Assembly: GCF_004343075.1 (NCBI RefSeq)
Contig: NZ_SLXP01000011.1
Coordinates: forward strand, 41,954 to 105,953
DNA length: 64,000 nt
Direction: 5' to 3'
Origin: Rhodovulum marinum
GTDB lineage: Bacteria > Pseudomonadota > Alphaproteobacteria > Rhodobacterales > Rhodobacteraceae
In this document: piece after piece, positions 1-64,000 of the stretch
How the letters are laid out: the number at the start of each line of letters is the position of its first letter
Position numbering within the stretch: the stretch's first letter is position 1
The notes under the pieces: generated by a model
What the model was told of the DNA's origin: nothing
Database searches by the model: none
Seen by the model: only the letters and a program-made list of their open reading frames with translations
Position numbers and translations under genes: made by a program

Positions 1-563
1 CCGCCCAGATGGGTTTCCCAGGCGAGTTGCCCGTGCATCGCCCACCAGAGCACCACGTTCAATCCCACCAGCAACAGCACGGCGCGAACCACCGGCCACA
101 GCCCTTCGCGATGGGTGAAGCGGTCGACATAGGCCCAGGCCAGGATGCCCCCCACCAGCCCGAACAGCGCCCCCGAGGCGCCGACCATGGGGCGGAGATC
201 CGGGGCGAGCAGGGCGAACCCCGCCGCACCGCCCAAGATTGAGCCGGTATAGAGCAGGGCGAAGCCGGGTGCCCCCACCCGGCCCAGAACCGCCTGACCC
301 AGCGACCAGAGCGTGATCATGTTGACCAGGAGATGCGCGGGTCCGCCATGCAGGAAGCTGTAGCTGAGAAACATCGCGTAGGGCTGTGCGGGGTAGTTCG
401 GTTTCCAGCCCGTCAGCAGCCCCGGCCAGAAGCCGCCGTAATCATAAGCAAGCTGGCGCAGGCGGATCGGCCCGATCAGCCCCGCATCGGCGAGGGAAAG
501 CGCCAACTCGATCGCGCAGCAGACGAGGATCAGCCCGTATAGAAGCAGATGGCTTCCCCTCAG
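1..563 (-). CDS. Rhomboid-family intramembrane serine protease, C-terminus beyond window
   Basis: The minus-strand frame running off the left edge encodes a multi-pass membrane protein with rhomboid signatures: HGGPAHLLVNM (HxxxxHxxxN motif of TM2) and GASGALFG, which holds the catalytic serine. The catalytic histidine lies beyond the window. No ATG, GTG or TTG fits near the 5' end. The best start is CTG at 563-561, preceded by GGAGG at a 5-nt spacing and overlapping the upstream TGA as CTGA. This would be a coupled, non-standard start. It is the last visible member of the leftward EPS gene group. Rhomboids cleave transmembrane segments within the membrane; the substrate here is unknown. Family confidence is high, start confidence low. 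Confidence 0.8.
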   Translation of the reverse strand, partial: MRGSHLLLYGLILVCCAIELALSLADAGLIGPIRLRQLAYDYGGFWPGLLTGWKPNYPAQPYAMFLSYSFLHGGPAHLLVNMITLWSLGQAVLGRVGAPGFALLYTGSILGGAAGFALLAPDLRPMVGASGALFGLVGGILAWAYVDRFTHREGLWPVVRAVLLLVGLNVVLWWAMHGQLAWETHLG

Positions 564-1918
564 AATCGCCTCCAGAAGCTTTTCTCGATGGACAGGAAGA
601 TCTCGTTGGAGCGCTCGGTGGTGTCGTTCTCGCTGTCGATCCTGTGCGTATAGCCGGCCACGAGGCCCCAATCCTCGGCCAGGCTGTGGCGGTAGCTGAG
701 GTTGAGGTCGATCTGGCGGTCCGCATCCTCGGACCCGCCCAGATAGTCGGTCGAGCGCAGGAACACCGCGGCCTGCAGGCTGGAGAGTTCGGTCAGGTCC
801 CGGTTGTAGGAGACGCTCAGGCGGCTGTTCAGTGCTTCGTCGCCGTTGTCGTCTGTGGTGAACGCCTGATCGAGCGACAAGTTCAGCCTGCTGGTGGGGC
901 GTTCGTGGAGATAAGCAAGGCTGTAGAGCGGCCGCAGATCGCCATCCTCGCCCTGGCTGAGCCCGAAGCCCGCGTCGAGTGCACCCCGGGGCAGGTCGAG
1001 GCTGCGGTTAATCCGGACGGTAGAGCGGCGCTCACCATCATCGTTGAGGTCAGAGACGAAGCTTCCGGTCCAGGCGCCGTTGAGCCGCTCCTCGGTGAAT
1101 GACAGCTCGAAACTTGCACCCTCCTGCTGGTCTTCGATGCCACCTTCGGTTTCCGTGGTACGCGTGTAACCTACGAAGATATCGGTGCTCAGGGTCGGTG
1201 TCACCGCAAGGCGCGCACCGGCCGAGATGTTCTCGTAAAGCACATCCCGCCCCGCCGCATCCTCGTCGGTGTCGGAATACGTACCGCGGAGCAGGGCGGT
1301 GATCCGGGGATCGATCACGAAGGTGAGCGTACCCGTCGCCGAGACCGTCTCGCCGTCCACCAGGTCGGGATCACTGGTATCGGCATAGCGGGTCGTGCGA
1401 TATCCTAGATCGAGACCGCCACCGAAGGGTGCGTCGCGTCCGAACACGAAGCCCAGATTGGCGGACATGTCCTCGCGGGTGCCGGTAGAAAACCGCACGA
1501 TGTCTTCCAGATCGTCGTCCGGCTCCAGCGTATCGACATCGCGCTCACGGTATTCCAGATCGAGATCGACGGCGCTCGAGAGGTTTTCCCGCCCATAGGT
1601 CAGCCGCAGGCGCGGTTGCTGCACATCGGAGGACCCGTTCGAGAGGTTCTTGCGCAACCCTGCGCTTGCGTCGAAGCTGATTGCCGAAACGGAGGTCGCG
1701 GCATTCAGCGAGATCGAGAGGTTGGTGGTCGCTGTCAGCCCCTCTTCTTCCACGTCGAGGTCGTCTCCATCGCTCAAGCCGAGCCGTTCGGAGAGCGTGA
1801 ATTTAAGGGCGGGTCTGCCGGGACCCTGGTCCTGACCCAGGCCGGCAAGCGGCCACGCACAGAGAAGGCCCGCCGCGGCGAGCCCTCCTGCCAGTCTGGA
1901 TGTCCTGCACCCGGCCAT
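560..1918 (-). CDS. Outer-membrane beta-barrel protein of EPS locus
   Basis: The 452-residue product has an N-terminal signal peptide (hydrophobic stretch about residues 9-27). The rest is rich in alternating Asp/Arg/Ser beta-strands with motifs such as LRLTYGRENLSSAVDLDL, and it ends in Phe (KSFWRRF), as outer-membrane barrels do. Its place directly downstream of a Wza-like export gene (4-nt gap) in an exosortase locus resembles the outer-membrane beta-barrel proteins of PEP-CTERM/EpsL-type EPS loci. A role as outer-membrane conduit or anchor for the polysaccharide is inferred. No enzymatic motif is visible. Confidence 0.7.
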   Translation of the reverse strand: MAGCRTSRLAGGLAAAGLLCAWPLAGLGQDQGPGRPALKFTLSERLGLSDGDDLDVEEEGLTATTNLSISLNAATSVSAISFDASAGLRKNLSNGSSDVQQPRLRLTYGRENLSSAVDLDLEYRERDVDTLEPDDDLEDIVRFSTGTREDMSANLGFVFGRDAPFGGGLDLGYRTTRYADTSDPDLVDGETVSATGTLTFVIDPRITALLRGTYSDTDEDAAGRDVLYENISAGARLAVTPTLSTDIFVGYTRTTETEGGIEDQQEGASFELSFTEERLNGAWTGSFVSDLNDDGERRSTVRINRSLDLPRGALDAGFGLSQGEDGDLRPLYSLAYLHERPTSRLNLSLDQAFTTDDNGDEALNSRLSVSYNRDLTELSSLQAAVFLRSTDYLGGSEDADRQIDLNLSYRHSLAEDWGLVAGYTHRIDSENDTTERSNEIFLSIEKSFWRRF

Positions 1919-1922
1919 CGTA

Positions 1923-2540
1923 TCACTCGAACAGGCGCCGCTCCGGCACCAGGATCACGTCTCCGTCCTGCAGCCGGATATCCTGTTTCAGCGCGGCGCC
2001 CTCGGTCAACGCCTTGTAATTGATCTGGTAGACCTTCTGCGTGCCCGAGCGCGGATCGGTCCGGCGCAGCTGCACGCGCTTGGTTGCGGCGAACCGCGTT
2101 ACCCCGCCCGACTGGGCCAGGGCCTGCAGAAAGGTGGTCCCGCGTTCGACCTGGATGAGGCCGGGCGTATTCACCTGGCCGAGGAAATAGATACCTATGC
2201 CCGGCGCGCCGCCGGTGCCTGGGCTGGCATAGGCCGCCGCCGAGCCCGGCTGGGCCGAAACGAAGACATTGGGCGAAACCGCGAAATTCGGCGCGATCGC
2301 CTGGGTGATGGCACCTGCGATCTCGCCGGTGGTCTGCCCCGCGGCCTGCACCGTGCCGGCGAAGGGAAAGCTGAAGCGCCCGTCGGGCAGCACCACGACT
2401 GAACGGTTCAGAGTGGAATCCTCGAGCACCTCGATGGTCAGCGTGTCGCCGGGACGCACCTGATATTCCTGCTGCGCGGCCGCGACCGTTGTCATCAGCG
2501 CCAGAACCAGCCCGGTCACGATACGTTTGAGGTACAGCAT
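1923..2540 (-). CDS. Polysaccharide export protein (Wza/Poly_export family, periplasmic)
   Basis: The product is about 205 residues. The N-terminus is a signal peptide (LVLALMTTVAAAQ). It is followed by the Poly_export domain (YQVRPGDTLTIEVLED, LPDGRFSFPFAGTVQAAGQT) and an SLBB-like segment (FLGQVNTPGLIQVERGTTFL). The start at 2540 was chosen over an upstream ATG at 2636 because it places the signal peptide at the N-terminus. The protein is short compared with E. coli Wza and lacks an obvious lipobox or C-terminal membrane helix, so it probably pairs with the adjacent beta-barrel gene to form the export channel. It sits between the barrel protein and the TPR lipoprotein. Confidence 0.88.
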   Translation of the reverse strand: MLYLKRIVTGLVLALMTTVAAAQQEYQVRPGDTLTIEVLEDSTLNRSVVVLPDGRFSFPFAGTVQAAGQTTGEIAGAITQAIAPNFAVSPNVFVSAQPGSAAAYASPGTGGAPGIGIYFLGQVNTPGLIQVERGTTFLQALAQSGGVTRFAATKRVQLRRTDPRSGTQKVYQINYKALTEGAALKQDIRLQDGDVILVPERRLFE

Positions 2541-2679
2541 GGTCTTGTCTGCCTTCCTGCCAGATATGGCGTCATATTCTCCGGTCAGGCCGGGCAAGGA
2601 AAGGGTCCAATATGCCTGGGCGAATATCGGACCCAATGTGTAGTGGTCGTGTCACGTATAGGATAGGCTGATGCCCTGC

Positions 2680-5127
2680 TCAGTTCTCCGGCGCGACCGC
2701 GCTCAACTCCTGTATCTGGGCCCGGGCCGCCTCGATCTGAGCGCGCTGGTCGCCCGGGCCAGCGATCTCGACCGCCTTCCGGAACTGTGCCAGCGCATCG
2801 TCTCGGCGTCCCAGCGCGAAATAGACCTGCCCCAGATGATACTGCACCAACGGGTCGTTCGGCAGACCCTGGGCGGCAGCCTCGAGATAGGGCAGCGCCT
2901 CCGCGCTCTCGCCGCGGCGATGGGCGATCCAGCCATAGGTGTCCTGCATCGCGGGGATTTCGGTGTCGTTGAAGCGGCGGGCGATGGTCCAGGCGCGTTC
3001 GAGGCTTTCATCATCCTCGCGATAGGTGGCCAGGAGACTTGCAAGGTTGTTGGCCACGACCGCCGAGCCAGAACTCCTCTCATAGAGATTTTCGTAGATC
3101 GCGAGGGCTCCGTCGATATCGCCATCCTGTTCCAGGAAGGAGGCCTGGGCCCAGAGAAGCTGCGGGTTTTCGGGCGCGCTCGAGAGGGCTTCGGCAATTG
3201 TGGTCTTCGCGCCCTCCCGGTCACCCTGACGTTGCTGTAGCCGGGAAAGTTCGAGCCAGACACCCGGGCGGGCCGGGTTCCGGTCGAGAAGTCCCCGATA
3301 GATCGCCTCAGCCTCGGAGAGGTTGCCGTTCACCGCCTGGGCCGTGGCCAGCACGATGTCGAGCGCCTCGTTGTCGGGGTTCTCGGCCTTGAGCGCCTGG
3401 GCCTGTTCGAGTGCGGCTTCGGTGTCGCCGGTGCCGATGCGGGCGCGGATCAGTGCGATCCTGTTGGCAAGCGTCGCATCCGCCGCGTTGGCCAGCTGTT
3501 CGAGATAGGCCATCGCCTCCTCGGCGCCGCTCTGGCGGTTGAGCCGTTCCGCCTCAATGGCGTTGGCGGCCTGGACCGCAGCCTCGTCGCCCTGGCGGCG
3601 GAGCGTGTCGGCCACGTTCTGGGCGCGGCCGAAATCCTCCATCCGGAGGTAGAGCTGGCCCAGCATGACGAGAAGGTCGCGGTTGTCGGGCGCAAGCCGC
3701 AACGCATTGATCAGGATGTCCTCGGCGGGCAGGTAGCGTTCCTCGCCGATCAGGAGCCGGGCGTATCGGATGGTCTCGGCCGGTGCGTTGCCCGAGGCCT
3801 CGACTGCAAGCGCGAGGAAATCGCGGGCCAGTTCGGGCCGGCCCGAGCGCGAATAGGCCTCGGCCATCAGCGTCATCGCCTGGGCATCCTCGGGGGCGGA
3901 ATCGAGCGCGGTGCGCAGCGCGGCGATCGCGGCGTCGGTGTCGTCGGCCTCGATCTGCCAGGCCGCCTGCATCTTGAGCGCCTCGGGATGGTTCACCTCC
4001 TCGGTGAGGACCTCTTCGACCAAGGTGCGCGCGCCGACCTCGTTGCCCGTGGTCAGCAGCATGCGCGCGAGGGTGATCTTGATGTTGTGGGTCTGTTCCG
4101 AGGGTTCGGCACCCTCGAGCGCGCCCTGCATTGTCGCGATCGCCTCGTCACGCTGGCCGGCGGCGAAGTCGAGACCCGCGCGCAGCACCAGGAACGGTAC
4201 GGGATCGGGCCGTTCGGCGATGGCCTTGTCGATTTCCACCCGGGCGGCTTCCACGCCGCGGACTTCCGCCAGGAAGCGGATCAAATCGATCGTGGGGCCG
4301 GGTTCGTCGGCGGGGGCCGCCTCAGCGAGGTCACGCAGGAAACCCTCGGCCGCGTCGAAATCCTGTCGAGAAAGGTAGAAGCGGACCAGCGTCGCCTTGT
4401 TGTTGGTGTCCTCGGGGAAACGCTCGACCATCTCGCGTAACTGCGCCTCGATGGCCTCCATGTCGCCGATCTGTGCAAGAACTCTCAGCCGCTCCCTGTA
4501 GTAGCGGGGATCATCGGGGGCTAGCGCGATCACCTTGTCGATCTCGGCCAGCGCTCGTGAAAGATCGCCCTCGCGCAGAGCGTTGTCGATCACGATCATG
4601 CGAAGCGGAAAGCTCTCAGGTTGTTCGGCAAGCTGGTCATCGGCCTGGCGTGCGGCCTCGCGGCGCGCCGGTTCGTCCTCGGCAAGCGCCGCCGCCCGGT
4701 AGGTGCGTATCGTGGCGATGGCCTTGACACGCGGTTCCTCGGGGGCCAGTTCCTCGGCCCTTTGGCCGTGGCGCTCCACCTCCTCCCAGAGATTGGAGGC
4801 GAAGGCGAGTTCGGTCAGGGCGATGCGCGCCTCGAGATCGTCGGGGTACTGCTCGGCGATCCGCAGATACTGGCTGTAGGCTCCCTGCCGGTCTCCCCGC
4901 TGCTGCAGCAGCACCTCGGCCAGCGTGCGGCGCGCCTCGAGATGGCCGGCGTCGTTCTGGAAGACGTTGCGAAGCTCGACGATGGCGCGATCGTAATCCT
5001 GTTCCGCGATCAGGTCGAGCGCGGTCTGGTAATGCCCCTCGGCCTTCTCCTCTTCGGACTGGCAAGCCGAGAGCATGAGCGTAGTGCTTAGAAGAGCGGC
5101 GGGGAGGAGACGGCTGAAAACGCGCAC
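2680..5127 (-). CDS. TPR-repeat lipoprotein, PrsT-like (exosortase system)
   Basis: The 815-residue protein begins with a lipoprotein signal peptide with lipobox LSAC (Cys about residue 22). The rest is made almost wholly of tetratricopeptide repeats, e.g. HYQTALDLIAEQDYDRAIVE and later VVANNLASLLATYREDDESL. Length, lipobox and locus match the PrsT family, the TPR lipoprotein of PEP-CTERM/XrtA-type EPS loci. It probably scaffolds the export/assembly machinery at the outer membrane. It shares strand with the export gene, 139 nt upstream of that gene's start. Lipoprotein and TPR identity are clear; equivalence to PrsT is inferred. Confidence 0.85.
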   Translation of the reverse strand: MRVFSRLLPAALLSTTLMLSACQSEEEKAEGHYQTALDLIAEQDYDRAIVELRNVFQNDAGHLEARRTLAEVLLQQRGDRQGAYSQYLRIAEQYPDDLEARIALTELAFASNLWEEVERHGQRAEELAPEEPRVKAIATIRTYRAAALAEDEPARREAARQADDQLAEQPESFPLRMIVIDNALREGDLSRALAEIDKVIALAPDDPRYYRERLRVLAQIGDMEAIEAQLREMVERFPEDTNNKATLVRFYLSRQDFDAAEGFLRDLAEAAPADEPGPTIDLIRFLAEVRGVEAARVEIDKAIAERPDPVPFLVLRAGLDFAAGQRDEAIATMQGALEGAEPSEQTHNIKITLARMLLTTGNEVGARTLVEEVLTEEVNHPEALKMQAAWQIEADDTDAAIAALRTALDSAPEDAQAMTLMAEAYSRSGRPELARDFLALAVEASGNAPAETIRYARLLIGEERYLPAEDILINALRLAPDNRDLLVMLGQLYLRMEDFGRAQNVADTLRRQGDEAAVQAANAIEAERLNRQSGAEEAMAYLEQLANAADATLANRIALIRARIGTGDTEAALEQAQALKAENPDNEALDIVLATAQAVNGNLSEAEAIYRGLLDRNPARPGVWLELSRLQQRQGDREGAKTTIAEALSSAPENPQLLWAQASFLEQDGDIDGALAIYENLYERSSGSAVVANNLASLLATYREDDESLERAWTIARRFNDTEIPAMQDTYGWIAHRRGESAEALPYLEAAAQGLPNDPLVQYHLGQVYFALGRRDDALAQFRKAVEIAGPGDQRAQIEAARAQIQELSAVAPEN

Positions 5128-5256
5128 GGCACAATATCCTTCAGGTCAGTCGATCCAAATACCAAGCAGAGGCAGGCCCAGGCTGGCCTGCCGTACTTTC
5201 GGCCGCATGCATGGGGCTTGGCAAGGCGCGGATCGTGCGGATCGTTAAAATGCCGG

Positions 5257-5949
5257 TCAGTAGCCGGTTCCGCGCAGCACCACAGCGACCGTACGGAAGA
5301 GCACGCCGAGATCGGTCCGGAAGGACAGGATACGGAAATAATGCTCGTCATAGGGCGCCCGGCCTACGAAATCACATTCGTTGCGGTCCGAGATCTGCCA
5401 CAGCCCGGTAATACCGGGGCGCAGGTTATAATAGGCGGTGCCTGGGTAAAAGACCTTCTGCTCGACCATCATCGGCCGGGGCCCGACCAGCGACATGGTG
5501 CCATTCAGCACGTTGATCAACTGCGGCAGTTCGTCGAGCGAGGTCTTGCGCAGGAATCGGCCCACCCGGGTGATGCGCGGGTCGTGCTTGAGCTTCTGGG
5601 TCGCGTCCCATTCCAGGCGCGCGGCCGGATTGCGGGCGAGATAGGCCTCGAGGATGCGATCGGCATCCGGCACCATGGTGCGCAGCTTCCATAGCTGGAA
5701 CGGCTTGCCGTTCCGGCCGACGCGTTGCTGCGTGTAGAACGGGCGATGCCCGTCAGTCGCCACCAGCAGGGCCAGCACCAGGATCAGCGGCACGGTGAAT
5801 GGCGCGGTCAGGACGACCAGCGCTAGGTCGAGCATGCGTTTGAAGATGGCACGATAGACCCCCGTGGGAGCCGGGCGGTAGAGCGGCGAGGGACCGATTA
5901 CCGGCTTCGCCTGCATGTCCGCGTTCAAGTCGGTCAAATACAATGTCAT
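5257..5949 (-). CDS. Polyprenyl-phosphate phosphoglycosyl transferase (ExoY/WbaP-like)
   Basis: The 230-residue protein has one N-terminal membrane helix (LALVVLTAPFTVPLILVLAL, about residues 43-62). The family core follows: RVGRNGKPFQLWKLRTM, DPRITRVGRFLRKTSLDELP with the catalytic Asp-Glu pair, LVGPRP and PGITGLWQ. This is the monotopic phosphoglycosyl transferase family, which transfers the first sugar-phosphate to undecaprenyl phosphate. It lacks the extra N-terminal membrane domain of WcaJ/WbaP, so it is the short ExoY-like form. It should start repeat-unit synthesis for the EPS. The start at 5949 or the in-frame ATG at 5916 are both possible; neither has a strong ribosome site. Confidence 0.93.
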   Translation of the reverse strand: MTLYLTDLNADMQAKPVIGPSPLYRPAPTGVYRAIFKRMLDLALVVLTAPFTVPLILVLALLVATDGHRPFYTQQRVGRNGKPFQLWKLRTMVPDADRILEAYLARNPAARLEWDATQKLKHDPRITRVGRFLRKTSLDELPQLINVLNGTMSLVGPRPMMVEQKVFYPGTAYYNLRPGITGLWQISDRNECDFVGRAPYDEHYFRILSFRTDLGVLFRTVAVVLRGTGY

Positions 5950-6450
5950 AAGCAGCAGTCGGCTGAAGCCGATCCTTCAAGAAAATGGCACCCTGTCACC
6001 AGCGGCGTTGCACCGCCAAGATTCCCCCGGAGCCAGACAATCGCTGGCCCACCTCTATTGTGGTAACATTATGGTCGAATTGAATCAAAGCTCCAGTTGA
6101 CCCCTCCTTGATTTTCCAGTCAAAAATTTGATGGTGGCCCGTATTTGGGCAGAACCGAGGCAGGGCACAGGAAGCGGCGGGCCGGTGTTCGGAACACTCT
6201 TTCAACCCTGGCGCGATTGTGGGTCGCTCGGAAACATTGCCGGGCGCCGCTGCCCCTTTTCGGATGCCGTTTCGACGAATCACCGTGCCATAGGGTAAAC
6301 TCTGATCTCATTCTTACGGAATGCCTTGAAAATGACATTCCTTGCGGCTACCGCCAGCTATAGAGGCAACAGTTTCTTTCCGATCATCTCTTGTGACCGG
6401 CCGTGCCACGCGCGAGGCGGGAGACCAATTAGACAGTACCCGAGCAGGTC
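5950..6450. other. Divergent intergenic region between two EPS transcription units
   Basis: This 501-bp stretch separates the leftward sugar transferase group from the rightward ATPase group. It is visibly richer in A and T than its flanks (around 6055-6140 and 6290-6370). No translated frame in it resembles a known protein. It probably carries divergent promoters, but no pair of -35/-10 boxes was convincing enough to mark. Confidence 0.5.
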
Positions 6451-7332
6451 ATGAACACCTCACTCTACAACGAGCATTTCGGTTTCAGCGAGCGACCGTT
6501 CTCGCTCGTGCCGGACCCGGACTTCCTGTTCTGGTCGCAGGCCCATGCCCGCGCTTTCTCGGTACTGGAATACGGGCTGGTGACGCGCGCGCCGCTGACC
6601 GTGGTCACAGGCGAGGTCGGTACCGGCAAGACCACACTGATCCAGGCGCTTCTGCGCCAGATCGACGAGGATGTCACCTTGGGCCTGATATCGAACGCCC
6701 AGGGCGGGCGGGGGGATCTGCTGCGTTGGGTTTTGAACGCGCTGGACGTCGCCACACCGCCGGGGGCCGATTATGTCTCGTTGTTCCAGCAGTTCCAGAA
6801 TTTCGTGCTGGACGAATACGCCGCCGGGCGGCACGTCGCGCTAATCGTGGATGAGGCGCAGAACCTTGGCGCGGAAACGCTGGAAGAGCTCCGGATGTTG
6901 ACGAACATCAATTCCGGCAAGGACGAGCTTCTGCAGATCATCCTGGTCGGCCAGCCCGAGCTGCGCGATCTGATCCGCCGGCCCGAGTTGAGGCAGTTCG
7001 CTCAGCGGGTGATGGCGGTTTACCATCTCGAACCGATGGATGTGGTCACGACCCGTGACTATATCGCACACAGGCTGAAACATGTGGGTGGCACCGGCAA
7101 GGAATTCTCGGCCGAAGCGACCCGCTTCATCTTCGAAGAATCCGGGGGTATCCCGCGCGTGGTGAACAAGCTCTGCGATCTTGCGCTCGTCTACGCGGCG
7201 AGCGCCGGGCATGCCAAGGTTGGGATCGCCACAATCCGCGAACTGGTGCGCGACGGGCTGATCCTCAAGCCGCTTGGCGACCCGCTCGTTCTGACCGAGT
7301 CGCTCGACAGTTTCGGGAAGGCCGCTGAATGA
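6451..7332 (+). CDS. ExeA/PEP-CTERM-locus-type AAA ATPase
   Basis: The 293-residue protein opens with YNEHFGFSERPFSLVPDPDF, the typical N-terminus of the ExeA-like putative secretion ATPases of exosortase EPS loci. Walker A is GEVGTGKTT (about residues 54-62) and Walker B is ALIVDEAQN (about 130-138), followed by an arginine-rich sensor region and IPRVVNKLCDLAL. The C-terminus lacks a peptidoglycan-binding domain, so it is the short form. Its stop overlaps the start of the chain-length gene by 4 nt, so the two are translationally coupled. A role in energising EPS assembly or export is inferred from family and context. Confidence 0.88.
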   Translation: MNTSLYNEHFGFSERPFSLVPDPDFLFWSQAHARAFSVLEYGLVTRAPLTVVTGEVGTGKTTLIQALLRQIDEDVTLGLISNAQGGRGDLLRWVLNALDVATPPGADYVSLFQQFQNFVLDEYAAGRHVALIVDEAQNLGAETLEELRMLTNINSGKDELLQIILVGQPELRDLIRRPELRQFAQRVMAVYHLEPMDVVTTRDYIAHRLKHVGGTGKEFSAEATRFIFEESGGIPRVVNKLCDLALVYAASAGHAKVGIATIRELVRDGLILKPLGDPLVLTESLDSFGKAAE

Positions 7333-8840
7333 ATTTCGACCTGCAACTCTACTGGGCTCTGTTCCTGCGCCGCCTGCCTGTGATGCTTCTCTTCGTGTTG
7401 ATCGGCGCTGCCGCCGGTGTGGTGGCGGCCCTGCGGCTGCCCGAGACCTATGAAACCTCCGCGCGGCTGCTCGTCGAGGCGCCGCAGATCCCCGACAGCA
7501 TGGTCGAATCGACGATTCAGACCGAGGCGACCGAACAGCTCGACATCATCGAACAGCGGCTGCTGACCCGGGCGAACCTGATCGACATCGCCAACCGGTT
7601 CAATGTCTTCCCGGACATTCGCCAGATGGAACCCGATACAGTCGTCAGCAAGATGCGAGCCTCCACCAGAATCCGGCGCTCGGCAGGGCGGGAGCAGGCC
7701 ACGCTGATGACGATCAGCTTCACCTCCCATTCCGGTAGGGTCGCGGCGAATGTCGTGAACGAATACGTCACGCTGGTTCTCGAGGCGAATACCGAGTTTC
7801 GCGTCTCGCGCGCCGAGAGCACGCTCAGCTTCTTCGAACAGGAGGTCGAGCGATTGGGCCAGGAACTCGACCGCCAGAGCGCGGCGATCGCCACCTTCCG
7901 CTCGGAAAACGCCGAGGCCCTGCCCGAGGACCAGAGCTACCGGCTGAGCCGCCAGACTCTCCTGCAGGAGCGGCTTGCCCGGCTGGAGCGGGATCTCAAG
8001 GCCGGTGAAGCGCAGCGTGCGGAGATCATCAGGATATTCGAGTCCACGGGTCGGGTCTCGCCCGGCGTGGGCCCCGCTCGAGCCCGCAGCCCCGCAGAGG
8101 AACGGCTGCTCGCCGCCCAGGCCGAGCTCGATAACGCCAAGGTGATCTATTCCGAGGAAAACCCGCGGGTGGTTCGCCTGCAGGCCCTCGTGGATCAACT
8201 CGAAGACACCGTCCGGGCCCAGACCGAGGCCGGTGTGACCGGCGAGGAGGCCGAGGCCACCTCGACCGAACAGGCGCTGCTGGACGCGACGCTGGCACAG
8301 ATCGACACCCAGCTCGAGACGATCAGGACCGATATCGGGAGCACTCAGACGGAACTGGACGAACTGCAGAGGCGGGTTTCGCAAAGCGCGGCCAACGGCC
8401 TTCAGATCAACGCGCTCGAGCGCGACTACGATGTCATCCAGAGCCGCTACAATGCGGCCGTGACCAACCTCAACCAGGCGCGGATGAGCGAGCGCGTCGA
8501 GAGCACCGCCCAGGGCCAGCGCATCACCGTGATCGAGAACGCCGTCGTTCCGCGGGTGCCCACGGGCCCCGACCGGCCCAAGGTTGCGATCCTGGGCGTC
8601 CTTGGTGGGGGCGCGCTTGCGGCGGGCTATTTCCTGCTGCTCGAGCTGCTGAACCGGACGATCCGCTCGCCGGCCGAGCTGACCGGCCGGTTCAACATCA
8701 CTCCGATCACAACGATCCCCTACATGCGCGTCAAGGACGGACGGCTGGTGCGGCGCCGGCGCTTCCTTGGGGCAAGCTTCGCGCTTCTGATCGGCCTGGT
8801 TCCGGTGGCGGGGGTCGTCGGGATGGCCGGCCTGGGTTAG
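7329..8840 (+). CDS. Chain-length determinant protein (Wzz/GumC/EpsF-like)
   Basis: The 503-residue protein has an N-terminal membrane helix (LPVMLLFVLIGAAAGVVAAL), a long periplasmic part with coiled-coil segments (ESTLSFFEQEVERLGQELDR; ERLLAAQAELDNAKVIYSEE), a proline-containing motif (VPRVPTGPDRPK) and a second helix (AILGVLGGGALAAGYFLLLE). An extra C-terminal hydrophobic segment (FALLIGLVPVAGVVGMAGLG) is present. This is the Wzz/polysaccharide co-polymerase layout, controlling chain length with the Wzy polymerase. It overlaps the upstream ATPase by 4 nt and is followed 27 nt later by the separate BY-kinase-like ATPase. Confidence 0.92.
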   Translation: MNFDLQLYWALFLRRLPVMLLFVLIGAAAGVVAALRLPETYETSARLLVEAPQIPDSMVESTIQTEATEQLDIIEQRLLTRANLIDIANRFNVFPDIRQMEPDTVVSKMRASTRIRRSAGREQATLMTISFTSHSGRVAANVVNEYVTLVLEANTEFRVSRAESTLSFFEQEVERLGQELDRQSAAIATFRSENAEALPEDQSYRLSRQTLLQERLARLERDLKAGEAQRAEIIRIFESTGRVSPGVGPARARSPAEERLLAAQAELDNAKVIYSEENPRVVRLQALVDQLEDTVRAQTEAGVTGEEAEATSTEQALLDATLAQIDTQLETIRTDIGSTQTELDELQRRVSQSAANGLQINALERDYDVIQSRYNAAVTNLNQARMSERVESTAQGQRITVIENAVVPRVPTGPDRPKVAILGVLGGGALAAGYFLLLELLNRTIRSPAELTGRFNITPITTIPYMRVKDGRLVRRRRFLGASFALLIGLVPVAGVVGMAGLG

Positions 8841-8867
8841 GGCGGCGCGAGCAGGACGAGAGAGATA

Positions 8868-9701
8868 ATGGAAAAGCTACAGGCAGCCCTGGACAAGGCC
8901 CGCAAGACCCGCACGGGCGAGGGGAGCGTCCCCGTCCGGCGTCAGCTCCAGACCCGGCCCCAGGCGATCGCCCCCGAGGTCGACGCGCTCTGGCAGGATC
9001 TCGCGTCCTTCGAGGTCGATCCGCGCCTGCTGGTCGACCATCTTGTTGTCACCCGCGAGGCCGGAGAGGCGGCCACGCCGTTCGACATCCTGCGCACCAA
9101 GACGCTGCTGCAGATGCGCCAGAACGGCTGGAAGCGACTGGCGATCACTTCGCCGATGCCCGGCGCGGGCAAGACGACGGTGGCCTGCAATCTGGCGCTG
9201 GGAATGGGGCGGCAGCGCGACCTGCGCTCGATGCTGTTCGATCTGGACCTGCGCGACCCCTCGGCGCACCACTTCTTCGAGACCGCGCCGCCGTATCCCA
9301 TCGGCGATGTGCTGACCGGCAAGGTGCCCTTTGCCGCGCAGGGGATGCGCTATGGCGACAATGTCGCGATCTCGACGGGACATCACCCGGTGGCCGACCC
9401 GACCAGGCTGCTTCTGGCCGAGGAAACGGCAGAGGTGCTGGATGCGATCGAGGCCGCTTACAAGCCCGACCTGATGATCTTCGACCTGCCCTCGGTGCTG
9501 GTCAACGACGACACCCGGGCCTTCCTCAAGAACGTCGATTGCGCGCTGATCGTGATCCGCGCCGAGGAGACCCGCTTTGGCCAGTTCGACACCTGCGAGC
9601 GCGAAGTCGCCGAACACACGAATGTTCTGGGCGTCGTTCTGAATGCCTATCGCTATGGTGAGAATACCGCCCACAAATCCTGGAAAGGCGAGAAGGCCTG
9701 A
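8868..9701 (+). CDS. CpsD/CapB-like BY-kinase / P-loop ATPase of EPS locus
   Basis: The 277-residue protein has Walker A SPMPGAGKTTVACNLALGMG (about residues 95-114), Walker A' MLFDLDLRDPS and Walker B LMIFDLPSVL. This is the bacterial tyrosine kinase/ParA-like P-loop set seen with Wzz proteins in PEP-CTERM loci. The C-terminal tail has only two close tyrosines (AYRYGENTAHKSW) rather than a rich tyrosine cluster, so autophosphorylation is not assured. It is the cytoplasmic partner of the preceding Wzz-like protein and likely controls polymer length or assembly cycling. The start has a purine-rich GAGAGA upstream. Confidence 0.88.
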   Translation: MEKLQAALDKARKTRTGEGSVPVRRQLQTRPQAIAPEVDALWQDLASFEVDPRLLVDHLVVTREAGEAATPFDILRTKTLLQMRQNGWKRLAITSPMPGAGKTTVACNLALGMGRQRDLRSMLFDLDLRDPSAHHFFETAPPYPIGDVLTGKVPFAAQGMRYGDNVAISTGHHPVADPTRLLLAEETAEVLDAIEAAYKPDLMIFDLPSVLVNDDTRAFLKNVDCALIVIRAEETRFGQFDTCEREVAEHTNVLGVVLNAYRYGENTAHKSWKGEKA

Positions 9702-9827
9702 CCTTCGGGTATTCAGTCCGACATCTGATGAACCGGGTCGATGATGGATGTCTCTGACCCGATGTCCGGATCATGCCGATGGCGTCATGGGGCCGGAGTT
9801 CCCCCGGTCTTGGAGCGAGCATCCCGC

Positions 9828-9848
9828 CCGGAAAAACTCTGTTTCCGG
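9828..9848 (+). terminator. Possible hairpin after the kinase gene
   Basis: A perfect 7-bp inverted repeat (CCGGAAA and TTTCCGG, 7-nt loop) lies in the 264-bp gap between the kinase and glycosyltransferase genes. No T tract follows, so termination is only a guess. Confidence 0.25.
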
Positions 9849-9965
9849 AACCCTTGCGACTTGCCACGATGGCCGGAGGCGCCCGTATACCCTGATGGCC
9901 GTATCGCTTTACTCAAAAGGGGTCCTGCGCCATAACGCGCGCGACTGTATTCAAGGACATTTCCC

Positions 9966-11213
9966 GTGCCCGCCCTGCCGCGCCTTGCCTATCTCACCTC
10001 GCTTTATCCGGCGGCCTCGCACACTTTCATCCTGCGTGAGGTGACCGCCCTGCGCGAACTGGGCTTTCAGGTCGAGACCTGCTCGATCCGTCGGCCCGCG
10101 CCGTCGCATCTGATCGGGCCCGAGGAAGCGGCGGCCGTCGCCTCCACTTTCCATGTCGTGCCGCGCGGCCGGAACCCGGTGACGATGCTGCGCGCCCTTG
10201 GCGCCGCGCTGCGGACACCGGGGCGGTTGCTGGCCACGCTGGCGCTTGCCTGGCGGACGGCCCCGCCCGGTGCCGCGGGCACCCTCAAGCAGCTCTTCTA
10301 TCTCGCCGAAGCGCTGGTGCTGGCCCGGCACCTGCGCATGCAGGGCATCGATCACCTGCACAATCATTTCGCCGATCCTTCCGCCAATGTGGCGATGCTG
10401 ACCTCGGCGCTGTCGGGTATCCCCTTCAGCTATACCCTGCACGGGCCGGCCGAGATCTACGAGCCCTACAAGTGGCAACTGCGGGAAAAGACGGCACGGG
10501 CGGCCTTCGTCGCCTGCATCAGCCATTTCGCCCGCTCCCAGGCGATGTATTTCTCCGATCCCGCCCATTGGACCAAGATCCGGATCGTCCATTGCGGGGT
10601 GACCCCCGAACGCTATGACCGGCCCGCGCCCCTCGGGGGCAACGGCACGCGGCTGGTCTTCGTCGGGCGGCTGACCGCGATCAAGGGGCTTCGGGTGCTG
10701 CTGGAGGCCTTCGCCCGGGCGCGCGAAACCTGGCCCGACCTGCATCTGACGCTGGTGGGCGATGGCGAGGATCGGGCGCATCTGGAAGCGCTCGCCGCGC
10801 CTCTGGGGGATGCGGTGGCCTTCACCGGCTATCGCTCGCAGGAGGGGGTGGCCGAAACGCTGGCCGCCTCGGACGTATTCGTCCTGCCAAGCTTTTCCGA
10901 GGGGTTGCCGGTCGTGCTGATGGAGGCGATGGCCGCGGGCAAGCCGGTGATCGCCACCCAGCTGGCCGGGGTGGGCGAGCTGGTCGAGGAGGGGGTCTCG
11001 GGTTTTCTGGTGCCTGCGGGCGATGCCGAAAGCCTGGCCGAACGCATGGTGCGGATCGCGGGCGATCCAGCCCTGCGCGAGACGATGGGGGCGGCGGGGC
11101 AGGCCCGGGTGCGGGCCGACTTCGACGTGCGCCAGGAGGCTGCCCGGATCGGGGCGCTGTTCGCAGGCCAGGGCGGCAGCGGGCCCCGGCCGGACCCCAT
11201 GGGGACGACCTGA
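9966..11213 (+). CDS. GT4-family glycosyltransferase (EpsE/WcaL-like)
   Basis: The 415-residue GT-B fold protein starts with GTG. Its N-terminal domain (LAYLTSLYPAASHTFILREV) is typical of the EPS-locus GT4 proteins often named EpsE in Rhodobacterales. The C-terminal donor-binding domain has LVFVGRLTAIKGLRVLLEAF and FSEGLPVVLMEAMAAGKPV, the EX7E-type motif of retaining transferases. It adds a sugar from a nucleotide-sugar donor to the lipid-linked repeat unit in the cytoplasm; donor and acceptor are not predictable. It overlaps the asparagine-synthase gene by one base (TGATG), so the two are coupled. Confidence 0.9.
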   Translation: MPALPRLAYLTSLYPAASHTFILREVTALRELGFQVETCSIRRPAPSHLIGPEEAAAVASTFHVVPRGRNPVTMLRALGAALRTPGRLLATLALAWRTAPPGAAGTLKQLFYLAEALVLARHLRMQGIDHLHNHFADPSANVAMLTSALSGIPFSYTLHGPAEIYEPYKWQLREKTARAAFVACISHFARSQAMYFSDPAHWTKIRIVHCGVTPERYDRPAPLGGNGTRLVFVGRLTAIKGLRVLLEAFARARETWPDLHLTLVGDGEDRAHLEALAAPLGDAVAFTGYRSQEGVAETLAASDVFVLPSFSEGLPVVLMEAMAAGKPVIATQLAGVGELVEEGVSGFLVPAGDAESLAERMVRIAGDPALRETMGAAGQARVRADFDVRQEAARIGALFAGQGGSGPRPDPMGTT

Positions 11214-13162
11214 TGTGCGGGATCGCGGGCTTTCTGGCTGCGCCGGGGGCATGGGGGCCGGAAGAGCCCATCGTCACCGCGATGATGGCGGCGATCGCCC
11301 ATCGCGGCCCGGATTCCCGCGGCCAGTGGTGCGATACGGCGGCGGGCGTCGCGCTTGGCCATCTGCGGCTTGCCATCCTCGATCTGAGCCCCGCTGGCCA
11401 TCAGCCGATGATCTCGGCCTCGGGGCGGCATGTGCTGATCTTCAACGGCGAGATCTACAATCACCTGCATCTGCGCGCCGAACTGGACGCGGCCGGCAGG
11501 GCGCCCGCCTGGCGGGGCAGTTCGGATACCGAGACGCTGTTGGCCGGGATCGACGCCTGGGGGCTGGAGGCCACGCTGGAGCGATGCGTGGGCATGTTCG
11601 CCGTTGCCCTGTGGGACCGGCAGGACCGGCGGCTGTCGCTGGCGCGCGACCGGTTGGGGGAAAAGCCGCTCTATTACGGCTGGCAGGGACAGGGGGCGCG
11701 GGCGGCCTTCCTGTTCGGCTCGGAACTCAAGGCGCTCTGCCGCCACCCGGCCTTTGCGGGCGAGATCGCGCGCGGCAGCGTCGTCGAGGTCTTGCGCCAC
11801 GGCCATGTCGGCGAGGACCGGTCGATCTGGCGCGGGATCGGCAAGGTACGCCCCGGCGAAATCGTCACTGTTTCAGCCGAAGAACGGAATCCGCAGCGGC
11901 ACCGCTACTGGGACGGCGCGGCCGTCGCCGCCACGCCCAAGCCGCCGCGCCTGTCCGACCGAGAGGCGGTGGACCGGCTGGAGGCGCTGCTGCTGGACGC
12001 GGTCGGCCAGCAGATGATGTCGGACGTGCCGCTGGGGGCGTTCCTGTCGGGCGGGGTCGACAGTTCCACCGTCGTGGCGCTGATGCAGCACCTGTCGGAC
12101 CGGCCCGTGCACAGCTTCTCGATCGGCTTTCACGAGGCGCGTTACAACGAGGCGGAGTACGCCAGGGCGGTCGCAGCTCACCTGGGCACCCACCATACCG
12201 AACTCTATGTCAGCGACCGGGACCTGCGCGACGTGATCCCGAGACTGCCACGACTCTATGATGAGCCCTTCGCCGACAGTTCGCAGATCCCGACCTTCCT
12301 GGTGGCCGAACTGGCGCGCGCCCATGTCACCGTGGCGCTGTCGGGCGATGGCGGGGACGAGCTTTTCTGCGGCTATGACCGCTACCGGCAGGCGGCCAGA
12401 CTGCGCGCCGCGCTGGCCCGGGTGCCACTGCCCCTGCGCCAGGCTGGCGCCACCGCGATCCGCAGCCTGCCCGCGGGCGCGCTGACCCGGGTTCTGTCAC
12501 CGCTCTTTCCGACGCCCCAAGGCAAGGAGCCGATCGGCCAGCGGCTGCACCGGCTGGTGCACTACGCAAGGCAACCCGATCTGGAAGCCCTGCACCGCAC
12601 CATGGTCTCGGTCTGGCGCTTCCCCGAGGCGGCGGTGCCCGGGGCCACCCAGCCCCCTGGCCTGCTGGCCGACACCCTGCCGCCGCGGGGCACCCTGGGC
12701 GATGTCGAGCGGATGATGCAGCTGGACATGCTGGCTTACATGGTCGACGACATCCTGACCAAGGTGGACCGCGCGACCATGGCGGTGGCGCTGGAAAGCC
12801 GCGCGCCGTTGCTCGACCACCGGGTGGTGGAGTTCGCCTGGGGCTTGCCCGAGGACATGAAGCTGCGCGACGGTGTCTCGAAATGGGTGCTGCGGCAGGT
12901 TCTTTACCGGCACGTCCCGCGCGAATTGATCGAGCGGCCCAAGATGGGCTTCGAGGTGCCGATCGGGCTGTGGCTGCGGGGCGGGCTGAAGGACTGGACC
13001 GCAGCCCTGCTGGATCCGGCGCGGCTTGCGCGCGAGGGCCTGTTCGATCCGGCCGTGATCGACCGGCTCTGGCAGCAACACCTGTCCGGGCGGTTCAACT
13101 GGGGCCAGCAATTGTGGTGCGTGCTGATGGTGCAGGCCTGGCTGGAAGAGACCCGCAGATGA
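11213..13162 (+). CDS. asnB: AsnB-type glutamine-dependent amidotransferase, exosortase-associated
   Basis: The 649-residue protein starts MCGIAGF, so Cys2 is the glutaminase nucleophile after Met removal. The class II glutaminase domain contains HRGPDSRG and LIFNGEIYNH. The synthetase domain has the PP-loop LSGGVDSSTVVAL (about residue 280) and ALSGDGGDELFCGYDRYR. The family makes asparagine from aspartate, ATP and glutamine. A paralogous branch is a regular member of exosortase EPS loci, where it may amidate a uronic-acid or amino-sugar component. It is coupled to the upstream GT4 gene, which favours the EPS role; substrate choice cannot be read from sequence. Confidence 0.92.
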   Translation: MCGIAGFLAAPGAWGPEEPIVTAMMAAIAHRGPDSRGQWCDTAAGVALGHLRLAILDLSPAGHQPMISASGRHVLIFNGEIYNHLHLRAELDAAGRAPAWRGSSDTETLLAGIDAWGLEATLERCVGMFAVALWDRQDRRLSLARDRLGEKPLYYGWQGQGARAAFLFGSELKALCRHPAFAGEIARGSVVEVLRHGHVGEDRSIWRGIGKVRPGEIVTVSAEERNPQRHRYWDGAAVAATPKPPRLSDREAVDRLEALLLDAVGQQMMSDVPLGAFLSGGVDSSTVVALMQHLSDRPVHSFSIGFHEARYNEAEYARAVAAHLGTHHTELYVSDRDLRDVIPRLPRLYDEPFADSSQIPTFLVAELARAHVTVALSGDGGDELFCGYDRYRQAARLRAALARVPLPLRQAGATAIRSLPAGALTRVLSPLFPTPQGKEPIGQRLHRLVHYARQPDLEALHRTMVSVWRFPEAAVPGATQPPGLLADTLPPRGTLGDVERMMQLDMLAYMVDDILTKVDRATMAVALESRAPLLDHRVVEFAWGLPEDMKLRDGVSKWVLRQVLYRHVPRELIERPKMGFEVPIGLWLRGGLKDWTAALLDPARLAREGLFDPAVIDRLWQQHLSGRFNWGQQLWCVLMVQAWLEETRR

Positions 13163-13244
13163 GGGGGCGATCTCACATCCGCCGCCCCGCCATTGGCGGC
13201 AGGCGCGCGCCAGCGCCGGCCTTCATGGCAGAGGTCACACCCTG

Positions 13245-14405
13245 ATGCCCGCCGCCGCCGCGCACGACCGTTATCTGGCCACCCGCCATTTCGGCAGTCT
13301 CGATGGGCTGCGCTTCCTGTGCATCACGGCCGTGCTCTGGCACCACACGCCGTTCCGGGAAGAGATCGTCCAGCTCTCGATCCTGTTTCGGCGGGGTCAT
13401 GTCGGGGTGGACTTCTTCTTCGTGCTCAGCGGCTTCCTGATCACCACGCTGTTGCTGCGCGAAGAGGCGGCAAAGGGCCGCTTCTCCTTGCGCGGGTTCT
13501 ACTGGCGCAGGATTCTCAGGATCGTGCCGCTCTATTTCTTCGTGATCAGCCTCGCCGCCTTCTATGCCATCGGCATCAAGGGCTATACCGAGCAGATCGA
13601 GATCCTGCCCTATTACTACCTGTTTCTCTCGAATTTCCTGAGCGCCGAGCATATCGGCTTTCTTGCGCCCACCTGGTCGCTGTCCGTGGAGGAGCAGTAT
13701 TACCTGATCTGGCCGACGCTGCTGCTGTTTCTGCCCCGCCGCTGGATCACGCCGGTGCTGCTGGCGCTGATCGCGGTCAACGTGCTCTCGGCGGCGGGTT
13801 TTTTCGGGCTGCTGGGGATCGGGCCGATCGAGACCGGACATCTTCGTTTCGCCATCGAGGGGGCCACCTATGCGCCCATCCTGATGGGGTCGCTCGTGGC
13901 GATCCTGCTGCAGGATCGCGTCTGGTTTGCGCGCATGAACCGGGTAACGGGGTTTGCCGGCGCGCCCTGGCTGTGGTTTCTGGCACTTCTTCTGGCCTTG
14001 GCAGCTTTTCCCGGTGTCCTCGAAGGCTGGCCGAACCTTGTCGTGCACAGCCTGATGGCGCTGATGCTGGTCAGCCTGGTGGTTCGCGAAGACAACGCCA
14101 TGGCCCCGATCCTCAAGTTCAGACCCATCGAGCGGATCGGACAGATCAGTTACGGCATCTACCTTTACCATCTCTTCGCCGCGGCGCTGGTGACCAAGCT
14201 GGCCATCATGGTCGGCTGGACCCATTGGGCCCCGGTCCTGCTCGGCTATTACGCCATGACGATCGTGATCGCCGAAATCAGCTTCCGCACCCTGGAGGCC
14301 TGGTTCCTTGGCCTTCGGCACAAGCGGATCGGTCTGGTCGATGCCTCTCTGGGCCGGATCAGGACAAGCATACCCGACAAGTTTTCCGGTCGCGATCACC
14401 GATGA
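13245..14405 (+). CDS. Acyltransferase family 3 membrane protein
   Basis: The 386-residue integral membrane protein has the acyltransferase-3 signatures FGSLDGLRFLCITAVLWHHT near the N-terminus (catalytic His), RRGHVGVDFFFVLSGFLITT, and FYWRRILRIVPLYFFVI, followed by about ten hydrophobic helices (for example LAPTWSLSVEEQYYLIWPTL). Such proteins O-acetylate or otherwise acylate sugars of lipid-linked glycans. It lies 82 nt after asnB and 48 nt before the membrane glycosyltransferase, so it is probably in the same operon and decorates the EPS repeat unit. Confidence 0.92.
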   Translation: MPAAAAHDRYLATRHFGSLDGLRFLCITAVLWHHTPFREEIVQLSILFRRGHVGVDFFFVLSGFLITTLLLREEAAKGRFSLRGFYWRRILRIVPLYFFVISLAAFYAIGIKGYTEQIEILPYYYLFLSNFLSAEHIGFLAPTWSLSVEEQYYLIWPTLLLFLPRRWITPVLLALIAVNVLSAAGFFGLLGIGPIETGHLRFAIEGATYAPILMGSLVAILLQDRVWFARMNRVTGFAGAPWLWFLALLLALAAFPGVLEGWPNLVVHSLMALMLVSLVVREDNAMAPILKFRPIERIGQISYGIYLYHLFAAALVTKLAIMVGWTHWAPVLLGYYAMTIVIAEISFRTLEAWFLGLRHKRIGLVDASLGRIRTSIPDKFSGRDHR

Positions 14406-14453
14406 GTGCGAGGGAAACGCCATTGGCCAGAATCTTGCCGTGAAAGGATGGAC

Positions 14454-15689
14454 ATGAAACCCGCCGTACTTTTCACCCTTGTCCTTCTTGGCCTCGCGGC
14501 CGGCCTCGCCTACAGGCTTTACCCCATCGTCCTGGGCCCGCCGGTGCTGTCGGAAGCCTTCATGACCGAGGACGGCTATCTGATGCTGACTGTCGCCCGG
14601 AACATGGCGTTGGGGCTCGGCATGAGCGTGTCGGACGGCACGATCCCCACCAACGGCGTGCAGCCCCTGGCGACCTTTCTGTTCGCCATCCCCTACCTTC
14701 TGACCGGCGGCGACAAGGTGACGAGCCTTGTCGGCATCCATTTGATCGCCGCGACCGTCGCGCTTGGCGGCGCTTTTGCGGTGCGCGCCTTCGCCCGCCG
14801 TGTGCTGGCGCCTCTGGACGACGCGCCGCTCTGGTCTTGGATGGCCGCGCTCCTGTGGTTCCTGTCACCGCTGCTGCTCTATCATACGATGAACGGGCTC
14901 GAGACCGGACTCTACACCGTCGTGCTGCTGCTGACGCTGTTGCAGTTCGGGCGTGTCCTGGGCAAAGGCGCGGGGGTAGGCCCGGCGGACCGGCTGCTGC
15001 TCGGCGCTCTTGGCGGGCTGGTGTTTCTGGCGCGCAATGACGCCGTCTTCCTTGTGACGGCGATCTTCGCCATCTGGGCCCTGCATGACCTTGTCCGTGT
15101 CCGCACGGGCTTTGTTCCCATGCTGCGGCGGCTGGTGCCGCCGGGCCTAGCCAGCCTTGCGGTGGCGGCGCCCTGGCTGATCAACAACCAGATCCGTTTC
15201 GGTTCCATCGTGCCGATCAGCGGGTCCGCGCAATCGCTGGCGGCCGAGTTCGGACAGAATGCCGGCCTGCTGCCGGTGAAGATGTTCGAATACCTGTTCC
15301 CGATGCTGCCGGTTCCCGGCGGGCTGGAGGGCACGTCTCCCGCGATCTGGGGCGGGGTGCTTGTCGTGGCCCTGGTTCTGGGCCTGTTCCTTGTCCAGCT
15401 CCTCCGGCGCGGCAACGCCGTGCTCTGGGCGGTGGTGGGGGCCTATCTGGTCCATGGCTTGGCCCTTGCGGGCTATTACGGGCTCTATTTCGGGGCTGCC
15501 CATTTCATGGGCCGCTATCTTGCGCCCCTTGCGCCGCTCCTGATCGTGGCCGCGCTCTGGGCCGCGATCGAGCTGGGGCGGGTCCTCTGGCCGGGCCGGC
15601 CCCGGCTTGTGGCGCAGGTCTACGGGGGGGGGCGGACTGGTCCTCTCGGTGCTGCTATTGGGGCGGCTTCTGATGCCCGGCGTTCATGA
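14454..15689 (+). CDS. Membrane glycosyltransferase-like protein, 5' part of a frameshifted gene
   Basis: This frame gives a polytopic protein with about ten hydrophobic helices and an acidic loop early on (VLSEAFMTEDGYLMLTVARN), as in GT-C/ArnT-like glycosyltransferases using lipid-linked sugars. ATG at 14454 was chosen because AAAGGA lies 5 nt upstream. After VAQVYGGG the frame passes into low-complexity sequence and stops at 15689. The natural C-terminus is found in the next frame (15631-16035). The break is at a run of nine Gs (15624-15632); eight Gs would restore one reading frame. Either the gene is phase-variable or inactive, or the run is a sequencing error. Confidence 0.75.
   Translation: MKPAVLFTLVLLGLAAGLAYRLYPIVLGPPVLSEAFMTEDGYLMLTVARNMALGLGMSVSDGTIPTNGVQPLATFLFAIPYLLTGGDKVTSLVGIHLIAATVALGGAFAVRAFARRVLAPLDDAPLWSWMAALLWFLSPLLLYHTMNGLETGLYTVVLLLTLLQFGRVLGKGAGVGPADRLLLGALGGLVFLARNDAVFLVTAIFAIWALHDLVRVRTGFVPMLRRLVPPGLASLAVAAPWLINNQIRFGSIVPISGSAQSLAAEFGQNAGLLPVKMFEYLFPMLPVPGGLEGTSPAIWGGVLVVALVLGLFLVQLLRRGNAVLWAVVGAYLVHGLALAGYYGLYFGAAHFMGRYLAPLAPLLIVAALWAAIELGRVLWPGRPRLVAQVYGGGRTGPLGAAIGAASDARRS
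15624..15632 (+). repeat. Nine-G homopolymer at the frameshift point
   Basis: A run of nine Gs lies exactly where the membrane glycosyltransferase reading frame is lost. Removing one G joins the frames of 14454-15689 and 15631-16035. Such tracts are slippage-prone in replication and error-prone in sequencing. Confidence 0.9.
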
Positions 15690-16035
15690 TCAGGGCCACG
15701 GACAGGTGGTGCGCTGGGTGCAGGAAAACGTGCCCGAAACGGTCTGGGTGGGTGCGGTGCAGACGGGTACGCTGGGCTACTGGCACGACCGCACGATCAA
15801 TCTCGACGGCAAGGTCAACCCCGAGGCGCTGGCGGCGCGGCGCGAAACCGGCACGGTCCTGCCTTACGTCGTGCAGGACAGCCGGATCGACTACATCGTC
15901 GACTGGGCCGGCGTGGCCGGCTGGGTCGCGCAGGACGCAGCGGGCTTCTCCGAGGCGTTCGAGCTTCTCTTGCGCGACGAGGCCGCAAATCTCGCGGTGC
16001 TGCGGCGCAGGATCCCAACAACCCCCGAGAACTGA
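15631..16035 (+). pseudogene. 3' part of the frameshifted membrane glycosyltransferase
   Basis: This frame continues the preceding gene: one last membrane helix (LVLSVLLLGRLLMPGV), then a soluble periplasmic-type tail (VRWVQENVPETVWVGAVQTG, DRTINLDGKVNPEAL) of the kind found at the C-terminus of GT-C proteins. It has no ribosome site or start of its own near the junction, so it is not an independent gene. The combined product would be about 525 residues. Confidence 0.7.
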
Positions 16036-16110
16036 GGGCGGTTGGCAACCGTGCCGGCGGGATCTGCGCCGCCGCCGTGGCGGGCTGATCCTTCCGGGCG
16101 ATCGCCCGTG

Positions 16111-17076
16111 CTACACGGCCGTTTCCGAGACCGGCTGGACAGCAGCCGACCACAGCGCCGCGCGTTCGGCCTCGATCTCGGCCACGGCGCGGGCCTTGCC
16201 AACCAGCAGCGCACGGCGCTGATAGGAGCGGAGGAAAGCGGCAAGGTCCGGATCGTCATGCTGCGGGATCCGGCGTGCCATCGCCCCGAAATAGCCCTGC
16301 AGCATGGCCAGACCACCCAGGACAAGGGGCGGCTGGCGCATCCTGTTGATGGCCGAGGCCAGCATGAACAGCGGATCGGTGCCCATGTAGTACTGTCCGA
16401 AGCCGTGGCGGCGACGGCCGGTATAGATGCTCGTCTGGCTCGACCCCATGGGGCGCAGATGCTCGAAGCGCAGGTCAGGATCGTCCCAGCTCACCGGTGT
16501 CCAGCCCAACTGGCGGGCCTTGTGGCAGTCGATCCCGTCCCACATGACCTCGCGCACGAAGCCGCCGATCTGGCGGAAACAGGCGACCGAGTAGAACTTG
16601 GTCATACCCAGCGACATCTCGTCCCCGATCCGCTCGCTGACCAGGTTACCGTCCGCGTTGCGGAAATAGGCCTTGCCTGAGCAGGTGCCGATCCGGGGAT
16701 CGGCCTGCATACGGTCCATCAGGATCTCGAAATACCGCGGCGGCAGGTCGAGATCGAGGTCGAGCTTGCACAGATAGGCGTAATCATCGAGCGAAACGGT
16801 CTCCAGCCCGGCATAGAACGCCTCGATCACGCCGGGGCCCACGGCGCGGTGGCCGCGGTCTGGTTTCAGCACGATGCGGATCCAGTCGTGGCGGGCGGCA
16901 TACTCGGCCAGGATCGCGGGGGTGTCGTCGGTCGAGCCGTCATCGACGATCACCCAAAGTGCAGGCCGCTCGCTCTGCGCCACCACGCTGTCGAGCGTGC
17001 GACGCATGTAGGCCGCCTCGTTCCGGCAGGGCGAGATCACGACATAGGCGCGGGGATCGGGGGCGGGCTGGGTCAT
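16111..17076 (-). CDS. GT2-family glycosyltransferase
   Basis: The 321-residue GT-A fold protein has YVVISPCRNEAAYMRRTLDS at the N-terminus, nucleotide-binding WVIVDDGSTDDTPAIL, an acidic motif CKLDLDLDLPPRYFE in place of a simple DxD, and an acceptor region FVREVMWDGIDCHKARQLGW. The start at 17076 (MTQPAPDPR) was chosen over an upstream ATG because the GT2 fold begins just after it. It is 8 nt downstream of the methyltransferase gene on the same strand. It probably adds one sugar of the EPS repeat; specificity is unknown. The C-terminal region carries one short hydrophobic segment (LVLGGLAMLQGYFGAMA). Confidence 0.9.
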   Translation of the reverse strand: MTQPAPDPRAYVVISPCRNEAAYMRRTLDSVVAQSERPALWVIVDDGSTDDTPAILAEYAARHDWIRIVLKPDRGHRAVGPGVIEAFYAGLETVSLDDYAYLCKLDLDLDLPPRYFEILMDRMQADPRIGTCSGKAYFRNADGNLVSERIGDEMSLGMTKFYSVACFRQIGGFVREVMWDGIDCHKARQLGWTPVSWDDPDLRFEHLRPMGSSQTSIYTGRRRHGFGQYYMGTDPLFMLASAINRMRQPPLVLGGLAMLQGYFGAMARRIPQHDDPDLAAFLRSYQRRALLVGKARAVAEIEAERAALWSAAVQPVSETAV

Positions 17077-17084
17077 GGTACAGA

Positions 17085-17972
17085 TCAACGCAGCCGTTTG
17101 ACCACGAACATCAGCGACGGACCCGATTCCACGATGCAGGCTTCGTAACACTCCCCTAGAAGCCCGCCCACGAACTGCCACAGTTCGCGCGCAATCTTGG
17201 GGATATCCTCAACCACGGCAAAACCGCCGACGCTCAGCCTTGAGAGAAAAAAGGACAGGGAATTAAGGTTGGCCGTAGGCAGATGAAGCCCGTCATCGAT
17301 CATCAGATGAAATTCGTCCGGCAACGCCGCGCCGAGTGCAGCAAAGGTGGCGCGGTCGGTCTGGTCGACGGGGAAGGTCCGGATCCGCTCTTCTTCGAAC
17401 AGCACGCGGCGGTCGATATCGGCCCCGAAGACCCGCCCCCGGGGCAGGAAGTCGCGAAACGCCCGCAGTGAGGCACCAGGTCGGCCGGCAATGCCCATGT
17501 TCGACACCACATCGGGATTGTTGGTGCCCAGCCCGATTTCCAGCAGGTTGACGGTCCCATCCTCACCGATCTGGTGCAGGATACTGGCATAGACCCTGTG
17601 ATACTCGTGGGCAGAGGACTTGTCCGAGCCGTACCTCCGAAAAAGAGCCGCAAGTTCGTCAACCCGGCCGGCGCCGTTCCGCTCGGCATAGACATGATCG
17701 GTCATTACCGGAGGGGCAGCCAGTCCGATCCCGTCGCCAAGCGCCTTGAGGGCCGGGACCATATCGTTGACCGCCTGCAGAGCGAGGGGCGCGCGCTGGC
17801 TGTAGCCGCCGCCGCTGTAGGCGCAGTAGAGCGGGAACGCCTTGAGCACATCGAGCCGCGTTTGCCCGCGGTTCCTGAAAGCGATGTAGCCGTTTTTCGC
17901 ACGTTCATAGTAAGGGGCAAGAATCCTATTCTTCTTCGTGAAAAGTAGAAAATCTCTGGGGCTAAATGTCAT
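17085..17972 (-). CDS. Class I SAM-dependent methyltransferase-like protein
   Basis: The 295-residue protein has a Rossmann SAM-binding motif LLEIGLGTNNPDVVSN in its middle, VFGADIDRRVLFEEERI (motif II acidic residue) and FHLMIDDGLHLPTANLNSL. This pattern is typical of methyltransferases of the cephalosporin-hydroxylase/macrocin-type group found among sugar-tailoring genes. The first 120 residues are unlike common domains. It is coupled to the GT2 gene that follows 8 nt downstream. It probably methylates or otherwise tailors a sugar of the EPS; the substrate is not predictable. The upstream 288 bp (17973-18260) holds no recognisable gene. Confidence 0.75.
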   Translation of the reverse strand: MTFSPRDFLLFTKKNRILAPYYERAKNGYIAFRNRGQTRLDVLKAFPLYCAYSGGGYSQRAPLALQAVNDMVPALKALGDGIGLAAPPVMTDHVYAERNGAGRVDELAALFRRYGSDKSSAHEYHRVYASILHQIGEDGTVNLLEIGLGTNNPDVVSNMGIAGRPGASLRAFRDFLPRGRVFGADIDRRVLFEEERIRTFPVDQTDRATFAALGAALPDEFHLMIDDGLHLPTANLNSLSFFLSRLSVGGFAVVEDIPKIARELWQFVGGLLGECYEACIVESGPSLMFVVKRLR

Positions 17973-18260
17973 GTCGCATCACAGATCTTGCGCTCCGCTT
18001 CCTGGTCAGCCTCGACCGGGCGCCGAAGCATCGGTTGCGGGATGCCTCCATCGCAGGCAGTCTGCTCGTTGTTTGGGGGCAGCGCTCCTACCGGTCAAGC
18101 TTTGAATGTTCCGCTGTCTCATGGTGTGGATATCTCGAGGGTTGTTTTTGCTCGACAAGGCAGGGATACCTTCCCAGCTCGGAACCGGAAATTTCACAGG
18201 ATCACGACAGACGCGATCCTTCGCCTGCTCGCGGGGCGCCATTAAGCTCAGGGGAATAGC

Positions 18261-19550
18261 ATGACCCGACACCGTATTCTCATCCTCGCCCAGGACTGCA
18301 ATCCCGAATGGCCGTCCCTGCCGATAGTGGGATACAACTATGCCCGGGCGCTAGCCGGGGTGGCAGATGTCACCATCGCCACCCATGTCCGCAATCGAGA
18401 GAACATCGAGAAGGCAGGCGAACTCTCCGGCAGGGTGTGTTACATCGACAACGAATGGATCGCCGCCCCCATGTACCGGCTGTCCGTCCTGCTACGCCGC
18501 GGCGAGGAGGTGGCGTGGAGCGTTAACCAGATCATGGCCTATCTGCCGAACCTCGCCTTCGAGCGACAGATCCTCGACACCTTCCGCAAGCAGTTGCGCG
18601 CCGGCGCGTTCGACATCGTCCACCGGATCACGCCGATGTCACCGACCCAGCCAAGCTATATGGTCGGCAAGACCCGCCAGCCCTTCGTCGTGGGGCCGCT
18701 CAACGGCAATCTCGACTGGCCCTCGCAGTTCTCCTCCGAGAAGAAGCGCGAGCGCGAAGGGCTGCGGTCGCTCCGGGAACTCTACCGCTACCTGCCCTAT
18801 GCCCGGTCGACGCAGTCGAAGGCCGACTGCATCCTCGCCGCGTTCCAGCACACCATCGACGATCTGAAAGCCGCCGATCCCGCCCGCATCGTACCGATGC
18901 CCGAAATCGGGTTCGACCCGGCAATCTTCCATGCCGAGGGGCGGCAGGTTCCGTTTTCGGACCCAGGTCCAAAGCGCTTCCTCTATGTGGGGCGGCTGGT
19001 GCCCTACAAACTGCCGGAAGTCGCCGTCCGGGCCTTTGTCGGCTCTGACCTGCTCCGACCCCACAAGCTGCACGTGGTCGGAGCCGGCCCCGAACTCGAC
19101 CGGCTGAAGGCGATGGTCGCGGAGGCCGGTGCCGGCGACCGGGTGATCTTCGAAGGCGGCAAGACACAGGCCGAGGTCGCCGAGTTCATGCGCCGCTCGG
19201 ATGCCTTCGTCTTCCCCTCGATCCGCGAGCTCGGCGCCGGCGTGGTGATCGAGGCGATGGCCTGTGGCTTGGTCTGCCTGGTGACGGATTACGGTGCACC
19301 GGGGGATCTGGCGGCCAACGACCGTGGTGTACGGATTCCGATGCAGAATCTGGAGGGTCTGGTACACGCCTACCGGGCTGCGATGGAAGATTGCCTGGCC
19401 GATCCCACGCGCCACGCCGCCACTGCCGACCGGGCGTGGGCCTATGCCCATGGGCTGTATGACTGGGAGGCCAAGGCCGCCTACACCCTGCGCATCTATG
19501 AAGCGCTTCTGTCCGGCGCGCCGCTGGACCAGTTCACCGATTACCGCTGA
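18261..19550 (+). CDS. GT4-family glycosyltransferase
   Basis: The 429-residue GT-B protein has RILILAQDCNPEWPSLPIVG at the N-terminus, the linker FVVGPLNGNLDWP, donor-domain strand RFLYVGRLVPYKLPEVAVRA and the EX7E-type motif SIRELGAGVVIEAMACGLV. These are features of retaining GT4 glycosyltransferases. Its last 17 bases overlap the 3' end of the convergent methyltransferase gene. It stands alone on the plus strand between two minus-strand pairs, suggesting that this part of the locus was assembled piecemeal. Sugar specificity is unknown. Confidence 0.9.
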   Translation: MTRHRILILAQDCNPEWPSLPIVGYNYARALAGVADVTIATHVRNRENIEKAGELSGRVCYIDNEWIAAPMYRLSVLLRRGEEVAWSVNQIMAYLPNLAFERQILDTFRKQLRAGAFDIVHRITPMSPTQPSYMVGKTRQPFVVGPLNGNLDWPSQFSSEKKREREGLRSLRELYRYLPYARSTQSKADCILAAFQHTIDDLKAADPARIVPMPEIGFDPAIFHAEGRQVPFSDPGPKRFLYVGRLVPYKLPEVAVRAFVGSDLLRPHKLHVVGAGPELDRLKAMVAEAGAGDRVIFEGGKTQAEVAEFMRRSDAFVFPSIRELGAGVVIEAMACGLVCLVTDYGAPGDLAANDRGVRIPMQNLEGLVHAYRAAMEDCLADPTRHAATADRAWAYAHGLYDWEAKAAYTLRIYEALLSGAPLDQFTDYR

Positions 19551-20310
19551 ACCGCTCTCCTCCCCCCGGGTGGCGCAGCGTCATTGCAATGCCGTTGCGC
19601 ATGTAGGGGATGACCCCGACGGGCTTTGCGAGGATTCGGCCGATGCGGGCCGGCAGGCTGGCGCCCTTGAAGCCGTCTTCGTAATATTCCGCCTGTTCCG
19701 TCTCGAACCCCGCATGCCCGGCCTGCCAAAGCATCTGTTTCAGCGTGTATTCGTGCTGATGACCAAGGACCATGCCCGGCTCGGGATAGCGATAGATGTC
19801 GAGGACCTCCTTGCCGAGCGCCATGTAGACAAGGTTCCGGAACCGGTGGCCATTGGGCGTGGTCAGAAACAGCCGTCCGCCGGGGGCGAGCAGCTTCTTG
19901 ATCCGGCCGAGCACCACATAGGGCGGCTGGGGGATATGCTCGATCACCTCGGTCAGGATGACCAGGTCCAGCCCTTCGATCTCCGGGGTCTCATCCGAGA
20001 ACAGATCGACGATGACGAATTTCAGCCCCAAATCCTCGACATCCTTGCGGGCCCGCTCGTTGACATCGCCCACGATCGCGTCGAATTTCAGAAGCCGCGA
20101 CACGAGCACCGCGAGAATTCCCCCCCCGATGTCGAGAACACGGCTGCCCGGCGGCAGACCCAAGGCCTCAATATATTGAAACGACTTCCAGAATCTCTGC
20201 TTGCAGCGCCTGTAATAGGCTAGGTTCTCGACGAATGTCCGGCCCTGTATGTGGGACTCGTAGGTTTGGCTGAAGGTCGCGTAAGAAACGGTCTGGAGGG
20301 AATGATTCAT
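19534..20310 (-). CDS. Class I SAM-dependent methyltransferase
   Basis: The product is about 258 residues with SAM motif I SRVLDIGGGILAVLVSRLL, post-I VGDVNERARKDVEDLG, motif III-like LVILTEVIEHIPQPPYV and LAPGGRLFLTTPNGHRFRN, the classic Methyltransf_11/23 layout (UbiE-like). The start at 20310 was chosen over an upstream ATG at 20394 because the preceding 28 residues look non-coding. The gene ends inside the end of the convergent GT4 gene (17-bp tail overlap). The likely substrate is a small metabolite or a sugar; the locus suggests EPS tailoring. Confidence 0.88.
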   Translation of the reverse strand: MNHSLQTVSYATFSQTYESHIQGRTFVENLAYYRRCKQRFWKSFQYIEALGLPPGSRVLDIGGGILAVLVSRLLKFDAIVGDVNERARKDVEDLGLKFVIVDLFSDETPEIEGLDLVILTEVIEHIPQPPYVVLGRIKKLLAPGGRLFLTTPNGHRFRNLVYMALGKEVLDIYRYPEPGMVLGHQHEYTLKQMLWQAGHAGFETEQAEYYEDGFKGASLPARIGRILAKPVGVIPYMRNGIAMTLRHPGGGERFSGNR

Positions 20311-20568
20311 AGAAGACTTGAAGCCAGGAGGGTCAACATCAATCTGTGGCACAGGCAAACACCGAACCCGGAGCGAGTCAAGGCAAGGGGGCATGCGCCG
20401 TCCGATGCGTCATGGGCGACCATCAACAGCGAAGAAGGGCCAACTGCGTGACGCAATTGACCTTCCCCCAGATCCCCACTGGCCGACACTGCAGCACGGC
20501 TTAGAGGCCAGGCCGCCTCGGCCAAGCGGAGATCTGGGGTCCATCTTCGTCAGCGATTAACAACCGCG

Positions 20569-22911
20569 TTACAGCTTCCTCGCCCCGATGTTCGCCCGGT
20601 CACCCGGCTCATTTGCTATCCAGTCGGCCACGGTTTCGCCAATCGCCGGGCCCATGGCGAAATTGGTCGTCCGTGTCACGCCGCTCGGGTCAGGGGCCGC
20701 GCCGGAAGGCAAACCGGAGAGAATATAAGCGGGCGTTACCGGAACAGGGGTTACGGTGATGTCCCCCGGCCCGTTGTAGGTGTAGATATTCTGATCGAGA
20801 AGGGTGATCTGGTTGCCCCAAGCATCGAGCAGCGGCGCAGTCTCGTCCAGTTTGTAGTTGATCCCCGCCAAATTCCCGTCCGCAATCCAGCCCGCGAGGG
20901 TAGTATTGTTATCCGCATCGGGCCAGGATTCTACGTTGTCACCCCACTGATCCTGCGGCCAATAACTGTAGATGCGTACCTGTGCGTCCAGCTCAGGTAT
21001 TGGATTTGTGGCAGCCGGATCATCTCGCAAAGACACCATTCGGATCAACTCGACAAATGGAACTATTAGCGATCTAGTAAACGGAGAATAGTGAACAAAA
21101 GTGTTTCCGTAGAACTTGTTCGGGGCCACTCTTGCCTTGAAGAAATCCCGCCACTGCTCAATAAACGGCGCTACTCCTAGCGCGCTGTTGAAGAAAGCAT
21201 CAATGGCGGCTTGATCGCTCAGGTCCACGTCCCCCCGCCTTTGAACAGCAATTGCGGAAGATGCCGGGGCACCAAGGAAGCTGTGGAAAATACAGTTCCT
21301 GATTGTTACGCCCATCCCTTGAACGTAGGACATATGCTCAGAACCATTGACGCGAGGAATGAAAATACACCCGTCGAGGATTGTGTTGCCGAGGTTCGGA
21401 AGGTTCGGGTTGCGTCCGTTTGTATATGTTGAAACAACACCGAGGCCGCCCTGTCCGATGCTGTCAAAGACATACATATGCGAGTCATAGCGGGGCGGGA
21501 ACGAAGCACCGCTCATGTCTTGAAGGCGGTAACATTCTTGAACTTGCGATGTGGCGTTGGTGTGGCTGATATATAAAAGGTTGGATCTCGGAACCCTGAA
21601 CGCGGCGGCAGATTTTCCCTCCTGCACGGTGCCAGCCGCATCGACAATTTCCGTGCCAGTAAAGCCGAAGTATCCGGTGCGGCCGCCTTCCATTTCGCTC
21701 GAGCACAAAGCGCCATAACTGCCGCGCTTTGCAATAGTGAAATCGTTGCAGTGGAAAATCCCGTTAACATAGTTCAGGGAAATGGTATCCCAGAAGCCGG
21801 TCAAGGTGATCTTGTCGGCAATGAAGCTTGCGGCAGAACCTGGGACGTATACACCAACATTGAGATTTTCCGGCAAAGTTGCCGAGAAGGGCGCAACGGT
21901 CGGATCATACCCGCCACGAAGGTCAATGTTGGAACAATGAATCTCCCCTTCAATTCCTTGCGGCGGTGCAAGTCTTATAGTTCCAGCGCTTCTAGGAGAT
22001 GATGTCAGATTATTCCAGATTGGATCGTCGCCAGTTCCATAAGCGTCAATGCCGCTGATGTTGTCCGAATTGCTGTTGAAGTGGACGTTGTAGGTCTTAT
22101 TCCTCTTCCAGAGAAACAGCGTCTTGTTGCCATTTTCCGGGCGCGTGTTGATGATGCCCGGACGCCTATCGTCAACAAACGGATAGTAGTAGCTATAGCC
22201 GCCGTTAATCTTCCACTCTGCCGATACCGCAGTGAACGAAAAATTCACATCGGTTTCCTGAAACCCGTCGAAAACCAGTGTGCCCGCATTAACCCGATCC
22301 GTGATCCACGAGGGCATGTCCGGGTCGTCATGGGCAGGCACCGAGTCCGTGTCAAATGCGACAACGCTGAGGTAGAAGTCTTCTGGCTTGGCAACCTCGA
22401 CCTCGGTAGAGGCCGTTGCCCACAGACCAGAAGACGGCTCATAGACCAGCACGCTGGCAACGTAGGTTCCGCCTTCCCGGTAGAGGTGCATGGCTTCCGG
22501 CCCTTTACCGTAGCGGCGAGAGGCGCAACCGGGCGGCAGGCGGGTGGGGGCGGACCATTCCTTTTCTGCCTCGGGCACGTTTGCCCACGCCGCGTCGCCG
22601 TAGAAATCCCAGAGGTAGATGAGATCGTGATACCGAGGATAGTATTGCTGGCGGTGTCCAGGCGGCGTGCTTTCCGGGTGTTCCAGCGGCGTCTGGAAGA
22701 GGGATTGCGTCGTGTTCACCCGGAACGTCACGCTGTCCGGGGCAACCTGCCCGCGGGTTCGCGTCAGTTCGATCGAGATCGTGCCCGCCGTCGGATTGCC
22801 CCAAGATGGCACTTGCGCCGATGCCGAGTTCCCTCCCTGGGTGATCGTCAGAGTCATCGCCGTTCCGGCGAGCAGGGCGGATGTCAGTTTGAGCATGTCA
22901 CGTCTCCGCAT
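20569..22911 (-). CDS. Tat-exported protein with PKD-like and parallel beta-helix regions
   Basis: The 780-residue product (ATG at 22911 chosen) opens with a twin-arginine-like signal, RRRDMLKLTSALLAGTAMTL. A PKD-like segment follows at about residues 70-180 (LIYLWDFYGDAAW and later LYREGGTYVASVLVYEPSSG). The middle, about 320-560, is a chain of short Asn/Gly-rich strands (GIFHCNDFTIAKRG; TILDGCIFIPRVNGSEHMS; GVTIRNCIFHSF) as in right-handed parallel beta-helices of polysaccharide lyases and phage tailspikes. The gene is 163 nt downstream of the spike-fibre gene on the same strand. A secreted polysaccharide-binding or degrading role is inferred; catalytic residues cannot be assigned. Confidence 0.65.
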   Translation of the reverse strand: MRRRDMLKLTSALLAGTAMTLTITQGGNSASAQVPSWGNPTAGTISIELTRTRGQVAPDSVTFRVNTTQSLFQTPLEHPESTPPGHRQQYYPRYHDLIYLWDFYGDAAWANVPEAEKEWSAPTRLPPGCASRRYGKGPEAMHLYREGGTYVASVLVYEPSSGLWATASTEVEVAKPEDFYLSVVAFDTDSVPAHDDPDMPSWITDRVNAGTLVFDGFQETDVNFSFTAVSAEWKINGGYSYYYPFVDDRRPGIINTRPENGNKTLFLWKRNKTYNVHFNSNSDNISGIDAYGTGDDPIWNNLTSSPRSAGTIRLAPPQGIEGEIHCSNIDLRGGYDPTVAPFSATLPENLNVGVYVPGSAASFIADKITLTGFWDTISLNYVNGIFHCNDFTIAKRGSYGALCSSEMEGGRTGYFGFTGTEIVDAAGTVQEGKSAAAFRVPRSNLLYISHTNATSQVQECYRLQDMSGASFPPRYDSHMYVFDSIGQGGLGVVSTYTNGRNPNLPNLGNTILDGCIFIPRVNGSEHMSYVQGMGVTIRNCIFHSFLGAPASSAIAVQRRGDVDLSDQAAIDAFFNSALGVAPFIEQWRDFFKARVAPNKFYGNTFVHYSPFTRSLIVPFVELIRMVSLRDDPAATNPIPELDAQVRIYSYWPQDQWGDNVESWPDADNNTTLAGWIADGNLAGINYKLDETAPLLDAWGNQITLLDQNIYTYNGPGDITVTPVPVTPAYILSGLPSGAAPDPSGVTRTTNFAMGPAIGETVADWIANEPGDRANIGARKL

Positions 22912-23006
22912 GGGAACTCCCTTGAAATCCGCGATCCATCCTCGGCTTTTCGCAGAGCGGACCCGATCCAACCGGAAGTCAAGCTGTTTGATATTTGAGT
23001 GCGCCC

Positions 23007-23023
23007 TCGGCTCCCCGAGCCGA
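23007..23023 (-). terminator. Strong hairpin after the fibre gene
   Basis: A perfect 7-bp inverted repeat (TCGGCTC and GAGCCGA) with a CCC loop lies in the 163-bp gap between the fibre-like gene and the Tat-exported gene, downstream of the former. No T tract follows, so it may be an attenuator or an mRNA-stabilising structure rather than a full terminator. Confidence 0.35.
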
Positions 23024-23074
23024 CACCGTCTCTGGGCTCAGATGCCGGGATTTCGAAACCTGCTGGCGCGCGCC

Positions 23075-25126
23075 TCAGTCATTGGGGGCGGCCTTCGCCG
23101 TCAGCCATGCAACAAGCGCGACCCTCTCGTCCGGGGTCAGATCATTGGTGGTGCAGACGATCTGCCGGACGCGGCCTTGCACGCCGTACGAAGGGACAGC
23201 CGATGAGTATGACAGCGGGCGGATAGTTGCTGCCATGTCTGGTGTAGTGCCGGTCAGATCGAGACCCTCGGCGCTGACGACGACATATGTACCGTTTGTC
23301 GTCCACAGGCCATGCAATTCGGCGCGGGTGGAGGGCGTGATCGGGGTCCCATCCGCACTATAAGTGATCGGGCCGCCAAATCCGATGTCGAGGGGAGTGG
23401 CGCCCCCGTAGTTGGTTGCCGAAGCCACCCCTGCGGCGACGGAAGACAAAGACGTGCCCACCAGCATGAAATTCCCGTCGTTCCGGGTATCGATGACCGC
23501 GTGGAGGCACATATCGGCGGTCAAGCCGGTGAGCGCGCTGGCGGGCGTCAGATAGCCCGTCGAGGTCACATTGTTATTGGTGTAGCTGCCCTGATACGTT
23601 CCGATGCCGACCGGCGAGGAGGCAGCGGCGTCCCCGGTGGTGAAGTCGTTGCCAGTGCCGGACTTGTCGGTGAAAAGGATCGGCGTGTCGCCAAGGGCCG
23701 GGGGCATCCCGGCCTTTGTCTGCATGCTGGCGGCATCGGTGAAGTCCAGCCAGAAAACACACTTGTTCTGAGCCCCCTCGTTCAGACTGGCCGGATCGAA
23801 CGTGGCCGCGCCCGCGATGGCAATTGCGTTCGTGTCTTGCGAGACATCCGCCCCTGCGCCGCTGCGGGCCGCTTCGGTGACGATGATGCTGCTGCCTGCG
23901 TCGTCCGACTGAACCTCATAGGTCGGCGCCGCCGCCGTGCCGCCCATGGACCCGGACCCACTTGACGTGTAGGCGATGCTGGGCTCCGGGTTACTGGCGT
24001 CATAGACCCACAGGCCCGGCGCGACCGTCAACGTCTCCGCTACTCCACCCGTGCCGGACAGGATCGGCGCAACCAGACATTTCGCCACCACGCCCGAGAG
24101 CGCATCTAGGTCGAGTACTGCGCCATCGGCCCAGGTGGTATAGGTACCCGCATACAGACCGCCCTCGATCATGATGCTGTCAAGCGTGCCGGCGCCGCTG
24201 ATCTCCAGCGTATTGTCACCGGGGTCACGCAGGGTGATCTCGCTGCTGCGGATCATGTTCGAAGTCGCGGTCACCGTGCCCACGATATTTTCTGCCGTGA
24301 CGACACAGGTGATCTCCGCGCCGATATCGACGGTTTGCAGCATGTAGCCCGACCCCGTCGCCCCGGAGATCACTGCACCATCACGATACCATTGATAGGA
24401 AAGGCTTGGCGCGGGGATTGCTGTCCAGCTGCCCGGATCGCATGTCAGTGTGGCGCCGACGGTCGGGTTGCCCGAGATGCTGGGCGCCACAACGTTCACG
24501 GGCGGCACGAACCCCGTAACCCTGATGGTATTCGAGGTGGCCGAAGCCGACCCTTCCTCGTTGGTCGCCGTCACCGTGCATGCGATCTCGGCCGCATCAT
24601 CATCCTGCGTGATCGTATAGGTGGTGGTCGTCGCCCCGACGACCGGGAGACTGCCCCGCATCCACTGGTAGACAAGGCTCGGCGCCGGCGTACCCGTCCA
24701 GCCGCCGCTCTCCACGACGAGCACGTCGCCCAGAGCGGATCCGCCCGAGATGATGGGGCCGATGGTGTTCGACGGCGCGACACCCGAAACGGTCGTGCTT
24801 GAGGTGTTGAAGAGGAAATCGTTGTTCTCGCTGTCCGTCACCCGGATACGCGCCTGTACGCTTTCACCATAGGCGAGAATGACGGAGCCGTCGAAGGTCC
24901 AGGCGCCCCCATTCACGGACCATTCTGCAACGGCCGAGACGATCGATCCGCCCGTCGATTTGTAGTTGGCCGTATCCGTGGCCGAGGCCGGGAGCGTGTC
25001 TGCCAGGGTTGTACCGTCCGGAACGGGTTGGATGGCCGGGGCGACCTTGGCGATGATGAGAAGGCCGTCCTCGGCGACGATCGGTCCGGAGGACGAAAAG
25101 GCAATGCCGATGGGAAAACTGCTCAT
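23075..25126 (-). CDS. Ig-repeat/lectin-like protein, probable spike fibre
   Basis: The 683-residue protein lacks a signal peptide. Residues about 115-285 hold two Ig-like repeats with the same pattern: APSLVYQWMRGSLPVVGATT then AEIACTVTATNEEGSASATS, and APSLSYQWYRDGAVISGATG then AEITCVVTAENIVGTVTATS. Residues about 460-683 (KCVFWLDFTDAASM, LFTDKSGTGNDFT, RQIVCTTNDLTPDERVALVA) look like the concanavalin/LamG-like adhesion domain of phage and GTA fibres. The gene starts 4 nt after the spike-base gene ends. This order and domain make-up suggest it is the fibre on that base, binding surface polysaccharide. Homology to Rcc01080 of R. capsulatus is inferred from position, not shown. Confidence 0.65.
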   Translation of the reverse strand: MSSFPIGIAFSSSGPIVAEDGLLIIAKVAPAIQPVPDGTTLADTLPASATDTANYKSTGGSIVSAVAEWSVNGGAWTFDGSVILAYGESVQARIRVTDSENNDFLFNTSSTTVSGVAPSNTIGPIISGGSALGDVLVVESGGWTGTPAPSLVYQWMRGSLPVVGATTTTYTITQDDDAAEIACTVTATNEEGSASATSNTIRVTGFVPPVNVVAPSISGNPTVGATLTCDPGSWTAIPAPSLSYQWYRDGAVISGATGSGYMLQTVDIGAEITCVVTAENIVGTVTATSNMIRSSEITLRDPGDNTLEISGAGTLDSIMIEGGLYAGTYTTWADGAVLDLDALSGVVAKCLVAPILSGTGGVAETLTVAPGLWVYDASNPEPSIAYTSSGSGSMGGTAAAPTYEVQSDDAGSSIIVTEAARSGAGADVSQDTNAIAIAGAATFDPASLNEGAQNKCVFWLDFTDAASMQTKAGMPPALGDTPILFTDKSGTGNDFTTGDAAASSPVGIGTYQGSYTNNNVTSTGYLTPASALTGLTADMCLHAVIDTRNDGNFMLVGTSLSSVAAGVASATNYGGATPLDIGFGGPITYSADGTPITPSTRAELHGLWTTNGTYVVVSAEGLDLTGTTPDMAATIRPLSYSSAVPSYGVQGRVRQIVCTTNDLTPDERVALVAWLTAKAAPND

Positions 25127-25130
25127 TGGA

Positions 25131-25391
25131 TCACCTCAGCGCCACGATTCCGGTTGCGGTCGTACCGGTCGCCCAGACCCGTGTGGCACGGACGGGAAAT
25201 ATGACCCCGGCGACGACATAGACAGCGCCGGTCGTCCCTCCGACCGTGGTGACTTTCACGGTCCCGGAGGTGGCGACATTGAGCCCTCGGCTGGCCGAGG
25301 AAAGGTCTTCGGTATCGCTGGGCGTGACCGCGTGGAGTTGTGTCGCCGGACTGTCCAGCCCTGTCTTGTGATTCTGGAAGGCGTCTTTCAT
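25131..25391 (-). CDS. GTA head-spike base protein, RCAP_rcc01079 family
   Basis: The 86-residue protein runs FQNHKTGLDSPATQLHAVTP, SDTEDLSSASRGLNVATSG, then VFP-type strands and the ending RVWATGTTATGIVALR. From memory of the family, this is the typical pattern of the small spike base protein (Rcc01079, GhsA) of the Rhodobacter capsulatus gene transfer agent: GLD(S/A)PA near the N-terminus, AVTPSD, and RVRATGTTAxGIVAL at the C-terminus. In RcGTA this protein anchors head spikes that bind the cell capsule. It is followed 4 nt later by the fibre-like gene. No capsid, portal or tail genes are in the window, so it is a detached spike module. Confidence 0.75.
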   Translation of the reverse strand: MKDAFQNHKTGLDSPATQLHAVTPSDTEDLSSASRGLNVATSGTVKVTTVGGTTGAVYVVAGVIFPVRATRVWATGTTATGIVALR

Positions 25392-25677
25392 CCGCTCGGC
25401 TCCCGTTCGGAGGTGTTCTTCAAAGGCAATGCGCCGAACATGACGGGACTGCGCCCTTCTGTTTTCAGGCCTTGCCGGACGAGGGGACTATCGGGGAAAG
25501 TGCTGAAAGAGGGGTGGGACCGCCGCACGCAGTGCAGTGCCCCGGCGCAACGCTCTCGGCAGGATCGCGTTTACCGGTGTCGTTCTATCCTGTATCGCGT
25601 CGTGCCGAGGAGGACCGACCGTCAATCACCGCTGCGCGCCCCGTGCCTCGGCGCAAGCGCCGGACAGGAGTTAGCCC

Positions 25678-27177
25678 ATGCTGCCCCCCTTGGCCGTGCT
25701 GTTCGCCTGGCCCGTCATCAGCATCATCTTCTTCCGGACCATGCGCCTGCCCCTGGCGATCCTCGTCACGATCTTTGGGGGTTATCTTCTACTGCCCGAA
25801 GCCACCGTTATCGATTTTCCGCTTCTTCCAGCCCTCAACAAGCACACCGTTCCGGTCCTGAGCGTATTGCTCCTGATCGCGCTCGGGATCGGCTACGCCC
25901 CCCCTCGGAAGCTCGCCGGCCTGCTGCCACGGCATTGGCTAGTTCTCGTTCTGCTGGCCGTTCTGGTCGGGGGGGCCTTCATGACCGTGAGGACCAATCC
26001 CGATCCATTGGTCTACGGGCCGGTGTTCCTGCCAGGAATGAGGACCTATGATGCGTTTTCAGAGGTTCTGAGCACCATCATGATGGTGTTGCCGATGCTC
26101 GTGGCGCGGAAATACCTCGCCCATCCGGCCATGCATGTCCTGATCCTGCAGATCCTTTGCATTGCCGGTCTCGCCTATTCCCTGCCGGCCCTGTTCGAAG
26201 TCCGGATGTCGCCCCAGCTCAACAACTGGATCTACGGCTTCTTTCCGCATAGCTTTGCCCAGCATGTGCGGGGTGGCGGCTTTCGGCCCTTGGTCTTTCT
26301 CTCACATGGCCTGTTGCTGGCGATCTTCCTGTCGGCCACGATCCTAGCCGCACTCGGGCTTTCCAGGATCGATACGAAACGGCGCTCTCTCTTCCTGTGG
26401 GCAGTGCTCTGGCTCCTTGTCACATTGATCCTGGCCAAGTCGCTGGGCGCCCTGATCCTGACCCTGGCCCTCGCCCCGGTCGTCTTCCTCGCCTCGGCAA
26501 GACGCCAGTTGCTGGTCGCGGCCATCGTTGCGGGAATCTTCCTCAGTTATCCGATTCTTCGAAGCAGCCAGATCGTCCCGGTCGAGCGGATCGCGGCGAC
26601 CGTCGAGACGTTCAGTTCGGATCGGGCTGAATCCTTTCGCTTCCGTTTGACCAGCGAAGACAGGTTGCTTGAAAAGGCACAGCAACGCCCGCTGTTCGGA
26701 TGGGGCAAATGGGGAAGAAACAGGGTCTATGACGAAAAAGGCCGTATTATCGCCATCACTGACGGGGCCTGGACCGGTCAGATTGGAACATCTGGGTGGG
26801 TAGGATATCTAGCCGTTTTCGGGCTGCTGACCATGCCGCTTCTGCTTCTGTTCCGGAACGCTCGGCGATACGGGATCGGGATGGAAACCTCCGTTCTGGC
26901 ACTGATCCTTGCGGGAAACCTCGCCGATTGCATTCCGAACGCGTCGATCACCCCGCTCACATGGGTCATCGCCGGAGCACTCTGGGGGCGGCTGGAGCTG
27001 AGGGCCGAGGCCGCCGAAGCGGCGCCGCAAACCTTGTCCTATGCGCGGCCGGGGTATCGCAGGGCCCCACCGGTCAGGCCCGCCCTGGTCGGCGAAGGCA
27101 CGGATGCGCCTGCGCGCGGTGCTGCCTACACGCGTCAGACTGTGCTCAGATCCCGCAATCGGTCCCCCTCCCGCTAA
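25678..27177 (+). CDS. O-antigen ligase/polymerase-like (Wzy-type) membrane protein
   Basis: The 499-residue protein has about 11-12 hydrophobic helices and a large periplasmic loop before the motif RPLFGWGKWGRNRVYDEKGR, the position and composition expected for the Wzy_C/O-antigen ligase loop. A CAGGAG ribosome site lies 7 nt before the ATG. The last 60 residues are a basic, proline-rich cytoplasmic tail (RPGYRRAPPVRPALV) not needed for the fold. It should polymerise lipid-linked repeat units in the periplasm, working with the Wzz-like protein. It diverges from the spike-base gene across 286 bp with no other gene seen. Confidence 0.85.
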   Translation: MLPPLAVLFAWPVISIIFFRTMRLPLAILVTIFGGYLLLPEATVIDFPLLPALNKHTVPVLSVLLLIALGIGYAPPRKLAGLLPRHWLVLVLLAVLVGGAFMTVRTNPDPLVYGPVFLPGMRTYDAFSEVLSTIMMVLPMLVARKYLAHPAMHVLILQILCIAGLAYSLPALFEVRMSPQLNNWIYGFFPHSFAQHVRGGGFRPLVFLSHGLLLAIFLSATILAALGLSRIDTKRRSLFLWAVLWLLVTLILAKSLGALILTLALAPVVFLASARRQLLVAAIVAGIFLSYPILRSSQIVPVERIAATVETFSSDRAESFRFRLTSEDRLLEKAQQRPLFGWGKWGRNRVYDEKGRIIAITDGAWTGQIGTSGWVGYLAVFGLLTMPLLLLFRNARRYGIGMETSVLALILAGNLADCIPNASITPLTWVIAGALWGRLELRAEAAEAAPQTLSYARPGYRRAPPVRPALVGEGTDAPARGAAYTRQTVLRSRNRSPSR

Positions 27178-27231
27178 CGGCATTCTTGTTTCTGCCCCGG
27201 AGATGTCATTGTTCCTTGCGACGGAAATCTT

Positions 27232-28872
27232 ATGAAAGCGCGCGACTGGCCCGTTCGTACAAAACCGGTGACACAAATGCAGGACAGTGCGGAAATCTCG
27301 GTGATCGTCGTCAATTACGGAACGGCGGACCTCGCCCGAGCTGCAGTCGACAGCGTCCTCGCCCACGACCACGACGGACGAAAGGTCGACGTGCATCTGG
27401 TGGACAACGCCTCGCCCGGGCAGGACCGCGAAATTCTGGCAGAGGCGGCGCGGTCCAAAGCCTGGCGTGGGCGGGTCACCTTCTACCCCGAGATGGTCAA
27501 TCACGGCTTCGGCCGGGGCAACAATCTGGTCCTGCGGGTGCTCGCAGCCCGGCCGACGCCCCCCGACAAGGTGTTTCTGCTGAACCCCGATGCCCGGCTC
27601 GACAACGAAGCCATCGCGATCCTAGCCGACGCAATGGATGCGGACCCAACCATGGGCTTTGCAGGCGCCGGGATCAGCAAGCCCGGCTCGGGCCCCGTCG
27701 TGGCTGCCTTCCGTTTGCCAGGGCTGATCTCGGAGGTCGTCTCCACCCTAGGCGTCGGCCCCCTCGCCCGGCTTGCGCAGCACTGGCAGGTACCGCTGCC
27801 GCCAGACCATCCCGAGGGCCCGGTCGGCTGGGTTGCCGGCGCGGCCGTTCTGGCCCGCTTCCACGCACTACGAGAAATGGGCTTCTTCGATGACGCATTC
27901 TTCCTCTATTACGAAGAGGTCGATCTCATGCGCCGCGCCGACCTAGCGGGATGGAAAATCCATTATGTTCCCCGGGCCCGGGTCATCCATGCCGAAGGAG
28001 CCGCGACGGGCGTCAGAAGCGGCGAGACCGTGCGCCGCCGCCGACCGGCCTACTGGTATCAGTCTTGGGCATATTACTTCCTCAAGGCCCGGGGCCGCGT
28101 CGGGGCGGCGGGCCTCGCGGTCGCTGTGCTGCTGGCGAGCGTTCTACATTTCCCGCTGTCGGGACTGCGCCGTCGCCCCCCCGCCCTGCCGCTGCATTTC
28201 CTCGGCGATTTCTGGTCCGTCGCCGTCTGGCCGTTACTGCGGGGCCAGGCGCCCATTTCCTGGCCGACGCCGCCTGTGCAGGACGCGCCGACCGAGGCAG
28301 ATACAGATCCGTTCCGGGTCAATCCCGGAACCGCGAACTGCAACCCGCTTGGGATCGGATTCTGGGCGTTGGTGCGTGAAGATTTCCGGACCAACGACAG
28401 TGATCTTCTCTCCCAGGGATTCTGGGCACTCTTCTGGCACCGCTTCGGCAACTGGCGCATGGAGGTCCGGCCAAAGCTCCTGCGGGCGCCGCTGAGCGTG
28501 ATCTACGGGCTGATGTACAAGATGTGCCAGTGGTTCGGGGGAATCATGCTGCCCTACACCGTCCGGGTCGGGCGGCGGGTGCGGCTGGACCATTTCGGCG
28601 GCATGATCCTCGTGGCCCAGCAGATCGGCAATGACGTGATCATCCGGCAGAATACCACCTTTGGCATTGCCAGGCTTGACGACTCGCAGGGCCGCCCAGT
28701 GATCGGGGACGGCGTTGAGATCGGGGCCGGCGCGGTCATCCTCGGCCGGATTCGCGTGGGCGATCGTGCGACGATCGGGGCGAATGCCGTCGTGACGAAA
28801 CCGGTGCCCGACCGGGCGGTGATGGGCGGCGTCCCTGCCCGCCTGATCCGCATAGTGGAGGCTGCGGAGTGA
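27232..28872 (+). CDS. GT2 glycosyltransferase fused to a hexapeptide acyltransferase
   Basis: The 546-residue protein has two parts. Residues about 22-290 are a GT2 (rhamnosyltransferase-like) domain: SVIVVNYGTADLARAAVDSV, LLNPDARLDNEAI, and GFFDDAFFLYYEEVDLMRRA. Residues about 290-310 may form a membrane-associated helix (VGAAGLAVAVLLASVLHFPL). Residues about 440-546 form a left-handed beta-helix acyltransferase like serine acetyltransferase: IGNDVIIRQNTTFGIAR, VEIGAGAVILGRIRVGDRA, TIGANAVVTKPVPDRAVMGG. One protein would add and acetylate a sugar. The start may be 27232 or ATG 27277. It overlaps the next GT2 gene by 4 nt (GTGA). Confidence 0.88.
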   Translation: MKARDWPVRTKPVTQMQDSAEISVIVVNYGTADLARAAVDSVLAHDHDGRKVDVHLVDNASPGQDREILAEAARSKAWRGRVTFYPEMVNHGFGRGNNLVLRVLAARPTPPDKVFLLNPDARLDNEAIAILADAMDADPTMGFAGAGISKPGSGPVVAAFRLPGLISEVVSTLGVGPLARLAQHWQVPLPPDHPEGPVGWVAGAAVLARFHALREMGFFDDAFFLYYEEVDLMRRADLAGWKIHYVPRARVIHAEGAATGVRSGETVRRRRPAYWYQSWAYYFLKARGRVGAAGLAVAVLLASVLHFPLSGLRRRPPALPLHFLGDFWSVAVWPLLRGQAPISWPTPPVQDAPTEADTDPFRVNPGTANCNPLGIGFWALVREDFRTNDSDLLSQGFWALFWHRFGNWRMEVRPKLLRAPLSVIYGLMYKMCQWFGGIMLPYTVRVGRRVRLDHFGGMILVAQQIGNDVIIRQNTTFGIARLDDSQGRPVIGDGVEIGAGAVILGRIRVGDRATIGANAVVTKPVPDRAVMGGVPARLIRIVEAAE

Positions 28873-29822
28873 GCGTGGCGGCGGTGGCGATCGGCCGCAA
28901 CGAGGGCGCGCGCCTGATCGCCTGTCTCGAGTCCCTCGCGGGCCAGGTCGAGCGGATCATCTATGTGGACAGCGGTTCGACCGATGGCAGCGTGGCGGCG
29001 GCCTGGGCCCGCGGCGCCGAGGTTGTCGAACTCGACACGGACACCCCCTTCACTGCAGCCCGCGCCCGAAATGCCGGCTTCGCCCGGCTGATGGAAGGCG
29101 GCCCTCCCCCGACCCATGTCCAATTCCTCGACGGCGATTGCGTGCTGCAGCCGGGCTGGATCGAGACCGCCGCCGCCTTCCTCGACGCCACCCCCAAGGC
29201 CGCCGTGGCCTGTGGCCGCCGGCGCGAGCGCCATCCCGAGGCCTCGATCTACAACCGGTTGATCGACACCGAATGGAACACCCCCGTCGGCGAGGCCCGG
29301 GCCTGCGGCGGCGATGCGATGATCAGGACTGCGGCATTTCAGGCGGTGGGCGGCTTCGATCCCGCCCTCATCGCCGGCGAAGAGCCCGAGCTTTGCGTGC
29401 GGCTGCGCGCCGCCGGCTGGCGGATCTGGCGGCTCGATGCCGAGATGACGCTGCACGACGCGGCCATGACCCGCTTCGGCCAGTGGTGGCAACGGGCGCG
29501 GCGGGCCGGCCACGCCTATGCCGAGGGCGCCGCGCTGCACGGGGGCCCGCCCGAACGGCATGGCGTACGTGAACTCACCCGCATCGTCGCCTGGGGCATG
29601 GTGCTGCCGGTGCTGACGCTTCTGGGCCTGATCGTCTCGCCCTGGGCCGGGCTTCTGCTTCTGGCCTGGCCCGCCCAGGTGCTGCGGCTGCGCCTGCGCG
29701 GCGAGCCCTGGGCGCAGGCGCTCGCCCTGACGCTGATCACGCTGCCCCAGGGCCTGGGGGTACTCACCTATCTGTACCGTCGCCTGACGAGGGCCCGTGC
29801 CCGGCTGATCGAGTACAAGTGA
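28869..29822 (+). CDS. GT2-family glycosyltransferase with C-terminal membrane helices
   Basis: The 317-residue protein begins at GTG 28869, overlapping the upstream stop. The GT2 domain has VAAVAIGRNEGARLIACLES, RIIYVDSGSTDGSVAAAW, VQFLDGDCVLQPGWIETA (DxD motif) and GGFDPALIAGEEPELCVRLR. About two hydrophobic helices near the C-terminus (GMVLPVLTLLGLIVSPWAGL and LTLITLPQGLGVL) tether it to the inner membrane. This is the layout of EPS glycosyltransferases such as ExoA/ExoO-like proteins. It is translationally coupled to the GT2-hexapeptide fusion, so the two probably act on consecutive sugars. Confidence 0.9.
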   Translation: MSVAAVAIGRNEGARLIACLESLAGQVERIIYVDSGSTDGSVAAAWARGAEVVELDTDTPFTAARARNAGFARLMEGGPPPTHVQFLDGDCVLQPGWIETAAAFLDATPKAAVACGRRRERHPEASIYNRLIDTEWNTPVGEARACGGDAMIRTAAFQAVGGFDPALIAGEEPELCVRLRAAGWRIWRLDAEMTLHDAAMTRFGQWWQRARRAGHAYAEGAALHGGPPERHGVRELTRIVAWGMVLPVLTLLGLIVSPWAGLLLLAWPAQVLRLRLRGEPWAQALALTLITLPQGLGVLTYLYRRLTRARARLIEYK

Positions 29823-29850
29823 CGCTCGCCCGATGCCCTGACGCTTCCGG

Positions 29851-31446
29851 TCACGGCGCATATCCCTTGTATACCTGAAATAGTCTGCCTTCGAAGGCGA
29901 TCGGATCGCCATACGGCACGAACGCGCCGTCACGCCACGCCTGATCAAACCCGGGATCCTCGCGTAGCCAGGCAAGGATATCGAAGTTCGAATCCTCGAA
30001 CCATCGCAAATGCCCGCTGACATCGAATGCCACCCGTTGCGGCCGCGCTTCTGCAAAAATTTCCGCAATGCGCCCTCTGTACCAGTCCGCAAGACCCTGA
30101 CGCCGGTCCTCCGGAACATGGTTCTCACGGGCGTACCGTCCGTCTTGCTTGATGAGCGTCGCCAGCGGCCAATGCACAAGCGAAACACCCGCCCACTTTG
30201 CATCGAGAAAAATATAGACCTCCCCCATGCCCTTGACGCTCGGGCTTACCATCAGGACCGATTTCCCGGGTTCCTCGGGAGACATGCGCCTTACCAACGG
30301 GTGATCTACCACATCCCGTCTGCTCGGCATATCCGCCACCGAATGTCCCAAAGCGCCCGAGATCACGATCAGTATTGCAATGGCGCCGATGCGGAATATT
30401 GCCGGCTGGTATCGTGCGGACAGAAAAACGAGACCGGAAAAGATCAGCGCGAGATAAAGCACCTTTGCCGGCACGGCCTGATATTTCAGGCCAAATCCCT
30501 GAACGGAATACTGAAGCAGTGCGGCAAAAAACAGAATGACGAGAGTTCCCGCGGTGGCGAACAGGCCCGCCTTGTCGATGTTCTTCCATCCGTGAATCGA
30601 CCCGGCGATGGCCGAGAGCAGTATCACCGGCAGACCGACCATGAACCATCTTCTCTGCAGTACGGCGAGAGGATCGGCAAAGCCCTGCGACAACCGGCCG
30701 AACGTCTCCATCGCGAATGGAATGATCTCCTTGAAATAGGCGGGCTCCATGAGCGCAAGTGCCGTATAGGACAGGAACCATGACACCGCCGCGCCGAAGG
30801 TCGAAAAAGAGAGTTTTCGGATCCTGCCCCGGGCGTGAACAAGATCCAGCAGCGCCAAGGCCGTCGCCATGAGTGCGAAATGCGGCTTGAACATCATCGA
30901 GAGACCGCCGAACACCCCGGCGATGGCCGCCAGATATTTGTTCTCCGGCTGGTTTGCCCGGCGCATGATTATCGCGCCGGCCCAGGGCACGAGCAACAGC
31001 GCGCCAACCAGATCCCGCTTTCCGATCAACGGATCGGAAAGAAAGAACAGCGTGCTCACACCAAGTGCCAGGACAAGGCCCTGTTCGACAGACCCCCGGC
31101 GCAAGACGGGTGCGAAGATCGCAAGAACGAGGCCGCAAAGAACCAGATCCAACACAAGGTACAACACCGTCAATACCTGGTCGAATTCCGCACCGACATG
31201 GTTCGAGATCGCGTAAGAGACGATGCCAACCAGAACGGGACCCGGCGGATTCGCATCGATCACCTGCTCATACAGGTGCAGGCCCTCGGACACGGCCTTT
31301 GCCGTGCCCGCAAAATAGGCAACGTCCAGATCGAGCCTGCTGTCCCATGAAAACCAGACCGACAGCGCGAAACACAGTAATGGAATGAGGAAGACCCAGA
31401 TCGCCCCTGGCTGCCTTCCCTCCTGAGCGGAAACCATGCCCGTCAT
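29851..31446 (-). CDS. Polytopic membrane protein, GT-C glycosyltransferase-like
   Basis: The 531-residue protein has about ten membrane helices (IWVFLIPLLCFALSVWFSWD to ILIVISGALGHSVADM), an early acidic periplasmic loop with DLDVAYFAGTAKAVSEGLHL and a soluble C-terminal part of about 130 residues. The acidic first loop and fold resemble GT-C/PMT-like glycosyltransferases. The nearby 35853-37409 product has a similar design (DTDHFGDTLFLLGAGWRVAQ). It converges with the preceding GT2 gene. Transfer of a lipid-linked sugar in the periplasm is inferred; no substrate can be given. The start could be 31446 or the ATG at 31437. Confidence 0.7.
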   Translation of the reverse strand: MTGMVSAQEGRQPGAIWVFLIPLLCFALSVWFSWDSRLDLDVAYFAGTAKAVSEGLHLYEQVIDANPPGPVLVGIVSYAISNHVGAEFDQVLTVLYLVLDLVLCGLVLAIFAPVLRRGSVEQGLVLALGVSTLFFLSDPLIGKRDLVGALLLVPWAGAIIMRRANQPENKYLAAIAGVFGGLSMMFKPHFALMATALALLDLVHARGRIRKLSFSTFGAAVSWFLSYTALALMEPAYFKEIIPFAMETFGRLSQGFADPLAVLQRRWFMVGLPVILLSAIAGSIHGWKNIDKAGLFATAGTLVILFFAALLQYSVQGFGLKYQAVPAKVLYLALIFSGLVFLSARYQPAIFRIGAIAILIVISGALGHSVADMPSRRDVVDHPLVRRMSPEEPGKSVLMVSPSVKGMGEVYIFLDAKWAGVSLVHWPLATLIKQDGRYARENHVPEDRRQGLADWYRGRIAEIFAEARPQRVAFDVSGHLRWFEDSNFDILAWLREDPGFDQAWRDGAFVPYGDPIAFEGRLFQVYKGYAP

Positions 31447-31651
31447 GTTGAATCCTCTGAGCCGAATGTCGCCATACCGCGCGTAGACCCGTCTTGAACC
31501 GGATAGCGTTTGGGCCCGGACCGCATCCGATAGGCTTTCACCGGTTTGTCTTCCGATCCTGACGCGACGGTGTTGCGTTGCACTCCAGCCCCCTAGCCGT
31601 AGCAGCGCATGTCACCTCTCCAGGTGCGCACAGCTTTCGTGGCGCCTGCGG

Positions 31652-33268
31652 TTATCGTGCACTGGTACCGTCGGGAATAAACCGGGGCAATGTCGGCTCC
31701 AGATCGCTCAGGACCTCCAGCAGGCGCGCTTCGGCCGCGGCGTCGGGCTCGCCGCGCAGGATCGGCGTCGTCAGCCGGACCAGCGCGCCATCGGTACGGC
31801 CCGTCCGGGCACCGTCGACCATCAACCAGAATTTCGCAGCATAATCGAGTGCGATGCGGCGGTGCTTCTGCTGGAACCAGTAATAGACCATCATCCGCGT
31901 CTCGCCCCTCTGGATGATCGCGCGGTTGATGTTGAAAGGCTGCACGCTACCCACCGCCCCCGAAATGTCGGTGCGTTCCAGCCAGGCGATTTCCCAGCCT
32001 GCACCGGGAAGGCAGATCTCGGGAGAATGCACGCCGCCCCTGCTCTGATCGGCATACCAAGCCATAAACAGACCCACCGACGCTTCCTCCCCAGCCTTGG
32101 CGAGCGTGACCTGGTGGTAGTCGTCTGCGGCCAGGTTCTGTTCGACGCCGGGGGTGAGATATTGCCGAGGCCCGTCCTGCCGCCATTCCCCAAGCGTGCG
32201 CGGGAACAGCACGAAACTCTCGCGCGCAGGTGCGACGGCCCCGCGCTCGGGCATGGCCTGCAGCGCGGCCAACGCGGCCAGAACGATGCCGACGGAAGCG
32301 ATCAGCGCCGTCGAGGGGCGCAGGTATTGCAGCCGCATGAGTTGCGGGGCAAAGCCGGTCGTGTCGAGATCGAGCGCCTCGGCCAACCCGGGTCGCCCGG
32401 GATGGAAGAACAGCATCAGCCGTGCGAGGCCGAAAAGGATCACGATCGAGCACAGGAAGATCACCCAGCCTTCGAAGAAATGGGTGAACCCTTCCAGCCA
32501 GTCGAGCCCGTAATACTGCACGATGATCCCGGCGACCGCGATCCGGATCGAGTTCATGACAATCGCGATCGGCACCGCCGAGACCAGCAGCACCGCCTTG
32601 TGCCATTTCGGTCCCTGATAGAGTACCGCGAAGATGTAAGAGAAGCTGAGGATCGGGAACATGTAGCGCAGGCCGGAACAGGCCTCGGCCACGTGCAACT
32701 TGGTCACCCCCAGGTCGATGATGTTGCCCTCGAGAAAGACCGGGATCGACAAGAGCTTGAGAAACCACACCCCCAGTTCCGACGAGATGAACTGCAGGTA
32801 GGTGGAGACCTTGTAATAGAGCACGCCGGGAAGCGGCAGCATGTAGACCAGATGCAGCACCGGCGGCCAGAAATGCTTGCCCGTGCTCCAGCCGAAGCTG
32901 ACCAGCAGGATGCCGCCTACCCACAGGATCAACCCGTAGGCCACGATGTCGCCGATGTTGCTGAGGATGCCGAGCGCGCCCAGCAGCACCGCAAAGACGA
33001 TCAGCAGCACCCCCGGCCAGCGATCGGATTTCGGGCCCGGTTCGGGCGGATACTGCTTGAGCTCGCGCAGGAACATCAGCGCCGAGAGCACCGGGATCAG
33101 TGGCCCGTGGCTGTATTCGGGAAGCTGCCAGGCGGTGAGCAGTGCGTCGATGCCGCTCCAGAAGAAGACCCCTGCCGCCAGGACGGCGAGCAGAAGCCAA
33201 AAGATGCCCCAGGACATGGACAATGACGTCCCCGAGCGGCTCCAAAAACTCGGCAGGGAGAGAGACAT
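31652..33268 (-). CDS. xrtD: VPLPA-CTERM-specific exosortase XrtD with fused EpsI domain
   Basis: The 538-residue inner-membrane protein has about eight helices in residues 20-290 containing the exosortase triad: Cys197 in VAEACSGLRYMFPILSF, Arg242 in MNSIRIAVAG and His263 in GFTHFFEGW. After a further helix (about 325-345), the C-terminal 190 residues form an EpsI/DUF3485-type domain (SRGGVHSPEICLPGAGWEIA, MMVYYWFQQKHR). This fusion is the known form of XrtD in Rhodobacterales, which cleaves and sorts VPLPA-CTERM proteins. A matching substrate lies at 37483-38271. The 205 bp downstream (31447-31651) has no recognised gene. Confidence 0.93.
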   Translation of the reverse strand: MSLSLPSFWSRSGTSLSMSWGIFWLLLAVLAAGVFFWSGIDALLTAWQLPEYSHGPLIPVLSALMFLRELKQYPPEPGPKSDRWPGVLLIVFAVLLGALGILSNIGDIVAYGLILWVGGILLVSFGWSTGKHFWPPVLHLVYMLPLPGVLYYKVSTYLQFISSELGVWFLKLLSIPVFLEGNIIDLGVTKLHVAEACSGLRYMFPILSFSYIFAVLYQGPKWHKAVLLVSAVPIAIVMNSIRIAVAGIIVQYYGLDWLEGFTHFFEGWVIFLCSIVILFGLARLMLFFHPGRPGLAEALDLDTTGFAPQLMRLQYLRPSTALIASVGIVLAALAALQAMPERGAVAPARESFVLFPRTLGEWRQDGPRQYLTPGVEQNLAADDYHQVTLAKAGEEASVGLFMAWYADQSRGGVHSPEICLPGAGWEIAWLERTDISGAVGSVQPFNINRAIIQRGETRMMVYYWFQQKHRRIALDYAAKFWLMVDGARTGRTDGALVRLTTPILRGEPDAAAEARLLEVLSDLEPTLPRFIPDGTSAR

Positions 33269-33729
33269 TCAACAATCCTTCCGGCAAACGGCGGCCTTTG
33301 AAACAAGGGCCACATTGTCAGATTCATCGCGGGACTTCTATCCCGCACAGACCTGTCCTGACACGAACTTGAGGATGTCGGCGGGGACTGCGGCCGGTTC
33401 TGGAGACAATGCCAGACGACGCGCCCGATTGGACATCGCCCGGGATACTGCCGCGACGCGCAAGCCACAATATGGGGCGGCGCGGTGCAGATCAAATGTG
33501 GGCAAGCTGCCGAAGCGGGCCGCCCTGATGGACGACGCCGAGGAGGACGTGCTGGCTTCCATGACCTTCCCCGCCCCGCATTGTTCGAAGCTGTACGCGG
33601 CTCCGCCATCGCTCCGGGGCAGACCGAGCGGGCACCGGCGTCGCCCGACGGCCTCTGGACCGGAGCGCATGCATGCCCTAACAGATCAGTCATGCCCATC
33701 CGGTTCGGAATGGACGGAAGGAGTTCGGC
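33269..33729. other. Intergenic region upstream of xrtD with a transposase remnant
   Basis: This 461-bp stretch separates the divergent xrtD and GMC oxidoreductase genes. It contains a decayed IS256-type transposase fragment (separate entry). Otherwise no coding frame is convincing. Promoters for both flanking genes are expected here, but none could be marked with confidence. Confidence 0.6.
33504..33596 (+). mobile_element. IS256-family transposase remnant
   Basis: The plus frame from 33504 reads KLPKRAALMDDAEEDVLASM then TFPAPHCSKLY. This matches my memory of the conserved C-terminal IS256-family (mutator) transposase segment KLPKLAALMDEAEEDVLAYMTFP followed by HRxKLHSTNP. Similarity stops after KLY, and neither the DDE core nor terminal repeats were found, so only about 31 codons of a dead insertion remain. 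It shows past transposition inside the EPS locus. Confidence 0.65.
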
Positions 33730-35337
33730 ATGTTCCTTGATGGTCGACAACGGTCGGATCTGCCGGAAACGGATTACGACATCATCATTGTCGGCGCGGG
33801 CCCGGCCGGGATTACCCTGACGCAAGAGCTTGAATCCACCGGTCTCCGGATCGCCCTGCTGGAAAGCGGCGGCGAGGAATACGACGATGCCTGCCAGGAT
33901 CTCAACGACGGCCGGATCGAGGGCAACGACGACGAGTACGATCTGGCATCCAGCCGGCTGCGCTATCTCGGCGGTACCTCGAACCACTGGGGCGGGCATT
34001 GCACGCCGCTCGACCCGATCGATTTCGCGCGGGCGCCGGCGACGGGGTTTTCGGGCTGGCCCTTTGGCCACGCGGATCTCGCCCCCTATTACGAAGGGGC
34101 GCATCCCTATTGCGATCTGGGGCGGTACGAGTATGCGCTCGACGCGCTGGCGCCGCCCGATCCCGATTTGCGGCTGCTGCCGGACAACCCGGAGGTCGAA
34201 ACCGCCATCCTGCGCCAGAGCGAACCGACCCGGTTCGGCCAGAAATACCGCAAAGCGCTGGCCGCCAGCGAGACCGTCCATGTCTGGCTCTGGACCAACG
34301 CGGTGCGGGTCGCGACCGGCCCGCAGGACAGCCCCGTGGTCGAGACACGCACGCTTGACGGGGTCGAACGGCGGTTTACCGGCAAGGCGGTCGTGCTGGC
34401 CGCCGGCACCATTGAGGCCACGCGGCTCTTGCTGTGGTCGAATGCCCGGAACGGCACCCGGGCCGGCGATGCGGGCGATCTGCTCGGCCGCTGTTACATG
34501 GACCACCCTTCCGGCGGGGCGGCGTTCCTGCATTTCTCCGCGCCGATCGCCAATGCGCTTTACTGGAGCGATATCGATACCTATGCCGACGACGGCGTGC
34601 CGCTGCATTTCGTCTGGCGCCTGAGCGATGCGGCGCTGGAAAAGCGCGATCTGCCGAATTTCCACTATTTCGTCATTCCGTTCCTGGACGATGACGAGAC
34701 CCGTGCCCGGCGCCAAGCGGCCGATTCCGGCCTGGCCTCGCTCAAGCGGATCGGGAAATGGGCGCTGGGGCGCGATATCGGAGCGAAGCCGTTTTCCTTC
34801 GGCACCGAGTATTGCAACGTCATCGAGAATACAGACGAATTTGTTGCCGACCGGACGCATCGGATGCTGTCCAGGCCCGGCTACAACCTTGCGCTTCTGA
34901 AATACGAGGCCGAACAAAGGCCCGACCGCACCAACCGGATCACGCTCGACCCCGTCGAGACCGATGCGCTCGGCATGCCACGACCGGTGCTGACCTGGTC
35001 GCCCTCGGCCGATGACATGGAAGCCGTGCGCCAGAGCGCGATGCTGTTCGGCCAGTTCGCCGGGGCAGCCGGACTTGGCCGGATACAATTGGAAGACTAT
35101 GGCGACGACCCCTATTGGGGCACCACGACCGCCTGGCACCAACTCGGCGCCCTCAGGATGGCCGACAGCCCCACTTCCGGCGTCGTCGACCGCGACTGTC
35201 GCGTGCACGGCACCCAGGCCCTTTATGTCGCCAGCGGCGCGGTCTTTCCCACCGTCGGGCGCGCCAACCCGACGCTGACCATCGTGGCCCTGTCGGTCCG
35301 GCTGGCCGATCACCTGAAGACGAGGTTCCAGGCATGA
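33730..35337 (+). CDS. GMC-family FAD-dependent oxidoreductase
   Basis: The 535-residue protein has the FAD-binding motif DYDIIIVGAGPAGITLTQEL near the N-terminus, RYLGGTSNHWGGHCTPLDP, and the C-terminal GMC_oxred_C region with WHQLGALRMADSPTSGVVD (catalytic His) and FPTVGRANPTLTIVALSVRL (Asn). It lacks a signal peptide of its own. The following small Tat-signal gene overlaps by 4 nt (ATGA), which suggests hitch-hiker export as for flavin dehydrogenases with Tat-bearing small subunits. GMC enzymes oxidise alcohols or sugars; here it may oxidise an EPS sugar. An AGGAGT-like ribosome site (GGAAGGAGTTCGGC) precedes the ATG. Confidence 0.88.
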   Translation: MFLDGRQRSDLPETDYDIIIVGAGPAGITLTQELESTGLRIALLESGGEEYDDACQDLNDGRIEGNDDEYDLASSRLRYLGGTSNHWGGHCTPLDPIDFARAPATGFSGWPFGHADLAPYYEGAHPYCDLGRYEYALDALAPPDPDLRLLPDNPEVETAILRQSEPTRFGQKYRKALAASETVHVWLWTNAVRVATGPQDSPVVETRTLDGVERRFTGKAVVLAAGTIEATRLLLWSNARNGTRAGDAGDLLGRCYMDHPSGGAAFLHFSAPIANALYWSDIDTYADDGVPLHFVWRLSDAALEKRDLPNFHYFVIPFLDDDETRARRQAADSGLASLKRIGKWALGRDIGAKPFSFGTEYCNVIENTDEFVADRTHRMLSRPGYNLALLKYEAEQRPDRTNRITLDPVETDALGMPRPVLTWSPSADDMEAVRQSAMLFGQFAGAAGLGRIQLEDYGDDPYWGTTTAWHQLGALRMADSPTSGVVDRDCRVHGTQALYVASGAVFPTVGRANPTLTIVALSVRLADHLKTRFQA

Positions 35338-35726
35338 CCGCGTTTCCGCGCCGCACGGTCCTGATCGGGGGGCTGTCCGTTCTGGGGGGCGGGGCGCTTG
35401 CCTATGGCGGGTCGCTCGCCGTCTGCACCGGCGGGTTCCGACTTGCGGGGATCGTGGCCCCGCTGCGATGGGCATTGCCCGATATCGCGGACCCCGAGCG
35501 GGTCGGCCGCGCCTATCTCGCCGCCGAGGGCCCGGAGCGGATCGCGCGGGCGGTCCTGGACCGGCCCGATCTCACCGAGATGGCCTTGCTCCTGGACGCC
35601 GATGCGCGCCGGATCCGCCTCGAGGCGCGGATCCGCCAGGACTTCGCCGCCGGCGAGACCGTTCTTGCCGGGAACTGGGTGGTCGCGCGAACCGAGGCCC
35701 TGATCGCCGCCGCGGCTCGGATTTGA
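35334..35726 (+). CDS. Small Tat-signal protein, putative partner subunit of GMC oxidoreductase
   Basis: The 130-residue protein starts at ATG 35334, overlapping the GMC stop. It begins PRRTVLIGGLSVLGGGALAY, a twin-arginine-type signal, and ends DFAAGETVLAGNWVVARTEA. Sequence of the form DFxxGxTVxVxGWxxSRTE is typical of short Tat proteins next to GMC dehydrogenases, by recollection. Its likely job is to carry the FAD subunit through the Tat system or form its membrane/periplasmic partner. No cofactor motif is visible. Confidence 0.65.
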   Translation: MTAFPRRTVLIGGLSVLGGGALAYGGSLAVCTGGFRLAGIVAPLRWALPDIADPERVGRAYLAAEGPERIARAVLDRPDLTEMALLLDADARRIRLEARIRQDFAAGETVLAGNWVVARTEALIAAAARI

Positions 35727-35852
35727 CGCCGGTCGGAACGCGGCGCCAGCGGGCAGGACATGCATGGGGAACGCTTCGATGATCAAACCGCCCCGGACCC
35801 TACCCAGACGGCCGGGTTAGGCGGTTCCGGCCTGAAGACGGGATATCTCTCC

Positions 35853-37409
35853 ATGGATCGACTGGAAAAGCGCATCGCCCTCTCCTGTCTGCTCGGGACG
35901 GCTCTGTTGGCCGGGCTCGTGCTGCTCAACGCTCTTTTCGGGGTTTTCTACGACACCGATCATTTCGGCGACACGCTCTTCCTGCTGGGGGCCGGCTGGC
36001 GCGTGGCGCAGGGGCTGACCCCGGTCATCGATTTCGGCCATTTCTACGGCGGCGTCATGGCCGAGGGGATCGCGGCAACCATGGCGCTCTTCGGGCCCGG
36101 TGCCTTCGCCTTCGACTATTTCACGCTGCTCCTGCTGGGGGCCCTGAGCGCCACGGCGGGCGTTATCCTGTTCCGCCGGATGTCCTTGGCCGGGATGGCC
36201 GCGGTGATCCTGACGCTCGCGACCCTGATGCTGACCCGCTATCCGCTGGAACTCAACGATCCCATCATCGGCGTCGTCTCGACCCATTCCTTCCTGTACA
36301 ACCGCGTCGGCCTGGCCCTGCTGCTGCTTGCCGGTCTCTATTCTGCGCTGCGCGCGGCCTCCCCGCGCGGCGATCTCCTGCCCGGCGTCCTCGTCGGCTT
36401 GCTCGTCGTACTCGCGATGCTCACCAAGCCGACCTTCGCAGTCCTGGCCCCCGCCGTGCTTCTGGCCCTGGCCCTGCAAAGGCGCTGGCACGGGCTGGGG
36501 GCCGTCCTCATCGGCATGGTCGCGGCGCTCGCGGTTCTGGACCCAACGCTGCAAAGATGGCTTGGCGCGCTTGCCTATGCCCAGGCCCAGGTCGGCGACA
36601 AGGACAGCGCCCAGGTCGGGCTGCTGATGCGCAAGGCCGTGCAGATTCCCCTGGCCCAGCCGGTCGCGACGACCTTCGCCCTTGCCGCGCTAGCCACCCT
36701 GTTCGTGACCCGCACGCAGCGCGCCGCCGCGCTCGGTCTTGTCGTGGTGTCTGGGGCCGGGGTCGGCATGGCCGCCACCATGGGCGGTAATGGCAGCCTG
36801 GGCCAGCTCGCCCTGCCCATGGCCATCCTGATCGCGCTGGCCGCTGCCGAAATCGCCCACCGCGCCAATCTGGCCCCCGCCTTCACGCTGCGGGCCATCG
36901 CCTTCTGCCTGGTCGCAGCCTTCGCCCTGCCCCATGGCGCCAACCTCGCCCGGGCAGCAATCGAAGGCTATGCACAGCGTGACCGGATGCTGATTTCCGA
37001 AGGGCCCTATGCGTCCTATCTCGCCCTGTCAAAGGGGGTGGGCCGGAACAGCACCCCGGCGGCGCAGTACGAGATGCTGGCCGACGGGATCGCGGCACTG
37101 CACCGGCTGGGCGATCCGTCGCAATGGGGCATCGTCGCGGATAACGGCGTGATCTTCGAACACGCCATCCTCGGCCGGCCGGTGCCCGGCTATCCGTTAT
37201 GGCAGCGGCCAGAGGCGCCGGAACTGGCCCCCGATCTGCCTATCGCGCCAGAGGCCGATATCGCGATGATCGGTCGATCAGGTACAATGGGAGAGGTCGG
37301 CCGCATCCTGACCGCAAAGCTCCGTCCCGATTTCATCCCCTGCACCACCTCGACGCATTGGACGATCCATGTGCGCCGCACCAGCGCGATCGCCTGCCCG
37401 ACCCGTTGA
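35853..37409 (+). CDS. Polytopic membrane protein, GT-C-like
   Basis: The product is about 518 residues, starting at ATG 35853 (MDRLEKRIAL) rather than an upstream ATG at 35760 that would add a polar extension without a ribosome site. It has about ten helices. The first periplasmic loop is acidic (VFYDTDHFGDTLFLLGAGWR), as in GT-C glycosyltransferases, and a soluble C-terminal domain of about 130 residues follows (AAQYEMLADGIAALHRLG). It resembles the 29851-31446 product in layout. A glycosyl-transfer role in the EPS is inferred. The C-terminus ends just before the AT-rich promoter of the VPLPA-CTERM gene. Confidence 0.65.
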   Translation: MDRLEKRIALSCLLGTALLAGLVLLNALFGVFYDTDHFGDTLFLLGAGWRVAQGLTPVIDFGHFYGGVMAEGIAATMALFGPGAFAFDYFTLLLLGALSATAGVILFRRMSLAGMAAVILTLATLMLTRYPLELNDPIIGVVSTHSFLYNRVGLALLLLAGLYSALRAASPRGDLLPGVLVGLLVVLAMLTKPTFAVLAPAVLLALALQRRWHGLGAVLIGMVAALAVLDPTLQRWLGALAYAQAQVGDKDSAQVGLLMRKAVQIPLAQPVATTFALAALATLFVTRTQRAAALGLVVVSGAGVGMAATMGGNGSLGQLALPMAILIALAAAEIAHRANLAPAFTLRAIAFCLVAAFALPHGANLARAAIEGYAQRDRMLISEGPYASYLALSKGVGRNSTPAAQYEMLADGIAALHRLGDPSQWGIVADNGVIFEHAILGRPVPGYPLWQRPEAPELAPDLPIAPEADIAMIGRSGTMGEVGRILTAKLRPDFIPCTTSTHWTIHVRRTSAIACPTR

Positions 37410-37436
37410 GCCATATTGACCGATTCGACACGCCGC

Positions 37437-37451
37437 GTTAACCTTTATTAA
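37437..37451 (+). promoter_or_regulatory. AT-rich site with GTTAACC, upstream of the VPLPA-CTERM gene
   Basis: The sequence GTTAACCTTTATTAA lies 31 nt before the GTG start of the VPLPA-CTERM gene. It contains two TTAA half-sites spaced 6 nt apart, near but not equal to the TTAA-N7-TTAA pattern of CtrA. The surrounding 75 bp are unusually AT-rich for this genome, as expected for a promoter. The CtrA reading is speculative. Confidence 0.25.
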
Positions 37452-37482
37452 TGCGTTTCGATTGTTTTAGGGTCAAATTAAA

Positions 37483-38271
37483 GTGTTAAAGTTTCTCCGG
37501 CTCATTTTCGCATCCGCCCTGCTTTTCCCGCATCCCGGTGACGCCGCGACATATCTGTGGGAGTTCGATATCGAACTGACCAGCATGAGTGTTTCGCTGC
37601 TGGGAGTTGGGGTCGAGCCCTCAAACACGGATCACCATGATCCAGCCAATCTCGGAGTGCCTGATTATGACCAGTATTTTGTCACCCCGGATATGACCGA
37701 CGACCCGATCGTTCAAAAGATATTCGATGACTACCATGCATTCTCGTATTTGCGCGACTCAGTCGACCGGGTCGGGATCCGATTTGACGGAGTCCGCACC
37801 GAATGCCTGTATGGCGCGTTTTGCCGTGCTTCTACTGGGTGGGACGCTTGGCGGTATTCGATGCACGTCATTTTGACCGCAGACGGTGTGCCCTACATCA
37901 CAGATTGGTACACCGTTCTTCCTCCTTATTACTGGTCCTGGACCGGATCGCCACCCGGCGGTAGGACGGTGTCCTTTTATGACGACTCCGTCGGACGCCC
38001 CGCCACGATCGACGGCTATAGGGCAAGTTGGAGTTTTGAACGTGCATCTTTCCGCGTGACCAACGAGTCTCTGTGGAGACTCGAGTCCGTGCCTTCCCCC
38101 GTCCCCATTCCGGCAGGCCTCCCCCTGCTCGCATCCGCCCTTGCGGTCCTGGCATATCGATACCGTCGCGGGGCGGTCACATCGTCAGGGTCAATAGTCC
38201 GCCGACATTCGGGGAACAGCGGTCGACCATCGAACGTCAGATGCCGTGACCCCCGCCGCGCATCCCGCTAA
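37483..38271 (+). CDS. VPLPA-CTERM sorting-domain protein, XrtD substrate
   Basis: The 262-residue protein starts at GTG 37483 with a signal peptide (FLRLIFASALLFPHPGDAA). A unique extracellular part follows, rich in Tyr/Asp/Ser (YLWEFDIELTSMSVSLLGVG; WYTVLPPYYWSWTG). The sorting signal near residues 205-230 has a VPSPVPIPAGLPLLASALAV pattern, one helix and a basic cluster YRYRRGA. This matches VPLPA-CTERM, the signal cut by XrtD. Unusually, about 35 further residues (TSSGSIVRRHSGNSGRPSN, then basic) follow the basic cluster, whereas such proteins normally end there. The extension may come from loss of the native stop near the boundary with the conjugative region. Confidence 0.85.
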   Translation: MLKFLRLIFASALLFPHPGDAATYLWEFDIELTSMSVSLLGVGVEPSNTDHHDPANLGVPDYDQYFVTPDMTDDPIVQKIFDDYHAFSYLRDSVDRVGIRFDGVRTECLYGAFCRASTGWDAWRYSMHVILTADGVPYITDWYTVLPPYYWSWTGSPPGGRTVSFYDDSVGRPATIDGYRASWSFERASFRVTNESLWRLESVPSPVPIPAGLPLLASALAVLAYRYRRGAVTSSGSIVRRHSGNSGRPSNVRCRDPRRASR

Positions 38272-38379
38272 AACCAGAGGCAAAGGGTGACAATTGCCCC
38301 TTGCGCCGGCGGAGCCAGGGGCGATTGGCACCGCGGTTCAGGTGCGCAGGCAAGACGCGTTCTGGAACGAACATCGCTT

Positions 38380-38607
38380 TCATTCCAAGGGTTTATTTCC
38401 CCTGCGCATCCTCGCGAACCCCCTGTCCGTCGCCATGAACCGGGCGAGCATGGGGGCGACGAGGCGGGCGGGGTCGAGGTCCTGCCCGGTCTGCTGGCCG
38501 AGAACCGCGGCATAGTCGCAGAGGTCTCGGTGGACGTCGGCGGGCAGCTCGGCGGTGAGCTTGACGGGCTTGTCGTCGGGGAGGACGCCGAGCTTGAGTT
38601 TGGTCAT
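38380..38607 (-). CDS. DUF2274 protein, end of trb operon
   Basis: The 75-residue protein (KLKLGVLPDDKPVKLTAELP; ADVHRDLCDYAAVLGQQTG) matches the DUF2274 family that regularly closes the trb operon after trbI in alphaproteobacterial conjugative elements. It resembles a short RHH/antitoxin-like DNA-binding fold. The start overlaps the trbI stop by 4 nt. Function is unknown. It is the last gene of the mobile region on this side; the next 108 bp to the VPLPA-CTERM gene hold no clear gene. Confidence 0.85.
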   Translation of the reverse strand: MTKLKLGVLPDDKPVKLTAELPADVHRDLCDYAAVLGQQTGQDLDPARLVAPMLARFMATDRGFARMRRGNKPLE

Positions 38608-39791
38608 CGCACTTCTCCGAGCGGCTCGAGGATCAGGTCGCGGGTGACCATGACGCGGACGGGGAAGCCCGGGCGTATGGTCAGGGTCGGGGGAACGGCG
38701 AGCTGGCGGCGAACGATCTCGTCGCCGGTGCGGCCGATGGTGTCCTGCGCAGCCTCGCGGATGGCGCGGGCGATGTCATCCTCGCTGTCGCTGTCCTGTT
38801 CGAGGCCGAGGTTCAGGAGCGTGGCGAGGCCGGCGGCCAGCAGGATGCGGCGCCAGTGGGTGTCGACGCGGTCCTCGAGGCCCGCGGCGCCCGCGGCATC
38901 GGTGCCGGGCTCGCGGGTCAGGGTGATCGAGCGGCCATCGGGCAGGATCAGGCGGGTCCAGACCAGCAGCAGGCGGGTCTGCCCGGCGGCGACGCGGCTG
39001 TCGTATTCGCCGAGGAGCCGCGCGCCCTGGGGGATCAGCAGGTAGCGGCCCGAGGGGCTGTCATAGACCGGCGCGGTGACCTGGGCCGCGATCTGGCCGG
39101 GCAGATCGGAGCGCAGGCCGGTGATGAGCGCGGCCGGGATGACGCTGCCTGCCTGCAGGATGTAGGGGCTCGGCGGCGGGGCAAGCCGCTCGGCGCTGAC
39201 CGGGTCGCGACCGGTCGGGCGGGTCAGGAAGGCCTCGGGCTCGGCCACCCCATCGGGGGTGCCGGCACCCGCAGAGAGCGTCGGGAACATCCCCGGCGCG
39301 GCGGGCGGTGATGCGGCAGGCGCGCCGCCGCGCGGGACGGTCTGCGTCTCGGCGAAGAGCGCGCTGAGGCGGGCGGCCTCGATCTCCTGCAGGCGGCGTT
39401 GTTCATCCGGATCCATCGGGGCTGGGCCCGCGACGACGGGACCGGCGGGCACGGCCACGCCGCGCTCCTGCGCGGCGACGGTGGGGCGGCCAAGATAGCC
39501 GGGTAGCGGCGGGCCGAGACGCGGGATGTCGGCATAGGAGCCGGGCAGCCGCGAGAGGCCCTCGGCCGCCTGGACGCGGTCGGTGGAGAAGAGCTCGGTC
39601 GGGTCTTCGGCCCCGCGCCGATCCTGCAGGGCGACGGTGAGGATGGCACCGAGCCCCAGCCCTCCGACGGCGGTGGCGAGCGCGATGGCCTTGCGCGACA
39701 GGCGCATGACGTGGGGCGGGTCCGGGCGCAGGCGCAGGGTCTCGGCGATCTCGGCCTCGGTTTGCGGGCGGTCGGGATCGGTCGCGGTCAT
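38604..39791 (-). CDS. trbI: Conjugal transfer protein TrbI (VirB10-like)
   Basis: The 395-residue protein has an N-terminal cytoplasmic tail, one helix (AIALATAVGGLGLGAILTVA, about residues 35-54), a proline-rich periplasmic stretch and the C-terminal TrbI/VirB10 domain (YILQAGSVIPAALITGLRSD; GQIAAQVTAPVYDSPSGRYL; LIPQGARLLGEYDSRVAAGQ). It spans inner and outer membranes as the core scaffold of the type IV secretion channel. It overlaps trbG by 4 nt. Its length is typical. Confidence 0.95.
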   Translation of the reverse strand: MTATDPDRPQTEAEIAETLRLRPDPPHVMRLSRKAIALATAVGGLGLGAILTVALQDRRGAEDPTELFSTDRVQAAEGLSRLPGSYADIPRLGPPLPGYLGRPTVAAQERGVAVPAGPVVAGPAPMDPDEQRRLQEIEAARLSALFAETQTVPRGGAPAASPPAAPGMFPTLSAGAGTPDGVAEPEAFLTRPTGRDPVSAERLAPPPSPYILQAGSVIPAALITGLRSDLPGQIAAQVTAPVYDSPSGRYLLIPQGARLLGEYDSRVAAGQTRLLLVWTRLILPDGRSITLTREPGTDAAGAAGLEDRVDTHWRRILLAAGLATLLNLGLEQDSDSEDDIARAIREAAQDTIGRTGDEIVRRQLAVPPTLTIRPGFPVRVMVTRDLILEPLGEVR

Positions 39792-40765
39792 CGGCCCTGC
39801 TCCTCGGGGTTCCGGGCATGGCGTGGCGCGGGCGGTCGGCCATCGCTGCGCACGATCCGCACCACTTCCTGCCGCCCGGCGCCGAGGCGCAGTTCGGCAG
39901 CGGCGAAGAGCCGGTCGACGATCAGCACATTGCCCCGCACGCGTGTGTTGGCGATCTCGGGGCCGCCACCGGGACCGATGACGAAGAGCGGCGGCATCTC
40001 GCCCTGCGCGATCCCGGGCGGGAAGACGATGTAGACCCGGCGCCCGTCGTCGAAGGCCGAGACCGGCCGCCAGGGCGGATTGGCGCCCGCGAGCGCGTAG
40101 CGGTAGCGCCGGTCGGCCTCGGGCGGGATGGTCGGGCGGCTTGATGTCTGCGCCCGCCGCGGCGTCGGCGCCTCGGGATAGGCCCAGGCGACGGCGGGCA
40201 TCCAGATGTCGTCGCTGGCGCGGAGCTCGATGTGATAGCTGCGCCGGTCGGTGTTGACGACGAGGTTGGTGGCGATGTCGGGGCGCGTCGGCTTGACGAG
40301 GACATGGATCCGGGCGGTGCGGCCCGCGCCGCTGGTGGTGTCGCCGATGATCCAGCGCGCGGTGTCGCCCGCGGCGATCGGGCCGGGGCCGGTCAGCCGC
40401 TCGCCGGGTTCGAGTGCGATGCTGGTGATCTGGCCCGGCGCGGCATGGACCTGGTAGAGCGCGCCCTCGGACCAGGGGAAGACCTGCAGCGCGTTGTAGT
40501 AGCCTTCGCGCCGGGGCTCGACCCGAGCGGCGGCATTGGCGGCGAGGATGCGCGCCTCGGTCGTCGCGGCATCGGGGTCGCCGCCGCGCGCCGGGGTCCA
40601 GGCGGGCGGCATGTGGACGGGGCGCGGGGGCCGATCCGCGGCCGGGGCCGGGGGCGGCGCCAGCGCGGGCACCCGGTCGTCATAGGCGATCCCGGGCAAC
40701 TGCGCCCGAGCGCAGGCGGTGAGCGCGGTGGCGGCAAGCAGAAGGACGGGCATCGGGGCTTTCAT
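39788..40765 (-). CDS. trbG: Conjugal transfer protein TrbG (VirB9-like)
   Basis: The 325-residue product has a lipoprotein-like signal peptide (VLLLAATALTACARAQ), a proline-rich linker and the VirB9/CagX fold: VEPRREGYYNALQVFPWSEG, IHVLVKPTRPDIATNLVVNT and YIVFPPGIAQGEMPPLFVIG. VirB9-type proteins form the outer-membrane core ring with VirB10/TrbI. Starts and stops overlap neighbouring trb genes by 4 nt, indicating strict co-translation. Confidence 0.95.
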   Translation of the reverse strand: MKAPMPVLLLAATALTACARAQLPGIAYDDRVPALAPPPAPAADRPPRPVHMPPAWTPARGGDPDAATTEARILAANAAARVEPRREGYYNALQVFPWSEGALYQVHAAPGQITSIALEPGERLTGPGPIAAGDTARWIIGDTTSGAGRTARIHVLVKPTRPDIATNLVVNTDRRSYHIELRASDDIWMPAVAWAYPEAPTPRRAQTSSRPTIPPEADRRYRYALAGANPPWRPVSAFDDGRRVYIVFPPGIAQGEMPPLFVIGPGGGPEIANTRVRGNVLIVDRLFAAAELRLGAGRQEVVRIVRSDGRPPAPRHARNPEEQGR

Positions 40766-41445
40766 GACGCGTTCTCCCGCGACCAGTTGATGGCATGGAC
40801 ATAGACGCCGAGCGGGTTGGCGCGCAGCCGCTCCATCTCGCGCGGCGGCTGGATCACGACGGTCAGGATCGCGGTCCAGCGTTCGGTGGCGGCGAGTTGG
40901 CCGTTCTCGTAGCGGCGCTCGACCCAGGCGACGCGGAAGCTCGTGTCCGAGGCGCGGATGACGCTCGAGACCTCGACCGCGACCTGCATGTCGCCGACCC
41001 GGGCGAAGGGATCGGCCGCCCGGGCATGGTCGTTGAGGGCGATGGTCCCGCGATCCGTGGCGAAGTCGTAGGCGCGCAGCCAGTTCTGGCGCAGCACGAT
41101 CGGATCGGCCGGGACCTGCCGGACATGCTCGACGAAGCGGGCGAGGTGCCAGGCGATCTGCGGATCGGTCGGGCGGTACTGGGCCAAGGCCGGGGCGACG
41201 GCCTGCGCGGCTCCGAGGCTGTCGACCTCGACGACATAGGGCACCACGGTTCCGCGCGCCGAGTGCCAGACGAGGGCGGCCGACAGCCCGGCCGAAAGCG
41301 CGAGACAGCCCATGGCCATCAGCCGCCAGTTCCGGGCCTGCACGCGGGCCGAGCCGATGCGTTCGTCCCAGACCTGGGCGGCCTTCTGGTAGGGGGTGAC
41401 GGGGTCCGGGGTGGTGGCGTAACGGATGCTCGGTCGTCGAAACAT
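40762..41445 (-). CDS. trbF: Conjugal transfer protein TrbF (VirB8-like)
   Basis: The 227-residue protein has a short cytoplasmic N-terminus (YQKAAQVWDERIGSARVQAR), one helix (LMAMGCLALSAGLSAALVW) and a periplasmic VirB8 domain (PYVVEVDSLGAAQAVAPALA; IAWHLARFVEHVRQVPADPI; FRVAWVERRYENGQLAATER). It is the assembly factor of the T4SS inner-membrane complex. It overlaps trbG by 4 nt and starts 1 nt after the trbL stop. Confidence 0.95.
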   Translation of the reverse strand: MFRRPSIRYATTPDPVTPYQKAAQVWDERIGSARVQARNWRLMAMGCLALSAGLSAALVWHSARGTVVPYVVEVDSLGAAQAVAPALAQYRPTDPQIAWHLARFVEHVRQVPADPIVLRQNWLRAYDFATDRGTIALNDHARAADPFARVGDMQVAVEVSSVIRASDTSFRVAWVERRYENGQLAATERWTAILTVVIQPPREMERLRANPLGVYVHAINWSRENAS

Positions 41446-41446
41446 G

Positions 41447-42727
41447 TCAGGACCTTTCGGAGAGGCTGACGGCCGTCCCGCCGCCGCCGTGATCGCCGGA
41501 GCGGATCACGTGGGCCGCGGTGCTGACGCCGTGATGGAGGGATTGCTGGCGCTTCATCCGCCGCGCCCAGGCGGGCGAGCCGTCATTGGCCGGGGCGGGA
41601 ACCCCTGCCCCCGAAACGCCGCCGGTCGCGGCCCAGGCGGCCTGCGCGCCGGACCGGGCGCTGTCGGCGAGCGCCCGGCGGAGCGGGCTGATCGCGGTGA
41701 CGGCGCCCGCGCGGGCCATCGCGGCCGCCCCGCCCACAGCCTTTCCGGGAAGGCTCGACCCCCCGGCGGCGCCGAGACGGTAGGCCGTGGCGGCGCCTGA
41801 CCCGACGGCGGTGCCGCCACGGAGGCCGGCGCCGGCAGCGGCCAGCCCCATGCGCGTGGCGGCGGCCCCGCCCACCGCCGCGCCACCGACCGCGAGGCCG
41901 GTGCCGACGGCCGCGCCGGCGCCCAGCTGCGGGCCGCCCGAGACGATGCCGTTGGCGATGCCGGGTCCGAAGATGCCGAGGGCGAGCAGCGCCAGCGCGC
42001 CGAGGACCACCGACATCGCGTCGTTGATCGTGGGCTCGCCTGCGAAGCCTGCGGTGAACTCGCCGAAGACCGTCGAGCCGATGCCGACGATCACGGCCAG
42101 CACCAGCACCTTGACGCCCGAGGAGATGACGAGACCCAGCACACGCTCGGCCATGAAGGCGGTCTTGCCGAAGAGGCCGAAGGGGACCAGCACGAAGCCC
42201 GCGAGCGTGGCGAGCTTGAACTCGATCAGCGTGACGAAGAGCTGGATCGACAGGATGAAGAAGGACAGCAGGACGACGATCCAGGCGAAGGCGAGGATGC
42301 CGATCTGGACGATGTTGTCGAAGAAGGCGACATAGCCGGTCAGATCCGCGATGGCGGCGAGGATCGGCTGGCCGGCGTCGAGCCCGACCTGGGCGATGCG
42401 CCCGGGCCGCAGCAGGTCGGCGGCGGAGAGGGTGCCGCCGGCGGCGACCAGGCCAAGGCCCGCGAAGCTCTCGAACACGATACGGGCGAGGTCGTTCCAG
42501 TTGCCGATCAGGTAGGCGAAGACCCCGACGAAAAGGGTCTTCCTGACCAGCCGGGCCAGGATGTCCTCGTCCGCGCCCCAGGCCCAGAAGAGCGCGGCGA
42601 GCGTGATGTCGATCACGATCAGCGTGGTGGCGAGGAAGGCGACATCGCCGCCCAGGAGACCGAAGCCGGAATCGATGTAGGAGGCGAAGACCTCGAGGAA
42701 CCGGTCGATGACACCGACGCCGCCCAT
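41447..42727 (-). CDS. trbL: Conjugal transfer protein TrbL (VirB6-like)
   Basis: The 426-residue product has N-terminal GVIDRFLEVFASYIDSGFGL, about six helices (for example WIVVLLSFFILSIQLFVTL) and a long Gly/Ala-rich C-terminal tail (GAGLRGGTAVGSGAATAYRL). This is the TrbL/VirB6 layout; it forms the inner-membrane translocation pore. Start 42727 (MGGVGVIDRF) was chosen over a longer frame starting at 42844, which overlaps the trbK-like gene and has no TrbL-like sequence. Confidence 0.95.
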   Translation of the reverse strand: MGGVGVIDRFLEVFASYIDSGFGLLGGDVAFLATTLIVIDITLAALFWAWGADEDILARLVRKTLFVGVFAYLIGNWNDLARIVFESFAGLGLVAAGGTLSAADLLRPGRIAQVGLDAGQPILAAIADLTGYVAFFDNIVQIGILAFAWIVVLLSFFILSIQLFVTLIEFKLATLAGFVLVPFGLFGKTAFMAERVLGLVISSGVKVLVLAVIVGIGSTVFGEFTAGFAGEPTINDAMSVVLGALALLALGIFGPGIANGIVSGGPQLGAGAAVGTGLAVGGAAVGGAAATRMGLAAAGAGLRGGTAVGSGAATAYRLGAAGGSSLPGKAVGGAAAMARAGAVTAISPLRRALADSARSGAQAAWAATGGVSGAGVPAPANDGSPAWARRMKRQQSLHHGVSTAAHVIRSGDHGGGGTAVSLSERS

Positions 42728-42731
42728 GGGG

Positions 42732-43025
42732 TCACTCCGTTCCGGCCGGGGCGTCACCCGGCGTGTCATTGGTCGCCGACGGCAGGCCGAAGAAGCGCCG
42801 CCGGGACTCCGCCCAGGCGGCACGACAGTCGGTGGCGGTGGCATAGTCCTCGGGTGCGAGGGTGCGGCAGCGTTCGAGCGTGGTGCGGAGCGGATCAGCT
42901 TCGGCCGCGGGGGCGACCCGGTCGTTGCCCCTGCTGCGGCCCAGTTCGACCAGGGCGGCCAGCCCGGCCGCGAGGCCGAGGGCGAGGGCTATGAGCTTCA
43001 GGACCTGCGGTGCGCCGATCTTCAT
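42732..43025 (-). CDS. Putative entry-exclusion protein TrbK-alt
   Basis: The 97-residue protein has one N-terminal membrane helix (LKLIALALGLAAGLAALVEL) and a short tail with a conserved pair of cysteines in ERCRTLAPEDYATATDCRAA and WAESRRRFFG. Both features and the position between trbJ and trbL match the TrbK-alt family, thought to exclude entry of a second copy of the same element. It lies 4 nt from trbJ and trbL, in one operon with them. Confidence 0.85.
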   Translation of the reverse strand: MKIGAPQVLKLIALALGLAAGLAALVELGRSRGNDRVAPAAEADPLRTTLERCRTLAPEDYATATDCRAAWAESRRRFFGLPSATNDTPGDAPAGTE

Positions 43026-43029
43026 CGCC

Positions 43030-43827
43030 TCAGTCCCGGAACAGGCGGGCGTTGCCCGGCCGGTAGCCGGTGCCGTAGTCGAGGAACCGCGCGAGGTTCT
43101 CCTTGCCCTGCGCCTCGGCCGAGGCGGCGCGGGCAGCCTCCAGCGCCGCGGCCCGGTTCTGGGCGGCGACGGCGGCGGTCAGATCGGCGATTTGCGTCGA
43201 TTGGAGCGCCAGGAGCTGGTTCCCGGCCTGGGCCGCCTGCAGCGCGCCGACCGCGCCCTGGCTTTCCCGGACGAGGGTCTCCATCTGACCGCGGGCCGCC
43301 TCGATGTTGCCGACAACCCCCGCCTGCACCCGCAGTGCGTCTTCGAAGCCCGCGACGGAGGTCTCCCACCGCTGGCGTGCGCCTGCGATCATTGCGTCGA
43401 AATCGCCCTCGGCCGCGGCGGCGCCGTAATCCCGGGCGAAGGCCTCTTCGATCGCGGCGACATCGAAGGCGAGGCTTTCGGCGTCTGCCAGCAAGGCTTG
43501 CGTCTCGCCCACCGCCTGCTGCAGCCGGGCGAGCGAGGAATGCGGCAGGCGCGCAAGGTTCAGCGCGTCGTTCAACAGCATCTGCGCCTGGTTCTGAAGC
43601 TGCGCGATCTGGTTGTTGATCTGTTCGAGCGCCCGGGCGGCCGAGAGGATGTTCTCGGCATGGTTGCGCGGGTCGTAGACGATCCGGCCCCCGCCCCCGA
43701 GCCCGAAGAGCGCCTGGGCGGGCGTTGCCATGATCGGGGTCAGCACGGGTGCCAGTGCGAGCGCCGAGGCGATCACTCCGGCGGTGAGACTGCGGGGTTT
43801 GGTCGGGCGATCAGGGCTGCGGGTCAT
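43030..43827 (-). CDS. trbJ: Conjugal transfer protein TrbJ (VirB5-like)
   Basis: The 265-residue product has a signal peptide (GVIASALALAPVLTPIMATP, then AQA), GGGRIVYDPRNHAENILSAA and long coiled-coil helices (NNQIAQLQNQAQMLLNDALN). It ends FLDYGTGYRPGNARLFRD. This is the P-type transfer protein TrbJ/VirB5, a minor pilus-tip component. Its start overlaps the end of trbE by 17 nt. Confidence 0.94.
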   Translation of the reverse strand: MTRSPDRPTKPRSLTAGVIASALALAPVLTPIMATPAQALFGLGGGGRIVYDPRNHAENILSAARALEQINNQIAQLQNQAQMLLNDALNLARLPHSSLARLQQAVGETQALLADAESLAFDVAAIEEAFARDYGAAAAEGDFDAMIAGARQRWETSVAGFEDALRVQAGVVGNIEAARGQMETLVRESQGAVGALQAAQAGNQLLALQSTQIADLTAAVAAQNRAAALEAARAASAEAQGKENLARFLDYGTGYRPGNARLFRD

Positions 43828-46285
43828 GGTCTGTCTCCTTCGGGTCAGGGGTGGGTGGTTCCGCGCCGGCGGTCGCCGGTCCGAGCAACTCGACCGCCCA
43901 GTCGAGCCCGCGATGGCGGAGCCAGGCTGCGGCGAACCCTGCGCGGCCGTGCTGGGCGAGGATGTCGAAGATCGCGGCCTGGTCGGCCTTGGACGAGGCG
44001 GCGGAAAAGGCCAGCGCGACTTCGCCCAAACCCAACGAGAACAACCGGTTGCCGCGGCGCGACTGGCAGTAATAGTCGCGCTTCGGGATCGCGCGCGCGA
44101 CGATCTCGATCTGCCGGTCGTTCAGCCCGAAGTTCCGGTAGATGCGCGCGATCTGCGGTTCGACGGCGCGCTCGTTGGGCAGGAAGATGCGGGTGGGGCA
44201 GCTCTCGACGATGGCGGGCGCGATGAGCGATCCGTCGATATCGGCCAGCGACTGGGTGGCGAAGACGACGAAAGCGTTCTTCTTCCTGAGCGTCTTCAGC
44301 CATTCGCGCAGCTGCCCGCCGAAATTGGCGTCATCCAGCGCGAGCCAGCCCTCGTCGATCAGGATCATCGTGGGCCGGCCGTCGAGCCGCGCCTCGATCC
44401 GGTGGAAGAGATAGGCCAGCACCGCGGGTGCTGCGGGCGAGCCGATCAGCCCCTCGGTCTCGAGGGCCAGCACATCGGCCTGGCCCAGCTCCTCGGCTTC
44501 GGCATCGAGGAGCCGCCCGAAGGGCCCGCCGAGGCAGAAGGGCTTGAGCGCGCGCTTGAGTTCGGTCGATTGCAGTAGGACCGAAAGGCCCGTGAGCGTG
44601 CGCTCCTCGACCGGGGCCGAGGCGAGCGAGGTCAGCGCCGACCAGAGGTGATCGCGCGCGACAGGTTCGATGGTCGCCCCTTCGCGGCCCAGGATCCCGG
44701 CCAGCCAGTCCTGCGCCCAGGTGCGTTCCGCGGCCTCGTCGATCCGGGCGAGCGGTTGCAGCTGCACCGCGGGGTCCTCGTCAGCCAGCGCCTCGCCCAG
44801 GTTCTCCCAATCCCCGCCCATGGCGAGCGTGGCGCAGCGGATCGAGCCGCCGAAATCGAAGGCAAAGACCTGCGCACCGGCATAACGGCGGAATTGCAGC
44901 GCCATGAGGGCCAGCAGGACCGACTTGCCCGCCCCGGTCGGCCCGACTACAGCCATGTGGCCGACATCGCCGACATGGGTGGAAAACCGGAACGGGGTCG
45001 AGCCCTCGGTCTCGGCGTGGAAGAGCGGCGGGCCCTGGAGGTGATCGTTGCGCGCGGGGCCCGCCCAGACCGCCGAGACCGGGATCATGTGCGCGAGGTT
45101 CAGCGTCGAGATCGGGGGCTGGCGGATATTGGCGTAGAGATGCCCGGGCAGCGAGCCGAGCCAGGCCTCGAGCGCGTTCAGCGTTTCCGGGATGCAGGTG
45201 AAATCGCGGCCCTGCACGATCTTCTCGGCCGCCTGGAGCTTGGCTTCGGCCGCGCGGGGATCCTCATCCCAGACCGTGATCGTGGCGGTGACATAGGCGG
45301 CACCCGCCGCATCGGCGCCAAGCTCCTGCAGCGCCTTGTCGGCATCGGCCGCCTTGTTGGCCGCGTCGCTGTCGAGCAGCGTCGAGGCCTCGTTGGTCAT
45401 CACCTCCTTCAGGATCGCGGCCACCGACTTGCGCTTGGCGAACCACTGGCGGCGGATGCGGGTGAAGAGGCGGGCCGCATCGGTCTTGTCGAGGCAGATC
45501 GCCCGTGTGCACCAGCGATACTCGAAGGCCTGGCCGTTCAACTCGTCCAAGAGCCCCGGCCAGGTGGCACTGGGAAGCCCGAGGATCGTCAGCGTGCGCA
45601 AGTGCATGGACCCGAGCCGCGGGGCGAGGCCTCCGAGGAGCGGCGCGTCGGCCAGCACCGCGTCGAGATGCATCGGCACCTCGGGCACCCGCACACGCTG
45701 GCGCCGCGTCGAGATAGTGGAATGGAGGTAGGTCAGCGTCTCGGCATCCGTCAGCCACGCTGCCTCGGGCATGACCCCTTCGAGCAGGTCGAGGAAGCGG
45801 TCGGTGCGGCCGGTGAAGCCGGCGAGGAGTTCCGCCGGGTCGGTACCTTGTGCGGGCGCGTTCTCGATCAGCCAGCCCCCGGCGCGGCGGGCCTCGTCGG
45901 CGGGCGGCAACCAGACCAGCGTCAGGACATACGTGCTCTCGAAATGCGCCTGTTCCTCTTCGAACTGTGCCCGCCGCTCGGCATCGACCAGCGCCGAGAC
46001 CGGGTCGGGGAAATCCGAGGCCGGATAGTCCTGCGCCGGGATCCGCTGCGCTTCGACGAAGACGGCCCAGCCGGACCCCAGCCGCCGGAGCGCCGCGTTC
46101 AGCCGTGCCGAGGTGGCGACCAGTTCGGCGGGCGTGGCGGAGTCGAGATCGGGCCCGCGGAACCGGGCGCTGCGCTGCAGGCTGCCGTCCTTGTTCAGGA
46201 TCACGCCCGGGGCGACCAGCGCCGCCCATGGCAGGAAATCCGCGAGCGATACGGGCTTGCTTCGGTATTCGGCGAGGCGCAGCAT
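43811..46285 (-). CDS. trbE: Conjugal transfer ATPase TrbE (VirB4-like)
   Basis: The 824-residue product starts at ATG 46285 (MLRLAEYRSKPVSLADFLPW). It has the CagE/VirB4 N-domain (LDAVLADAPLLGGLAPRLG) and the P-loop ATPase domain: MAVVGPTGAGKSVLLALMAL (Walker A), PTMILIDEGWLALDDANFGG (Walker B) and VVFATQSLADIDGS. This is the largest T4SS energy protein, driving pilus and substrate transfer at the inner membrane. Length and motif order are typical. The C-terminal proline-rich tail overlaps trbJ. Confidence 0.96.
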   Translation of the reverse strand: MLRLAEYRSKPVSLADFLPWAALVAPGVILNKDGSLQRSARFRGPDLDSATPAELVATSARLNAALRRLGSGWAVFVEAQRIPAQDYPASDFPDPVSALVDAERRAQFEEEQAHFESTYVLTLVWLPPADEARRAGGWLIENAPAQGTDPAELLAGFTGRTDRFLDLLEGVMPEAAWLTDAETLTYLHSTISTRRQRVRVPEVPMHLDAVLADAPLLGGLAPRLGSMHLRTLTILGLPSATWPGLLDELNGQAFEYRWCTRAICLDKTDAARLFTRIRRQWFAKRKSVAAILKEVMTNEASTLLDSDAANKAADADKALQELGADAAGAAYVTATITVWDEDPRAAEAKLQAAEKIVQGRDFTCIPETLNALEAWLGSLPGHLYANIRQPPISTLNLAHMIPVSAVWAGPARNDHLQGPPLFHAETEGSTPFRFSTHVGDVGHMAVVGPTGAGKSVLLALMALQFRRYAGAQVFAFDFGGSIRCATLAMGGDWENLGEALADEDPAVQLQPLARIDEAAERTWAQDWLAGILGREGATIEPVARDHLWSALTSLASAPVEERTLTGLSVLLQSTELKRALKPFCLGGPFGRLLDAEAEELGQADVLALETEGLIGSPAAPAVLAYLFHRIEARLDGRPTMILIDEGWLALDDANFGGQLREWLKTLRKKNAFVVFATQSLADIDGSLIAPAIVESCPTRIFLPNERAVEPQIARIYRNFGLNDRQIEIVARAIPKRDYYCQSRRGNRLFSLGLGEVALAFSAASSKADQAAIFDILAQHGRAGFAAAWLRHRGLDWAVELLGPATAGAEPPTPDPKETDHDPQP

Positions 46286-46289
46286 CGGT

Positions 46290-46559
46290 TCAGACCCCGA
46301 ACCAGGACGGGTAGCGCAGGTGCCGCCGTGCGACCTCGGCAATCTGCGCGTCGCGCCTCGCGGCCCAGACGGCCAGGAGATGACCGATCAGCCAGAAGGC
46401 GAGCCCGACCAGCCAGAGCCGCAGCCCCAGCCCGATGGCGGCGGCGAGCGTGCCGTTGGCGATGGCGATGGCGCGCGGCGCGCCCGCGAGCAGGATCGGA
46501 TCGATCAGGGCGCGGTGAACCGGCGCGAGATAACCGGGAATGTCGGTCGGGCTCTCCAT
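46290..46559 (-). CDS. trbD: Conjugal transfer protein TrbD (VirB3-like)
   Basis: The 89-residue protein runs GYLAPVHRALIDPILLAGAP, RAIAIANGTLAAAIGLGLRL then a second helix (LWLVGLAFWLIGHLLAVWAA) and RYPSWFGV. This is the two-helix TrbD/VirB3 inner-membrane protein that pairs with TrbE/VirB4. Its ATG overlaps the trbC stop as TGATG. Confidence 0.93.
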   Translation of the reverse strand: MESPTDIPGYLAPVHRALIDPILLAGAPRAIAIANGTLAAAIGLGLRLWLVGLAFWLIGHLLAVWAARRDAQIAEVARRHLRYPSWFGV

Positions 46560-46885
46560 CAGATCAGCGCCCCACCGCCGAAGGAGAAGAAGGAGAGGAA
46601 GAAGCTCGAGGCCGCGAAGGCGATGGAGAGGCCGAACACGATCTGCACGAGCCGCCGGAACCCGCCGCCGGTGTCGCCGAAGGCCAGCGTCAGGCCGGTG
46701 ACGATGATGATGATCACCGCGACGATCTTGGCGACCGGGCCCTCGATCGACTCGAGGATCGACTGGAGCGGCGCTTCCCAAGGCATGCCCGACCCGGCGG
46801 CCAGCGCCGGAGTGGAGATCAGGACGGATGTCGCGGCGAGGATGGCAAGGCCCGCAACGCGAGATGCGACGGGAAATGCGGTCAC
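46559..46885 (-). CDS. trbC: Conjugal transfer pilin TrbC (VirB2-like)
   Basis: The 108-residue product starts at GTG 46885, overlapping the trbB stop (GTGA). A signal peptide (VAGLAILAATSVLISTPALA) is followed by two hydrophobic helices (IVAVIIIIVTGLTLAFGD; IVFGLSIAFAASSFFLSFFS). This is the pro-pilin that TraF-like S26 peptidases process, with cyclisation known in RP4. A traF gene is present at 53306-53815. The short length and position next to trbB are typical. Confidence 0.92.
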   Translation of the reverse strand: MTAFPVASRVAGLAILAATSVLISTPALAAGSGMPWEAPLQSILESIEGPVAKIVAVIIIIVTGLTLAFGDTGGGFRRLVQIVFGLSIAFAASSFFLSFFSFGGGALI

Positions 46886-47865
46886 GGCTGATCTCCATGG
46901 CTGGGGGTGAGGAGGTCTTCGAGGGCGTAGTCGCCTACAGGGCTCAGCCCGGTCACCCGGGCGAGTTCGATCAGCCGCCGCTCGGCGCCGCGCCCGGCGA
47001 GGACGGCGACCAGGTCGATGGTCTCGGCGATCAGGGCGCGCGGGACGGTGACCACGACCTCCTGGATCAGCTGTTCCATCCGCCGCAGGGCCCCCAGCGC
47101 CGAGCCCGCGTGGATCGTCCCGATCCCGCCGGGATGGCCGGTGCCCCAGGCCTTCAGGAGATCCAGCGCCTCGGCCCCGCGCACCTCGCCGATGGGAATG
47201 CGGTCGGGGCGCAGGCGGAGCGAGGAGCGCACGAGATCGGAGAGCGTCGCGACGCCGTCCTTGGTGCGCAGCGCGACGAGGTTGGGCGTCAGGCACTGCA
47301 ACTCGCGGGTATCCTCGATCAGCACGACGCGGTCGGTGGTCCGGGCGACCTCGGCCAGCAGCGCATTGGTCAGCGTGGTCTTGCCCGTCGAGGTCCCGCC
47401 CGCGACGAGGATATTGGCCCGCCCGGCGACGGCCTCGTGCAGGGCATGGGCGGCCTCGACCGTCATGATCCCGGCGGCGACGTAATCCTGCAGCGTGAAC
47501 ACGGCGACGGCGGGCTTGCGGATGGCGAAGGCCGGGGCCGCGACCACCGGGGGCAAGAGGCCCTCGAACCGCTCCCCCGTCCCGGGCAGTTCCGCCGAGA
47601 CCCGCGGCGCCCCGGCATGGACCTCGGCGCCGACATGGTGTGCGACCAGCCGGATGATCCGCTCCCCGTCCGACGCCGACAGCCGCGCGCCGGTGTCGCA
47701 AAGCCCCTCAGCCAGCCGATCGACCCAGAGCCGGCCGTCGGGGTTCAGCATTACCTCGACGACCGCGGGGTCTTCGAGCCAGGCCGCGACATCGGCGCCC
47801 AACGCCGTACGCAGCATCCGCGCGCCGCGGGTTGAGGCTTCAGGATGGAGGGTGGTGACGGACAT
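46882..47865 (-). CDS. trbB: Conjugal transfer ATPase TrbB (VirB11-like)
   Basis: The 327-residue hexameric ATPase has [17 protein letters not shown] in the N-domain, Walker [21 protein letters not shown], Asp box [13 protein letters not shown], Walker B region [20 protein letters not shown] and His box [20 protein letters not shown]. VirB11-type proteins switch the T4SS between pilus assembly and DNA transfer. It is the first gene of the trb operon; 216 bp with no clear gene (47866-48081) separate it from the RHH gene. Confidence 0.96.
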
Positions 47866-48081
47866 GTTCGGCCCCGCGTTGGATCACGGGACCGATCAAG
47901 AAGACCGGAGTCAGGCGCGGGGCAACAGCGGTGAGGGCGTAGTAGGGCTGGGGCGCGGAAAGGCAGGTGGACGCGGAGTGTCCGGAAGGGATGGGCGCTG
48001 CGAGGCCTTGCCGGAACGTCGAGGTGGCCGCACAGCTGCCACTCGTGCGCGATGAGGCGAATGACCGCTATTGCCCCGCCG

Positions 48082-48519
48082 TTACTGTTCCGATTCGTGG
48101 CCATCGTCTGTGCCCGCACGGATTTCCCGACTCAGGTCCTTCACCAGCGTCGCTCCCTTCGCCAGCCTGCGCGCCAGCGTCTCGACGAAACCGGCATAGC
48201 GCTCCCTGCCCTTCGCCTGCGCGGCGTCGTGCAACTCGTCGGGCAAGGGCGGCGTGGTCGTGAGCCAGAACCGGACGAAGAGCGCAAGGGCCTCGCCGGC
48301 GATCTCCTGGTCCCGTTCGAGGCGTTCCATCGCGCGGGTCAGCCGGTCGAGGCGGCGGACCAGCACGGCCTCGTTCTGCTCGGCGCCGTCCGGCGAGAGG
48401 AAGGACGCGACCGCGGCCTCGATGATCTGCGTTCGCGGGACGCGGCGGCGGGCCGCCAGCGCATCCAGGTCATCGGCAAGGCCCGCATCGAGATAGACGG
48501 TGACCTTTTCCTTTCTCAT
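48082..48519 (-). CDS. RHH/CopG-family DNA-binding protein of the transfer region
   Basis: The 145-residue protein begins KEKVTVYLDAGLADDLDALA followed by RRRVPRTQIIEAAVASFL, a ribbon-helix-helix fold as in CopG/TraY-like proteins. The C-terminal half is helical and unlike known domains. It sits 11 nt downstream of traG, a regular position in this element family, where it is probably a transfer accessory protein or transcriptional regulator of the trb operon beginning downstream. It may bind the region upstream of trbB. Confidence 0.85.
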   Translation of the reverse strand: MRKEKVTVYLDAGLADDLDALAARRRVPRTQIIEAAVASFLSPDGAEQNEAVLVRRLDRLTRAMERLERDQEIAGEALALFVRFWLTTTPPLPDELHDAAQAKGRERYAGFVETLARRLAKGATLVKDLSREIRAGTDDGHESEQ

Positions 48520-48530
48520 GATCGGACCTC

Positions 48531-50522
48531 CTAGAGCTTCCTGCCTTCGTCGGGATCGAGCGTGGCCTGCCGGGCGATGACCCGCGCCTGCCTTTCCATC
48601 TCGCGGGCAGACTGGGTTTGGTCGGCGGGATCGTCGTCGAAGCGGAATTCCTTTTGGCGCGGCGGCGGCTTTCCTTCGACGGTTTCCTGCACGGCCAGCT
48701 CCCGTTCGCGCCGGATTCCGCCTTCGCGATCTGGTTTCGGCGCTGGCTTGGCCTGGGCCGCGGGCACGGCGACCGGGGCGAGACCGCTCCAGTCGTCCGT
48801 TCCCCGGGCGACGGGAAGGCCTGTCCCCCCGGGCCGCGGCGCGGCAACGACCCGGGCCTTCAGTTGCCCATCAAGGAAATAGCGCACCTTGCGCGCCCGA
48901 ATCGGCGGCGCCCCCGAGACGAGGACGATCTCGTCGTCGGGCGGCAGCTGCATGATCTCGCCCGGGGTCAGGAGCGCGCGCGCGGTTTCCTGCCGCGAGA
49001 CCATGAGGTGCCCGAGCCAGGGCGACAGGCGATGGCCTGCATAGTTCTTCATCGCGCGCAACTCGGTCGTGGTGCCGAGCGCGTCGGACAGGCGCTTGGC
49101 CGTGCGTTCGTCATTGGTCGCGAAGGCCACGCGGACATGGCAATTGTCGAGGATCGCGTTGTTCGACCCGTAGGCCTTCTCGATCTGGTTCAGCGACTGG
49201 GCGATCAGGAAGGCCTTGAGCCCGTAGCCCGCCATGAAGGCGAGCTGGGATTCGAAGAAGTCGAGCCGCCCCAGCGCGGGGAACTCGTCGAGCATGAACA
49301 AGAGGCGATGGCGGCGGGCGCCGGTGTCGAGCTCCTCGGTCAGGCGGCGGCCGATCTGGTTCAGGATCAGCCGGATCAGCGGCTTGGTGCGCGAGATATC
49401 GGACGGCGGCACCACGAGGTAGAGCGTGGCGGGACGGGACCCGGTCACCAGATCGTCGATGCGCCAGTCGCAGCGACCGGTGACGGCGGCGACCACCGGG
49501 TCGCGGTAGAGCGCGAGGAACGACAATGCGGTCGAGAGTACGCCGGACCGTTCGTTCTCGGCCTTGTTCAGAAGCTCGCGGGCGGCCTGCGCAACCACGG
49601 GATGGGGGCGATCCCCGAGATGGGGCGTGCGCATCATCGCGTCCAGTGTCGCGTCGATCCGGCGTCGGGGATCGGACAGGAGCGCGGCGACCCCGGCCAG
49701 CGTCTTGTCGCGTTCGGCATAGAGCACGTGCAGGATGGTGCCCACCAGCAGCGAATGGCTCGTCTTCTCCCAGTGGTTGCGCCGCTCGAGCTGGCCTTCG
49801 GGATCGACGAGGACGTCGGCGATGTTCTGGACATCGCGCACCTCGCACAGCCCCCGCCGCACCTCGAGCAGCGGGTTGTAGGCGGCGCTCGCGGCGTCGG
49901 TCGGATCGAAGCGCAGCACCGGGCCGATGCGTGCCCGCCAGCCCGCGGTCAGCTGCCAGTTCTCGCCCTTGATGTCGTGAACGATGGCCGAGCCCGGCCA
50001 GGTCAGCAGGCTCGGGATCACGAGGCCCACGCCCTTGCCCGAGCGTGTCGGCGCGAAGCAGAGCACATGTTCGGGCCCGTCGTGGCGGAGATAGCGCCGG
50101 TCGAGCCGCCCGAGCACGACCCCGTCCGCGCCGAAGAGCCCGGCCGCCGTCACGTCGTCAGGCATGGCCCAGCGGGCCGAGCCGAAGGTGGTGACGTCGC
50201 GGGCCTCGCGGGCGCGCAGGACCGAGAGGAGGATGGCGACGGCGATCGCGGCGATGCCGCCCGACGCGGCGATCACCGCGCCCTCGACGAAGATGCGCGG
50301 GGCATAGGCGTCGTACCAGTACCACCAGGCGAAAAAGGCCCAGGGCCGGTAGACCGGCCAGCCGAGGAGCGTGGCGATCGGCGCACCGAGCCCGGGCTGG
50401 TGGCCGAGGCGGAGGGCGACCCATTGGGTTGCGGCCCAGACGAAGATCAGGACTACGAGGCTCACGAGGGTGATCTGGCCCCAGAGGATCCTCGTGGCGG
50501 GCGCGTTGGCGGAGCGGGTCAT
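48531..50522 (-). CDS. traG: Type IV coupling protein TraG (VirD4-like)
   Basis: The 663-residue protein has N-terminal helices (ITLVSLVVLIFVWAATQWVA; WAFFAWWYWYDAYAP; GGIAAIAVAILLSVL) then VTTFGSARWAMPDDVTAAGL, Walker A CFAPTRSGKGVGLVIPSLL and Walker B LLFMLDEFPALGRLDFFES, with IAQSLNQIEKAYGSNNAILD. This is the DNA-pumping coupling ATPase that links the relaxase-DNA complex to the Trb channel. A basic, proline-rich C-terminal tail follows residue 560. It lies between the relaxase and RHH genes. Confidence 0.96.
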   Translation of the reverse strand: MTRSANAPATRILWGQITLVSLVVLIFVWAATQWVALRLGHQPGLGAPIATLLGWPVYRPWAFFAWWYWYDAYAPRIFVEGAVIAASGGIAAIAVAILLSVLRAREARDVTTFGSARWAMPDDVTAAGLFGADGVVLGRLDRRYLRHDGPEHVLCFAPTRSGKGVGLVIPSLLTWPGSAIVHDIKGENWQLTAGWRARIGPVLRFDPTDAASAAYNPLLEVRRGLCEVRDVQNIADVLVDPEGQLERRNHWEKTSHSLLVGTILHVLYAERDKTLAGVAALLSDPRRRIDATLDAMMRTPHLGDRPHPVVAQAARELLNKAENERSGVLSTALSFLALYRDPVVAAVTGRCDWRIDDLVTGSRPATLYLVVPPSDISRTKPLIRLILNQIGRRLTEELDTGARRHRLLFMLDEFPALGRLDFFESQLAFMAGYGLKAFLIAQSLNQIEKAYGSNNAILDNCHVRVAFATNDERTAKRLSDALGTTTELRAMKNYAGHRLSPWLGHLMVSRQETARALLTPGEIMQLPPDDEIVLVSGAPPIRARKVRYFLDGQLKARVVAAPRPGGTGLPVARGTDDWSGLAPVAVPAAQAKPAPKPDREGGIRRERELAVQETVEGKPPPRQKEFRFDDDPADQTQSAREMERQARVIARQATLDPDEGRKL

Positions 50523-50540
50523 GCGGGTCGGCCCCCCCTG

Positions 50541-52304
50541 TCAGAGGCTGAGGCCGCGCTGGCGGCCGAGGGACCACTCGATGCCGCCGCCGGAGGTCAT
50601 GGTGCCGGCGACGCCGCGGCCGAGGTGGCGGTCGAGCTGCGGGGTCCAGGGGACAAGCGAGAAGCCGAGGCCGCCCTCCGGCCCGAAGCCCTCGATCATC
50701 GCGAAGCGGCCCGAGGCGAGGTCGAGGCGCCGCTGGTAGATGCCGCCGACCGCCTCGCCCTCTGCGGGCCTGTGGCGGGGAAGACCGGTCCGGGCGGCGA
50801 TGGCCGCGGCGGCGCCGTCAAGCTCGCGGGCGCGCAGCGTGGCGAGCAGGTCGCGGGCGAAGACGACGCGCCCGCCCGCGCGTCGGGCCAGGCCCTCGGC
50901 TACAAGGTGATCGGCGCGCCGGTCGAGCGCGTCGCGGACCGCGGCGCCGAAGCCCGCGCCGGCGAGCGGCACGGGATCGCGGGCGAGCCGCAGCCGGTCG
51001 AGCCAGGTCGCGCCCTCGGCCTCGATCTGGGCGGCCAGCGCGAGGTCGGAGCGCCCGACCAGCGCGAGGTTCGGGGCGTCGCCGTCCGCAGATGTCCAGA
51101 GGCGCGTCTCGACGATGCCGCCGGGCGGGGTATCCCCCGTCGCCTCGATGTCGTCAAAGCGCAGGTGATGGACGCGGCCATCGACCCCGTCGATGATCGC
51201 GTATCCCGTGCCGCGGTGCTCGTCGTGGAAGCCGCGCTCGACGAGCCTGCCGAGGATCGGCGTCTCGGGGGTCCCCTCGATGGCGAAGTCGGTGGCCGCG
51301 CGGTCGGGCCCGCCGGCCAGGGCGCGGTGCATCGTCTTGATGATGTCGCCCCTGAGCCCGAGGTCGCGGAGCGTCGCCTCGGCGCCGGGGCGGAGTTCCC
51401 ACATGGCCGGCGCGATCCGGTCCGCCAGTCCGAGCCGTTCGAGCGTCTGCGCCCGGCCGATCATCCGCCGGCGCAACGCGGGATCGCGCGGCTCGGGCGC
51501 GCCGTGCCGGAGATCGGCGATCCCGCCCGCGTCGTCGGACAGCGCCCGCAGCGCCCGGTCGAGATCGGTCCAGCGCTCGGCACTGACCTGGGCCTCCAGC
51601 GCCCGGGCCATCTCGCGCGCGCTGCGGGGGCCAAGCTCGATCCCGACCAGGTGCTCGGCGCGGGCGCGCAGCCCATGGCTGATGTAGTCGCGCGAGATAA
51701 CGAGGTCGCGGCCGTCCCCGACCCGGCCCCGGATGAGGATGTGGACATGCGGGTTGTCGGTGTTCCAGTGATCGGCGGCGATCCAGTCGAGCCGCGTGCC
51801 GAGATCGCGCTCGGCGCTTGCCATGAGGTCGCGGGTGAAGGCGCGCAGGTCTTGCATCTCGGTGGCATCCTCGGGCGAGACGATGAAGCGGAAATGATGC
51901 CGGTCGTCCTCGCAGGCCTCGGCGAAGGCGCGGCCGTCAGCGGCCTCGTCGGTTCGGTCGAAGAGCGCCGCGTCCCGCCCGTCTCGGGCGACCCCCTCGC
52001 GCTGGAGGTAGCCGATGTGGCGGGAGAGCGGCGCCGAGCGGTACCGTGCTCCGCGGTGGCGCACGATGCGCGCCTTGACCACGACCCGGCGGGCGGGATC
52101 GGCAAGCCCCCTTGCGGTGCGGGCGAACCGGCCCCGGCCGAAGCCCGCGCCGCGCCCGGAGCCGCCGAAGCGATAGCCGGTATGGCCGGCCTTCCGCGCG
52201 GCCTGCATCACCTCCGAGACGAACCGCGCCGGGCGCTTCGGGGTCTTCCCGCCATCGCGGATGCGGCCGGGGCGGATGCGGAGGCCGTCCTCGCGCCGCG
52301 TCAT
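50541..52304 (-). CDS. Relaxase/mobilisation nuclease (VirD2-like) with DUF3363
   Basis: The 587-residue protein has a basic N-terminus, a probable active-site tyrosine in YRSAPLSRHIGYLQREG and the histidine motif of VirD2-like relaxases DHWNTDNPHVHILIRGR. DUF3363 follows (about residues 280-587, for example RLGLADRIAPAMWELRPGAE). The relaxase nicks oriT, stays bound to the 5' end and is carried to the recipient. oriT is likely near this gene, possibly in the 247 bp upstream (52305-52551), but I found no recognisable nick site. Confidence 0.93.
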   Translation of the reverse strand: MTRREDGLRIRPGRIRDGGKTPKRPARFVSEVMQAARKAGHTGYRFGGSGRGAGFGRGRFARTARGLADPARRVVVKARIVRHRGARYRSAPLSRHIGYLQREGVARDGRDAALFDRTDEAADGRAFAEACEDDRHHFRFIVSPEDATEMQDLRAFTRDLMASAERDLGTRLDWIAADHWNTDNPHVHILIRGRVGDGRDLVISRDYISHGLRARAEHLVGIELGPRSAREMARALEAQVSAERWTDLDRALRALSDDAGGIADLRHGAPEPRDPALRRRMIGRAQTLERLGLADRIAPAMWELRPGAEATLRDLGLRGDIIKTMHRALAGGPDRAATDFAIEGTPETPILGRLVERGFHDEHRGTGYAIIDGVDGRVHHLRFDDIEATGDTPPGGIVETRLWTSADGDAPNLALVGRSDLALAAQIEAEGATWLDRLRLARDPVPLAGAGFGAAVRDALDRRADHLVAEGLARRAGGRVVFARDLLATLRARELDGAAAAIAARTGLPRHRPAEGEAVGGIYQRRLDLASGRFAMIEGFGPEGGLGFSLVPWTPQLDRHLGRGVAGTMTSGGGIEWSLGRQRGLSL

Positions 52305-52551
52305 GGCCGGGCTCCCGCGTTCGCGGCCTTGCCGCAGGGAAAATCGCGGCCGATCAATCCCTTGTCCGATGCTGCACGGCAGGGTGTCCGGGCATGCGGT
52401 TCGGAGGATGCCGCCAAAACAACAGCTTGAGGTCCGCCTGCGGCACCTCTTTTATCTCGCGTCCGACCCGGGTAGCCCGGCGCCCGACCTGGCCTCCCCG
52501 CCGGTCCCCCGACGGCACGCGCCGCACCGCGAGAGAGAGCGATCGTGCTGG

Positions 52552-53301
52552 TCATGGCTGGTCCTCCTGTTCGATCGTCACGAAGAGCCCCGGTGCCGTG
52601 CCCGGAGCGGTGGGGGGCGGTGCGATCCGTGGCCCGGCACGACCTTGAACGGACGCGCGCCGGGGGCTGCGACCGGCAGGCGCCCCGCGAACGACGAAGA
52701 GCGGGGCCGCCCGCCAGTCCCGGGGGTCGGGCACGCCTTCGCTGGGTGCCGGTGATGCGGCCGAAGGCCCGATGCGCCGTGCAAGCCGGGCGACATAGGC
52801 CCGCGTCTCGCGCGGCAGCGGACGGCCCGTCGCGAGGTGCTCGCCGTAGCGTCCCGGCCCGGCGTTGTAGGCGGCGAAGGCTCCCGGGACGCCGAAGCGA
52901 TCGACCATCCGGCGCAGGTAGGCGGTGCCCGCGAGGATGTTGTCGCGCGCGTCGAACGGGTCGTCGCCGAGGCCATGGGCGGTGCGCAGCTCGGCCCAGG
53001 TGCCGGGCATGACCTGCATCAGCCCCATGGCCCCGGCGCGGCTGACGGCGCGCGGATCGCCCGCGCTTTCGACGGCGATGACGGCGCGGATCCAGGGCGC
53101 CGGCAGGCCGAACCGGGCGGCGGCCTCGGCGATGTGTCGGTCGAGCGGATGCACCGCCGTCGCGACCGATTGCGCGTTTTCCTGGCGGCCGGGCGTCCTG
53201 GCCTCTGCGCCCGCGGTGCCAGGATAGGGTGCGCCCGGGAGCAGGAGAAGGACCAGGGCCGCGACGCCCGGAATGCGACCGGAAAGGGAAGAGAGGGGCA
53301 T
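52552..53301 (-). CDS. Lytic transglycosylase (SLT family) of conjugation system
   Basis: The 249-residue protein has a signal peptide (GVAALVLLLLPGAPYPGTAG), then the SLT fold: LPAPWIRAVIAVESAGDPRA with catalytic Glu, GAMGLMQVMPGTWAELR, and FAAYNAGPGRYGEHLATGRP. It cuts peptidoglycan to let the T4SS span the wall (VirB1 role). The C-terminal 60 residues are proline-rich and disordered. It is 4 nt downstream of traF. Confidence 0.94.
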   Translation of the reverse strand: MPLSSLSGRIPGVAALVLLLLPGAPYPGTAGAEARTPGRQENAQSVATAVHPLDRHIAEAAARFGLPAPWIRAVIAVESAGDPRAVSRAGAMGLMQVMPGTWAELRTAHGLGDDPFDARDNILAGTAYLRRMVDRFGVPGAFAAYNAGPGRYGEHLATGRPLPRETRAYVARLARRIGPSAASPAPSEGVPDPRDWRAAPLFVVRGAPAGRSPRRASVQGRAGPRIAPPPTAPGTAPGLFVTIEQEDQP

Positions 53302-53305
53302 TGTC

Positions 53306-53815
53306 TCAGCCTCCCCGTGTCCAGAGCGGGTGCGCGCGGCCGATCACCAGATCGGCGTCGAGCGGGCCAAGATAACGGCCGTCGAAGCTGTCCGACACCT
53401 CGGCGTTGAGCAGGAACAGCTGATCCGAACGCAGCACGCGGCAGCCGTGCCAGGCGGGCAGCGGACGCCCGCTGCGATCGCGGGTCTGCGCCGCGGCGAC
53501 ACCCCGGCCGTCGATCGAAAGGCGCGCGCCGTTGCGGCAGATCGTGCTGCCCGGCCCCGCCGCCACGCGCTTGAGGAGCGGGGCACCGGCGGCGAGATAA
53601 CCGCGGGACGCCATCCAGGTGGCGAGGGGTGCGGGCAGCCGGGTGGCGACCAGGTCGCCGACGGCAAGCCCCTCACGCGCCCCGATCCGGTAGAGACCGG
53701 GCGGCGCGCTCGCCGACAGGTTCCAGACGAGCCGCGGGGCATGGGGCTGCGTCGAGGCCGCGACCAGCGTGAGCGCGACCCCCATGCCGAGAAGGGGACG
53801 GACCGCGCCGCTCAT
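53306..53815 (-). CDS. traF: Conjugal transfer signal peptidase TraF (S26 family)
   Basis: The 169-residue protein has an N-terminal membrane helix (LLGMGVALTLVAAS), NLSASAPPGLYRIG with the catalytic serine, GAPLLKRVAAGPGSTICRNG with the catalytic lysine, and the ending LLNAEVSDSFDGRYLGPLDA. TraF matures the TrbC pilin. The start at 53815 overlaps the DUF2840 stop (ATGA). The longer frame upstream of it is a shadow. Confidence 0.93.
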   Translation of the reverse strand: MSGAVRPLLGMGVALTLVAASTQPHAPRLVWNLSASAPPGLYRIGAREGLAVGDLVATRLPAPLATWMASRGYLAAGAPLLKRVAAGPGSTICRNGARLSIDGRGVAAAQTRDRSGRPLPAWHGCRVLRSDQLFLLNAEVSDSFDGRYLGPLDADLVIGRAHPLWTRGG

Positions 53816-54279
53816 GGCGACACCGCGCGCCGCTTGAGCCAGGCCACGTGCCGCACCGGCGTGTAGGGGCGCGGCTGCAATCCGGCCATCAGGCGGTTGT
53901 GGACGTGCCGCCAGTGATCGGGGCAGACCGCCTCGGGCGGGATGCGATGGCGCTCGACGATGTCGATCGCGTCCAGCACCGCCTCGACCTGCGGCCAGCC
54001 CGTCAGACGCAGCAGGATCTCGCCCCCGGGCGTCACATGGCGCACGGTCGAGGCCGCCTCGCCCGCGCCGACCGCACGCAGGATGTCGATCCGGCTGTCG
54101 ACCTTGCCAAGGCCGTTCGAAGACCAGCGGACCAGCGCGAAGATCGCGCCGGGATCGAAGGCGACGATGCGCCTCCGGGGGCCGAGGTTTGTGGTCTCGA
54201 CCGGGGTGCCGAACCGGAGCCAGCGCTCGATGCGGCCCTCGATCCGGAGGAGATCGACCGTGGTGCGCATGGGCGTCAC
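53812..54279 (-). CDS. DUF2840 protein
   Basis: The 155-residue protein (VDLLRIEGRIERWLRFGTPV; RRRIVAFDPGAIFALVRWSS; LLRLTGWPQVEAVLDAIDIV) matches DUF2840, found only beside traF in this conjugative family. Function is unknown. It overlaps traF and the AlpA-like gene by 4 nt each. In plasmid relatives repA and parA stand between this gene and the HTH gene; here they are absent. Confidence 0.88.
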   Translation of the reverse strand: MTPMRTTVDLLRIEGRIERWLRFGTPVETTNLGPRRRIVAFDPGAIFALVRWSSNGLGKVDSRIDILRAVGAGEAASTVRHVTPGGEILLRLTGWPQVEAVLDAIDIVERHRIPPEAVCPDHWRHVHNRLMAGLQPRPYTPVRHVAWLKRRAVSP

Positions 54280-54557
54280 CGGTTGCGCCGCAGATAGGCG
54301 GGCGAGATCGCGGCATGCCGTTTGGCGGGCCGGACGGTCTCTCCGGTGTCGTCCGAGGTGGAGCTCTTGCCGCCGCGGGCGACCCAGGCCTGCAGGTCCT
54401 CGAGCGCGTAGACGACCCGCCCGCCGATCTTCGAATAGCGCGGGCCGGTGCCGTAGGTGCGGTGCTTTTCCAGAGTGCGGCCGGACAGGCCGAGGAAGCG
54501 GGCGGCCTCGGGGGTCCTGAGATAACGGGGCGGGAGGCCGGCATGGGGGTCGGGCAT
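54276..54557 (-). CDS. AlpA/excisionase-like helix-turn-helix protein
   Basis: The 93-residue protein has RYLRTPEAARFLGLSGRTLE, KHRTYGTGPRYSKIGGRVVY and ALEDLQAWVARG, the MerR-like HTH_17 fold of AlpA/excisionase proteins. It may regulate the transfer operon that follows, or excision. A CAGGAGACA ribosome site precedes the ATG. The 192 bp upstream (54558-54749) hold no recognised gene. Confidence 0.88.
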   Translation of the reverse strand: MPDPHAGLPPRYLRTPEAARFLGLSGRTLEKHRTYGTGPRYSKIGGRVVYALEDLQAWVARGGKSSTSDDTGETVRPAKRHAAISPAYLRRNR

Positions 54558-54749
54558 GGGTCTGTCTCCTGGGGGTTCTGCCGCGCCGCGACCTGCGGCG
54601 GGCTGACAGGGACGATCAAAGCGGAGAAGGGCCCCGGCGGGGGATGACGAAGATCGTCCGCGAAAAACGTCACCCCCTCCCGGGCGCAGCGCGCCGGGAC
54701 AGCGGATCCCGGTGCGGAGGCCGGGACGCGGCAGGCGGGGGAGGCCTTT

Positions 54750-55482
54750 CTATTGGCGGCGCGTGGGCGGCCGGCCCGCGAGGAGATCGCGATAGCCGCG
54801 CTCGGCAAGCCGTCGACCATAGGCCGCTAGGCGGGCGACCTGCGCCTTCAGCGCACTGGTCGCCCACGGCTCGGCCGCGACGCGCGCCGGGCCGAAGAAC
54901 GCCTCTGCGATCCGGCGGAGCGTCGCGCCCTCGGCGCGCGCGTCGAGTGTCCGTAGCGCCATCTGGATGCGGCGAAGCTGCTGGAAGGTCAGCGGTGAAG
55001 GTGGGTGTGTGCCGTCGACAAGCGTGCCGAGCGCGCGTTCCATTGCGTCACGCCGGGCGGGCCAATTTCGGTCCGTGGGCAACAGGAACCCGATCGGCTG
55101 ATCGGGATCGCGCACGGCACCTGCAAGCAGCGTGCCGGTTTCGAGCTGCAGGAAGACCAGATCGCCTGCGTCATGCGTGTGACGAATCCGGTCCGGGGAG
55201 AGCCCGATGGCCGACAGCCCGGTGTCCGGCAGAGCCGCGACCAGGACGACGGCCGCGGGCGCCTCGGCGGGGTTCCAGAAGACCGGCGCGTCGGGGGCCG
55301 GAAGTCCGGGATCGGCCGGGAAATCGCAGCCCCCAAGGACGCGGCGAGGCCTCGCCACGCAGCATGGCCGGAAAGGCGGCAAGGTAGCCCTCGTTGCGCC
55401 GGAGGCATTCCCAGGCAAGGCCGGAGAAGTCGAGGCCATCGAAGTGGTCGTAGCTGGATGCGTCCTGCCAATCCGGGGCCAT
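54750..55482 (-). pseudogene. DUF2285 protein, split by a one-base insertion
   Basis: The N-terminal part in one frame (ATG 55482: PDWQDASSYDHFDGLDFSGL, AWECLRRNEGYLAAFPAMLR, PWGLRF) and the C-terminal part in another (FPADPGLPAPDAPVFWN to RRIAEAFFGPARVAAEPWAT, RLAERGYRDLLAGR) together make one DUF6499/DUF2285-type protein of about 244 residues. The frames join if one base is removed near 55316-55323 (TTTCCCGG on the coding strand). Length 733 is 3n+1, which confirms the shift. DUF2285 proteins are small predicted DNA-binding regulators of these elements. The shift may be a mutation or an assembly error. Confidence 0.7.
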
Positions 55483-55576
55483 TGCGGTGTCCTGCGGGCT
55501 TGCGCTGCGATGCCCGACAGGCTGGCGCCGCGCGACCAGATGGCGCGAGTGGTAGATCGTCCACCTGACAGCGGCC

Positions 55577-55840
55577 TCAGGAGTCGTCCCGCGCCGCACC
55601 CGAAAGTCGCAGGTAGCCGGTCTCGACCATCCAGCGGGCACGCGCGAGATGGGCGCGGTGCTGGGCCTCGGCCGCACCTGGGTCAGCATTGACATCGGCG
55701 CCGAGCACGATCCGCGCCGCGTCCTGCCAGGGCGCGCCTGCGGCTGCAGCATCGACAAGGCGCATGTAGAGCTTCAGATGCGCGATGTCGTAGGCGGTGG
55801 GCTCTTCCGAGACCGGAGGATGGGTGGCGAGCGAGGACAT
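55577..55840 (-). CDS. Small DUF2285-like DNA-binding-type protein of the mobile element
   Basis: The product is 87 residues from ATG 55840 (SSLATHPPVSEEPTAYDIAH, LKLYMRLVDAAAAGAPWQDA, RAHLARARWMVETGYLRL). It matches the short helical companion that stands upstream of DUF2285/DUF6499 genes in this ICE family. An upstream ATG at 55927 would run through the operator, so it was rejected. It is the first gene after the XRE-controlled divergent promoter. Confidence 0.75.
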   Translation of the reverse strand: MSSLATHPPVSEEPTAYDIAHLKLYMRLVDAAAAGAPWQDAARIVLGADVNADPGAAEAQHRAHLARARWMVETGYLRLSGAARDDS

Positions 55841-55906
55841 GGGCGGTGCGCCTTCGGCAGGATGCGGCGCGTCCGTATCATCGCAGCAACGGCTGCGCGC
55901 CGAATT

Positions 55907-55940
55907 CAGAGTATACTCCGTGGTCAAATACTCTGCAACG
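55907..55940 (-). promoter_or_regulatory. Divergent promoter with inverted-repeat operator
   Basis: CAGAGTAT (55907-55914) and ATACTCTG (55928-55935) form a perfect 8-bp inverted repeat with a 13-bp spacer. On the minus strand TTGCAG (55938-55933) and TATACT (55917-55912) are 17 bp apart, a good sigma-70 promoter for the 55840 gene, and both boxes overlap the repeat arms. On the plus strand a weaker pair (TTCAGA and AATACT, 16 bp) would serve the XRE gene. The XRE protein is the obvious ligand. Confidence 0.6.
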
Positions 55941-55956
55941 CGGGCCTCTCCATGGC

Positions 55957-56196
55957 ATGGATATCCGAGAGGTCCTTGCCACGAACCTGAAGCGTCACCG
56001 ACTTGCGGCCGGACTGTCGCAGGAGGAGCTTGCCCATCGCGCCGGGATCGACCGCACCTATGTCAGCTCGCTGGAACGATGTGTGTACGCGGCGAGCATC
56101 GAGGTGCTCGACCAGCTTGCAACCGCGCTCGGGGTCGAGGCGGCGGACCTGCTGCAGCGGGAGCCGGGTGGCGGGGAGAACAACGGGCCCGCCTGA
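55957..56196 (+). CDS. XRE-family HTH repressor
   Basis: The 79-residue protein, from ATG 55957 (MDIREVLATNLKRHR), has a Cro/CI-type helix-turn-helix: GLSQEELAHRAGIDRTYVSS then LERCVYAASIEVLDQLATAL, GVEAADLL. It is the only plus-strand gene of the mobile region and diverges from the DUF2285-like gene across a palindromic operator. It probably represses both promoters and controls transfer, as in other ICEs. Longer in-frame starts cross the operator and were rejected. Confidence 0.92.
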   Translation: MDIREVLATNLKRHRLAAGLSQEELAHRAGIDRTYVSSLERCVYAASIEVLDQLATALGVEAADLLQREPGGGENNGPA

Positions 56197-56214
56197 CCGG
56201 CAGGCTTCGCGGTG

Positions 56215-57363
56215 TCAGAAGAAGTCGAACGCGTCGGCGAGGTCGAAACCGCCGGAATAGCCTGACGAGGATCCGTAGTCGGACGAAAACCCGAGCGGTT
56301 CGGACGGTTCCGAGAGGGCACTGACCGTTTTGGACGGCCCGAAGGCATCGCCGAAGCTGAGGTCCGCGGACAGGTCCGATGCAGAAAACCCCGTGTCGGC
56401 GCCGTGATCGGGAACCTCCGGCGCGGTGTCTGCCGCGTTCGAAGTTGACGGGCTATCCCCGCCGCTGTCGCGCACCGCGCCACCATCCTCCCCGCTTCCG
56501 CGATCCGGCGCAGCGCCCGCCGCCGGCTCCGAACTGTCGGCATCGCCACCAAAGGCGGAGAAGGCCAGGTCGACATCGCCCAGATCGACGAAGGAGTCTT
56601 CCGCACGCTCCACGGCGTCGAACGCGGTTCCAAAGGAGAGCTCCGGCGACGGGTTCGCGGCCTCGTAGGTCCGGGCGGGCGCGAAGAGATCGTCCAACGC
56701 TGCAGCCCCGACCTCCGGTTCGGAAGCCCCGGGGTCGGCATCGGTCGGTATGACCGCATCCCCGGTGCTGGCGGTTTTCTCGGGCTCAGGCGCCAGGGGA
56801 TCGGGCAGATCGCCGTAGATGACCGGATCGGGCGGCGGGGGCGGATCGAGCATGTAGGGTTCGGGGGCCACGTAATAGGGCCGGTCCGACGGCCAGGTGC
56901 TGAACGGGTTGTGGTCGGTGACCGGCACGCGGGACCAGACCAGGGAGCCGGTCCGCGCGTCGGCCGGAAAGAGATCGCCGAACGCACCGGGATGCCCGGA
57001 CTTGTCGTAGAAATCCGAGACCAGCTCGACGCAGGCCTCGGTCAGGACGCTGTAATTATACGTCTGGTTTTCGAGGGCGCGGGCCTCGCCAAGCAGCCGG
57101 TCATACTCGAGATCGGTCACAGGCACCCCGGCCGAGGTCACATCCCCGGTGGCCATCGCCGCGAGATGGAAGGCGCTCTCGTCACGATAGATGCCGTCGT
57201 CGGGTTCGAAGGGCGCAACCTTGGGGATCGCGAGCTGCGGCACCTCGAGCCGGATATTCGCGCCGATCGTGTATTCGTGCTGGCCCTGCCGGTAGAACGA
57301 TACGTTGGCGTGGCCGATCTTGCTGCTGTTGTAGACGTTGATGCGGAGTTCCCGGTCGCTCAT
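56215..57363 (-). CDS. Unknown protein with possible permuted papain-like N-domain and acidic tail
   Basis: The 382-residue protein is not a family I recognise. N-terminal motif KIGHANVSFYRQGQHEYTIG and then LENQTYNYSVLTEACVELV place a His before a Cys in the order seen in permuted papain-fold (LRAT/NlpC-like) hydrolases, where an exposed NC or AC with FV follows Tyr. Residues about 170-382 are an acidic, Pro/Ser-rich tail with two copies of a short motif (ELSFGTAFDAVE, DLSFGDAFGPSK) and end FDLADAFDFF. No signal peptide. It overlaps the secreted-protein gene upstream by 4 nt (ATGA), so the pair is coupled. Hydrolase role is tentative. Confidence 0.55.
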   Translation of the reverse strand: MSDRELRINVYNSSKIGHANVSFYRQGQHEYTIGANIRLEVPQLAIPKVAPFEPDDGIYRDESAFHLAAMATGDVTSAGVPVTDLEYDRLLGEARALENQTYNYSVLTEACVELVSDFYDKSGHPGAFGDLFPADARTGSLVWSRVPVTDHNPFSTWPSDRPYYVAPEPYMLDPPPPPDPVIYGDLPDPLAPEPEKTASTGDAVIPTDADPGASEPEVGAAALDDLFAPARTYEAANPSPELSFGTAFDAVERAEDSFVDLGDVDLAFSAFGGDADSSEPAAGAAPDRGSGEDGGAVRDSGGDSPSTSNAADTAPEVPDHGADTGFSASDLSADLSFGDAFGPSKTVSALSEPSEPLGFSSDYGSSSGYSGGFDLADAFDFF

Positions 57364-57899
57364 CGCGGCACCCCCTCGATGATGGCGAAGGTGAAATCGG
57401 GGCAGCGCGTCGTCGTCACGGTGATGTCGGACCGGGCGACGAGCGCGTCGAGATCGGCGGCAAGGCTCGGGTAACCGCCGGCCGCGCCGGTCAGCCAGTC
57501 GGGCAAGGGCGGCGCGAAGAGCGCCCCCGTCACCACGGGGTCGCCGGCGAAGATCGCGAAGGCGGTGAAGGCCGCCCCCGAAATCCTGTCGCGCGGGACC
57601 AGGATCAGCGCCTGCAGGTTGCGCCGCGGGTCCGAGGGCTCGGCGAAGGTCCCGATCCCGCAATTCGGCTCCCAGCCCTCGTCCAGATCCGGCACCGAAA
57701 GCTCGATCCCCGTCGCGGCGAATTCGGGCCGGACGACCGCGCCGGTCAGCGCGTGGCTGTGGGCGCGCTGGTAGACTTCGGAGAGGATGCGCGTCAGGTC
57801 GCGCTGCATCTGGTCACGTTCGGCCTCGGTTCCGAGGCCCGCTGCGGCAGCCGCCAGCGCGATCACGATGGCCGCCGCGGCGAGAAGCTTCCCCTTCAT
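57360..57899 (-). CDS. Small secreted protein coupled to the acidic-tailed protein
   Basis: The 179-residue product starts at ATG 57899, 7 nt after GGAGG, with a signal peptide (LLAAAAIVIALAAAAAGLGT). The mature part has RDLTRILSEVYQRAHSHAL, VPDLDEGWEPNCGIGTF, a second cysteine in TTTRCPDFTFAIIEG and no known motif. The two cysteines could form a disulphide in the periplasm. Coupling to the putative hydrolase suggests a pair, possibly inhibitor and enzyme or a surface complex. Function unknown. Confidence 0.6.
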   Translation of the reverse strand: MKGKLLAAAAIVIALAAAAAGLGTEAERDQMQRDLTRILSEVYQRAHSHALTGAVVRPEFAATGIELSVPDLDEGWEPNCGIGTFAEPSDPRRNLQALILVPRDRISGAAFTAFAIFAGDPVVTGALFAPPLPDWLTGAAGGYPSLAADLDALVARSDITVTTTRCPDFTFAIIEGVPR

Positions 57900-57921
57900 G
57901 CGAACACCTCCGGACATGCTG

Positions 57922-58677
57922 CTACCTGTAGATCTGTCCCTGAATCACCGCCCGCAGCACCGCCTGCAGCGTGTTGGCCACACCCAGCCGCTCGCGCGCC
58001 TCCTGCATGTGCTTGGTCACGGTGTTGCGGTGGAGCCCCATGATCTCGGCGATCTCCTCGATCGTCTTGCCATCGCCCGCCCATTCCAGCACCTCGCGCT
58101 GGCGGGGCGACAGCTCTTCCTCGGGGGGCACGCGCGGCATCGCCCGGGCGCAGACATCGAAGGCCGAAAGCGCCATCAGGACCTCGTCGCCATGGGCCTG
58201 CCAGGTTCGGTCGACACGTCCCTGCGTCGAGGCTTCCTCGGCGCAGAGCCCGAATCCGCTGATCAGCGCCGCGCGCGGGCTGCGCAGACTGACGGTGTAG
58301 CCGTTGACGATTCCGAGGGCGAGGCTGCGCTCGTGCACCTCGCGCTGCTTCGCCGTGAGCTGGCCGCGCGCGTTCAGGCGGCGCGACAGGCCCCAGCTGA
58401 CCGCGCCCTCGCTGTTGATCGCCCATTGCGTGGTGACATCCGCCAGGAAGGCGCCGCCCGATACGAAGAACCGGTCGAACTCGGTCCCGTAGCTCGACTG
58501 GATCGCGGCATCGCGGACGGTGAACTCGCCGCATGCCGGCCGGCGCTGGGTGCAGACGTAGAAGACCTTCTCGAAGCCGAAGCGCGCGAGGTCGCGGTGA
58601 AGGTATGCCCAGAGCGCCGGCATGTCCCGCGCGGACAGGTAGGGTTCGAGGCGTGATGTCGTCGGTCGAAACGGCAT
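57922..58677 (-). CDS. LuxR-family regulator with autoinducer-binding-like domain
   Basis: The 251-residue protein has an N-terminal domain of about 160 residues in the position of the autoinducer-binding domain (MPALWAYLHRDLARFGFEKV; TTQWAINSEGAVSWGLSR) and the LuxR HTH LSPRQREVLEWAGDGKTIEE, IAEIMGLHRNTVTKHMQEA. No luxI-type synthase is in the window, so it is a solo receptor. It lies 22 nt upstream of the secreted-protein gene and may control that operon or conjugation in response to cell density. The start at 58677 is chosen; 58701 is possible. Confidence 0.85.
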   Translation of the reverse strand: MPFRPTTSRLEPYLSARDMPALWAYLHRDLARFGFEKVFYVCTQRRPACGEFTVRDAAIQSSYGTEFDRFFVSGGAFLADVTTQWAINSEGAVSWGLSRRLNARGQLTAKQREVHERSLALGIVNGYTVSLRSPRAALISGFGLCAEEASTQGRVDRTWQAHGDEVLMALSAFDVCARAMPRVPPEEELSPRQREVLEWAGDGKTIEEIAEIMGLHRNTVTKHMQEARERLGVANTLQAVLRAVIQGQIYR

Positions 58678-58875
58678 GGTGCGCCCTCGCTCTGGGCTCA
58701 CCCTTCCCCCCGGATGCGGGATCGTAGCGCAGAATTGCGCCCCGCGCGCCGGGTCTGGGGAACCGCGGCGCGCGATCGGCGGAAATCCTGACGGATCGCC
58801 CGGATGCGGCGGCAGCTTCCCGCCGATGGCGGGAACGGCCCCGCCTGGGTTTCCCCGGGCGAGGCCGTCGCGGGC

Positions 58876-59214
58876 TCAGTCGCCGTTGCGGCGGCTGGGC
58901 GGCCGCGACCAGATTAGCGAGAAGGTCTCCTCGCCGCCCTCGACCACCGTGTCGTCGAAGAGGTTGGCGTAGATCGGCGCGGTGAAGCTCGGGTCGTCGA
59001 GCTTGAGGCTGAGGTAGTCGCGGCCCTCGGCCGAGCGCTTGGACCAGGCGGCGCCGATCTCGGCCCGGCCGACGAAGACGCGGTGCGAGGGGGCGTTCTC
59101 GTGGGCGGTGCTGTCCTCGGGAACGATGCGGACGTTCTTCGCCTGCACGCTCAGGGTGACGATCTCGCCGAGGTATTCGGTGCCGGTCTTCCGGAAGGTA
59201 CCGATGGTGGCCAT
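58876..59214 (-). CDS. DUF736 protein
   Basis: The 112-residue protein has ATIGTFRKTGTEYLGEIVTL, the core HRVFVGRAEIGAAWSKRSAE and GRDYLSLKLDDPSFTAPIYA, diagnostic of DUF736, a small family confined to conjugative elements of Proteobacteria. Function is unknown. A strong AGGAGAA ribosome site precedes the ATG at 59214. A leader shared with the DUF2493 gene lies upstream. In-frame upstream ATGs belong to that leader. Confidence 0.93.
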   Translation of the reverse strand: MATIGTFRKTGTEYLGEIVTLSVQAKNVRIVPEDSTAHENAPSHRVFVGRAEIGAAWSKRSAEGRDYLSLKLDDPSFTAPIYANLFDDTVVEGGEETFSLIWSRPPSRRNGD

Positions 59215-59934
59215 GTCAGTTCTCCTTTTGGCTGTCTCCGAGCCCGCGCCCATCGCGGCCTCGATGGCGATCGTCAGGACCGGGACGATCCGCCGACGCA
59301 GCCCGATCCGGGGTCCTCGGGCAGCTCGCTGCCTGGGGTGGTCGCGGCCCGCAGCGCCAGCGGAGGACGGCAAGACCGGCCTTTCTTGCCCCGCGAGGAA
59401 TGACGGCCTGCCGTCAGGGGAAGAAAGTCCGGACGCGCCGTTGCGGCCAAGGCGGTCGAGGCGTCAGCCGCTCCCGGTCAGATCAGCCCCGAGAGGCCCG
59501 CGTGGGACGCCGGGCGTGACGTGCCATGGGAGAAGGTCGCTGCCCTTCATCGGTTCCGGCAAGACACGGGAACCGGCCATCGGAGAAAGACAGGCACCGG
59601 CGTGCAGAAACGAAGGGTCCGCATCGCCTCCGGCGAGTACCAGCCCACGAGTATGCCCTCGGGCCTTCATCTGGCCGAGCGGGTGGTTCGGCTCCGCCTC
59701 CCGCGAAGGGCGGCCACGGGAACGTCTACTGAGGCAGTCAAGCCGGGAACCGCGACGCGCGCCCGCACCGGCACGATCCGCGCAGGGTGATCATGGGCCG
59801 GCGGGCCAATGGCGCTCAGCGCCGTCGGGCACCAAGTCCAGCCGCAGGATAATGCACCTGCTTGCACAAAAGGCGCCATACTTCGTGAGCCGACTCGGAG
59901 ATTGGGGTGGCGCCCACGAACACGGTCAACGCCG
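59215..59934. other. Long non-coding gap with leader element, palindromes and hairpins
   Basis: This 720-bp stretch has no coding frame that looks real. It holds a leader upstream of DUF736 whose motif CAGCGGAGGACGGC (59358-59371) is repeated upstream of the DUF2493 gene, a perfect palindrome TGACGGCCTGCCGTCA (59401-59416) and a 7-bp hairpin (CGGTTCC at 59551 with GGAACCG ending 59575). It may carry an operator or part of oriT or oriV. Confidence 0.5.
59401..59416. repeat. Perfect 16-bp palindrome
   Basis: TGACGGC and GCCGTCA flank a CT centre. A near-perfect dyad of this size in a gene-free stretch upstream of the DUF736 gene suggests a protein-binding site. Confidence 0.5.
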
Positions 59935-60396
59935 TCAGGCTTCCAGTCGGTCGTCACGCCGGCGCCAAGCCATATGCGACAGCAGAAGGCCCACCGCGAC
60001 ACCGAGGGCGAGGCCCAGGGCGTTCGCGGCCACATCGCTCCAGGACGGGGTCCGCCCGGACAGGGACTGGGCGAGCTCCAACCCGGACCCGAAGGCCAGA
60101 AGAAGCGGCACCTGCCAGCGCAGCATCCGCGGCGTCGCGCACCCGGCGGGAATGACGAGGGCGGCGAAGGCCAGGACATGGGCCAGCTTGTCGGCGCCAG
60201 GCACGATCTCGGGCACGTGGATCGACGGGCTGAGGATCAGCACGGTGAGGAGGACCGCCATCGCGGCGGGCAGCAGCATCGCCGGGGGCAACAGGCGGAG
60301 CGCCGGCCAGGCCGTGGCGCCTCGCGCCCGCGGGGCCCGGCCGACCAGGGCCGGCGCGGCGAGGGACATCGCCGCCTGTCTCATGGTCGCTTGCAT
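59935..60396 (-). CDS. VanZ-family membrane protein
   Basis: The 153-residue protein has three to four helices and the VanZ motif pattern GADKLAHVLAFAALVIPA and LELAQSLSGRTPSWSDVAAN followed by ALGLALGV. VanZ-like proteins are often found in glycan or envelope operons, with unclear biochemical role. The ATG at 60396 has a GGAGGGG site upstream. The N-terminus is unusually long and polar. It is cargo within the mobile region rather than a transfer gene. Confidence 0.85.
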   Translation of the reverse strand: MQATMRQAAMSLAAPALVGRAPRARGATAWPALRLLPPAMLLPAAMAVLLTVLILSPSIHVPEIVPGADKLAHVLAFAALVIPAGCATPRMLRWQVPLLLAFGSGLELAQSLSGRTPSWSDVAANALGLALGVAVGLLLSHMAWRRRDDRLEA

Positions 60397-60554
60397 TTCC
60401 GCCCCTCCGTGTCGCGCCCCGGCGGAAGCCGTGGCTCACGGTCCAGAGACGCGGGCCCGGAGGCAGCCGAAGGGCATCACCGTGGAAATTCGGTGGCCGG
60501 GAGCTGGGCGCGCCCCGTCGATGCGCATTCGGCCGACGGACGGGGCGGTGGCGA

Positions 60555-60989
60555 TCAGGCAGGCGGGAGCGCACCCTCCTCGTCGGGGCTGGCGGGGGTC
60601 GTGATCCGCCCCCAGGCGGTACCGCCGATGACGAGCGCGCCGAGCCAGGACAGCAGCGTCTCGGCGGTCGGGCCGGCGCCTGCGAGCTCGGCGAGGCCTT
60701 TCGCGGCGTGGAACCCCGCGATCCCGGCCGGACCGGCATAGGCCGACGCGATGACGAGGCGGACCGGGACCGAGCGGATGCGGGCGAAGGCGATCTCGCC
60801 GAGGGCGAGCGTGGCCGCCCCCGCGAAGAGGCCCGTGCCAACGGACAGGATCACGCCCTGCCCGGCCTCGAGCAGATGGAGAGCGGTCATCATGCCGATC
60901 CAGAACGGCAGCGCGTAGATGGCGAGGGTGAACAGCATCCAGAGGGCGGCGCCGAGGCCGAGGATGCCAAGGGCGGTGGTCGCGAACAT
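60555..60989 (-). CDS. Small four-helix membrane protein, mobile-element hypothetical
   Basis: The 144-residue protein has about four hydrophobic segments (LGILGLGAALWMLFTLAIYA; ATLALGEIAFA; LVIASAYAGPAGIAGF; LLSWLGALVIGGTAWG) and a short acidic C-terminus. I do not recognise a named family beyond recollected hypothetical membrane proteins of this ICE type. A GGGAGAG ribosome site precedes the ATG. It lies between the DUF2493 and VanZ genes. A role in entry exclusion or membrane adaptation of the element is only a guess. Confidence 0.75.
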   Translation of the reverse strand: MFATTALGILGLGAALWMLFTLAIYALPFWIGMMTALHLLEAGQGVILSVGTGLFAGAATLALGEIAFARIRSVPVRLVIASAYAGPAGIAGFHAAKGLAELAGAGPTAETLLSWLGALVIGGTAWGRITTPASPDEEGALPPA

Positions 60990-61111
60990 GGGGGCTCTCC
61001 CTGTGGGAAGGATCGCGCCCCCCCTCCATTTGACGCGCGATCAGCATACCAGAGAGCGGCCCGCGCCGGGAGGGACCGGCGCGGGCATCGGCATGGTCCC
61101 GCCGTCGCCGG

Positions 61112-62029
61112 TCAGGTCGGGGCGGGCTTCGGGCGGAAGTCGAACAGCGGGATGCCCATGGCGCGGGCCTTGTCGGCGAGGTTGTCGGTGATCCCCGAGC
61201 CCGGGAAGACGATCAGCCCGATCGGCAGCACCTCGAGTAGCTGGTCGTTGCGCCGGAAGGGGGCGGCCTTGCCGTGGCGCGTCCAGTCGGGCCTGAAGAC
61301 GATCTGCGTGACGCCGCGATTGTCGGCCCAGGCGGCGGCGATGCGTTCGGCCCCGCGCGGCGCGCCGCCATGCAGCAGCACCATGTCGGCATGCTTGCCC
61401 CGCACCCGGTCGAGCGCGTCCCAGATCGCGGCATGGTCGGCGCAGTCGGCCCCGCCGGTGAAGGCGATCTTCGGCCCGGCGGGCAGGAGCGGTTGCAGAT
61501 CGGTCCGGCGCCGGGCGGCGAGGTGGTCGCGGCTGTCGATCAGCGCGGCGGTCAGGTTGCGGTGGCGGACATGGCTGCCGGTGCGCGGGTGCCAGACCAG
61601 GCCGAGATGGGCCTCGAAGCCCTCGGCGGCGAGGTCGCGCATCGCCTCCCAGGCATTGCGCCGCTCGATCAGCGACAGCCCTTCGGCGATCAGGGTCTCG
61701 AGTTCCACGGAGCGGATCTCCGAGCCGTCCTGCTCGCGCTGCGACCGGCGCTGCGCCTGTTCGTTGGCGTCGAGGTCGCACTCGACGCGGGTCGCCATGC
61801 GGTGGAAGAGGTTGACCGCCTGCCAGAGCACATCCTCGAGGTCGGGCTCGAGCCGGGTGTCCGACAGGGTCGCGACCAGCGCGTCGAGGATGTCGGCGAC
61901 GGCGCTGCGCAGGGCGTCGGGTTCGGGCAGCGGGCGCGGGTCGGGCGCGTCCGCGAAGGGGCGGTGGCCGTAGAGCTGCAGTTCCTCCAGCACGATGGCG
62001 GTGGCGGATCGGGTCCGGATCTCGGTCAT
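61112..62029 (-). CDS. DUF2493 (SLOG-type) protein
   Basis: The 305-residue protein has a helical N-terminal half (TAIVLEELQLYGHRPFADAP) and a C-terminal DUF2493 domain: PKIAFTGGADCADHAAIWDA, MVLLHGGAPRGAERIAAAWA, PDWTRHGKAAPFRRNDQLLE, LIVFPGSGITDNLADKARAM. This is a Rossmann-like SLOG domain (YspA/cpYpsA-related) thought to bind nucleotides or ADP-ribose-like ligands. It is a standard gene of this conjugative family, function unknown. The shared leader lies upstream. Confidence 0.93.
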   Translation of the reverse strand: MTEIRTRSATAIVLEELQLYGHRPFADAPDPRPLPEPDALRSAVADILDALVATLSDTRLEPDLEDVLWQAVNLFHRMATRVECDLDANEQAQRRSQREQDGSEIRSVELETLIAEGLSLIERRNAWEAMRDLAAEGFEAHLGLVWHPRTGSHVRHRNLTAALIDSRDHLAARRRTDLQPLLPAGPKIAFTGGADCADHAAIWDALDRVRGKHADMVLLHGGAPRGAERIAAAWADNRGVTQIVFRPDWTRHGKAAPFRRNDQLLEVLPIGLIVFPGSGITDNLADKARAMGIPLFDFRPKPAPT

Positions 62030-62113
62030 GGTCGGGGTCTCCCCTGCTGTCGGACCCGCGCCTCTCGCGGGCCTTCCCGGGCGACGGGAAAGCGGGGCCC
62101 GGGCGGGCCTGCA

Positions 62114-62153
62114 CCGCCGCGCAAGCGGCGGCCGGAGCGCAGCGGAGGACGGC
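62114..62153 (-). promoter_or_regulatory. Structured leader element upstream of DUF2493 gene
   Basis: A perfect 7-bp hairpin with a 4-nt loop (CCGCCGC GCAA GCGGCGG, 62114-62131) is next to the motif CAGCGGAGGACGGC (62140-62153), which also occurs 144 nt upstream of the DUF736 start. The minus-strand 5' leader therefore has a shared element, likely regulatory at RNA or DNA level. Confidence 0.4.
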
Positions 62154-62265
62154 TTGCCGTTGCGGGCCCGGCCGGGCTCTGCTCCGTCTGGCCCGCTCTC
62201 GGAAGGCCCCGAGGCGTGGGCTCTGAGGGATAGAGGTGACCCGGGCGCGTGCAGCCGGACCCTGG

Positions 62266-63309
62266 TCAGTCTCCGTGCTGGGTGAGGAGCGTTCCAGCAT
62301 CCTCGGGCGTCAGTTGCGGGCGCAGATGGGCGCGCAGGTCGGACAGCCCGAAGGTGACGAGGTCGTCGTTGAAGTCGCCCAGACGCGGGAGCAGGCGGAT
62401 CGCCTCGATCCCCTCGGCGGCGGCGCGGGTGGCGAGCCGATCGGCGGCGGCAAGGCCCGCGGCGTCCCGGTCGGCGGCGATGTAGAGGCGGCGCAGGGCT
62501 GCGGACAGGGTCAGGGCCGCGAGGTGGCTGGCCGAGAGCGCCGCCACGATGGGCAGGACGGGCACGGCGCGGCGAAGTGCCAGCATGGTCTCGAGGCCTT
62601 CGCCGGCGGCGAGCATGTCGGTGCCGCTGCCGATACGCACGCCGTGGCCCAAAAGATGCCCCATCGCCTTGCGCGGCGGGATCACCGGGGCCTTGCCTGC
62701 ACTCACGGGATCGATCCAGGTGCGGTGCAGGCCGGTCAGCCGCCCGTCGAGGTCGGTGACCTTCGCCAGCAGCGCGGGCCAGCGTTGCGGCGGTGCCGCC
62801 CGCGGGTGGTCGTCGCCGCGATGGAAACAGGCCGGGTGGTAGCGAAGCGCAGGAAGCGCGCCGAGGTCGGTGAGACCGCGCGCGGCAAGGTAGCGGTCGG
62901 CCAGCGTGCCCACGATGGGCTGGCCCATGGCCCAGAGACGCCGGGCGGCCTGCACCGTACGCGTCGGTGCGGGCGGGGCCTGCGTCGGAACCGGTGCGGG
63001 GCGCGGCAGGTTGAGGAACCGGCGTGCCTCGTCCAGCGTGTCGCGCAGGGAGCCGTGCCGCCGGTTGGCGGCGATCAGGTCCAGCAGGTCACCGAACGCA
63101 CCCGTCGCGGCATCGGTCCAGCGCCCGGCGGCCCCCGGTCCCGAGGCTGGCCCGATCAGGCGGACATAGAGGCTCCGCCCCGGGCTGTTCTCGACATCGC
63201 CCGCGATCCAGTAGCGGCCTTGCCGCCGGCCATTGGGCAGATAATGGCGGCAGACGGCCTCGGCCTCTTCGGCGAGGCGGCGGGCAAGCGTGGCGGCGGG
63301 GCTTTCCAT
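62266..63309 (-). CDS. Toprim-domain protein (DUF7146-type primase/helicase-like) of mobile element
   Basis: The 347-residue product starts at ATG 63309. The N-terminal DUF7146-like part (RRLAEEAEAVCRHYLPNGRR; GRYWIAGDVENSPGRSLYVR) and the central RYLAARGLTDLGALPALRYH resemble primases of phages and plasmids. The C-terminal Toprim domain has AGEGLETMLALRRAVPVLP (catalytic Glu) and LYIAADRDAAGLAAADRLAT (Asp-x-Asp) with DFNDDLVTFG. It may prime the transferred strand in the recipient. It follows the ParB-like gene with a 155-bp gap. Confidence 0.92.
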   Translation of the reverse strand: MESPAATLARRLAEEAEAVCRHYLPNGRRQGRYWIAGDVENSPGRSLYVRLIGPASGPGAAGRWTDAATGAFGDLLDLIAANRRHGSLRDTLDEARRFLNLPRPAPVPTQAPPAPTRTVQAARRLWAMGQPIVGTLADRYLAARGLTDLGALPALRYHPACFHRGDDHPRAAPPQRWPALLAKVTDLDGRLTGLHRTWIDPVSAGKAPVIPPRKAMGHLLGHGVRIGSGTDMLAAGEGLETMLALRRAVPVLPIVAALSASHLAALTLSAALRRLYIAADRDAAGLAAADRLATRAAAEGIEAIRLLPRLGDFNDDLVTFGLSDLRAHLRPQLTPEDAGTLLTQHGD

Positions 63310-63464
63310 CGGCGGCACCCTCGGTCGGACAACAGGAAAGAAGGGGGCCACCGTGCTCGGCGGCCCCCAGGTGTCCGGGATCGGAAAGGTCGGGGGGTGA
63401 GCGTCGTATCGGCGAAGGTCCACGGACCTGCCCGCGACGGGAGCTCCTTCCCGACCCCGGCGGA

Positions 63465-64000
63465 TCACTCGGCCGCGGTGCGCGCGACGTCCGCGTCGGT
63501 GACAGGCGCATCTTCGCCCGTACCGTCCGGATCGCCCATGGCCGGTTCGCCGCCGTTGTCCGCCGATTGCGCTATGCCGTCCTCGAGGTCGGCTTCGGAC
63601 GGATCGTCCCCGGCCTCGACCAGGTCGATCTCCGGCGCGTCAGCCTCCGGCAGCGGCGGCGTGCGCAGCGGGTCCGGCAGCCAGCCGGTGCCGACGAGCA
63701 GGTCCTCGGCGGCAGTCACCATCTCGGCCTTCTTCAGCCCCGCGATCCGGTCGGCGGCGGCCTCGCCCTTCGCCTCGCGCACGGCCTCGAGGATGCGGGC
63801 CTTGGTCACGCGGCCGAGATAGGTGTCGCCCGTGGCCGTCCAGCCCGCGTGCCCCATGTCGAGTTCGACGGTCGCGGCCAGCACATCCGCATGCGCGATG
63901 GCGCACGGACGGCGCTGGTAGGGATCGTGGACGGCATTGACGCTCATCCCCACGCAATGGGCGAAGAGTGCTTCGCGGCTGCAGCTGTCGAATTCGGTCA
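63465..64000 (-). CDS. ParB-like partition/nuclease protein, N-terminus beyond window
   Basis: The open frame runs off the right edge, reading FDSCSREALFAHCVGMSVNA, then LGRVTKARILEAVREAKGEA, AEDLLVGTGWLPDPLRTP and an acidic tail (EADLEDGIAQSADNGGEP). This is the C-terminal part of the large plasmid/ICE ParB-RepB-Spo0J-type protein, which precedes the Toprim gene in this family. The ParB nuclease domain itself lies outside the window. It may act in maintenance of the element or as a DNase. Confidence 0.85.
   Translation of the reverse strand, partial: TEFDSCSREALFAHCVGMSVNAVHDPYQRRPCAIAHADVLAATVELDMGHAGWTATGDTYLGRVTKARILEAVREAKGEAAADRIAGLKKAEMVTAAEDLLVGTGWLPDPLRTPPLPEADAPEIDLVEAGDDPSEADLEDGIAQSADNGGEPAMGDPDGTGEDAPVTDADVARTAAE

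What the first reader, a model, noticed from the sequence alone, without database searches (positions are those of the whole stretch)
23075..25391. GTA-type head-spike base and fibre genes embedded in an exopolysaccharide locus
The 86-residue product at 25131-25391 resembles, by recalled pattern (GLDSPA, AVTPSD, C-terminal RVWATGTTATGIVAL), the spike base protein Rcc01079 (GhsA) of the R. capsulatus gene transfer agent. It is followed 4 nt later by a 683-residue Ig-repeat/lectin-like protein that fits a fibre (GhsB role). RcGTA spikes bind the capsular polysaccharide, and as I recall the R. capsulatus ghsAB pair is also beside capsule genes. Here the pair lies between EPS methyltransferase/glycosyltransferase and polymerase genes, with no capsid genes near. 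A receptor-plus-adsorption cassette could let a GTA spike co-evolve or be exchanged with its receptor glycan.
Basis: partly seen in the sequence, partly recalled or inferred. Interest (0 to 1): 0.85.

Follow-up and report, generated by a model that had tools for sequence, protein, structure and literature searches.

The report
Gene-transfer-agent spike inside sugar-coat locus
Genes of the head-spike family of a domesticated virus (a gene transfer agent, which carries DNA between bacteria) sit inside a gene cluster predicted to make a bacterial sugar coat, on a contig that is likely a plasmid, and the same pairing recurs beside many different sugar-coat clusters in related bacteria, so the particle's key and its predicted lock are likely inherited together.

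Summary
Observation confirmed. ORF 25131-25391 (-) belongs to NCBI's Rcc01079 spike-base family (109.5 bits, cut-off 28). Four nt later comes an Ig-stalk fibre whose N-terminus (FPIGIAF) resembles the leucine star that docks RcGTA's fibre. A third gene (20569-22911) completes the cassette; the same gene order occurs inside a prophage.

In R. capsulatus the spike/capsule adjacency is published. Here it proves general: of 110 spike loci from same-family genomes, 67 had at least two EPS-class genes within about 10 kb, against 1 of 28 control regions; viral contigs 0 of 80. 26 of 70 XrtD loci had a spike base within 25 kb.

Cellular spike genes share a two-part promoter (box plus TTAACC half-site). 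The window, held out of training, has its only match at 25485-25536 (22.9 bits). The paralogue in this genome's prophage lacks it; 27 of 80 contigs with a GTA-like terminase carry it right after that gene. This ties the cassette to the GTA program, though this genome's own GTA lacks it there.

The contig carries plasmid RepA and trb genes; the GTA cluster is on another contig. EPS binding, virion assembly and the fibre's lectin fold remain untested or unresolved.

The parts
25131..25391 (-). spike base protein, Rcc01079 (GhsA) family, 86 aa
   Evidence: NF048002 109.5 bits, cut-off 28; 6tb9 E 9.6e-16
23075..25126 (-). predicted spike fibre (GhsB role), 683 aa, Ig-like stalk, distal part unresolved
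   Evidence: 4 nt after the base; phrog_12736 virion structural protein 4.9e-26; AF2 Ig domains
25097..25117 (-). fibre N-terminal F-P-I-G-I-A-F, candidate star-type anchor to the base
   Evidence: pattern in 24 of 67 and 21 of 44 coupled ORFs against 17 of 512 control genes; RcGTA star peptide in PMC7296036
24257..24781 (-). two Ig-like domains of the fibre (residues about 116-290)
   Evidence: pLDDT above 90 in most ten-residue blocks; PDB 9c2d tail protein 1.1e-10
20569..22911 (-). third cassette gene, PKD-like domain plus likely beta-helix (start codon uncertain: 22971, 22911 or 22896)
   Evidence: family of 15 in the survey, 13 downstream of a spike base on its strand within 3.5 kb, one of them in a prophage
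25485..25536 (-). predicted two-part promoter of the cassette (box plus degenerate TTAACC half-site)
   Evidence: 22.9 bits, only match above 14 in the window on either strand, window not in training
25678..27177 (+). Wzy_C (O-antigen ligase/polymerase-like) gene, divergent from the cassette
   Evidence: PF04932 33.2 bits, cut-off 31.7
27232..28872 (+). GT2-like glycosyltransferase with hexapeptide repeats
   Evidence: Pfam
19534..20394 (-). methyltransferase
   Evidence: PF13489
18261..19550 (+). GT4 glycosyltransferase
   Evidence: PF00534
31652..33268 (-). exosortase XrtD
   Evidence: TIGR04152 645.7 bits, cut-off 400
1923..11213 (.). EPS core: Poly_export, TPR protein, sugar transferase, AAA ATPase, CbiA-type ATPase, GT4
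   Evidence: Pfam
38604..47865 (-). trb-type conjugation genes (TrbI, CagX/TrbG, VirB8/TrbF, TrbL, TraG P-loop, T2SSE/TrbB-like)
   Evidence: Pfam; similar trb stretches in 117 plasmid records

Best explanation
The genes at 25391-20569 encode a spike base protein of the RcGTA family together with a predicted fibre and a predicted accessory spike protein, and they likely decorate the gene transfer agent whose cluster lies on another contig of this genome and would bind the exopolysaccharide predicted to be made by the genes around them. Likely mechanism: when the GTA program is on, the predicted box/half-site promoter at 25485-25536 would switch the cassette on. Base pentamers would sit on capsid vertices and hold the fibre by its alternating hydrophobic N-terminus. 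The fibre's distal part would then adsorb particles to cells that carry the same EPS. Because the cassette lies inside the EPS locus, here on a plasmid-like contig with conjugation genes, the particle's key and its lock would be gained, lost and replaced together. Shown here: family membership, gene order, linkage statistics, the promoter element shared with GTA contigs, a GTA cluster in the genome, plasmid markers. Inferred: virion assembly, EPS binding, the regulators (GafA, CtrA), co-transfer.
For: Family: NF048002 109.5 bits, 6tb9. Linkage: at least 2 EPS-class genes in 67 of 110 spike loci, 1 of 28 controls, 0 of 80 viral contigs; 44 of 59 further named loci; EPS genes on both flanks in 41 of 64 and 37 of 53. 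XrtD: 45 of 69 genomes with it have a spike base, 57 of 226 without; 26 of 70 XrtD loci within 25 kb. Anchor motif. Promoter: window 22.9 bits held out, own prophage copy -2.2; viral 1 of 80, other genes 3 of 878; 27 of 80 contigs with a GTA-like terminase. Own GTA cluster read without a spike gene. Plasmid RepA and trb. R. capsulatus precedent: spike binds the capsule made by adjacent co-regulated genes (PMC10218006), CtrA half-sites in that promoter (PMC9638019).
Against: No particle, binding or expression data. The own GTA lacks the composite at the terminase end (-5.8), and a motif learned from GTA promoters alone transfers weakly to spike upstreams (15 of 111 against 37 of 878). Three promoter-positive genomes have no GTA_TIM match. 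19 promoter-positive spike loci have no core EPS gene in the stretch held. In genomes with two spike bases the promoter does not always mark the EPS copy. The half-site in the window is degenerate (TTCAGC). Fibre end and third protein are poorly modelled. 32 of 110 spike loci have no core EPS gene in the stretch held.
Confidence: 0.72

Rival explanations
1. The cassette is a part of a tailed phage or prophage, or a leftover of one, rather than a GTA component: a phage spike module landed in the EPS locus and serves phage particles, or nothing.
For: The own genome has a prophage paralogue, 62% identical. The order base, fibre, third gene occurs in prophage L219. RcGTA GhsA is nearest to phage RcapNL, and EPS and viral settings interleave in the tree.
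Against: The cellular promoter is absent from 79 of 80 viral copies and from the own and L219 prophage copies but present after the terminase in 27 of 80 GTA-like contigs. No seed of the own GTA or prophage matches the window. The setting recurs in many genera.
Confidence: 0.15
2. The proteins are made by the cell for its own surface or matrix, for example as an adhesin or as a decoy for phages that use the EPS.
For: They are encoded inside an EPS/exosortase locus; three genomes with the promoter lack GTA_TIM.
Against: The base is a capsid-vertex protein in the one solved relative system (PMC7296036), and the fibre start fits docking to it. No exosortase or secretion signal was tested.
Confidence: 0.07
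3. Linkage without function: spike genes and EPS loci are both accessory and gather in the same plasmids and islands.
For: The window contig carries RepA and trb genes; 7 plasmid records carry a spike base. My control regions were from the same contigs but not island-matched.
Against: Spike pairs sit with EPS genes on both sides in 41 of 64 and 37 of 53 loci. XrtD co-occurrence is strong also at genome level. In R. capsulatus the adjacent capsule is the receptor (PMC10218006).
Confidence: 0.06

Closest known systems
R. capsulatus RcGTA head spike GhsA/GhsB (Rcc01079/Rcc01080) beside capsule genes rcc01081-01086
   Same: Base of the same family, fibre coupled behind it, alternating hydrophobic fibre start, no spike gene in the part of the GTA cluster read, sugar-coat genes next door.
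   Different: Fibre here is 683 aa with Ig domains (325 aa in RcGTA, PMC7296036). A third gene is present. The locus is an XrtD-type EPS cluster on a plasmid-like contig. Binding is not tested.
Phage spike bases: RcapNL 'tail fiber protein', PDB 8cjz 'Spike Base Protein', phrog_12296
   Same: Same protein family.
   Different: They lie among phage genes; viral copies lack EPS neighbours (0 of 80 with two or more) and, in 79 of 80, the promoter.
TspA, detachable tailspike of RcGTA (PMC13420450, preprint, passages seen)
   Same: Also encoded away from the GTA cluster; N-terminal beta-sandwich followed by a right-handed beta-helix that acts on matrix glycan, which is like the layout suggested for the third gene.
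   Different: No sequence or fold match between TspA and the third protein was shown; activity unknown.

Membership tests
Rcc01079 (GhsA) spike base, NF048002 | score above the curated cut-off | tested here: met
   109.5 against 28 bits
Rcc01079 (GhsA) spike base, NF048002 | pentamer on capsid vertices | not testable with these tools
   known for RcGTA (PMC7296036); not tested for this protein
GhsB-type head fibre | encoded directly behind the base | tested here: met
   4 nt gap, same strand
GhsB-type head fibre | N-terminal alternating hydrophobic star peptide | tested here: met
   FPIGIAF fits the pattern; 17 of 512 control genes do too, so it is suggestive, not proof
GhsB-type head fibre | glycan-binding distal domain | tested here: inconclusive
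   residues 440-661 below pLDDT 50; short-fibre profile did not reach it
GTA-program gene | host genome has an RcGTA-like cluster | tested here: met
   GTA_TIM at 2.5e-151 and a cluster in RcGTA order on C3; gene names apart from GTA_TIM are by my reading
GTA-program gene | promoter shared with the GTA cluster | tested here: inconclusive
   composite in the window and in 27 of 80 contigs with a GTA-like terminase, but not at the own GTA's terminase end
GTA-program gene | expression under GafA and CtrA | not testable with these tools
   needs RNA or binding data
Prophage spike module | capsid, terminase and tail genes alongside | tested here: not met
   none of 29 GTA/prophage seeds matches the window; other phage types were not searched for gene by gene
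TspA tailspike (third gene) | homology to TspA | tested here: inconclusive
   only PKD matches in the PDB sequence search, weak fold hits; whether TspA is in those libraries was not checked

The most novel reading that the evidence does not exclude
Across the Rhodobacter group, EPS loci carry a lock-and-key cassette: the locus that makes the receptor glycan also encodes the GTA spike that recognises it, under the GTA program's own promoter. A cell that changes coat, here by way of a plasmid, thereby retargets its chromosomal gene transfer agent to cells wearing the same coat: a heritable, greenbeard-like rule for who receives genes.
Probability: 0.55. Interest if true: 0.88.

Novelty: new variant of a known kind. 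Interest (0 to 1): 0.77.

Why it matters
Who can receive DNA from a GTA, and why cells keep GTAs, are open questions. If spike and receptor are inherited as one unit, GTA transfer would be biased toward cells with the same coat and could be redirected by a plasmid. The work also gives a sequence signature (a box plus TTAACC at a fixed spacing) that separates cellular, probably GTA-type, copies of this family from nearly all viral copies examined, which the family model alone does not do.

Tried and rejected
Lectin fold: the fibre model leaves residues 440-661 below pLDDT 50, and a profile of 12 short fibres from sister loci did not reach the window fibre; by eye 'FWLDF...DKSGTGND' resembles their 'WYDPSD...DKSGNG', unproven. 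TspA identity of the third gene: not shown. Plain CtrA counts (TTAAN7TTAA, TTAACC alone) depend on the background chosen and are absent from the window; the composite replaced them. A genome-wide pattern search for the box in the own genome was swamped by chance (374 and 398 matches, backward control 305 and 300). A de novo motif from 19 GTA promoters overlaps the box core but transfers weakly. A first tree run failed on row lengths and was redone. Seeds of the own GTA and prophage found only their own kind plus one megatron in L138, so the 32 zero-EPS loci are not all explained. Dropped rows: 2 of 112 fetched spike regions (L120, L137) gave no spike ORF; 21 of 80 named loci repeated the first set and were left out of the unique count; L409 and L413 were left out as duplicates. 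The handle list held genomes without a spike base, so its 27 of 30 is not used as evidence.

Full report
1. What is there. ORF 25131-25391 (-) encodes 86 residues that match NCBIfam NF048002, the Rcc01079 spike-base family, at 109.5 bits against a cut-off of 28, the solved RcGTA base (6tb9, E 9.6e-16) and, more weakly, a phage spike base (8cjz, E 7.2e-4). Four nt on, 23075-25126 (-) encodes 683 residues with Ig-like repeats that match phage virion and tail families. Two Ig domains (residues about 116-290) are modelled with high confidence; residues 440-661 are not. The neighbours are EPS genes on both sides: methyltransferase and GT4 on one, Wzy-like ligase, GT2 and XrtD exosortase on the other, with an EPS core at 1923-11213.

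2. A third gene. 20569-22911 (-) follows the fibre. An iterated profile found 15 members among all survey ORFs, window included; 13 lie downstream of the spike base on its strand within 3.5 kb, one at 3.2 kb on the other strand and one at 8 kb (L070/L188 and L191/L192 are copies or near copies). In one isolate ('Roseobacter sp. isolate 269') the order base, fibre, third gene occurs twice: in an EPS locus (L191) and in a prophage (L219) with tape measure, tail fibre and endolysin-type genes upstream; the two third proteins are 46% identical over 659 residues. So the window holds a phage-type three-gene module. The third protein's model is poor (mean pLDDT 58.8) and suggests a PKD-like domain and a beta-helix; no PDB fold match reached E 0.001, and two viral ones did, unnamed and with low TM-scores.

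3. Two copies, two settings, one GTA. The genome has a second spike base, 62% identical, among phage genes including a tape measure and a major head protein. It also has an RcGTA-like cluster on contig C3: GTA_TIM at 2.5e-151, and, by my reading of the ORFs against the recalled RcGTA order, terminase, portal, protease, capsid, a short 220-aa tape measure, distal tail, hub, peptidase and megatron. The 13 kb read of it shows no spike base; the only other full spike base in the genome is the prophage copy.

4. Is the linkage general? In R. capsulatus the head-spike genes lie beside, and are co-regulated with, the capsule genes, and that capsule is the receptor (PMC10218006: passages; abstract; discussion). 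I searched 295 genomes of the same family, whose listed members each bear their own genus code; 102 have the spike base. I fetched 112 regions of up to 20 kb around the listed places, the window itself apart; 110 gave a spike ORF. With profiles built from neighbours, most of them named by Pfam, 78, 67 and 59 of 110 had at least 1, 2 and 3 core EPS-class genes, against 5, 1 and 1 of 28 control regions from the same contigs (Mann-Whitney p 4.0e-7 on a stricter class set). A second, named set, the best 80 of 138 found, gave 66, 60 and 53; the 59 not shared with the first set gave 49, 44 and 40. Viral contigs with a spike base, the best 80 of 292, gave 2, 0 and 0. Where at least 5 kb was held on each side and at least two EPS genes were present, EPS genes lay on both flanks in 41 of 64 and 37 of 53. 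With a curated marker not of my making, XrtD, 45 of 69 positive genomes carry a spike base against 57 of 226 others (Fisher p 2.7e-9), and 26 of 70 XrtD loci have one within 25 kb. The EPS classes differ from locus to locus. Annotated plasmids agree: of 7 plasmid records with a spike base, 6 show it among or beside EPS genes and one, Cereibacter pORIO5, does not. Against: 32 of 110 have no core EPS gene in the stretch held; some stretches are short, and prophage copies are among them.

5. The fibre's anchor. In RcGTA the fibre's residues I-A-L-G-L-G-L-G-L form a five-point star on the base pentamer (PMC7296036, passages). I asked how often an ORF coupled to a spike base starts with four alternating hydrophobics: 24 of 67 and 21 of 44 in the two cellular sets, 9 of 54 viral, 17 of 512 control genes (p 1.9e-14 and 4.8e-16 for the cellular sets). 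The window fibre has F-P-I-G-I-A-F. More than half of the coupled ORFs do not fit the pattern, and fibre bodies otherwise differ widely.

6. The promoter. Upstreams of EPS-linked spike bases share an imperfect palindrome, consensus about GCAGCG..CGCTGG. TTAA, which was not part of that 20-nt model, begins exactly 29 nt after its start in 27 of 74 sites, and at no other offset more than 3 times. A 52-column composite trained on 169 cellular loci, the window not among them, exceeds 15 bits in 80 of 111 EPS-linked and 28 of 58 other cellular loci (both in-sample), in 1 of 80 viral loci and 3 of 878 other genes of the same EPS loci; in 5-fold hold-out 85 of 111 exceed the 98th percentile of other genes. 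The window scores 22.9 at 25485-25536, its only match above 14 on either strand of 64 kb; 1 of 878 other genes scores as high, and control regions give 2 matches above 15 in 1.12 Mb. In the cellular loci 109 matches lie upstream of the spike base and 27 elsewhere in 6.2 Mb. The own prophage copy scores -2.2; in isolate 269 the EPS copy scores 18.6 and the prophage copy -3.0. Loci with the promoter are more often EPS-linked (80 of 108) than loci without (31 of 61; p 0.004), yet 19 with it have no core EPS gene in the stretch held, and in ten genomes with two spike bases the picture is mixed. On the 7 plasmids the score is above 15 in three, 12 to 14 in three and negative in one.

7. Link to the GTA. 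The same model, trained only on spike upstreams, finds the sense strand at the end of the terminase gene in 27 of 80 viral-collection contigs with a GTA-like terminase (the best 80 of 253, 71-100% identical to the own one; not each checked to be a full GTA cluster), with 0 antisense, 8 matches elsewhere on that strand in 496,793 nt and none after shuffling. An ORF of portal size follows in the four looked at. The box alone also recurs upstream of the terminase (15 of 20 against 3.9 shuffled). In R. capsulatus, putative CtrA half-sites lie in the head-spike, tail-fibre and lysis promoters and putative GafA sites in two of three (PMC9638019, section 17; GafA passages in PMC6363796). That the box is a GafA site is inference. 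Against: the own GTA scores -5.8 at that place; a motif learned from GTA promoters alone reaches 15 of 111 spike upstreams against 37 of 878 other genes (p 0.0003) and does not find the window; three promoter-positive genomes lack GTA_TIM. GTA_TIM is commoner with a spike base: 97 of 102 against 162 of 193, p 0.005 (the genomes without it were read off, partly from gaps in its list); GTA_TIM also occurs in some phages, so this is weak.

8. Setting. The contig holds a plasmid replication initiator (PF10134, C11:20183-20866, outside the window) and trb-type conjugation genes at 38604-47865. A relaxase was not looked for. So a 106-kb contig that is likely a plasmid carries receptor genes and spike genes, while the GTA is on another contig.

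9. Evolution. In a poorly resolved tree of 258 spike bases (86 columns), EPS and viral settings change at least 18 times by parsimony; starred branches alone force 5 (EPS) and 7 (viral) changes. RcGTA GhsA is nearest to phage RcapNL. Repeated recruitment from phage is the simplest reading, with low resolution.

10. Verdict. Known kind: a GhsA/GhsB head spike beside receptor genes. New here: generality across genera and EPS types, a three-gene form, a plasmid form, and a promoter that separates cellular from nearly all viral copies. Searches of an open-access library listed no paper whose title or abstract start reports this; I did not open most of the listed papers. Westbye 2016 and Brimacombe 2013 were not looked up, and Hynes 2016 is not held.

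Noticed in passing
window 38604-47865 and G000:C11:20183-20866: trb-type conjugation genes and a plasmid RepA on the same 106-kb contig: the EPS locus and spike cassette probably sit on a conjugative plasmid. Relaxase not sought.
   Followed up: partly
L099:15541-16550: A second strong promoter match (31.0 bits) lies 89 nt before a 306-aa gene that starts MFSFGFDF and belongs to a fibre-like cluster: an orphan fibre under the same promoter, 5.5 kb from the spike base.
   Followed up: no
L375-L454 and L265: The IMG/VR viral collection lists this genome's GTA (14.7 kb record, 100% identical terminase) and its prophage as viruses; 253 stretches with a GTA-like terminase were found there.
   Followed up: no
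L389, L419, L438 and 24 other contigs, end of the terminase gene: A strong box plus TTAACC element inside the GTA cluster suggests an internal promoter for the genes after the terminase in some lineages.
   Followed up: partly
L138 (G292:C17): A promoter-positive spike base (21.4) about 10.6 kb from a GTA_TIM match on the same contig: possibly a spike gene still near its GTA cluster.
   Followed up: no
L140:9595-10085: Two short spike-base ORFs in tandem in one locus.
   Followed up: no
window 57922-58701 and 61112-62029: A LuxR-type autoinducer-binding regulator and a SLOG-family (YAcAr) gene beyond the conjugation genes.
   Followed up: no
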